Shown here: one piece after another, positions 1 through 33,633 of the stretch
Numbering within the stretch: the stretch's first letter is position 1
Layout: the number at the start of each line of letters is the position of its first letter
NCBI GenBank assembly: GCA_012519565.1
Contig: JAAYPX010000049.1
Coordinates: 1-33,633 of the forward strand
DNA length: 33,633 bases
Reading direction: 5' to 3'
Source: Clostridiales bacterium
GTDB taxonomy: Bacteria > Bacillota > Clostridia > Lachnospirales > Lachnospiraceae
Translations under genes and position numbers: made by a program
The notes under the pieces: model-generated
Databases searched by the model: none
Seen by the model: only the letters and a program-made list of their open reading frames with translations
What the model was told of the DNA's origin: nothing

Positions 1-365
<365 letters not shown>

Positions 366-422
366 TTATATAATCTATTTTTTACCTTATCCTCCTTTTG
401 GACAAGTAAACTTTTAAATATA

Positions 423-1313
423 CTACGGTTTTGTAATTATAATTTTATCGTCTTCTGCTTCAACCTTTACTTTGTTATGTTCTAAGTTCAGGGTATCCAG
501 TAACTCCCTTGGTATCTGTAATCTTCCTACTCTATCTATAACGGAATACTCTTCATGGGTATCCTCTTTAACCTCTTCACCCCAATTAATTTCAGTGTTG
601 TCTAAATCAATAGCATACTTTTCTTTTATAATACGCTCACTACTGGTTCTCCCATCCTTAATAGCTACGACTCTGTGCACCATTTTAGATAAGGTAGTAT
701 CATGGGTTACTATAACAATTGTTAGATTCATCTCTTTATTTAAATTTCGAAAAACATCTAAAATGTAATTGGCTGTTCTACGGTCTACAGACCCAGTGGG
801 CTCATCAGCCAGTAGAAGTTTCGGGTTATTGGCCAAGGCAATTGCTATGGCAACCCTCTGCTGTTCACCACCAGATAGTTGCGTCAATTTATTATGTTTT
901 CGGTGGGATAAGCCAACCATATCAAGTAGTTCTAAAGCTCTCTGTTTCCTCTTAGATTCTGATGTAAAATACATGGGAGTCATAACATTTTCCAATGCTG
1001 TTAGATAAGGTAATAAATTACGGGCATTATTTTGCCATACAAAGCCTACAGTGCTTCTTTTATAATTTACTAAGTCCTTATCCATCATAGTAAAAAGATT
1101 TTTACCATCGACAAATAGTTTTCCAGCACTGGGACGATCTAACCCACCAACCATATTAAGGAAGGTGGATTTGCCGCTACCGCTATTGCCAATAATAGCC
1201 ATAACCTCTCCCCTACTAACCGTAAGGTCCAATCCTTGCAGAGCTAAAACTTCAATATCTTTAGTCTTATATATTTTTACAAGATTATCTGCCAATATCA
1301 TTGGATCATCCAT
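423..1313 (-). CDS. ABC exporter ATPase (MacB/LolD type) with C-terminal AbrB-like domain
   Basis: Cytoplasmic ATPase that would power the FtsX-type permease encoded two genes upstream. Residues 1-225 form a complete nucleotide-binding domain: Walker A GNSGSGKST (42-50), Q-loop glutamine near 94, signature LSGGE (146-150), Walker B LLLADE with catalytic E171, and switch histidine near 204. After an acidic linker, residues about 256-296 read IDRVGRLQIPREL and then KVKVEAEDDKIIITK, which matches the swapped-hairpin SpoVT/AbrB fold (compare VDELGRVVIP in AbrB). At 296 residues it is longer than the roughly 230 usual for this family, and the tail accounts for the excess. The start overlaps the stop of the preceding ATPase gene by 8 bases, showing translational coupling. 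This is the last gene of the exporter operon. The function of the tail is unknown; I recall similar tails on some actinobacterial ABC ATPases but cannot check this here. Confidence 0.92.
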   Translation of the reverse strand: MDDPMILADNLVKIYKTKDIEVLALQGLDLTVSRGEVMAIIGNSGSGKSTFLNMVGGLDRPSAGKLFVDGKNLFTMMDKDLVNYKRSTVGFVWQNNARNLLPYLTALENVMTPMYFTSESKRKQRALELLDMVGLSHRKHNKLTQLSGGEQQRVAIAIALANNPKLLLADEPTGSVDRRTANYILDVFRNLNKEMNLTIVIVTHDTTLSKMVHRVVAIKDGRTSSERIIKEKYAIDLDNTEINWGEEVKEDTHEEYSVIDRVGRLQIPRELLDTLNLEHNKVKVEAEDDKIIITKP

Positions 1314-1998
1314 TTACTACTTCACCATCCTCCAATTCATAGATAACATCTGCTGCATCCATTAACCCCATATCATGGGTTGTCATTATAATGGTTACCT
1401 TTTCCTTACTGACCAGCTCCTTAAATATCTTCATAACATTTAATGCCGAATTACTATCTAACTCTGCCGTTGGTTCATCAGCAAAAATCACCATAGGACG
1501 ATGGGCTATAGCTCTAGCTATGGCAACCCTCTGTTGCTCACCTCCAGATAACTCTTGGGGCATATGATGCATACGATTCCCTAAACCAACAATTTGTAAA
1601 CAATTACTTACCCTTTCTTTCTTATCCCCCTTAAAGCCAGATAATCTAAGAGCAAATTCTACATTTTCAAATGCGGTCATAATCGGAATAAGAGATACGG
1701 ATTGAAATATAAAACCTATCCTCTGTCTTCGCAGCAGCTCCCTCTGCCTTTCATTGAACTTGGTAGTATCTTGATTTTCAATATAGATAATGCCTGAAGT
1801 AGGTTTATCCAATGCTCCCAAAAGATTAATTAAGGTTGTTTTTCCCGAACCTGATCTACCTTTTAAGATTGATAATGTATTCCTAGGAATTTCAATATTT
1901 ATATCTTTTAAAGCGTGGAAATCTTTTCCCCCAGCTACAGGAAAGAAACGATTTAAATCCTTAGTCTGTATAATAAATTTATCGTTTTTTTGCATCAT
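1306..1998 (-). CDS. ABC exporter ATPase (MacB/LolD type)
   Basis: Second ATPase of the exporter, about 230 residues, the normal family length. It shows Walker A GRSGSGKTT, signature LSGGEQQR, Walker B VIFADEPTAELD and the switch histidine in TTHD, so it looks catalytically competent. The ORF track begins at a GTG (2013) that sits flush against AAGGTG and has no room for a ribosome binding site. I prefer the ATG at 1998, five codons downstream, with AAGGTGG 11 bases ahead. It lies between the permease gene and the second ATPase gene and overlaps the latter by 8 bases. Two different ATPases beside a single fused permease suggest a heterodimeric motor, one subunit carrying the AbrB-like tail and this one not. 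The transported substrate cannot be read from the sequence. Confidence 0.92.
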   Translation of the reverse strand: MMQKNDKFIIQTKDLNRFFPVAGGKDFHALKDINIEIPRNTLSILKGRSGSGKTTLINLLGALDKPTSGIIYIENQDTTKFNERQRELLRRQRIGFIFQSVSLIPIMTAFENVEFALRLSGFKGDKKERVSNCLQIVGLGNRMHHMPQELSGGEQQRVAIARAIAHRPMVIFADEPTAELDSNSALNVMKIFKELVSKEKVTIIMTTHDMGLMDAADVIYELEDGEVVNG

Positions 1999-2020
1999 TA
2001 TATAGAACACCACCTTATGT

Positions 2021-4819
2021 TTAATCTTCTCCCAATTTCAGTGCTTGTGCTATCTTCATCTTAAAGACTAATCTGATTAAAATAGCTATACAGCTTACAA
2101 ATACCATACCAATAACAATAAATAAACGAATCATATCATTTAACTTAGTTATCAGTTCCAGAGGTAGTATCTGATCAGCAGCAGCATAGGCTATCTGTAT
2201 CAAAGGAACGTACCAACTGGATGCAAGATGTCCTATAACAGTTCCTATAATTATAGAATACAATCCTGTAAATAACTGTTCGTTTATAAGCATATGTATA
2301 ATTTCCCGTCTTGACATACCCATGGCCCGGAAAACACCGAAAAGCAATTCCCTTGATCGTATTGACAGTATCCAGTATATTAAGAAACCTACTGAGCAAA
2401 GAAGAAGAATTACAATAAAGCTTAAGGTTAGGATACCATTGGTCCCTTGGAATAAAGTTTCATTGCGGATATCTTTAAGTTCTTCATCTGTAGCTATATA
2501 TTTTGATAATCTAAGATTACTATCTGCAATATAGTCATAGAATGAGGATGTTGGACCATCCATCTTCACCCAAACCTCATAAGGTCTAAGTCCCCACCTT
2601 TGTATAATCGTGGATAAATGGGATACAATTAGATAGTTTTCCCTTACTTCTACAGTACCATCATCCAATAGTACCGTTGTTTTAGGTATATAGGATGGCC
2701 AGAAATCAAAGAAACCGTATATAGTAGCATTAATATTTACTTCTTTATAATTTGAGTAATTTATTCTATCTCCTACTTTTAAACCAAGTTTTTTAAAATT
2801 AGAAGATACTAAAACTGCATTGGGATTCTTGGCTAGCGTATTAAGATACTGGCGATAAGGTATTGGGAGAATATCAGACTTTACGTCTGTGGTTTCACCA
2901 AATTCCTTAGTATCTATAGCCATAACTTTTGATTCTATGCTGTTTTTTGATAAACTAACATTTATAGAATCTGCAAGATAAACTTTTGCAATACTCTCAA
3001 CCCCATCTATTTCCCCAAAACGATTGAAGTCTGGTTCATCATATTCCATCTTTATAGAAGGATCCACTTTTAAGTACTCTTCGTTACTATTCCAAATTTC
3101 CTTAATAACAATATCTGAGCCTATTTTATAGCGAAGATTTTCACCGGTATTGGCCAATATTGTCCTAGCAATTGTCGCATAGAACATCCCTAAGGCTACA
3201 GTTAGAATTAAGAATATCATAATAAAATACTGCTTACTTCCTGTTCTTAAAACCTGTAAAAATGATACGTAATTGGCTGGTCTCCATATTTTCTTTCCTA
3301 TCATAAAAAGTAGCCTAATAAATAATGGTTGTAATCGTAATGCCAACAATCCTGCACCTAAAATAAATAATGATGAACTCAGAAATAGTAGTGGGTCCAA
3401 GGCTTCCCCAGAAAGCACTTTCTTAGCCAATTCCTCTTTCTGATTATTAAATACATATAAACCATAGAGAGAAACTAATAATACCACCACATCCAGATAT
3501 AAGCGCTGCCATATAGGCTTAGTCTTACTTTTACTTTTTTGCTTTAACTGTACAATAGAAACTCTACTATATTTAATTACAGGTATAACAGTCACTAAAA
3601 CTGCTATCATTAAAGCAGCGATACCATAAAGAATGACATCTGGTGTAATTTTCACTTGTAAAGGTCTTCTTTGAACGAATTCTAAGAATGCATTGGATGA
3701 ACCTATTACTCTACAGAGATAACTACCCAGTGGAATACCAATGGTAAAACTAATAACTCCTATAAAAAGAGATTGTAGTGTATATATAAATAAAATCTGT
3801 AACCTACTTGCCCCTCTACTCTTTAACTGAGATATCTCATTCTGCTCCAGTTGTAGCATCTGACCTGATATCATATAGATGAAAGCACAAAGCAGTATAA
3901 TAACTGGTACTTGCAAAATCATGAGTGTAACACTGATTTTTTTCTCATTATGTCCAAAATTATTTAGAATATCGACGTAACCAGAGGCTTCAAACATGCT
4001 ATATCTAGTAAAATATTGTTTAATAAATTTATCTGTAAGAGTTAAAATAGTTCTTACCTGCTCTGGTTTGATTGTTGTATAATCAGGCTGTATGTACCAA
4101 ACACCAGATATAACGAATTGCTCCTGATTATCGCTTAGGAAGATAGAGCGAAATAAATCCTCATCAATCATACAGGTCCTATTGTAACTATCCGGCGTAT
4201 TGACCCAGTAATCATTATTCACACCCTTATTCTCGTAAACTCCTACAACTCTGATTTTGATTGGATCTCCATTGTTATCTATTAGATTCTCAAAAATCAA
4301 TTCTTCTCCAACTATTAGGTTCATGGTAATTAGGGCATTCTCGGATACTATAGCTTCAATAAAACCATCTTCTCCAATTTTATCACTATAGAATTTACCA
4401 GTAATCATCTGGACATTATCTTCCATATCCGATAAAAATCCTATTCGCGAAGTTAAATATCCTATATTATCAGTTCTTTGAAGTACATTGATAACTTTGC
4501 TTGACGCTACATAAAAGTGAGTAATTCTTTGATATAGTTCAATATTTAATTTATCACATACTGTTTGCGAGAGATCATCTAGAGTATTAAAATCTGATTT
4601 ATTTCCCTTATCTGCAGTACCTCTCAATGTGATAAGGGCAGGATATACATTTTTATTCTCTATTACATTTTCAAATTCATCTGTTAACATTCTCTGTAAG
4701 GATGCATCCTTATACATGGGATGACTGGCAGCTATGGCAATTAGTAATATATACCCAATTACTAAACTAATAAGTAACCATTTCTTATTGATTATTTTTT
4801 GAATCAAAAATATAATCAT
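2021..4819 (-). CDS. ABC exporter permease with two FtsX/MacB domains
   Basis: Large membrane protein, about 932 residues. It has an N-terminal membrane segment, a long extracellular domain (roughly 45-300), then clustered membrane helices (about 315-555) including GQMLQLEQNEISQLKSRGAS, the FtsX-type loop after the first core helix. A second extracellular region (about 560-790) is followed by three closing helices ending near ALKLGED. The repeated FtsX signatures (SQLKSRGAS and FGVFRAMGMSRREI) show two permease halves fused in one chain, a 10-TM-like mechanotransmission exporter. The ORF-track start at 4846 is a TTG. The ATG at 4819 has GGAAGGTAGG six bases ahead and is the better start. It is the central subunit of an operon with three adaptors and two ATPases. 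It probably drives extraction or export of a molecule at the membrane surface rather than sugar import. Confidence 0.88.
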   Translation of the reverse strand: MIIFLIQKIINKKWLLISLVIGYILLIAIAASHPMYKDASLQRMLTDEFENVIENKNVYPALITLRGTADKGNKSDFNTLDDLSQTVCDKLNIELYQRITHFYVASSKVINVLQRTDNIGYLTSRIGFLSDMEDNVQMITGKFYSDKIGEDGFIEAIVSENALITMNLIVGEELIFENLIDNNGDPIKIRVVGVYENKGVNNDYWVNTPDSYNRTCMIDEDLFRSIFLSDNQEQFVISGVWYIQPDYTTIKPEQVRTILTLTDKFIKQYFTRYSMFEASGYVDILNNFGHNEKKISVTLMILQVPVIILLCAFIYMISGQMLQLEQNEISQLKSRGASRLQILFIYTLQSLFIGVISFTIGIPLGSYLCRVIGSSNAFLEFVQRRPLQVKITPDVILYGIAALMIAVLVTVIPVIKYSRVSIVQLKQKSKSKTKPIWQRLYLDVVVLLVSLYGLYVFNNQKEELAKKVLSGEALDPLLFLSSSLFILGAGLLALRLQPLFIRLLFMIGKKIWRPANYVSFLQVLRTGSKQYFIMIFLILTVALGMFYATIARTILANTGENLRYKIGSDIVIKEIWNSNEEYLKVDPSIKMEYDEPDFNRFGEIDGVESIAKVYLADSINVSLSKNSIESKVMAIDTKEFGETTDVKSDILPIPYRQYLNTLAKNPNAVLVSSNFKKLGLKVGDRINYSNYKEVNINATIYGFFDFWPSYIPKTTVLLDDGTVEVRENYLIVSHLSTIIQRWGLRPYEVWVKMDGPTSSFYDYIADSNLRLSKYIATDEELKDIRNETLFQGTNGILTLSFIVILLLCSVGFLIYWILSIRSRELLFGVFRAMGMSRREIIHMLINEQLFTGLYSIIIGTVIGHLASSWYVPLIQIAYAAADQILPLELITKLNDMIRLFIVIGMVFVSCIAILIRLVFKMKIAQALKLGED

Positions 4820-4842
4820 TATTAACCTACCTTCCGAAATTA

Positions 4843-6015
4843 TCAATCTATAAGTACGGTTATTCCTTCATCTAATCCATTGAATACGAAATAGTAATCA
4901 TTATTCTCCCCTCCACTGACAAATTTCTTTTTATATATACCCTCGTCAGTATAGACCATCACATAAGTATTGGAAGCATCTAAGGATACGGCATCTTTAC
5001 TAACCAATAATACATCTTTCATATATCTAGGATAGCATGTAGCCCTAACTGTCTTATTATATAAATCTTTAATATCTCCTTCTAGCAGTTTAATAACTGC
5101 GTAGTTCTTCCCTAAATACCAAGCAGACATATCCGTTAATTCTATACCTGATATAACTTTTCCTTTTAAGGTTTCAGTCCCATTACTACCTTTATCAGTA
5201 ACAGTTATATCGACTTCCATATTATATCGAAAAGTACCATGTTCATTATCTACCACAAGATATGGTTCTTCCTCCATAGATGTAATTCTAGCCAAAAGTT
5301 GTCCATTGGTAATATTACTTCCATGTTTAAGTTCTGAAGTTTCGGTAATTACCCCTGAAATCGGGGAATAAATATAGCAAACGCCCATCTTTTCATCATA
5401 TTCCCTAATACTTTCATCTAAATCTGCTAATATTTCTTCCATGGTCTCAATATAGTTACTATAATCCTCTTCAAGATAAGACAATTGAATACTTTCGATG
5501 GCAATTTGATCTGGATCATATAAACTTTCCAGCTTCTTCCTCTGCTCATCTAATCTTTGCCTTCTTGCGCTTTTCTCCTTCTTATAGTTATTCACTGTAT
5601 TTAGCTGATTTAGTTTCATTTTCTCTAATTCTACCAAATTCACCTTATACTCTATGCTTACTATTGGATCACCTTTTTGAACAAAATCTCCTACGGAGCA
5701 TAAATATTCTACCAGCACCGCCCCCAGATCCCCCTGTTCAAAAACAACATCTCTCACTAGTGGATAATAGAATTCTGCTTTCATTGTTAATTCAGTTAAC
5801 AAATCCCCCCGTATGACATTGGTAAATTTTATCTTATTTTCAAAGTCTTCAACATCATCGATTATAATTGCATCATCCTTAGCAGCTATATCTTCCAATA
5901 GTTTTTGGGTTTCAGTATCTAGTCTAGGACTATTATCACATCCAGAAAAACAACTTAAAGCCATTACTAGAATAATTCCGTATATGCATATTTTCTTAAT
6001 TTTCTGTAAATACAT
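4843..6015 (-). CDS. HlyD/MacA-like adaptor lipoprotein (third of three)
   Basis: 390-residue lipoprotein with a basic N-terminus, hydrophobic stretch and lipobox FSGC (Cys26). A lipoyl-like half comes first (VLVEYLCSVGDFVQKGDPIV, near 98-117). A long charged helical hairpin follows (about 122-205, rich in K, E, R and L), then the second lipoyl half (YIYSPISGVITE) and beta-barrel domains. This is the arrangement of membrane-fusion adaptors such as MacA and HlyD. In a single-membrane cell it would sit outside on the permease. The start has GGAGGGGG just upstream and overlaps the end of the preceding adaptor gene. It is more divergent than the other two adaptors in this operon, so the three are probably not interchangeable copies. 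Confidence 0.85.
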   Translation of the reverse strand: MYLQKIKKICIYGIILVMALSCFSGCDNSPRLDTETQKLLEDIAAKDDAIIIDDVEDFENKIKFTNVIRGDLLTELTMKAEFYYPLVRDVVFEQGDLGAVLVEYLCSVGDFVQKGDPIVSIEYKVNLVELEKMKLNQLNTVNNYKKEKSARRQRLDEQRKKLESLYDPDQIAIESIQLSYLEEDYSNYIETMEEILADLDESIREYDEKMGVCYIYSPISGVITETSELKHGSNITNGQLLARITSMEEEPYLVVDNEHGTFRYNMEVDITVTDKGSNGTETLKGKVISGIELTDMSAWYLGKNYAVIKLLEGDIKDLYNKTVRATCYPRYMKDVLLVSKDAVSLDASNTYVMVYTDEGIYKKKFVSGGENNDYYFVFNGLDEGITVLID

Positions 6016-7144
6016 TCTCCCCCTCCATTAAACCTTCTACTATTTCAATGGATATAGTATCTGATAATCCAGTTGATACCATCCGCTTTAGTCTTTTTCC
6101 ATTTTCCAGCACATAGACATAACTACCGGTACTATCTCTCATCACTGCATCAATTGGTACTGTTAAAACATTTTCCCTACTTTCCTTAACCATGCAAATA
6201 ATTCCCCAATCACTTATTTCTACATCTACTGCCTCTTCTGTAAAAACAAAGGTAGAAATTGGCACACCTTCATTCAAAACTATAGCTGAGTATTCCTCAG
6301 GATCATAGGGTACATATGTAATGGGATATTTTTTTCCATCCTTAAAGAAATAATAATCAAGGTAAGAATCTATATCTGTTTCACTAATATATTTACAGGT
6401 AACCATTTTTACCTTAGTATCAGCAATACCTATTACTGGATTTTCCTGCCTTTGATAGTATCCTTCTCTTGCCCAGTGACTTACAGAAATTATCTCTCCA
6501 TCAAAAGGAGCTACCAACTGGCTCTGACTGCTTAATTTGCTTGCTTCTTCTAATTCCTCCTGTAGCCTTAATAATTCCACTTCCATCAAATCTTTTTCTA
6601 ATTTTATTTTTTCATTTAAAATAGTATTATCTGCTTGTCTTGTAATAATATCTTCATGGATTTTTACTTTATTATCCTCATTTTGTTCTTCATTCAAGGA
6701 CTTGTCTAATGTTTCCAATATTATTTCATTTATCATAATTTCATCATACATTCTGTTAATCTTGGCTTCATATTGCTTCTTAGTATCAGCAATTTTATCT
6801 TTTAATTTTTTAATTTGTTCAAGGTAGTCCTCATTGTCTAATTCTGCTAATATTTGGCCTTGTTTTACCTTATCTCCAATTCGAACATGAAAACGTGAAA
6901 ATACACCATCTCTTTCAAAGGCTAATTCCTCGGTATAAGGTATCACATAGGTATCATATAGGGTCATTTTTTGAATATTGCCTTTCTTAACTGGCACAGG
7001 GGCGTAAGTTAACGCAACAGGAGCTACAAGTTCTATTTCATTAATGGTTTCCTCTACCCTACTGCATGAAGTCAAAACTAATACTGCCCATAACATAGAT
7101 GCCATACATACTAATATTTTAGATTTTTTATGTACGATAAGCAT
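5996..7144 (-). CDS. HlyD/MacA-like adaptor lipoprotein (second of three)
   Basis: About 382 residues. A signal peptide begins MLIVHKKSKILV and ends in lipobox LTSC (Cys27). The order is lipoyl-like half (RIGDKVKQGQILAELDNEDY), a very charged coiled-coil hairpin (roughly 95-195, with KLKDKIADTKKQYEAKINR), second lipoyl half (VAPFDGEIISVSHWAREG), then barrel and membrane-proximal domains ending in GLMEGENVFTEN. The ORF-track start at 7165 overlaps the previous stop by 4 bases, but GGGGGGA sits six bases before the ATG at 7144, which also gives a clean signal peptide, so I use 7144. Expected to be lipid-anchored on the outer face of the membrane and docked on the FtsX permease. Confidence 0.88.
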   Translation of the reverse strand: MLIVHKKSKILVCMASMLWAVLVLTSCSRVEETINEIELVAPVALTYAPVPVKKGNIQKMTLYDTYVIPYTEELAFERDGVFSRFHVRIGDKVKQGQILAELDNEDYLEQIKKLKDKIADTKKQYEAKINRMYDEIMINEIILETLDKSLNEEQNEDNKVKIHEDIITRQADNTILNEKIKLEKDLMEVELLRLQEELEEASKLSSQSQLVAPFDGEIISVSHWAREGYYQRQENPVIGIADTKVKMVTCKYISETDIDSYLDYYFFKDGKKYPITYVPYDPEEYSAIVLNEGVPISTFVFTEEAVDVEISDWGIICMVKESRENVLTVPIDAVMRDSTGSYVYVLENGKRLKRMVSTGLSDTISIEIVEGLMEGENVFTEN

Positions 7145-7161
7145 TTTAGATCCCCCCATAA

Positions 7162-8247
7162 TCATCGTTTAATTATGATATCTCCTGTTTCGAGACCACT
7201 GGTAATTTCAACAAATTCAGAGGTTTCCATTCCAACTGTAACCTTCTTCATACTCCTAATACCATCTTCATTCAGATAATATACATATTGAAACTCCTCT
7301 GTACTACGGATTGCCCCCTTTGATACCGACAGCACATCATTCTTTTCCTCTAATATTAAGGTAACAGTACCTCTTGCACCTACTCCTAGTTCAAAAACAG
7401 GTTCTAACAATTCAAAATATATGATATTCGGATTCTCTCTATCATGGGTTACCTTAGCCTCATACACTTTCCCACCTAAACGCAATGTAATGTCAACAAT
7501 ATCTCCCTCTTGGAAATATGAACTATATTCTGTGTCTGCTTTAAAGGCAAATTGCTTATTGTCAATAACTCTTATAACTACTTCATCTTTTATTGAATCT
7601 CGCCACAGCAAAGCTGGTTTAACATAGGTTACAATACCATCCATACCTGCATATATTCTACCTTGATCTCTTTTTGCTTTATTTGCATCCAAGGCTAAAT
7701 TATCTAAATACAGAGTTTCCTCTATATTATTAATAGTAGCTGTATAACTATCCCTTATATTAGCAACCTCCTTGTGATACAGTTCTTGGTTTAAACTACC
7801 ATTTTCAAATAATAAGAGCTGCTTTTCTATCTCAAGCCTCATAAGCTCCTTTGTATAATCTAAGGTAATTTCATTTACTTTAATTTGATGCCTAAGTCTA
7901 TCAATTTGATCATCAATATCACCCATATGTAATTCAGCCAGAAGATCCCCCTTCTTAACTTCATCTCCTGTCTCTACATAGACTTTTGAAACTCCTAAAT
8001 CTCCTATGCCAAAGGATAAGGCCTCATCTTTTAATTGTTCATAGGTACAGTTTATATTCTTAAAATTCACAAGATCTCTTTTTGTAGCTATTTCCAATTC
8101 ATACTCTGCCTTTGCCATAGTATGAACCACTGGTGATGGTCTTATCTCTTCGTCTGGCAGAAGGGCGCAACCTGTCAGAACCTGTCCGATAATTAATATC
8201 AAAGCAAATATAACCATTCTACCTTTTTCCCCCAGTAACCTACCCAT
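7162..8247 (-). CDS. HlyD/MacA-like adaptor lipoprotein (first of three; first gene of exporter operon)
   Basis: About 361 residues. An N-terminal hydrophobic segment leads to lipobox LTGC (Cys27). It has a lipoyl-like motif (VYVETGDEVKKGDLLAELHM), a shorter helical hairpin (about 110-190), the second half (RIYAGMDGIVTYVKPA), a barrel domain and the common adaptor ending SGLETGDIIIKR. The chosen ATG at 8247 has GGAGG five bases ahead; the ORF-track start at 8259 is four codons upstream and lies across that same ribosome binding site. Being the first exporter gene, 100 bases after the GH115 stop, it is probably reached both by read-through from GH115 and through the hairpin in the gap. Three consecutive adaptors for one permease is unusual. 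Confidence 0.88.
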   Translation of the reverse strand: MGRLLGEKGRMVIFALILIIGQVLTGCALLPDEEIRPSPVVHTMAKAEYELEIATKRDLVNFKNINCTYEQLKDEALSFGIGDLGVSKVYVETGDEVKKGDLLAELHMGDIDDQIDRLRHQIKVNEITLDYTKELMRLEIEKQLLLFENGSLNQELYHKEVANIRDSYTATINNIEETLYLDNLALDANKAKRDQGRIYAGMDGIVTYVKPALLWRDSIKDEVVIRVIDNKQFAFKADTEYSSYFQEGDIVDITLRLGGKVYEAKVTHDRENPNIIYFELLEPVFELGVGARGTVTLILEEKNDVLSVSKGAIRSTEEFQYVYYLNEDGIRSMKKVTVGMETSEFVEITSGLETGDIIIKR

Positions 8248-8298
8248 ATTAACCTCCATTCTGACATTATATAATTATTATTTCATTAGTTTCTCACA

Positions 8299-8336
8299 AA
8301 GGGATACTATAGATGTTCTATCAATCAGTATCCCTT
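8299..8336 (-). terminator. Long hairpin between GH115 and exporter operon
   Basis: AAGGGATACT (8299-8308) pairs perfectly with AGTATCCCTT (8327-8336). A second small stem, ATAGA/TCTAT around TGT, lies inside the loop. On the minus strand only three T residues follow the stem, so it is a weak terminator at best and may instead partly uncouple the GH115 and exporter transcripts or protect mRNA ends. No convincing separate promoter with correct spacing was found in this gap. Confidence 0.45.
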
Positions 8337-8347
8337 GTAAGCTACTG

Positions 8348-11221
8348 TTATGATGTATAATAACTTTCCACGGGTCCCAGATAGGATTTTGGAAGCAGAT
8401 GATCTTCTGGATAAATCATAAGCCGCTCCAATACCAACCCTGGATCAATAACTTTAATTGCTATTTCATTAATGCCCTCAGATAGTGACAAGGTAGATAT
8501 ACTGGTTCGTATATTATCCAACACCCCCTTGGCCCAAGGGGAATTTTCAGGAGCACCAGCTTTAAATCCATCTGCAATAGAGTCAATGATCTGCCAGGTA
8601 CCACCATTAACAGATACTCCATACCGGATTCCCATACCCCGATGAACTGGATTACTTGGTGCAGTCATCAGAGCCATTTTATAACTTCCACCTTTTTCTG
8701 TATAAATTCGATAGGTTACTGTTGGTGATGGCTCTTCTATTTGAAAGTGTTTTGTCGTAGGAAAAACTTTTAAACCATAGTCATACCGTCCAAAATCCTC
8801 CAGTAGTTGCCAATAGGCCTTATCTGTATTCTTTATTTCACAATAGTTATTTGCATTAATTGTAAATACTTCTTTGTTTGCTAAGAATGTTAATGGTTTT
8901 AGATTATCTATGCTTGTCTTTTTCCCATAAACCAAAAGAACAATAGTGGCATTTGCTCCCTTAATAAATACCTTTAATCTCTCTTCCTCTTCTGGTAATT
9001 GACTTCTATCACAGCATAAAGTTAGAATGTTTTGGCTTTCCACGGTTGTGAACTCGGTATGCACTGATAACCATCTACTAGGCTCCATCTCCACTGTAAA
9101 ATCAAAATAACCCTGACCATCATTGGCTATTTCAATATCTACTGTGGTATTATCATGATAGAGGAAATCTTTAATCTCAATGGTCATAGGGCTACCATAT
9201 ACCTTATGAGCAATAGGCTCTGCATCGACTCTAGATACTACCATTCTAGGGTCTTTTGCTGCTTCTACTGTATACCTTAGAGGATAGCGACAATTGTCAT
9301 CATTCCACTGAGTAAATCCTATATGGGATGCCAGCTCCATACCTTTCCATTTACCATTTAAAGCCTTGCTAAAACTCTCTGATAAATTATTATCTATTTC
9401 TATACACTCAGTAACCTTCTGAGCATATTCATTAGCAATCTTCTTGCCCTGCATTGCATAATGCCTGTTCTTACCCGCATATAATTGCATTTTTAATAAA
9501 TTTGTTGAAGCCATAGCAGGGTAATAAATCATGCTATAGTAAGCATCTTTACAGGAATTTGGCAGATGCTCATATAAATGCTGAGCTTTCTTTGATATAT
9601 AGTCTGCCAGCTCCAACATTCTATCAGCTTCTCTTTCATGAACTGGATGGTAGGTATATTCATTTAGAGCCTCTGGATGTCTTAGACTATTAAGTCTTAT
9701 GTACCCATTATGAACCTTCATTATTTCTCTAATCACACCGTCATCTATAAATTTACCAAATTGCTGCTTCATCCACTGGAATGTAAATTCTTCAGTACTG
9801 TTGGGTGATTGGGTACCCCATTTTTCAAAATCGTAAGCTAAACTCAGGAAATAAGACAGTGGAAACTCATTAAACTTTATGTCCCCCACATTGACAATCC
9901 AGATATCCCGTATTCCATAATCATAGGCCATGGACATTTGCTCCCAGACTTTACTTAGTGGTGTACTATTTACCCACTCATGGGAGATAGGACCTCCATG
10001 ATAATCGAAATGATAATACATACCCCAGCCGCCCTTACGATTTCTAACTTCCTCTTCTGGCAAGGTACGCAGGTTACCAAAATTATCCTCGCATAACATG
10101 CAGATAACTCCATCCAGTTCCTCCCATTGATTTAGTCCTACAGTATCCCTATCTCCATAAAAGTAATCTTCCACTTCCTTATAGAGGGCTATCATCTGCG
10201 GAACTTGATTTAGATCAGGATTGACATGTTCAGCAATTAACTTTCTCTGCTCCCTTATGATATCTTTTAAAAGATCAATATTCTCTTTTAAAGTAGAAGC
10301 CTCATCCAACATGGAAGAATCCCTCTCACCCCGCATACCAATTGTTATAATACTCTCGTAATTATGTCCCCTAATTAGTCCATCTCTCCAATATTTTAGG
10401 AGACCTTCCTTATTAGTGTAGTAATTCCACTCATTACCATAAATACTATCTTCTCCTCTAACCTTATCCCATTCTTCACTGGCACGCATACATGGTTCGT
10501 GATGGGATGTCCCCATAATTACCCCATAGATATCAGCTAGTTCCATATTAGCCAAACCAGGTCCATCAAGTTGGAAAGAGGAAGTCCACATTGCAGGCCA
10601 TAGATAGTTACCTTTTAATCGAAGCAATAGCTCAAATACCTTATCATACATTACGGCATTAAATCCGCCATAATGTCCAAAGGCCCAATTACCAAAGCAA
10701 GGCCACTCATCATTGATAAAAAATCCTCTATATTTCACACTGGGTTCCTTAGAAACCATCTCTATACCCTCATCCAGACAGATATTGCTTTGGAAAGCAG
10801 GCTTGGCATCTCCCCAAAACACCATCGGTGATACGCCAAGAAGCTCAGATAAATGGAACATTCCATATATAGTTCCTCTCTTGTCACTGCCACATATAAC
10901 CAATGCTAGTTTTATCTTATCTATTGGATTTTCTACTAATTTTATTGAATATACTTCTTGCTTACCACAAATAACATCCGTGTCAATTTTCCCCTCCGCT
11001 GACAAGTAATCCATGATTTCACTTTGTCCCATAGTAGCAAAAATAATTACTTGAGGTGTATTTATTTCTTCCTTTTTTGAATAAATACTAGGTTTTAAAC
11101 CACAAACTAATTCAATATCACCAGCAACCTTGGTAGCTATTCTCTTTACACCTTCAGAAGCTGTATTCTCCACTAGAATAGGAGTTATCTCCTTATTATT
11201 TGATATTTGAAAGCACTTCAC
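8348..11221 (-). CDS. GH115 xylan alpha-1,2-glucuronidase
   Basis: 957-residue enzyme expected to remove glucuronic or 4-O-methylglucuronic acid side chains from xylan or xylo-oligosaccharides. Family-typical blocks are in order: an N-terminal alpha/beta domain ending SDKRGTIYGMFHLSELLGVS (near 112-131), the barrel with YRGFFINDEWP, GFNAVMYDKVFELLLRLKGN and YLWPAMW, then MGTSHHEP, FDYHGGPISHEW and a helical region. A C-terminal beta-sandwich (about 790-950) is typical of longer GH115 proteins. There is no signal peptide, so it should act in the cytoplasm on imported oligosaccharides. The start is GTG with GGAGG seven bases ahead. It is transcribed divergently from the AraC regulator, and its promoter and a palindrome are visible in the shared gap. 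It is the clearest marker that the target is glucuronoxylan. Confidence 0.93.
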   Translation of the reverse strand: MKCFQISNNKEITPILVENTASEGVKRIATKVAGDIELVCGLKPSIYSKKEEINTPQVIIFATMGQSEIMDYLSAEGKIDTDVICGKQEVYSIKLVENPIDKIKLALVICGSDKRGTIYGMFHLSELLGVSPMVFWGDAKPAFQSNICLDEGIEMVSKEPSVKYRGFFINDEWPCFGNWAFGHYGGFNAVMYDKVFELLLRLKGNYLWPAMWTSSFQLDGPGLANMELADIYGVIMGTSHHEPCMRASEEWDKVRGEDSIYGNEWNYYTNKEGLLKYWRDGLIRGHNYESIITIGMRGERDSSMLDEASTLKENIDLLKDIIREQRKLIAEHVNPDLNQVPQMIALYKEVEDYFYGDRDTVGLNQWEELDGVICMLCEDNFGNLRTLPEEEVRNRKGGWGMYYHFDYHGGPISHEWVNSTPLSKVWEQMSMAYDYGIRDIWIVNVGDIKFNEFPLSYFLSLAYDFEKWGTQSPNSTEEFTFQWMKQQFGKFIDDGVIREIMKVHNGYIRLNSLRHPEALNEYTYHPVHEREADRMLELADYISKKAQHLYEHLPNSCKDAYYSMIYYPAMASTNLLKMQLYAGKNRHYAMQGKKIANEYAQKVTECIEIDNNLSESFSKALNGKWKGMELASHIGFTQWNDDNCRYPLRYTVEAAKDPRMVVSRVDAEPIAHKVYGSPMTIEIKDFLYHDNTTVDIEIANDGQGYFDFTVEMEPSRWLSVHTEFTTVESQNILTLCCDRSQLPEEEERLKVFIKGANATIVLLVYGKKTSIDNLKPLTFLANKEVFTINANNYCEIKNTDKAYWQLLEDFGRYDYGLKVFPTTKHFQIEEPSPTVTYRIYTEKGGSYKMALMTAPSNPVHRGMGIRYGVSVNGGTWQIIDSIADGFKAGAPENSPWAKGVLDNIRTSISTLSLSEGINEIAIKVIDPGLVLERLMIYPEDHLLPKSYLGPVESYYTS

Positions 11222-11279
11222 AATTACTCCTCCTTACATAGTTAATAGCTTATAAATATTGATATATTGCTATTGAGAA

Positions 11280-11306
11280 TTGAATATATATTAAATATAT
11301 ATTCAA
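11280..11306. promoter_or_regulatory. 27-bp perfect palindrome in GH115 leader (candidate operator)
   Basis: TTGAATATATATT (11280-11292) and AATATATATTCAA (11294-11306) are exact reverse complements around a single A. The element lies between the predicted GH115 promoter (11351-11379) and the GH115 start at 11221, so it is inside the leader transcript. This position suits a repressor acting as a roadblock, or an RNA hairpin. Arms this long rarely arise by chance, but the AT-rich context lowers confidence. Confidence 0.5.
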
Positions 11307-11350
11307 AGAAAGATTATTTTAGATGAATATTTACATTAAGATTGATAAGC

Positions 11351-11379
11351 ATTATAATGTATATAGTATATTCTTACAA
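11351..11379 (-). promoter_or_regulatory. Sigma-A type promoter for GH115
   Basis: On the minus strand TTGTAA (11379-11374) and a perfect TATAAT (11356-11351) are separated by exactly 17 bases. This predicts a start near 11344 and a leader of about 120 bases before the GH115 GTG. The orientation and position fit the divergent gene arrangement. Confidence 0.65.
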
Positions 11380-11386
11380 ATATGTT

Positions 11387-11415
11387 TTGATTTTTATTTA
11401 TTTCATAAACATTAT
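11387..11415 (+). promoter_or_regulatory. Possible promoter for the AraC regulator
   Basis: TTGATT (11387-11392) and CATTAT (11410-11415) are 17 bases apart on the plus strand. The -10 box is only a moderate match, and the start would give a leader of about 105 bases. It is back-to-back with the GH115 promoter, so one bound regulator could influence both. Confidence 0.3.
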
Positions 11416-11457
11416 CTACAATGTCCTAAGAACCACCTGATTTATATCAGTGCTAGT

Positions 11458-11474
11458 AAGTTATGTTATAACTT
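11458..11474. promoter_or_regulatory. Inverted repeat AAGTTAT-GTT-ATAACTT ahead of AraC gene
   Basis: Seven-base arms (11458-11464 and 11468-11474) flank GTT, 53 bases before the regulator's start codon and downstream of its possible promoter. It could be an autoregulatory operator. AraC proteins usually bind direct repeats, so another factor or chance remains possible. Confidence 0.35.
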
Positions 11475-11526
11475 TTATATTTAAGTTAGCTACAATACAC
11501 ATTATTTCTATAAGGGGTGATAAGCA

Positions 11527-12405
11527 ATGATTGAAGTTCTCGATGGTGTACATGAAACAGTCCTATATAGATATATGAAGGGTGTTTGTATTTATCATAA
11601 TGTCGAAAATGTAAATTATCCTATACACTGGCATACAGCATTAGAGATTATTATGCCCTATAGATCTCCCTATACAGTAGAAATCAATAATCATATGATT
11701 ACTTTTGATGTGGGAGATATCTTTTTAATTCCACCAGGTACATTACATAAACTCTACTCTCCTAAAGAAGGAGAAAGACTTATAGCATTATTTGATTCCT
11801 CTTTAATCAGCAACTTATTAGGATTAGAGACAATTATTCATCTTCTTAACCCATATAAATTTATAAAATATGAGGAGACTCCCACTTTAGCCAATGAATT
11901 GCACAGCTATTTAAAAGAGATTGAAGATGAATATTTCTCGAGAAAACCATTTAATAATTTGAGAATTTACTCTTTATTTATTCAATTATTTGCTAGTTTA
12001 GGTAGAGCCAACATTAAAGCCAACTCTGAATTCTCAAATATATCTCAGAACAATCTGAACAAATATATAGAGGACTTCTTATATGTATGCAATTATATTA
12101 ATGATCATTGTACAGAAAATATAACAGTGGACACCTTAGCTTCTCTGACAGGATTTAGCAAATATCATTTTTCTAGGCTGTTTAAGCAATTTATTGGTAT
12201 GTCATGGTACAATTATTTATTAACTAGAAGAATCATGTATGCGGAAAAACTTTTAACCAAGCCTAATATTACTATTACAGAAGTCGCTATGGCATCTGGT
12301 TTCAATAGTCTATCTACCTTTAACCGAGTATTTAAAGAATTCAAACACCGTACCCCATCAGAATATAAATCCTTAAGTGTGGATAAAAATAATCATACTA
12401 AATAG
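11527..12405 (+). CDS. AraC-family transcriptional regulator with cupin sensor domain
   Basis: 292 residues and the only real plus-strand gene. The N-terminal cupin (about 20-100) has IHWHTALEI and GDIFLIPPGTLHKL, the usual metal or sugar-sensing half of XylS/AraC regulators. The C-terminal pair of helix-turn-helix motifs (about 195-288) includes TVDTLASLTGFSKYHFSRLF and VAMASGFNSLSTFNRVFKEF followed by TPSEYK, the AraC signature. AAGGGGTGAT precedes the ATG. It is divergent from GH115 and convergent with the GH43 genes, so it is the obvious candidate local activator of this locus. The inducer, probably a xylo-oligosaccharide or uronic acid-containing product, is inferred from its neighbours only. 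Confidence 0.93.
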   Translation: MIEVLDGVHETVLYRYMKGVCIYHNVENVNYPIHWHTALEIIMPYRSPYTVEINNHMITFDVGDIFLIPPGTLHKLYSPKEGERLIALFDSSLISNLLGLETIIHLLNPYKFIKYEETPTLANELHSYLKEIEDEYFSRKPFNNLRIYSLFIQLFASLGRANIKANSEFSNISQNNLNKYIEDFLYVCNYINDHCTENITVDTLASLTGFSKYHFSRLFKQFIGMSWYNYLLTRRIMYAEKLLTKPNITITEVAMASGFNSLSTFNRVFKEFKHRTPSEYKSLSVDKNNHTK

Positions 12406-12417
12406 TTTCATATATAT

Positions 12418-12484
12418 AATAAGCTCTTAGTTATATTTGCTCTTATTGTACAGTATTGGTTTTACATAGAACTAAGAGCTTATT
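12418..12484. terminator. Inverted repeat between convergent AraC and GH43 genes
   Basis: AATAAGCTCTTAGTT (12418-12432) and AACTAAGAGCTTATT (12470-12484) are perfect 15-base arms with a 37-base loop. It sits between two converging genes, where a bidirectional terminator is expected. The T-rich tail is poor on both strands, so the call rests mainly on the long stem and the position. Confidence 0.55.
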
Positions 12485-12530
12485 AGTTCTTATGCCTTTT
12501 AATGACTTGTATATTTAATCATTCGATATT

Positions 12531-14084
12531 TTACTGTAAGCATCTATAGTCAAATTTCTCAAAATCAGCTTTACCTCCAATCTCTTTGGTTGAGTATATA
12601 AACAATCCAATCCTACAACCAACAAAATGATCCAATCTAAAGTATAACTTATGAGTTACACCAAGCTTTATCCATTCTCCGTTACACTGATAATAAAATT
12701 CTGCAATATCTATATTATTCTCAAAATTGCCATAGACTTTTAATGTTACCCTATGGGTATCTATAGGAATTCTTTCATATTCTTTACCTGGCCTTGTAAT
12801 ATCAGAAGGTTTACCCCAGATATTGCTTTCCATGTCCATCTCTTTTCCTATCATAACTAGATAATATTTCCCTTCTTCTTTGGTCAGAGCAATTAGACCA
12901 TAACAGCCTTGTAATGCGCAAATACCTGCAAAATCTCCATCCTTAAGTTGTCTTCCATCAACTGTTACAATTGCCTGGCATGCAGGCCCCATAGCCCTCT
13001 GTGTTAATGTGTTTTGAGCTAATGTTAAATTATTACTTATTTTTCCTGTCTGAATACGCAATGCTCCTGGTTTTTCTGTGACTGTCCATAGATCATTATT
13101 GGGATTATGATTCCATTGCCATACTTTCTTTAAATATATCTTTCCGTCTTTATCTGCTTCATAGTTGAAATCATCACTGGCAAAGAGTGGCTCATAAACA
13201 TAACTTGGGTTTGTACTTTTAGTTTCAATGTAATGAGGTACCTTACCTCGAATACCAAATACAGGGAAGTTGTTTTCCCAATTCATAGGTACCAAAACAG
13301 GAATTCTTCCTACCGCACCATGATCTTGAAATAACATGGCATACCATTCTCCGCCAGGTGTATCCACTATCCCTCCTTGGGCTATACCAGCATTATGGTA
13401 GCCCATATCATCATCTAAAATATCCTTACCAATAAACTCACCTTCTAAGGATGATGCAACAAAGCAAGCTTCAGTTCTTCTTCTATTCCCGACAGATGGC
13501 CAATGAATTAAAAAGACATAGTACATTCCATTTATTTTATAAATATGGGCTCCCTCATAACCTAGGCCCACCTGCCCCTTATCTACTATAATTATTCGAT
13601 TCAGACCACCAGCCTTGGGGCCAGTAAGATCAGAATTTAATTCTAAAAGATGTATTTCTTTATTACCATATACTATGAATACCCTGTCATCATCATCAAA
13701 AAGTAGAGAAGAATCATGATAGAAACCCTGGATAATTTGCTTTTTCCACGGCCCCATAATATCCTCCGATTGATATAGATAGGTTTTTCCAGTATCATTG
13801 GCGGCAAAGCACACATAAAATTTGCCTTTATGATAACGAAGGGAGGCTGCCCACATACCTTTACCATAAATCCCTTTATCATCCTCTAATTTTTGGCCTG
13901 GAGTATCATCTAATGTTTCATAGACGTAAGTTGCAATCTCCCAATTAATCAAATCATAGGATCTAAGAATGACACCACCAGGCATAAAATGCATGGTGGT
14001 ACTAATCATATAATAGGTATCATCAACCCTTATAATATCTAAGTCAGGATAATCAGACCAAATGATTGGATTGTTTTTCCTCAT
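12531..14084 (-). CDS. GH43 beta-xylosidase/arabinofuranosidase (GH43_12-like)
   Basis: 517-residue cytoplasmic enzyme with no signal peptide. The N-terminal five-bladed propeller begins NPIIWSDYPDLDIIRVDDTY; the Asp of PDLD (about D14) is the expected base. It continues with STTMHFMPGGVILRSYDLIN, GMWAASLRYHKGKFYVCFA and QGGIVDTPGGEWYAMLFQDHG, a set typical of the GH43_12-like group with substituted xylo-oligosaccharide activity. Residues about 310-517 form the C-terminal beta-sandwich common to beta-xylosidases (FDYRCLQ end). AAAGGTAG lies six bases before the ATG, and the preceding GH43 stop is only 37 bases away, so the two are co-transcribed. Whether xylose or arabinose is released cannot be decided from sequence alone. 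Confidence 0.9.
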   Translation of the reverse strand: MRKNNPIIWSDYPDLDIIRVDDTYYMISTTMHFMPGGVILRSYDLINWEIATYVYETLDDTPGQKLEDDKGIYGKGMWAASLRYHKGKFYVCFAANDTGKTYLYQSEDIMGPWKKQIIQGFYHDSSLLFDDDDRVFIVYGNKEIHLLELNSDLTGPKAGGLNRIIIVDKGQVGLGYEGAHIYKINGMYYVFLIHWPSVGNRRRTEACFVASSLEGEFIGKDILDDDMGYHNAGIAQGGIVDTPGGEWYAMLFQDHGAVGRIPVLVPMNWENNFPVFGIRGKVPHYIETKSTNPSYVYEPLFASDDFNYEADKDGKIYLKKVWQWNHNPNNDLWTVTEKPGALRIQTGKISNNLTLAQNTLTQRAMGPACQAIVTVDGRQLKDGDFAGICALQGCYGLIALTKEEGKYYLVMIGKEMDMESNIWGKPSDITRPGKEYERIPIDTHRVTLKVYGNFENNIDIAEFYYQCNGEWIKLGVTHKLYFRLDHFVGCRIGLFIYSTKEIGGKADFEKFDYRCLQ

Positions 14085-14121
14085 AATATTCTACCTTTCT
14101 ATATCTAAGAACTTATTTCCC

Positions 14122-15615
14122 CTATTGGAAATACCAATAATCTATTTTATATCCTTCTCCAAGATATACAAACACTAAGTCATGTACGCCTGTCACTCTT
14201 GTTAAAAGTTTTGTAGTTATTTCTTTATACTCTTCCTCTTCTGAGGGTTCGATTTCTATATAGCCTACAGCATCACCATTAGGATTATCTAGACGTATCT
14301 CAACTACTCCTGCCATAAACTTAGATGGCTTTACTTTTGCTGTAAAATAATTAGCACCTTGCTCTCCAAAATCTGCACCATAAATTGCAGTCCAGTCTCC
14401 AGTATGTATATCTGTTAATACCATATTGCCTGTTCCACCATTTTCAGCATTTTCATCATATAAGCTTGTAGAAACTCCTGCTGATGTACCTATTGTTTCA
14501 GCTTCAACCCTAGTATAAGGATTTAAGTTCTTAACTTGCTTTACACCAAGTTCCGTAGCTTCTATATTATTTATAGAATTATCCTCTGCAATAGATACAG
14601 AATCAATATTAGTGGATCGATAACCTCCAGACACACCCATTTTTGTTTCAACCAGTCTAGCGTGATAAGCTATATACAATTGATTGTCAAACTCAAACAT
14701 ACAGTGATGATTATTACCATTACTTCCAGGGAAGAATTCACCTGGGTTTTTAAGAATTGAACCCCTTAATGTAAATGGTCCCATTGGATTATCACTGGTC
14801 ATATAGATAATCTCACCACTATTAAACCCTAATTCCGCAGCAGCCTTAGGGTCCACATTAAAATTAGAGCAATATGAATAGTAATAAGTGTTGCCAATCT
14901 TATTGATACCTGAATCTTCAAATAAATAAGGTACTTCTAATGGAGCTGGATCTCCTGCCAAACTTATCATATCGTCTCCCAATTTTACAACCCTGGCAGT
15001 TCCAGGATTGGCATGGCTTTCACCAGGACCACCTCCAAAATATAAGTAGGCGTGGTCTCCATCTACCAATACCGCAGGATCGAATAACCAGGATACGTTA
15101 GCACAATTGGGAGTTGCTCGGGAAATCAAAGCACAGTTTAAAGGATCAATAAAGGGACCTGTGGGGCTGTCTGATGTTAAGACACCAATACCATTCCCTC
15201 CATTGGCAAAGTAGATAAAGAATTTATCTTTACCATCAACTTTTTTATAAGCTACTGCTGGAGCCCAGGAGTTGTTACCCCATTTTGCAGCACCATTAGG
15301 TCCAGCTGCCTTTATTGCACCATGATCAGTCCAATTCACCAAATCATCTGAAGATATTACATTAAGTGTATTTATTCTTCCATAACTATTATTCAGTATA
15401 TTACCCTCTTGGTCATATTCAAAAAGATCACCAGTCATATAGATATAGACCCTGCCTTCATAGACTATTCCATAGGGATCTGCTCCAAATCGCTGAGTAA
15501 TCAGTGGATTCTTATTACCAAATTCTTTATATCCTCTTGTTAGTTCAATATTTTTAAAATCATTTATGTACTTATTCATTATTTCATTTGATTTTTGCAT
15601 GTTTTCTATTACCAT
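14122..15615 (-). CDS. GH43 arabinoxylan arabinofuranohydrolase-like enzyme with CBM6-like domain
   Basis: About 497 residues without a signal peptide. NPLITQRFGADPYGIVYEGR opens the propeller and its GADP Asp is the likely base. NNSWAPAVAYKKVDGKDKFF, YFANGGNGIGVLTSDSPTGP and WLFDPAVLVDGDHAYLYFGG closely follow the pattern of Bacillus XynD-type arabinoxylan arabinofuranohydrolases, as I remember them. From about residue 365, RVEAETIGTSAGV through KIDYWYFQ is a CBM6-like sandwich; characterised relatives are often secreted, so its cytoplasmic form here is notable. The ORF-track start (15627) is TTG. The ATG at 15615 with GGAG six bases ahead is preferred. It would remove arabinose branches before the GH3 and other GH43 enzymes finish the chain. 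Confidence 0.9.
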   Translation of the reverse strand: MVIENMQKSNEIMNKYINDFKNIELTRGYKEFGNKNPLITQRFGADPYGIVYEGRVYIYMTGDLFEYDQEGNILNNSYGRINTLNVISSDDLVNWTDHGAIKAAGPNGAAKWGNNSWAPAVAYKKVDGKDKFFIYFANGGNGIGVLTSDSPTGPFIDPLNCALISRATPNCANVSWLFDPAVLVDGDHAYLYFGGGPGESHANPGTARVVKLGDDMISLAGDPAPLEVPYLFEDSGINKIGNTYYYSYCSNFNVDPKAAAELGFNSGEIIYMTSDNPMGPFTLRGSILKNPGEFFPGSNGNNHHCMFEFDNQLYIAYHARLVETKMGVSGGYRSTNIDSVSIAEDNSINNIEATELGVKQVKNLNPYTRVEAETIGTSAGVSTSLYDENAENGGTGNMVLTDIHTGDWTAIYGADFGEQGANYFTAKVKPSKFMAGVVEIRLDNPNGDAVGYIEIEPSEEEEYKEITTKLLTRVTGVHDLVFVYLGEGYKIDYWYFQ

Positions 15616-15685
15616 AATAAACTCCAACCCTTTCTACTTAAATATTACATGTCAATATGTTCTAACATCATATTTGCCAGTGGCC

Positions 15686-15876
15686 AACATATACCCCATC
15701 TTTTCCTATTTCAAAATATATTTTCTCATCAGTATCAAAAAGCATAGTTTATATGTATCTATCATCTTCTTGTCAATTTCTTCTTGAGACCTCCTGATTT
15801 CTAGAAGTAAATTGGGATATACTCCTGAAGAAGATCTTCCACCAGCTATATAAAGTTCTCCTTTTAAACAGGTAAT
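15686..15876 (-). pseudogene. Possible gene remnant with frameshift
   Basis: On the minus strand one frame reads ITCLKGELYIAGGRSSSGVY and on into LLLEIRRSQEEIDKKM with no start codon. After the TYK region the protein-like sequence continues in another frame as LFDTDEKIYFEIGKDGVYVG before stopping. Both pieces look like real protein in composition, and neither has a usable start. I do not recognise the parent family. A short decayed tail of a former carbohydrate-active gene is the simplest reading; chance is the alternative. Confidence 0.35.
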
Positions 15877-16055
15877 ATAAAATTTATTAGTAATTTATAC
15901 ATATTTTAACTATGCAACAGTTCCATTATCTTTTCTTATCATATATTGCCAAATAATAATCAATAATTGCTAATGACTCCACCTGGACCTTGTTTAGTCT
16001 AATATTAATTTAATATTAATCTGAATTTCTCCTTAGATGCATAGCAAGCTTTGAC

Positions 16056-16127
16056 GGGCACTTTATGCCCTAGGCAGATATCTTCATATCGCCTAAGTAG
16101 CGCATAATGTGAACAGAGTTCATATGC
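16056..16127 (-). ncRNA. Three abutting hairpins after the xylanase gene (candidate structured RNA)
   Basis: In plus-strand coordinates: GGGCA/TGCCC with loop CTTTA (16056-16070); TAGGCAGATAT/ATATCGCCTA closing a CTTC loop with one bulge (16071-16095); and GCATA..TGAAC/GTTCA..TATGC (16102-16127). They begin 17 bases past the xylanase stop. The region is markedly richer in G and C than its surroundings. No long T-run follows, so it is not a plain terminator. A 3' mRNA stabiliser, processing site, small RNA or dispersed repeat are all possible. Confidence 0.4.
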
Positions 16128-16143
16128 CTGGAGGGCTTATTTA

Positions 16144-17109
16144 TTAGAAATCCATAATCTTATATAATACCTCTTTAGGCTTATGGCTCTCATCGAATAG
16201 TAAAGGCCAATTTTTTCGATTTCTAGCTGGGAAATGATCTAGCCAGGTGTAATCGTCTGCTACTCCCCAAATAGTAACACAATCAATAACATCCTTATAT
16301 TCTCGGAATACACGAAAAGCTCTTTCATATACATCTTCCTGCATTTTAATCATTTCCTTGGTGGGCCTCTCCAGGGATCTATGGTCTTGGAATTCAAACA
16401 TGGATACATCCATCTCAGTAACCTGGATTTTTACTCCTAGGCTTGCGTATAATTCTATGGCTCTTCTTAACTCATCCTCTGTAGGTGTTACTATATTAAA
16501 ATGACACTGCATACCAATACCATCTACAGGCACCCCCCTTTCTAACATGCCTTTAACTGTTTCATATATTTTCTGACTTTTTATTGGATTAGTTTCATTG
16601 TAATCGTTATAATATAACTTTGCTTCAGGAAGTACTTCTCTAGCTAAGTGAAATGAAATATCCATGAATTCTGGACCTAATATTCTGAGCCATTTACTGT
16701 CCCGTAACACTTCATCTTTTTTATCCTCGATAGCCTCATTAACAACATCCCAGCAGTATATATCTTTTTCATAACGCTTACCAATAGTAATCATATGATT
16801 TCTTAATACATCAATTAAACCTTCTTTATCAACATTCTCAAATATGTACCTAGGAGTCTGATTGTGCCAGACAAAGGTATGGCCTCTCATTGCAATATTA
16901 TTTTCTCTGGCAAATTGTACTATTTTATCAGCTTTAGTAAAGTCATATTCACCCTTTTCATTACACACACTACTATATTTCATTTCATTTTCGCATGTTA
17001 TGCTGTTAAAATGAGTAAGAATCACATCCTTATGTGAGTTTATTGTTCTTTCACTTACTGCAACTCCTACCTTAAAATAATCCTTATACTTTTCTTTTAA
17101 ACTTATCAT
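16144..17109 (-). CDS. GH10 endo-1,4-beta-xylanase, intracellular
   Basis: 321 residues, a bare GH10 (beta/alpha)8 barrel. FKVGVAVSERTI and NSITCENEMKYSSV are at the N-terminus, RGHTFVWHNQTP near 75-86, WDVVNEAI with acid/base E125, GIGMQCHFNI near 197-206, and QVTEMDVS with nucleophile E232. It ends WGVADDYTWLDHFPARNRKNWPLLFDE. The absence of a signal peptide or binding module makes it an intracellular xylanase, which in known systems trims imported, often glucuronate-substituted xylo-oligosaccharides. GGAGG precedes the ATG by seven bases. It lies just downstream of the solute-binding protein, consistent with working on what the importers bring in, next to GH115 and GH43 functions. Confidence 0.96.
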   Translation of the reverse strand: MISLKEKYKDYFKVGVAVSERTINSHKDVILTHFNSITCENEMKYSSVCNEKGEYDFTKADKIVQFARENNIAMRGHTFVWHNQTPRYIFENVDKEGLIDVLRNHMITIGKRYEKDIYCWDVVNEAIEDKKDEVLRDSKWLRILGPEFMDISFHLAREVLPEAKLYYNDYNETNPIKSQKIYETVKGMLERGVPVDGIGMQCHFNIVTPTEDELRRAIELYASLGVKIQVTEMDVSMFEFQDHRSLERPTKEMIKMQEDVYERAFRVFREYKDVIDCVTIWGVADDYTWLDHFPARNRKNWPLLFDESHKPKEVLYKIMDF

Positions 17110-17227
17110 GTTAAATCCTCCTTATAATTCAGTGACATCTGCATTACTTCCTGTAAAATTTATTTCCATTAATACAATTAGATGCAAAAATACAAACCCA
17201 TTACTGTAATTAACCCTTATAAACGGA

Positions 17228-17248
17228 GAGACGGTCTAAGACCGTCTC
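17228..17248 (-). terminator. Strong stem-loop after the solute-binding protein gene
   Basis: GAGACGGTC and GACCGTCTC form a perfect nine-base stem with a TAA loop, 20 bases after the stop codon. The minus strand then reads TCCGTTT, a short T tract. It is best seen as a partial terminator or 3' stabiliser separating the importer block from the xylanase. Confidence 0.6.
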
Positions 17249-17268
17249 ATTAATTTATTCTGTTTAAA

Positions 17269-18744
17269 TTATTTATTAGAAATTTTCTCGATGTTAGCAT
17301 TAGTTTCTGCTATTAGTGCATCCCACTTACTACTAATTTCCTCTATTTTTTCAGCAGGGGTAGCCTGTAATCCATAAATACTCCATATCATATCATCACC
17401 AGTATTAATACCATATACAAAATTATGATAGTTATAAACTACATCAGCAACATCATACATCATGGCCAAGGTTTCATCTACTGCTCTCTCATCCCTGTAC
17501 ATAGGATAGTAACGTTGCTTCCAATCGTCATCACCTTCGTATCCTGGTGTAGGATTGGTCCATAAATTATAAGCAAATGCTATCTTATTTGCTGTTTCCT
17601 CATCATAGCATGAAGGAATTACAGCAATATTATCACTAAAGTATACTCTATAATTTGATTCTTTATCAGGTTTTGGGAAGAGTACAAATCCCCAATCATC
17701 TTCCATGTCTTTTAAATCACCAGCCCAGTATTGCTCTCTAGCAATCATAGCTACTTCTGCTTGCATAAATGCGGTTGTAAAGTAGTCCCAGTTGGCATCT
17801 TCTGGACCTTTCATCTCATAACCTTTGTTTATTAACTTTACAACCCATTGCAAAGCTTCAATAAATTGTGGTTCATGAATTGCATTATAAAATTTACCAT
17901 TCTCGTCTTTACCTACAAATTTTCCATTATTAGCTGTTATAGCTCCTGGGATAAGCTCAGCAGAGAAGCTCATCATTGGATAAGTATCAATTACCCCATC
18001 ATTGTTATTATCAATAAGTAATTCTTCGCAAAGCTCCTCAAACTTATCCCATGTCCAATCCCCACTAGCCTGTAAATCGTATGGTAAATCAGGATCTAAA
18101 CCTGCTTCTTTAAATAATCTCTTATTAAAATATATTCCCAATTTAGGTTCTGATTTTCCTGATGCCATGCCAAAGATACTATCTCCATAGGTCATCTGTT
18201 CCAGAACAGCTTGATTCCATTTACTTTCTGTAAAATCAAGGTGCTCTAAAGTAGCTAGATCATAAAACAATCCATTGGCCAAAGGCTGTGCGGTCCAAGC
18301 TGGACCTAGAAGCATAATTTCAGCTGCTGGGTCTTCCGCCATAACAGATGTTGTGAAAGTCTCCTGCATGCCATTCCAATCTGATACAGCAACCTGCTTC
18401 ATTTTAAAGTTATATTTTTCTTGTATCATTCTGCGATATTCTTGAGTAGCCTCTTCTTGAGCAGTGGTTGGTTCTTTTTCTTCATCTGATGACCACCAGT
18501 CACCAATTATTATTTCCATTCCACCTAAGTCTAAATCTGGTATTGGTGTAAGGGTTGGACCTTCTTCTACTGTATCAAGGTTTGTATCATCTTCTTTTGC
18601 TACATCATCTGTTTTATCTTGTTCTACCTTGGAGCTGTCTGAAGATTCTGTCTCATCCTTTTTTCTACAAGCGGCAAATAGAGATAGACTCATAGCTAGA
18701 ATCATCAGAATTAATAACCACTTTCTAATACTCTTGATTTTCAT
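17269..18744 (-). CDS. Sugar ABC transporter solute-binding lipoprotein
   Basis: 491-residue extracellular binding protein. The signal peptide MKIKSIRKWLLILMILAMSL leads to lipobox FAAC (Cys26), followed by a low-complexity acidic linker (about 27-60). The periplasmic-binding fold begins near GGMEIIIGDWW. DNNNDGVIDTYP (near 248-259) is an EF-hand-like calcium loop often found in family 1 sugar-binding proteins. GAGGAGG precedes the ATG. It is the last gene of the nine-gene block, downstream of its two permease genes, and is followed by a stem-loop and the xylanase. The likely ligand is a substituted xylo-oligosaccharide, by context only. Confidence 0.92.
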   Translation of the reverse strand: MKIKSIRKWLLILMILAMSLSLFAACRKKDETESSDSSKVEQDKTDDVAKEDDTNLDTVEEGPTLTPIPDLDLGGMEIIIGDWWSSDEEKEPTTAQEEATQEYRRMIQEKYNFKMKQVAVSDWNGMQETFTTSVMAEDPAAEIMLLGPAWTAQPLANGLFYDLATLEHLDFTESKWNQAVLEQMTYGDSIFGMASGKSEPKLGIYFNKRLFKEAGLDPDLPYDLQASGDWTWDKFEELCEELLIDNNNDGVIDTYPMMSFSAELIPGAITANNGKFVGKDENGKFYNAIHEPQFIEALQWVVKLINKGYEMKGPEDANWDYFTTAFMQAEVAMIAREQYWAGDLKDMEDDWGFVLFPKPDKESNYRVYFSDNIAVIPSCYDEETANKIAFAYNLWTNPTPGYEGDDDWKQRYYPMYRDERAVDETLAMMYDVADVVYNYHNFVYGINTGDDMIWSIYGLQATPAEKIEEISSKWDALIAETNANIEKISNK

Positions 18745-18796
18745 TTTTTACCTCCTCATTAATTTTATAGTAAAGTGTTTAACACTTTCTACATAA

Positions 18797-19840
18797 TTAC
18801 ATTTTTAAACCAGTCTGATTTATACTCTCAACAAAGCCCTTCTGAGCTACTATATAGATAATCAGTAGTGGGATAATCGTCATAATCATTCCAGTGGAAA
18901 TCATCATTTGTGAATAAGCCTCTGATATTTTGCCAGATCCATACATGGCCAGATTGTAGTCGCTCAGTAATCCAGTTATTGATGTTAATCTTTTTGATAG
19001 TAATACAACTTTGCCAAGGAACATCTTGGAATAGAATGAATCTGTCCATTGCCAAACAAAAGCAAACAAAAAACATGATGTTATAACTGGTCTAGCGTCA
19101 GGAAGCATAATTCTTATAAATGTAGATAGATTACCACAACCATCGACATAAGCTGCCTCCTCAAGCTCCTTGGGCACTCCTCTAAAATATTGTCTTACTA
19201 TAAATATGTACAAACCATTCTTCAACCCCATACAACTGGCACTAAGTAGCAAATATGGTATAGTCGAGTTATGGAGATTAATAGTCGATCCTTTAAAAAA
19301 TTTGAATATACCAAAAATATCAAAAAATCTAAAATTAAGATATAAGGATGACATAATGGTTTGAGGTGGAACAACTATCACTAATAAAACACAGGCAAAC
19401 CAAAACCTTTTTAGGGGAAAATTAAATCTTGCGAACCCATATCCAACCAATGTACAGGATACAACTTGTAATATACTAACTAGGGTTGATATGCCAATGG
19501 TATTGCGCAGCGCCTTCCAATAGCCAATTAAATAGTTAATTAGTTTATAATTTTCTGTAGTAAAATTTCTTGGAACAACTATTACCGTAGAATCATATAA
19601 ATCTTTTTCTTTCATAAAGCTTAAGGATAGCTTGTTAATCAGTGGCTGTAATATTAAGAAGCACAAACCCATTATCAGGATTGCTCGTATTAACTTATAC
19701 AACTTACTCTTTACAATCTTCCTAAGAAGGTAACCACCAGATTTTTCATTTCTTATAGCAAACTCTCTCCATCTGTTTATGAGTGAGTTTTCTTGCACTT
19801 TCTTGCTAGTAATTGATTTTTCTGCTATTGTTTTATTCAT
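18797..19840 (-). CDS. Sugar ABC transporter permease, MalG-like
   Basis: 347-residue inner-membrane permease with about six helices. The conserved cytoplasmic EAA loop reads ELEEAAYVDGCGNLSTFIRI followed by MLPDARP, and the protein ends NQTGLKM. The N-terminus has about 50 extra charged residues before the first membrane helix compared with the usual 280-residue MalG type. It starts within the end of the MalF-like gene, overlapping by 8 bases (ATGAATAA), so translation is coupled. It pairs with that permease and the downstream lipoprotein. No ATPase gene is present in the window. Confidence 0.92.
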   Translation of the reverse strand: MNKTIAEKSITSKKVQENSLINRWREFAIRNEKSGGYLLRKIVKSKLYKLIRAILIMGLCFLILQPLINKLSLSFMKEKDLYDSTVIVVPRNFTTENYKLINYLIGYWKALRNTIGISTLVSILQVVSCTLVGYGFARFNFPLKRFWFACVLLVIVVPPQTIMSSLYLNFRFFDIFGIFKFFKGSTINLHNSTIPYLLLSASCMGLKNGLYIFIVRQYFRGVPKELEEAAYVDGCGNLSTFIRIMLPDARPVITSCFLFAFVWQWTDSFYSKMFLGKVVLLSKRLTSITGLLSDYNLAMYGSGKISEAYSQMMISTGMIMTIIPLLIIYIVAQKGFVESINQTGLKM

Positions 19841-20741
19841 AATAATACACCCACCTTGAAATAATTCCGCTAGATATGCCTATAATAAGGATAACAGCTA
19901 AAAAGTAAACCCAGGCCATAGCAGAACTTAATCCATAATCCAATTTCGGAGACATTGTTTCTGTAATCTTTTTCATAACATCGCTATCAGTTCTCATAAA
20001 AAAATCAACGATGGTATATACTAAATTTACTAATACTACGGAACTTACCATTGGCAATGTAATCTTCCAGAAACTTTCCCAAGATGTGCATCCTTCTATT
20101 TTAGCTGCCTCATACATATTTTTTGGTATAGTCTGTAATCCCGAAAGGAATATTATGATTTGGATACCAGATGCAATAACCACATCATAAACACTATTTA
20201 CGATGTTAAAGACAGTCGTCAAAAATCTTGTGCCTATACCACTGTTTGATAATATTTCCTCTAAAGCTGCTGTAATACTTGTATCATTCGTGTTTGCCTT
20301 TATATAGTCTGCAAGCCCCTCCAATAGACTATTGTTATATTCCAGTCCTACCAATACACCAGAAGATAGTATAACTGGAAGGAAAAACACTGCCCGTACC
20401 AATCCCCTTCCTTTGAACTCCTGGTTAAGTAGTAGAGCCATAAAAAAACTGATTATTAATGTAGCTGGAACACTAGTGGCCATTTTTGTTAACTCTTCCG
20501 TAAGGAAGCGGGCATATTCAGGATCCACTCGAAAGGCAGTTTTAAAGTTTTCCAAACCTATAAACTCCATTATAAAACCGCCCTGACCGCTTTGGATTAA
20601 AACTCTACTAAAACACATTCGAAACGATTCTATGAGTGGCAAAACCATGAAGGCAATAAAGCCTATAATAAATGGTGAGATGAATAAATACCCAGCAATT
20701 GCTTTCCTTTTTTTCAAATCCTTTTGCTTTGCTTTAGCCAT
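19833..20741 (-). CDS. Sugar ABC transporter permease, MalF-like
   Basis: 302-residue membrane permease. The first helix is near 14-38 (GYLFISPFIIGFIAFMVLPL). A periplasmic loop of about 50 residues comes before the core helices, and the EAA loop is NMYEAAKIEGCTSWESFWKI followed by TLPMVSS. GAAGGTAAAG lies ahead of the ATG, and only four bases separate it from the stop of the DUF5696-like gene upstream, so it belongs to the same transcript. It forms the second permease pair of the block with the overlapping MalG-like gene. Confidence 0.92.
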   Translation of the reverse strand: MAKAKQKDLKKRKAIAGYLFISPFIIGFIAFMVLPLIESFRMCFSRVLIQSGQGGFIMEFIGLENFKTAFRVDPEYARFLTEELTKMATSVPATLIISFFMALLLNQEFKGRGLVRAVFFLPVILSSGVLVGLEYNNSLLEGLADYIKANTNDTSITAALEEILSNSGIGTRFLTTVFNIVNSVYDVVIASGIQIIIFLSGLQTIPKNMYEAAKIEGCTSWESFWKITLPMVSSVVLVNLVYTIVDFFMRTDSDVMKKITETMSPKLDYGLSSAMAWVYFLAVILIIGISSGIISRWVYYYE

Positions 20742-20745
20742 ATCT

Positions 20746-23271
20746 TTACCTTCTTTCCACTATATAGTCTCTTGCAGGAACATTTAAACCGTTGTAGGCA
20801 AAATCTGTATTACTATAGTTGACATATACTTTAGTACCATCCTCATAACTAGTAACCATTACTTTCTCACTTAATATCTCGTGGTCAGTAATATATTGGT
20901 TAAAACAATGTCCTAATTCCTCTTCATATCTACTATAAATTTCATAAGCTTTGCCTATCCATTGGTCATAATCTGCTGCGAAAAATGATGTGTAATTTGA
21001 TTCCTGTAAAGTAGATACAGGCTCTTTCATAAATGTGAAAGATAGGCCAGCTCCTGTTTCAACACTTTTAAGAACCATATCTTGATAATTTTCCGCTAAA
21101 TTAACTGCCTTTCCTGAATAATTAACCAAACCATGTAGTGCAATGGAATAGAACGGAATCGCATGATCAATTATGTGATACATATTTCCCTTGAAATCCA
21201 TATTAGTTACAAAATCCACATATGGTATTACATAATCATTACCATGGTTGACTATTATACCTTTACCAGATGCAATAAGCTCCTGCATCTTCTCTTGCTG
21301 CATATTTATTACATCTTGCCTGCTTATATTGTTTTTGGGATTATAATCCCCACTGATGTAATGACCAATATCATAGAATGCTAATCCACTGGCAGCATAA
21401 CTATCTACGCTCCTCCAAAGATTATCAATAGCTTCTAAAGCCACCTGCGGCTTTAATAAGTAATGGTAATCCTGTAAAGTATCTACACCAAACCATAACC
21501 GGGAGAATGGTTTTAGTTTAACAATTTCTCTAGTGGCATATTTAGCTGCATCTCTATTGATTACAAAACCGTCAAAGAGAGTATTATCATATGCATATTC
21601 CATTCTACCTTCCAAGTACACGGGTACATTGAGTTCCTTGGATAATTGTATAAACTTCCTAAAGGCTTTTTCTCCACCTAATTCAGAAATTGGTTTAATA
21701 CGATTTAAATTTTTATGTTTAAGCCCACCGTTCATCCACCCAGAATATTTTATGGATAAATTTTTAAAGCCAAGATTATATAGGTCAGTGAGTAACTCAT
21801 ATGCTTCGTTATAAGTGGTCAGAGCTATTGGAACCGACATTGGTACCCCAAATTTTTGTTTTATTTTATCAATAGCCCCTAACACTGTTACATTAACAGG
21901 GGTACTGGTCTCCTCTTTCTTTTTCATATTAGGATAACGGTCCAATAAATATTGCCTATATTCAATAGCCATATCTACATAGTCATCGGAATTTAGAAAG
22001 CTATATCTTTGTTTAACTGATCCTTGGGGCTTATTTTTTTCATATAGAACAACTGCTGCTGCTGATTTGGCAGAAACATTCATCGGTGCAGAGTGGATTA
22101 CAGTATATGTAGCATTAGCGTAATTGTAACTGTTACTGCGGCCACTTACATCCGCCTCAATAGCAGCCACTGCTGCATAATCTTCTAGTATACATAGGAC
22201 GGAATTTCCATTCTTTGCAATACCGAAAACAGGAAAATCAGCCCTGCTTTCATCAATTAAAGCATTCCTCTTCAATGCGTCATCCCAACCATAAATATCG
22301 GAATAGTATGAATTCATGGTGTTTTTACCATTATTAAATGTTATTATTGAGCCATTACCCTCTGGTATTAAGAGATATCCCTCATCTTCTGTGCTACCAG
22401 CACCAAAGTAAGGAAGAACTTTCACATTTATCATAGGATAATAGTCATACCATTCCATTTCATCAAATGGTAGTTCAACAACTAGATCCTTATCTTCCAA
22501 TCGGTAAATTACAGATATGTTAAAAAATGGTATGTTTTTGTCCTTAGCTTTACTTCCAATTTGACTATCTAGCTCAAAATCCTCGTCAGTATAACCAGCT
22601 TGGGAAAATATAACCTCTAATTTTTGTCTTAAATGATCTGGAATACCATCTCGGACTGCATAAACAATCTCATTGGCTAAATTGGGATATAAGGATAATA
22701 ATTCTGATTTATTATCTGAAGCCCGCAGATTATTGATATCATACTTTCTATAGTACTCTTTAATCTGCCTTTGCCCGCTACTGTCCATTTTTTCTAAAAA
22801 AATATTAAGTCTGTCTTCAGAAATTGCTAAAGGTATCTTAAAAACTTTTTCCACTACACCTAAGGTATAGTTCACCTTAATGTAATCATTTCCCTGTTCA
22901 ATAGAATACTGTCCTCTTTCAATTGAATATTCATGATTATTGTATAAAGTATCAACACCATTTTCATTGCTGTATTTAAGTATTAGCGTCGATTGAAGTA
23001 GGCTTTTATTAAGGCCATTGGCTAGTGGATCATTATTACCATCCACTGGATTTGAATACCATACCGCATTACTGCGCTTATCTATTACTTGAAAACTTGT
23101 GCTGCTTGGGTCTAATATTAAACTTAAATTTTCATTCTCAAGTGTGTAAGAATTCTCTACTTCTGTATTGGAGAATGTTTCTAATACTTTTTCTTCTTCA
23201 TCAGTCTTATTACAACCGACCATTATGATTACTACCATTAAACAAATACTTACCAAACTATACTTTTTCAT
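20746..23271 (-). CDS. Large lipoprotein, DUF5696-like (glycosidase-fold candidate)
   Basis: 841 residues. A short signal peptide ends in lipobox MVGC (Cys20), so it is anchored outside the cell. The N-terminal half (about 40-420) looks like a beta-supersandwich: ENLSLILDPSSTSFQVIDKR is the pattern seen at the start of several glycosidase clans. The central part (about 445-720) resembles a (beta/alpha)8 barrel, with LTDLYNLGFKNLSIKYSGWM, LSKELNVPVYLEGRMEYAYD and FYDIGHYISG. The end, KVYVNYSNTDFAYNGL, is a small beta domain. I recall this protein family as DUF5696, repeatedly next to Yip1 and sugar permease genes; that identification is from memory. It may be a surface glycosidase or a sugar-binding relative that feeds the two importers. 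Confidence 0.8.
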   Translation of the reverse strand: MKKYSLVSICLMVVIIMVGCNKTDEEEKVLETFSNTEVENSYTLENENLSLILDPSSTSFQVIDKRSNAVWYSNPVDGNNDPLANGLNKSLLQSTLILKYSNENGVDTLYNNHEYSIERGQYSIEQGNDYIKVNYTLGVVEKVFKIPLAISEDRLNIFLEKMDSSGQRQIKEYYRKYDINNLRASDNKSELLSLYPNLANEIVYAVRDGIPDHLRQKLEVIFSQAGYTDEDFELDSQIGSKAKDKNIPFFNISVIYRLEDKDLVVELPFDEMEWYDYYPMINVKVLPYFGAGSTEDEGYLLIPEGNGSIITFNNGKNTMNSYYSDIYGWDDALKRNALIDESRADFPVFGIAKNGNSVLCILEDYAAVAAIEADVSGRSNSYNYANATYTVIHSAPMNVSAKSAAAVVLYEKNKPQGSVKQRYSFLNSDDYVDMAIEYRQYLLDRYPNMKKKEETSTPVNVTVLGAIDKIKQKFGVPMSVPIALTTYNEAYELLTDLYNLGFKNLSIKYSGWMNGGLKHKNLNRIKPISELGGEKAFRKFIQLSKELNVPVYLEGRMEYAYDNTLFDGFVINRDAAKYATREIVKLKPFSRLWFGVDTLQDYHYLLKPQVALEAIDNLWRSVDSYAASGLAFYDIGHYISGDYNPKNNISRQDVINMQQEKMQELIASGKGIIVNHGNDYVIPYVDFVTNMDFKGNMYHIIDHAIPFYSIALHGLVNYSGKAVNLAENYQDMVLKSVETGAGLSFTFMKEPVSTLQESNYTSFFAADYDQWIGKAYEIYSRYEEELGHCFNQYITDHEILSEKVMVTSYEDGTKVYVNYSNTDFAYNGLNVPARDYIVERR

Positions 23272-23286
23272 CTCCTGCCCTCCTAA

Positions 23287-23949
23287 TCAGTAGAAACGAA
23301 AGACAATTTCTTTATATAATGATATGAAATATGCAACAGTGTCACTGACTAAGCTGAAAAATAGTAATAATACGAATATGATTAACATCATTCCAACTAT
23401 GGTAGCAATTATTGTGATAACAGCTTTGCCTAAGGAATATTCATGTATCATCATAGCGGCACTCATGATTAACATTACACACCAAATTCTAGACAGACTG
23501 GCAAAAAAGTAATAGAATGCTCCTTCTTCTACTGTCATAAGATTACTTATAAATATCATAGGTAATTGAATTAATACATAAGGGGTAAGGGCATATCCCA
23601 TGGCCATATATATTCCTTTCAAGGTACCTTTACCATCGAAAAGTGTTGTCAATCCCCAGTTAGCAACACATCCAATAATAATCGGTGCAATAAATCCAAT
23701 TATTTCTTCAAAAATATTGATATACTCCCACTGCACTTTTATAAAGAGAAAACTTGTAAATTGAAGTCTCCAGATCTTTGTTATCAAAGATAGGATAATA
23801 ATTATATTTGCAGCCCCCAAAGATCCTCTTTTCTCATGGGTTAAATCCCAAAAACCGTCCAATGGATGAGTTATCACATATAGCGAATAGCGTAGTGTCT
23901 TACCCAGATGTTTCATCGTATCTGTGCTAAAAGCTGTAGCTATTTTCAT
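23287..23949 (-). CDS. Yip1-family integral membrane protein
   Basis: 220 residues with about five or six hydrophobic helices after a cytoplasmic N-terminus that contains HPLDGFWDLTHEKRGS, the conserved block I associate with bacterial Yip1-domain proteins. YALTPYVLIQLPMIFISNLM is the second family hallmark (a proline-rich membrane segment). It overlaps the NHL gene's stop by 4 bases (ATGA), so it is translationally coupled, and is 15 bases ahead of the DUF5696-like gene. Its role is unknown. The fixed position between the propeller and lipoprotein genes suggests a membrane partner of one or both, perhaps stabilising the two permease pairs. Confidence 0.85.
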   Translation of the reverse strand: MKIATAFSTDTMKHLGKTLRYSLYVITHPLDGFWDLTHEKRGSLGAANIIIILSLITKIWRLQFTSFLFIKVQWEYINIFEEIIGFIAPIIIGCVANWGLTTLFDGKGTLKGIYMAMGYALTPYVLIQLPMIFISNLMTVEEGAFYYFFASLSRIWCVMLIMSAAMMIHEYSLGKAVITIIATIVGMMLIIFVLLLFFSLVSDTVAYFISLYKEIVFRFY

Positions 23950-25424
23950 GCTTCACTCACCTCTCTCTTAATTTTCTTTACTCTTGCACTTATAGTAGGA
24001 GCAGCAATAGCAATTACAACTATTGTAAATATCCAGGAGATATTTCTCTCAATCCATTCTTTACGATATAGTTGGTATGCCTTAGAATAATTATTATCAT
24101 CCCACTTATATTTAAAGTATTTCATCGCCTCTTCATATCTTTTTTGCCTTAATAAGGAACGTCCAATGCCAATATAGGCTAGATCATAGTTTCCATTAAA
24201 CATAAGAACGCGTTCCCAATACTCCGCTGATAAATCGTAATTACCCTTTTTATATTCTTCTAATGCATCATTAATAAGCTCTCCATAACTTGTTAAGGTA
24301 AAGATTGTTATTCCTAAATTTTTAGTATCCAATACTAATAAATCCGTACCCATATGGTCTATAGCAACAGGATACTGTAAATACCCAATTTTATTACCAA
24401 GTCCCCCAAAGGCATAAAGCAGATTACCCTGATTATCATAGCCAAAGATACGCCCTCTAGTCCTATCAAGTGCATAGTAAGTATCATTATCTAGAGCTGT
24501 TACATCCACTAATTTTGAAGAACCAGTAACCCCTCCTGCATCTCCCCACTCTACATCACCTATTGGTGGGAAATAACCATTTTTAATTAAAATATCTTTC
24601 CCCATAGTATTTAATTTTCGAATAGGCTTTGCTTGATCACTTATTAAATCATACTCTTCAAATACTGATGTGGTAGCATAGACAAATCCATCCTTGTCAA
24701 TGGCAATATTGTTATATTCGGTAGGTACAAATTGTACCATCTGAGATCTTTGGATTTCTGTTGAAATCTGTTTCCATAAGTAATCAATCATATTAAACTT
24801 TACGGTATTAGCCCCCATATAACCAGTAAACTCACCCTTATTATCAAATACCAATACACCCTTGTTATAATTCTTGACTAAAACAAATATTCTTCCTAAT
24901 CGATCTACTACTACTTTCTGTGGAAAAAAGTCCAAGGAAGGATCTATGGTTTCATCCTGGGGTTGATGCATTTCTTTCACTAATCTATATTGAGAATCGA
25001 TTTGGACTATCCTCTGATTATTGGTATCACATATATACATATCTCCATTACCTGACACGAATATATCATGAGGAGCAGCTAAGGAATTGACTGCTGTATC
25101 TCCATCAAATTCACTGAATTCATTGATAACCACAAATTGATCAGCATTTTTTTCTATGATAACAATTCGATTATTACCTGTATCACATACATAAATAGTA
25201 TTATCTTTTACAAATACTCCTTGCGGATCTTTGAAATTACCTATACCTAATGTATTACCGGTTATAAAATATGATGGTGTATATGCATCAGGAGATTTCA
25301 TAGCATCGCCAAAATAATCATATGTGTAGGTATACATACTATCCATGGCCTTTACATTCATTGATGGAGATATTAATAATATCAAGATACAGAAAAGAGC
25401 AGTTTTTATACTTTTTTCTCTCAT
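23946..25424 (-). CDS. NHL-repeat beta-propeller with TPR and C-terminal membrane anchor
   Basis: 492 residues. A signal peptide (about 1-26, ending KAMDS region) is followed by NHL-type blades: LGIGNFKDPQGVFVKDNTIY, VCDTGNNRIVIIEK, LAAPHDIFVSGNGDMYICDT, NNQRIVQID and more, with LGNKIGYLQYPVAIDHMGTD as the last. Residues about 390-445 form a TPR pair (EYKKGNYDLSAEYWERVLMF, GRSLLRQKRYEEAMKYFKYK). A single membrane helix (about 457-475) ends in a basic cytoplasmic tail, giving a propeller outside and an anchor at the C-terminus. GGAGG precedes the ATG. The layout suggests an extracellular scaffold beside the importers. No catalytic motif is visible. Confidence 0.85.
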   Translation of the reverse strand: MREKSIKTALFCILILLISPSMNVKAMDSMYTYTYDYFGDAMKSPDAYTPSYFITGNTLGIGNFKDPQGVFVKDNTIYVCDTGNNRIVIIEKNADQFVVINEFSEFDGDTAVNSLAAPHDIFVSGNGDMYICDTNNQRIVQIDSQYRLVKEMHQPQDETIDPSLDFFPQKVVVDRLGRIFVLVKNYNKGVLVFDNKGEFTGYMGANTVKFNMIDYLWKQISTEIQRSQMVQFVPTEYNNIAIDKDGFVYATTSVFEEYDLISDQAKPIRKLNTMGKDILIKNGYFPPIGDVEWGDAGGVTGSSKLVDVTALDNDTYYALDRTRGRIFGYDNQGNLLYAFGGLGNKIGYLQYPVAIDHMGTDLLVLDTKNLGITIFTLTSYGELINDALEEYKKGNYDLSAEYWERVLMFNGNYDLAYIGIGRSLLRQKRYEEAMKYFKYKWDDNNYSKAYQLYRKEWIERNISWIFTIVVIAIAAPTISARVKKIKREVSEA

Positions 25425-25434
25425 TGCTTCCTCC

Positions 25435-26301
25435 TTATTCCTTAATACCTGAAGTTGCCATCGTTTGAAGAATATTACTTTGAGATATTATGAATGTACA
25501 TATAGGTACTATCATCATAATTAATGTTACCGCTGAACCTACACCCGCTCTTGCGATACCTCCAGCAATAATCTGTGATAAAGCATATGGCAAAGTCTTC
25601 ATTTCTTCGGAGTAGATAAAATTGGATGCCCTAGTATTCCACAAGCCTTGAACTGAGAGTATAATTAAAGTTAGAGAGGCTGGCTTAACCAGTGGCATAA
25701 CAATCCTTGTATATATTTTCCACTCTTTTGCTCCATCTATCTTAGCTGCATCCATCAATGTATCAGGTATGCCATCCATGAACTGCCTCATCAGGAAAAA
25801 CCCAAGGGGTGCAGCAAATGCTGGTACTATAACAGCCCATATGGTATTAACCCAACCAATCTTAGACATAACTATGTAGTTTGGAATGGCAGTAACATAA
25901 CCGTTGAACATTAGAGCAGTAACTACTAAATTACTGAACATTTTACCGCCAGGAAAATCGTATTTTGCAATTACATATGCACCCATAGAAGAAATCAAGA
26001 GATGACCCGCTGTACCTACTACCGTAATAAAAGCTGTGTTAAAAAAGTATCTTGAGAAGGGCACCCATGACTTGCTTAAAATTACAAATAAATCCTGAAA
26101 GTTATCAAGCGTAGGGTTTTGAACAAATAACCTTGGAGGATAAACGAATATCTCATCCAAAGGTTTAAATGCACTGTTTATGGCATATACCAGAGGAAAT
26201 GCCATAAACATGCCAAATAGTGTTAAGACAAAATAGATACAATAATCCCCTGCCCTTGAGCGATTCGGTCTTCTTCTTTTAAAATGTTTTCTTTTCTTCA
26301 T
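25435..26301 (-). CDS. Sugar ABC transporter permease, MalG-like
   Basis: 288-residue permease of standard length. A basic N-terminus (KKRKHFKRRRPNRSRAGDY) comes before the first helix, the EAA loop is LMDAAKIDGAKEWKIYTRIV then MPLVKP, and it ends QTMATSGIKE, the usual close of MalG-type permeases. AAAGGA lies nine bases before the ATG. It sits between its MalF-like partner (25 bases upstream) and the NHL gene (10 bases downstream), making it part of a continuous transcript. Confidence 0.93.
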   Translation of the reverse strand: MKKRKHFKRRRPNRSRAGDYCIYFVLTLFGMFMAFPLVYAINSAFKPLDEIFVYPPRLFVQNPTLDNFQDLFVILSKSWVPFSRYFFNTAFITVVGTAGHLLISSMGAYVIAKYDFPGGKMFSNLVVTALMFNGYVTAIPNYIVMSKIGWVNTIWAVIVPAFAAPLGFFLMRQFMDGIPDTLMDAAKIDGAKEWKIYTRIVMPLVKPASLTLIILSVQGLWNTRASNFIYSEEMKTLPYALSQIIAGGIARAGVGSAVTLIMMIVPICTFIISQSNILQTMATSGIKE

Positions 26302-26326
26302 AGCATTATTTCCTTTCTATACGACA

Positions 26327-27265
26327 TCAGGTCCCAACCCTTCGCAACATGGCCTGTATTGCTTTATTACTTAAGATCATTGTTAAAAACAATAGAGTTG
26401 CTATTGCGGAAGCATATCCCATCTCAAATCTTATAGAGCCATAATCAATCAAGTGGGTTACTACCGTTTCTGCTGCATAGTCAGTACTTGGAAATCCAGC
26501 TAATTGCATTGTTACATCCGCAACACCAAAGGACTGTGTAATGGACATTACCGCACCAAACATCAGCATAGGTTTCATGTTAGGCAGAGTAATAAACCAT
26601 AATTCTTGCCAACGATTTCTTACACCATCTATATATCCTGCCTCAAACATGGTCTGATCAATTCCTTGCAATCCAGCGACAAAACCAAGGAAACCTGTGC
26701 CCAAACTCATCCATAGGATAACCACCATAATAACCGGCATCATATACTTAGGATTGGTAAGCCAAAGTATAGGCTCATTTATCAGTCCAAGATTTAATAA
26801 AAATGCATTAACATAACCATAGGCGTCACCAGAAAACATGATAGACCAGATCAGATATACCTGACCAGATATAGTAGGGGCATAAAATACAATTACAGCA
26901 AATGCTCTTATATATCTTGGTAGCTCATTTATAAACCATGCAAACAAAAATGCTGCTATATAGCCAATCGGTCCCGTAATTGCTGCAATTAAAAATGTGT
27001 TTTTAATTGCTATTAAAAATACATCATCTGCCAAAATCAAGTTCGAATAGTTTCTTAATCCTACAAAATTAGGCGGTTCTAAAACATTATAATATGTAAA
27101 ACTTAATACCAAAGAAGATACCACAGGAATAATATAGAATAAGAAAAATAGAATAGCGTAAGGAGCAAGAAACAGATAGAATGTCTTTGAACGCTTTACC
27201 ATCTTCCAAGTAATAGCAGCATCTCTTTTCTTTTTTCTTATATACTTCTGTACAAATGTACCCAT
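26327..27265 (-). CDS. Sugar ABC transporter permease, MalF-like
   Basis: About 312 residues, six helices, with the first at LFLAPYAILFFLFYIIPVVS. The EAA loop reads TMFEAGYIDGVRNRWQELWF followed by ITLPNMKP; the Ala of EAA is kept but the second position is Gly. The ORF-track start (27280) is a TTG. The ATG at 27265 with AGGGGG six bases ahead is the better start, placing it 11 bases after the solute-binding protein stop. It forms an importer with the MalG-like gene downstream and the large binding protein upstream. Confidence 0.92.
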   Translation of the reverse strand: MGTFVQKYIRKKKRDAAITWKMVKRSKTFYLFLAPYAILFFLFYIIPVVSSLVLSFTYYNVLEPPNFVGLRNYSNLILADDVFLIAIKNTFLIAAITGPIGYIAAFLFAWFINELPRYIRAFAVIVFYAPTISGQVYLIWSIMFSGDAYGYVNAFLLNLGLINEPILWLTNPKYMMPVIMVVILWMSLGTGFLGFVAGLQGIDQTMFEAGYIDGVRNRWQELWFITLPNMKPMLMFGAVMSITQSFGVADVTMQLAGFPSTDYAAETVVTHLIDYGSIRFEMGYASAIATLLFLTMILSNKAIQAMLRRVGT

Positions 27266-27276
27266 TTTATACCCCC

Positions 27277-30168
27277 TCAATGAATATCTAAGCCAAACTC
27301 CAAACGCTTTTTGCTAATTTCTTCGTTAATTTTTCTAGAATAATCTAGAAGTGTTTCTCTTGCCTCTGTATTCTGATTTATAACTTTTCTAATGGCATTG
27401 GTAACATGCCTGGAAGTATAATATCCACCAGCTACTTCTTTAAATCCTTTTGTCCATTGCCATTGTTCCTTAATAGCTTCCATCTGCCTGCTACTCCACG
27501 CTAACTGCTCAAAAGCTACTAAGTTTGCAGTTGCATATCGAGCAGATGCACCAAGAATACTCTCCATTTCACGGCCAAATCTTACTTGTGTATCAGCACT
27601 TACCCACCATTTTAGGAACTCCCAAGCCTTTTGTTTCTTAGCATCATCCTTCTGTTTTAACATAATGGAACATGTCACCCCAGAGATTCCCGATCGATCA
27701 ATATTTCCATCTGGCTGTACAGTACCTGGTAGTAATGTGAAGTCCCAAAGTCCTCTGATTTCTGGTGCAAATACCACTAGTGTATTATAAGTACCATAAT
27801 TTTGTATTCCCAGAGGGATTTCACCCGAGCGGAAACGGTTTACGAAATCAAAAACTGTTGGTAGACTATACTGATTATATAATTTAGTATAAAGTTCAAA
27901 GGCTTTTACTCCACTTTCACTATCTATAACGGTAGATTTACCTTCATCATCATATAATGATCCACCACTTTGATATAACATTGAATAATAGGCCGACAAA
28001 TCATTACTAACTGCAGAGGGAACTGCCACATTCATGTTGTTTTGCTGTATTGTAGGTAAAATATCTATTAACTCATCCCAAGTCTGTGGAACATCCAATC
28101 CCAGTTCCTCCATAATGTCCGTACGATAAAATAGAAGGTTAAAGCTCTGAGTTTCTGGAACACCATAGATACCTCCCTCAAACTTAAAAGGTTCATAGGA
28201 ACTATAATGGAACTCTGCTAATACATCTTTATAATCTTCAAACTGGGTTATATCCTCTACTGCATTACGTAATGCATAGTTGACCGGCTCCCCTTGACCA
28301 AGGGAAAGAGCAATATCAGGACCTGTTCCTGCAATTACAGCATTAAGTAAAGTACCCGCTTCAATCAACTTAACATTTACTTTAATACCGGTCTGATGGG
28401 TAAAACTATCATCTATCATTGTTTTTATAACAGTACTCTGATCACGACCAGTTGTAATCCAAACTTCAACAGCTTCATCTTTATCATATACATCACCTAC
28501 AGAATCATAGTCCATAATAAAAGATGTTATAAAGGACTTGACTTCATGTACAAATTTAGCTAAAAAGGTTTCATGTACTGGATCAGGTTCTGCATTAAGG
28601 CCTGTTATTGTTATACTGTCAATATCTAAAGGCGATTCACTTAAAGTTAATACGGTTGTTCCCAGAGAACTTATATTACTTTTAAAATTCGCTAAGGTTT
28701 TTGGAATTTTGTCTGGTCGCTTCACTAGCTTCTCTAATTGTTCTGCCAATGTCTGTGCAGTCGAAACCTGGCTGGCTTTCTCACCTGCATAGGTAACCAT
28801 TTCATCCACAAGCTTATATAAACGTTTACTCTCTAAATCCATGGCGGTAATTACTTCAGGATAGACTTTATGAATATTGTAATCACGATATCGATCCGGA
28901 TTTGTTCCTGTTAAGACTATAATTTTTCTATAGATTGCATTTAGACGGTATATAATATCTTCCAGTTCATTAAGTATTTGCCCTAAAGAACCAAGAGTCA
29001 CTTCTAAACGTAGGGAATGTTCTCCTTTAGACAAATAAAACTCATATGGTACTCCCTTCTCATCTGCTAAAGTCATACCTTCCCATTCATTACTATATTT
29101 AAAACTTATATCTTTTACTTCTTCAAAAGGTATTACACCATCAATATATAGACTTCTATTTGATACAAAACCCCTTTGGTAATTTTGTCTACCTTTTATT
29201 GATATTTTATAGTAACCATCTTCTGGCACATCGAACTTCCATTCAATCCATTGTCCTGGTACTCTCCATGAATAACCACCACCCATATTCAAACGTATCT
29301 TGGCTACGCTATACGGCTCTGTTTTAGCTGATGAACGGTCAAAGGTTGCATAGAGGGATGGTGATGATCTCACATATGAATCCTCTCCTTGTATTACCTT
29401 TTTGTAATTACTCGAGATATCTGATAAAGCAACTTCTGGTGTCTGCTTCCTATACTCTGTATAAGTAGGCCTCTCTTTAATCCCACATAGAGTAAGAGTC
29501 TTAATTATTATTGGTTCATTGACAGCTTCCAAAGCAATGGTATTTCTTCCTTTTTCCAAGAAAAACATATAGGGCTCTGCGAAATAACCCATATAGTCTT
29601 TAAAATATGCTTCTGTCCAATTAGGCATCTCTATCTGCCCCGGTCTAATATCATTCCCTTGATTATCTTGCTTAACTTCACTCCGGTCAGTCCAGAGTCT
29701 AGTAAAAGTTAAAGTATCAGCACCGACAAAAGGTATATTGCCATTGATGTAAAATTTTCTCTCTATATCCACACCACGGGATTCCACAGGATAATATTCC
29801 ATATAGACCTGATACAAGCCACTTTCAGGTATATCTACCTGCCACTCCACATAAGAATCCTCCAAAGTATGTAATACATTTTGAACTCCTTCGTGGTACT
29901 GTAATATCTCAACCCCTTCTGCATAGCTGTATTTAGTTATATTTACTGGAATATCTTGAGTAGCCAAGGAAGCATCCGTATGATTATCAAGATATTTCAT
30001 ATATGTATTATCCCGGCCTATCCCTACTACTTCTGCTTTCAAATCATCTATACCTTCATACTTGTGGCTAAAAGTTTCAATGTCTTTATTAGGAATGAGC
30101 AAAAGGATTAGTACAGCGACCAATATCAGAATTATCCCTATTACTTTTTTGTTTCTAATAAATTTCAT
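27277..30168 (-). CDS. Membrane-anchored solute-binding protein fused to carbohydrate-binding-like domains
   Basis: About 963 residues, twice the usual length. After a basic start there is one membrane helix (about 8-25) and no lipobox cysteine, so it is tethered by that helix. Residues about 75-250 and 270-400 are two related beta-sandwich segments: VEWQVDIPESGLYQVYMEYY and IEWKFDVPEDGYYKISIKGR are the same CBM6/35-like pattern, each followed by a KGR/KGEH ligand-side loop. A helical linker covers about 405-520. The C-terminal part from about 570 (VEVWITTGRDQ) is a typical sugar-binding protein: GTGPDIALSLGQG, GIYGVPETQSFNLLFYRTDI, LPGTVQPDGNIDRSGISGVT and KAWEFLKWWVSADTQVRFG. The ATG at 30168 with GGAG ahead replaces the track's TTG at 30201. 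It is the first gene of the nine-gene block. Confidence 0.88.
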   Translation of the reverse strand: MKFIRNKKVIGIILILVAVLILLLIPNKDIETFSHKYEGIDDLKAEVVGIGRDNTYMKYLDNHTDASLATQDIPVNITKYSYAEGVEILQYHEGVQNVLHTLEDSYVEWQVDIPESGLYQVYMEYYPVESRGVDIERKFYINGNIPFVGADTLTFTRLWTDRSEVKQDNQGNDIRPGQIEMPNWTEAYFKDYMGYFAEPYMFFLEKGRNTIALEAVNEPIIIKTLTLCGIKERPTYTEYRKQTPEVALSDISSNYKKVIQGEDSYVRSSPSLYATFDRSSAKTEPYSVAKIRLNMGGGYSWRVPGQWIEWKFDVPEDGYYKISIKGRQNYQRGFVSNRSLYIDGVIPFEEVKDISFKYSNEWEGMTLADEKGVPYEFYLSKGEHSLRLEVTLGSLGQILNELEDIIYRLNAIYRKIIVLTGTNPDRYRDYNIHKVYPEVITAMDLESKRLYKLVDEMVTYAGEKASQVSTAQTLAEQLEKLVKRPDKIPKTLANFKSNISSLGTTVLTLSESPLDIDSITITGLNAEPDPVHETFLAKFVHEVKSFITSFIMDYDSVGDVYDKDEAVEVWITTGRDQSTVIKTMIDDSFTHQTGIKVNVKLIEAGTLLNAVIAGTGPDIALSLGQGEPVNYALRNAVEDITQFEDYKDVLAEFHYSSYEPFKFEGGIYGVPETQSFNLLFYRTDIMEELGLDVPQTWDELIDILPTIQQNNMNVAVPSAVSNDLSAYYSMLYQSGGSLYDDEGKSTVIDSESGVKAFELYTKLYNQYSLPTVFDFVNRFRSGEIPLGIQNYGTYNTLVVFAPEIRGLWDFTLLPGTVQPDGNIDRSGISGVTCSIMLKQKDDAKKQKAWEFLKWWVSADTQVRFGREMESILGASARYATANLVAFEQLAWSSRQMEAIKEQWQWTKGFKEVAGGYYTSRHVTNAIRKVINQNTEARETLLDYSRKINEEISKKRLEFGLDIH

Positions 30169-30289
30169 AATTACATCTCCTGTTGTTAATATAGTATACA
30201 ATTACCTTTTCAACGCAAATGATGTACACAATACCACGAGTGCTTTTTTAGTTTAAGCAATTACATGAAGTTAGTAATATGAGTTACCT

Positions 30290-32449
30290 TTATGAGATTT
30301 CAAGTCTTTGTTCTGCCCTTACCTGCAACTTAAAAGGGGTCTTCCCTGTCAATTCAATACTTCTTTTATCAGGTTGAGAATCTCCTACATATATTGTATA
30401 TAAGCCTTCCTCAACGTATCTTTTACCATCTGTACCACAAAGACTAAAGGCACTTATTGGAAGATTAATACTCATTTCCTTCTTCTGCCCAGGAGCTAAT
30501 TCTACTTTTTTGAATGACTTTAATTGTGGATTTGGTGTACCTGATCGTTCAGCTTTAATATAAATTTGAACCGTATCTCTGGCTTTGTAATTTCCTGTGT
30601 TATAAATAGTAAATTTAATATTAACTCCCTGGTCATTAACAATCTCTGTATCAGCCTGAACATTATCAATTTTGAATTTTGTATAGGATAAACCATATCC
30701 AAATGGGTATAAGGGTTCTTTGCTCATATACCTATAGGTTCTTTCTTTCATAGAGTAATCAGTAAAATCTGGTAGCTCCTCTGTGGTCTTATAGAAAGTA
30801 ATAGGAAGTTTACCTTCTGGTGAAAAATCTCCAAAGATCGCTTCAGCTATTGCTCTTCCACCCTGTGCTCCAGGATACCATCCCTGTATAATGGCAGGAA
30901 TATGATCCTGAGCCCAGTTAATTGCAAGTGCACTTCCAGACAGCATAACCAAAATAGTAGGTTTACCACTTTCATATATGGTCTTTAAAACTTCTTCCTG
31001 TATCCCTGGTAAATTTAAATCTCTTTTGTCACCGCTCGCATACTGATTCCCCTCATCACCTTCTTCTCCTTCTAAACTTGGATCTAGTCCCATACATGCA
31101 ATAACCACATCACTCATTTCACACACTGATTTTACTTCAGAGAGACGGTCATTTCTTACCGCCAGATTCTCTATACTATCCTTATGCAAATGACATCCTT
31201 CGGAAAAGTATACTCTGACATCTTGACCTAAGTAATCTTGAATTCCTTCACTAATGGTAATATAACGAGAAGCTGTACCTTCATAATTGCCAACCAAGGC
31301 CCTGCGATTATTGGCGTTTGGTCCTATAATACCTATACTTTTTATTTGGTTTTTATCAAGGGGAAGCAAGTTATTCTCATTTTTAAGTAGTACTAAGGTT
31401 TTTCTAGCAGCATCAAGATTTTTCTCTCTCATCTCTTGTAAATCTACTATGTCATAAGTTATGTTACTAAAAGGCACTTTACTGGGTTCATCAAACAAAC
31501 CAAGTTTCATTCGAGTTGTGAAAAGTCTCTCTACTGCTGTTGTTATCTGCTCTTCTGAAACTAATCCTTGCTCTACAGCCTTCTCTAGATATAAGAACAA
31601 ATTACCACAATTTAAGTCACAACCGTTATTCACTGCCAGTGCCACTGACTCTACTGGTCCCTCTGTAACACCATGATACTTATAAAAATCTTTGATAGCC
31701 CAGCAATCCGAAACTACGTGTCCCTCAAATCCCCAATCTCCACGGAGAATATCTTGTAATAAAAATTTACTTCCACAACATGGCTCACCATTGGTTCTAT
31801 TATAAGCCCCCATAACAGCTTCTACTTTAGCTTCTTTAACACAGGCTTCAAATGCTGGTAAATAAGTTTCATACAAATCCTGTTTTGAAACTTCTGCATT
31901 AAAACTATGACGTAAATCTTCTGGACCAGAATGAACTGCAAAATGTTTTACGCAGGCCGCAGATTTTAGATAATTTTCATCATCTCCTTGTAAACCATTT
32001 ATATAACTGACACCCAATCTAGAGGAAAGATAAGGATCTTCTCCAAAAGTTTCATGCCCCCTTCCCCAACGAGGATCGCGAAAAATATTAACATTAGGTG
32101 ACCAAAAGGTGATTCCCTTATATATATCCGTATCTCCAAAACGCTGCTGCATATTAAATTTGGCTCTTCCCTCGGTTGAAACAGCATCACCGATACTTTC
32201 AATAAGCTCTTCATCAAAGGTTGCCGCCAAACCTATTGCTTGTGGAAAAATAGTAGCCACACCAGCTCTAGCAACGCCATGTAGTGCTTCATTCCACCAA
32301 TTATAAGAATTCACATTTAGTCTTTTAATAGCTGGCGCCTTATGAAGCATCTGTGAACATTTCTCTTGAAGAGTCATCTTACCTACAAGCTCTTTTGCTC
32401 TTTCCTTATATTTATTAATTTTTTCAGTATTATGAATTAGTTTTCTCAT
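30290..32449 (-). CDS. GH3 beta-xylosidase-like glycoside hydrolase
   Basis: 719 residues, no signal peptide, so a cytoplasmic exo-enzyme. The N-terminal barrel has NWWNEALHGVARAG and ATIFPQAIGLAATFD, the beta-xylosidase-type GH3 pattern, then FWSPNVNIFRDPRWGRGHET and FGEDPY. The nucleophile is D248 in GHVVSDCW. The alpha/beta sandwich follows (LVLLKNENNLLPLD, SLEGEEGDEGNQYASGDKRD near 455-475) and the protein closes with a fibronectin-III-like domain (YPFGYGLSYTKF onward). GAGGAAG is ahead of the ATG. It would release xylose from the non-reducing ends of imported xylo-oligosaccharides. The gap to the binding protein gene is 121 bases, so it may be the first gene of the same transcript. Confidence 0.94.
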   Translation of the reverse strand: MRKLIHNTEKINKYKERAKELVGKMTLQEKCSQMLHKAPAIKRLNVNSYNWWNEALHGVARAGVATIFPQAIGLAATFDEELIESIGDAVSTEGRAKFNMQQRFGDTDIYKGITFWSPNVNIFRDPRWGRGHETFGEDPYLSSRLGVSYINGLQGDDENYLKSAACVKHFAVHSGPEDLRHSFNAEVSKQDLYETYLPAFEACVKEAKVEAVMGAYNRTNGEPCCGSKFLLQDILRGDWGFEGHVVSDCWAIKDFYKYHGVTEGPVESVALAVNNGCDLNCGNLFLYLEKAVEQGLVSEEQITTAVERLFTTRMKLGLFDEPSKVPFSNITYDIVDLQEMREKNLDAARKTLVLLKNENNLLPLDKNQIKSIGIIGPNANNRRALVGNYEGTASRYITISEGIQDYLGQDVRVYFSEGCHLHKDSIENLAVRNDRLSEVKSVCEMSDVVIACMGLDPSLEGEEGDEGNQYASGDKRDLNLPGIQEEVLKTIYESGKPTILVMLSGSALAINWAQDHIPAIIQGWYPGAQGGRAIAEAIFGDFSPEGKLPITFYKTTEELPDFTDYSMKERTYRYMSKEPLYPFGYGLSYTKFKIDNVQADTEIVNDQGVNIKFTIYNTGNYKARDTVQIYIKAERSGTPNPQLKSFKKVELAPGQKKEMSINLPISAFSLCGTDGKRYVEEGLYTIYVGDSQPDKRSIELTGKTPFKLQVRAEQRLEIS

Positions 32450-32788
32450 TTTACTTCCTCACTCATCATAGTATTAAGCTTAACTTTGGTTATTTTATAT
32501 AAATAATTGCAAGTTATTACTCTCCTTTAAACTATTTATAACAAAACAACTTCTCTATTTCTTCTTATATATTGCTATTTATTATTCAAATATTGCTCTC
32601 TAATTAGTAAAATTTATTTATATTAGATAATACTAAACAAAAAAAGGATGATAGCATCCTAACTTAAATAGTTATTTTGCCATTCATCCTTTTTTAGTAT
32701 AATAGCCATCCCATATTTACCAGGCTAAGGAGCACGCCAACGATTTCCATTACTGGTAATGCAGCAAGCGGGATATCCTTAAATAATT
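32450..32788. other. 339-base intergenic region upstream of GH3
   Basis: From 32450 to about 32639 it is very AT-rich leader and promoter territory with no -35/-10 pair of convincing spacing. From 32640 to 32695 it contains a strong terminator. From 32696 to 32788 it holds the untranslated tail of the GH43 gene, which is less AT-rich than the rest and contains a short open frame without a start. No gene is called. Confidence 0.6.
32640..32695 (-). terminator. Rho-independent terminator after the right-hand GH43
   Basis: AAAAAAGGATGA (32640-32651) pairs with TCATCCTTTTTT (32684-32695). On the minus strand the stem ends in a run of seven T residues. It lies about 95 bases past the GH43 stop and before the GH3 promoter region, so GH43 and GH3 are separate transcription units. 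The A/T flanks would also let it work in the opposite direction. Confidence 0.85.
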
Positions 32789-33587
32789 CTATCCAAATTG
32801 CCAATAATCAAATTTAAAAAGATTTCCCGAAGAATCCCCTTTAAATACAAAGAATAGATTATGTACACCAGTAGCACCATTAACATTTGTAGTGACAGTC
32901 ACCCAATTGTTACAATCCCCTGTTGAAGGTACTTCCACTTTTCCAATCAAGGGACCATCTGGTCGATCTAGATGAAGTTCAATGGTTCCGCCCATTGAAT
33001 CACTGGATACACAGGCTGAAAATTCTTTTGCACCGTCATCACCAAAATTAACATTAGATACTCTAATATAATCCCCGTCATCAATACTACATACATTCAT
33101 TCCCCCATTGGAACAAGGTTCCGTCTTAACACCAAAGGACCATGATATGGTTTCTGCCTCATTCCTTATATAGGGATTTAAAAAGTCCACCGGCTTTACT
33201 CCTTCTAGCGACATATTCATGGTAGGAATTGTTCCATCTTCATTGTAGTCAAATTCTTCTACGCAGACTGAACGAGTAAAACCACTACCCCCTGGCAAAG
33301 CACCATTATGATAGAAGAAGTAGGATTTACCCTTATAATCAACAATGCCTGGATGATTGGTGAAGCTACCACCTTGAGTAGGCATTATAATTCCTCTAAA
33401 AGTCCATGGTCCAGTCGGATTGGGACTGGTGGAGTAGGCAATATTTTCTGGTATTCCACTGGCTGCATAAATCATATAGTATAAACCATTGCGTTTATAA
33501 AACCAAGGGGCCTCCTCGTATAAAGTATGCCTTTTGGGATCTCCATCTCGCTTACCGAAACTTTCCTCATCTATGGGTACCTGTACA
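32789..33587 (-). CDS. GH43 enzyme with CBM6-like tail, C-terminal part (truncated)
   Basis: The visible part reads IVQVPIDEESFGKRDGDPKR, TLYEEAPWFYKRNGLYYMIY, AYSTSPNPTGPWTFRG and GSFTNHPGIVDYKGKSYFFY, the second half of a GH43 propeller with the acid/base region near YEEAPW. From about residue 145 RNEAETISWSFGVK through FKFDYWQFG is a CBM6-like module of the same type as in the 14122 GH43. The ORF track starts at an ATG (33601) that belongs to an inverted copy of downstream sequence, so the first five residues are not genuine and the real gene continues beyond the contig. Whether the missing N-terminus has a signal peptide is unknown. Likely an arabinofuranosidase or xylosidase of this xylan locus. 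Confidence 0.85.
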
Positions 33588-33633
33588 ATCCCAAAAGGCA
33601 TACTTTATACGAGGAGGCCCCTTGGTTTTATAA
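33495..33633. repeat. 46-bp perfect inverted repeat at the contig end
   Basis: Bases 33588-33633 are the exact reverse complement of 33495-33540, with a 47-base spacer and mismatch immediately at the inner border. The left arm is normal GH43 coding sequence; the right arm ends at the very last base. This is what a fold-back or chimeric assembly end produces. Confidence 0.9.

Follow-up and report, generated by a model that had tools for sequence, protein, structure and literature searches.

The SusCD system of Bacteroidetes is absent from monoderm glycan degraders, whose uptake of larger oligosaccharides is, to our knowledge, poorly understood. The aldouronate and xylo-oligosaccharide clusters of Paenibacillus encode one binding protein and one pair of permeases, and are not known to include NHL, Yip1 or DUF5696 proteins. 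The locus described here has in common with such uptake clusters the presence of importer genes beside genes for cytoplasmic GH10, GH43 and alpha-glucuronidase enzymes. It likewise shares MalF/MalG-type permeases with EAA loops and family-1 binding proteins with CUT1 importers of the MalFGK2 and AraNPQ-MsmX types. As in the AraNPQ-MsmX type, the ATPase would be supplied in trans by an MsmX-like protein (PMC7658222). Unlike these importers, the block always has two permease pairs, separated by an NHL-Yip1 scaffold and a protein with a glycosidase fold, and one of its binding proteins, SBPa, is extended by an additional N-terminal half that contains tandem repeats.

Composition of the locus

Within the window (the whole stretch of DNA analysed, 33,633 nucleotides), nine ORFs form a block on the minus strand (Table 1). 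Recomputed coordinates and gaps agreed with the first-pass annotation in order, strand, starts and close spacing. The gaps were -4 nt for SBPa/PermFa, 25 for PermFa/PermGa, 10 for PermGa/NHL, -4 for NHL/Yip1 (an ATGA overlap), 15 for Yip1/DUF5696, 4 for DUF5696/PermFb, -8 for PermFb/PermGb and 52 for PermGb/SBPb. The start of SBPa is the ATG at 30168, which is preceded by AGGAG; the mechanical ORF extends to a TTG at 30201. Judged from the sequence, the GH3 gene is probably the first gene of the same operon, which would amend the nine-gene extent originally given. A terminator-like hairpin with a T-run lies upstream of it at 32660-32645.

Table 1. Features of the block and of its catabolic neighbours, in order of decreasing coordinate
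Feature	Position	Strand	Evidence and remarks
GH3 beta-glycosidase	30290..32449	-	Pfam PF00933/PF01915/PF14310; no signal peptide seen at the N-terminus
SBPa	27277..30168	-	Membrane anchor at the N-terminus, then two beta-sandwich-like repeats in tandem, a coiled-coil-like linker and a family-1 sugar-binding domain at the C-terminus; SBP_bac_8 1.7e-25
PermFa, MalF/UgpA-type permease with EAA loop	26327..27280	-	PF00528
PermGa, MalG/UgpE-type permease with EAA loop	25435..26301	-	PF00528
NHL/TPR, exported NHL beta-propeller, TPR-like helices, C-terminal TM helix	23946..25424	-	PF01436 8.4e-13
Yip1-family multi-spanning membrane protein	23287..23949	-	PF04893 1e-11
DUF5696 lipoprotein, GH129/DagB-like fold	20746..23271	-	PF18952 9.8e-185
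PermFb, MalF/UgpA-type permease with EAA loop	19833..20741	-	PF00528
PermGb, MalG-type permease extended at the N-terminus, with EAA loop	18797..19840	-	PF00528
SBPb, lipoprotein family-1 sugar-binding protein	17269..18744	-	PF01547 1.1e-17; lipobox LFAAC
9-bp perfect hairpin directly after SBPb	17228..17248	- (perfect palindrome, also listed on the + strand)	Possible transcript end or processing site
GH10 xylanase	16144..17109	-	PF00331 5.7e-101; no signal peptide at the N-terminus, probably cytoplasmic
Two GH43 enzymes (one with CBM6)	12531..15627	-	PF04616, PF03422, PF17851
GH115 alpha-glucuronidase	8348..11221	-	PF15979 4.8e-129

Every domain of the block scored above its Pfam gathering threshold except TPR, which was sub-threshold. 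DUF5696 reached 616 bits (PF18952 cut-off, 25.6) and Yip1 45.4 bits (PF04893 cut-off, 28.6), all four permeases hit PF00528, and both SBPa and SBPb are family-1 extracellular solute-binding proteins, as in CUT1 importers. Searches of the block against NCBIfam returned only generic permease matches far under their cut-offs. The tandem repeats of SBPa align to one another (hhalign 99.4%, E 3.3e-21), and a sub-threshold match to Golvesin_C was detected in this protein.

The likeness of the NHL and Yip1 proteins to their families consists of Pfam matches above the gathering scores; they differ from those families in being joined as one exported-propeller/membrane protein of an importer locus. The two form a single fused ORF in 33 other loci, and are therefore effectively one component. 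Among the isolate genomes that carry the fusion are those of Paenibacillus lignilyticus, P. terrigena and P. alkaliterrae. A predicted model of a fused homolog matched NHL domains, and its propeller resembles the NHL domains of TRIM71 and Thin. We know of no description of a Yip1-NHL fusion.

Recurrence of the block across genomes

The order SBPa-PermFa-PermGa-NHL-Yip1-DUF5696-PermFb-PermGb was complete in 117 of 139 DUF5696 loci. Nineteen of the others were cut by the ends of sequence stretches, two had PermGa moved and one had two inserted genes; no half block was found among the 139. Host organisms comprised Lachnospiraceae, Oscillospiraceae, Defluviitaleaceae, Paenibacillus, Bacillus, Cohnella, Mahella and Treponema, and the identical eight-gene order was kept in two phyla and across paralogs; a single genome held as many as ten DUF5696 places. 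Among 61 relatives, SBPa and true DUF5696 were confined to the same 31 genomes. In a Bacillota sample, DUF5696 exceeded the Pfam cut-off in 39 of 399 genomes (about 10%). The first-pass annotation had pointed to the same neighbours in Paenibacillus-like genomes and proposed a conserved, undescribed carbohydrate-uptake block. Recurrence of the three core genes with paired permeases was borne out, and extends far wider, from Lachnospiraceae to Treponema; the conserved order, most exceptions being cut at their ends, and the co-occurrence of SBPa with DUF5696 in relatives rule out a chance cluster. No description of the block and no mention of DUF5696 were found in the open-access literature searched. 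Because the block also occurs in the diderm Treponema, a role specific to Gram-positive surfaces is not needed, and a function limited to such surfaces is weakened as an explanation.

Spacing within the block was also conserved. The NHL-Yip1 junction had a median of -4 nt and was 30 nt or less in 91 of 92 loci, and the DUF5696-PermFb junction had a median of -1 nt and stayed within the same limit in 131 of 135, while the median for PermGb-SBPb was 77.5 nt. Distance matrices for all nine families were correlated at 0.84-0.95, values not corrected for species phylogeny. SBPb varied more than any other part of the block, with a mean pairwise identity of 0.25 versus 0.40 for SBPa, and in Paenibacillus it is found at the opposite end. 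The catabolic neighbours vary by block copy, including genes for xylan, rhamnose, rhamnogalacturonan, alpha-galactoside and mannan. Because the same order is found in two phyla and its neighbouring enzymes act on widely differing plant sugars, the recurrent eight-gene core has the look of a reusable, as yet undescribed machine that takes up plant-polysaccharide pieces.

DUF5696, permeases and the ATPase

GH129 (NagBb) and the GH129-like 3,6-anhydro-D-galactosidase DagB combine a beta-sandwich, a TIM barrel and a C-terminal Ig-like domain. The AF2 model of DUF5696 (pLDDT 89.8) has this three-domain fold. Foldseek matches to the model included GH129, DagB and GH101 enzymes (E 1.8e-32, obtained with DagB 5opq, to 5e-26 for GH129/DagB; target-normalised TM about 0.69-0.70), and both profile and model matched DagB 5opq and NagBb 5wzn. 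Identity to GH129/DagB is only about 11-14%, DUF5696 sits inside importer operons, and Pfam gave no sequence-family match to GH129/DagB, returning only DUF5696 at E <= 0.01. The catalytic acids are D330 and D435 in NagBb and D486 and E517 in DagB (PMC5698469). Across 137 homologs, conserved acids were absent from the DUF5696 columns examined, of which that of NagBb D330 was placed by HMM alignment and the other two from their place relative to the strands rather than by superposing the model on 5opq or 5wzn. The D330 column holds S/T/N/L/K (S510 here), only 47% of homologs have D at the position following strand 4, and the strand-5 position is N/D/E/S. In the barrel half only E738 is a near-invariant acid, and it sits in a helix after the barrel. 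The lack of catalytic acids in this fold argues that DUF5696 probably serves as a binding or scaffold part and has no catalytic role. Something can thus be said of DUF5696, one of the three core proteins first listed as having no assigned function.

An EAA motif was found in 119/119 PermFa, 126/126 PermGa, 112/133 PermFb and 127/129 PermGb homologs, with 21 PermFb homologs having no textbook match. Conservation was 0.54-0.56 in the PermFa/Ga families versus 0.42 in PermFb/Gb; thus, the two halves are under different constraint. The block had been read as two complete importer sets. Each does have a binding protein and a MalF/MalG pair, but neither has an ATPase, which must therefore come from elsewhere. 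No ATPase gene lies inside the block, and no clear MsmX-like ATPase was found in the 139 loci; five ATPase-like ORFs near blocks were weak matches (125 bits or less) or belonged to other clusters. One copy of a MalK/MsmX-type ATPase gene lies elsewhere in the same genome, and one or two in each of nine relatives; among these ten genomes, the complete ones place the MalK-type genes far from the blocks. Genomes bearing several blocks encode one or two such ATPases. The ATPase of the host genome retains K43, D77, R104 and K154, in the numbering of MsmX (PMC7658222).

Proposed assembly, alternatives and cargo

We consider it fairly probable that the block is a modular import platform, with two CUT1-type importers around an NHL-Yip1/pseudo-glycosidase core, a shared ATPase and (glucurono)xylan oligosaccharides as cargo. 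Two MalFG-like channels would span the cytoplasmic membrane. PermFa/Ga would be paired with SBPa, a permanently membrane-anchored binding protein with a lectin-like extension, and PermFb/Gb with the exchangeable lipoprotein SBPb, which probably fixes substrate range. The NHL propeller/TPR/Yip1 membrane scaffold and DUF5696 would form a common core between the channels, in which DUF5696, glycosidase-shaped with catalysis lost, would probably bind glycan or act as a dock for the binding proteins. A shared MsmX/MalK-type ATPase would hydrolyse ATP in trans, and imported oligosaccharides would be cut by the cytoplasmic GH10, GH43, GH3 and GH115 enzymes.

A stronger proposal, to which we hold only tentatively, is that the eight core proteins form one twin-channel membrane complex on an NHL-Yip1/pseudo-glycosidase scaffold with one trans-acting ATPase, of a kind not described, which bacteria from gut, rumen, termite and soil would use repeatedly for different polysaccharides. 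The close spacing of the genes, the NHL-Yip1 fusion and the obligate co-occurrence speak for a stoichiometric assembly, and we infer that both channels may be physically assembled on one scaffold. Joint regulation keeping the two operon halves together would yield much of the same pattern, and the spacing of SBPb away from the block, its position in Paenibacillus and the EAA misses of PermFb count against a joint platform. A conserved eight-gene importer, in about a tenth of the sampled Bacillota genomes and also in Treponema, would be a major, so far undescribed uptake route, and would suggest a role for DUF5696 as well as for a bacterial protein of the Yip1 family.

Since either half comes with a binding protein of its own and a pair of EAA-loop permeases, and the halves differ in constraint, the block could instead encode, in one operon, two ordinary CUT1 importers that are separate and handle different products of one polysaccharide, with NHL-Yip1 and DUF5696 as proteins auxiliary to one or both of them and no joint complex. 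Importers that act independently are usually found shuffled and on their own, but no half block was seen, the order is the same in paralogs and in two phyla, and the core genes lie between the halves with overlapping junctions; we therefore regard this arrangement as rather unlikely. It is very improbable that DUF5696 is an active glycosidase trimming oligosaccharides at the membrane before import, making the block an importer with a dedicated trimming enzyme. Its fold matches catalytic enzymes and it is a lipoprotein or membrane-anchored protein adjoining importers, but the catalytic columns are not acidic, E738 is outside the barrel proper, and one family beside xylan, rhamnose, galactoside and mannan genes ill suits a single specific glycosidase. 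The tethering of SBPa, and its higher conservation than SBPb despite a changing catabolic context, are odd for a substrate-specific part, and would fit a non-transporting SBPa-PermFa-PermGa half that senses outside oligosaccharide, with the core and the PermFb/Gb importer as the targets of its gating or signalling. Such a sensor is most improbable, as the EAA loop, which is required for ATPase coupling, was kept in every PermFa and PermGa homolog scored.

For the import platform, direction of transport was assigned from protein families and neighbouring genes, and the same evidence suggests that the cargo of this copy is most likely (glucurono)xylan oligosaccharides. Elsewhere in the window, exporter genes are located at 423-8259.

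Organization and conservation of the nine-gene block

The window constituted one entire contig (C158) of its genome, which comprised 2.77 Mb in 269 contigs. Nine minus-strand ORFs agreed with the order, extent and spacing that the first-pass annotation had claimed for the block, as well as with its placement of the start of SBPa, the first of two sugar-binding proteins. Intergenic gaps from SBPa to SBPb, calculated from ORF ends, were -4, 25, 10, -4 (ATGA), 15, 4, -8 and 52 bases. Pfam analysis detected SBP domains in both terminal genes, BPD_transp_1 in the four permeases (MalF-type PermF and MalG-type PermG of each half), NHL repeats, Yip1 (45.4 bits; cut-off, 28.6) and DUF5696 (616 bits, E 9.8e-185), with a sub-threshold TPR match. 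A GH3 gene lay upstream, 121 bases from the SBPa ATG, and was preceded by a terminator-like hairpin and T-run, and a 9-bp hairpin followed SBPb. These features suggest that GH3 and the nine genes probably form a single transcript.

Features located by coordinate
Feature	Position	Strand	Observation
SBPa start	30168	-	ATG preceded by AGGAG
Compact cluster in xylan-utilisation region	423-8259	-	Three HlyD/biotin-lipoyl-like lipoproteins, 941-aa FtsX-type permease, two ABC ATPases; putative MacB-like system for export or mechanotransmission, with three adaptor-like proteins
Inverted repeat at contig end	33495-33633		Perfect, 46 nt; probably an assembly artefact
Second DUF5696 copy of the window's genome (L036)	G000:C165:54530-56350		In-frame TAG; pseudogene or sequencing error

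To examine conservation, the DUF5696 Pfam model was run on 61 relatives, of which 33 had a match, and on 399 genomes of the phylum, of which 39 exceeded the cut-off, and named GTDB contigs were searched with a degenerate pattern; a second locus set was fetched by DUF5696 homology only, ignoring gene context. The complete order, SBPa-PermFa-PermGa-NHL-Yip1-DUF5696-PermFb-PermGb, was present in 117 of the 139 loci read, and 19 were truncated by a contig or stretch end, with coordinates read by eye. Recurrence of these neighbours in Paenibacillus-like genomes, proposed in the first-pass annotation, was confirmed. Named hosts spanned Bacillota and Spirochaetota, including Lachnospiraceae, Oscillospiraceae, Defluviitaleaceae, Mahella, Paenibacillus, Bacillus, Lederbergia, Cohnella and Treponema, with up to ten DUF5696 places per genome. 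Among the 61 relatives, SBPa and DUF5696 co-occurred in an identical 31 genomes; one further genome (G043) had a single partial DUF5696 match of 44 bits. In two variants (L085, L088), PermGa was shifted downstream, behind a weakly SBPb-like gene. At L069 (G053:C244), two inserted genes (304 and 451 aa) separated a PermFa/PermGa pair from PermGa-NHL-Yip1-DUF5696, with no SBPa on the available piece of contig. The block was also present in Treponema MAGs (L097, L099-L102 and others), whose names suggest termite and rumen samples; its presence in this diderm phylum suggests horizontal transfer of the whole unit.

Fold of DUF5696 and the NHL-Yip1 proteins

Pfam annotates DUF5696 as of unknown function. 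Its AF2 model (pLDDT 89.8) matched the glycosidases DagB (5opq; E 1.8e-32, TM 0.69 on target) and GH129 NagBb (5wzn and relatives; TM ~0.70) and, more weakly, GH101, and profile-sequence comparison concurred. DagB activity requires Asp486 and Glu517, and of the two NagBb catalytic acids only Asp435 is common to DagB (PMC5698469). Two columns were placed by strand position, not superposition: across 137 DUF5696 proteins, the one following barrel strand 4 (D634 in the window protein) was Asp in 47%, and that of strand 5 (N675) held mixed residues. In the same proteins, the column of NagBb D330, which we take from the NagBb sequence alignment to be the second acid, held S, T, N, L or K. The simplest reading of model and alignment is that DUF5696 is a pseudo-glycosidase. 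The Pfam search of 14 model genomes gave no DUF5696 match above cut-off. Weak sub-threshold matches to the barrel half, in frames of ~590-660 aa, occurred in two controls, Thermotoga maritima and Lactococcus lactis, and in genomes such as G361 and G239; they are probably related TIM-barrel glycosidases.

In the model of the P. lignilyticus NHL-Yip1 fusion (pLDDT 84.7), a signal helix, a propeller matching NHL domains and TPR-like helices were followed by one continuous helix that ran into the Yip1 membrane helices. SBPa carried two tandem beta-sandwich-like repeats ahead of its SBP domain (hhalign, 99.4%).

One assembly or two importers

NHL and Yip1 formed a single reading frame in 33 loci, Paenibacillus isolate genomes among them, and separate pairs lay within 30 bases in 91 of 92 cases (median -4). 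DUF5696-PermFb spacing was similarly tight (median -1; ≤30 in 131/135), and PermGb-SBPb spacing was looser (median 77.5); SBPb preceded SBPa in most Paenibacillus, Bacillus and Lederbergia loci read. Over the 79 loci with all nine genes, mean pairwise identity was 0.56 for PermFa, 0.54 for PermGa, 0.43 for PermFb, 0.42 for PermGb, 0.40 for SBPa, 0.38 for NHL and Yip1, 0.31 for DUF5696 and 0.25 for SBPb. As the most variable part, SBPb is the likeliest substrate determinant. Distance-matrix correlations among block families were 0.84-0.95, values uncorrected for species phylogeny.

All four permease families kept the EAA loop, which couples to the ATPase; thus, both pairs look able to do so. 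No clear MsmX-type ATPase was found within the block at any of the 139 loci. A single OB_MalK protein was encoded in the window's genome, outside the block (L205). Nine relatives, among them several complete genomes with several blocks, each encoded one or two. Compared with the MsmX multitask signature (PMC7658222), the own-genome ATPase kept K43, D77, R104 and K154 (MsmX numbering) and had Q in place of E110.

In the proposed model, SBPa and SBPb would bind oligosaccharide on the outer face, and the two channels, both MalFG-like, would have the binding proteins, the glycan or both kept close to them by NHL-Yip1 and DUF5696; a shared ATPase would drive import, and cytoplasmic glycosidases would act last. 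The main rival is that two separate importers share one operon. Conserved order, gene fusion and the absence of half blocks favour joint assembly over this rival, and we put a true twin-channel complex, tentatively, somewhat short of an even chance. The block is classed with CUT1 importers as a variant, and may be a distinct kind of machine. In the open-access literature searched, DUF5696 was unmentioned, and queries on the core proteins, the importer and the hosts turned up no account of the block.

Predicted cargo

The window block was flanked by GH10, two GH43, GH115 and an AraC-type regulator. By inspection, the N-termini of GH3, GH10, GH43 and GH115 were without signal peptide, suggesting that these enzymes probably act in the cytoplasm. 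The window copy and L103 lay beside GH10/GH3/GH43, a xylan context, with GH115 (glucuronic side groups) beside the former. In the window's genome, RhaA and an FGGY kinase adjoined the block at L038, and a PcRGLX-type lyase, GH2 and a GDSL esterase at L039; elsewhere, GH36 and GH130 lay beside the block at L145 and L110, respectively. These differing catabolic neighbours indicate that the core is a general platform, as judged from gene content. We infer that the window copy imports glucuronoxylan oligosaccharides long enough for cytoplasmic GH10 cutting to pay. At the contig end, the GH43-CBM6 gene was truncated, lacking the N-terminal half, and appeared to start inside the inverted repeat.
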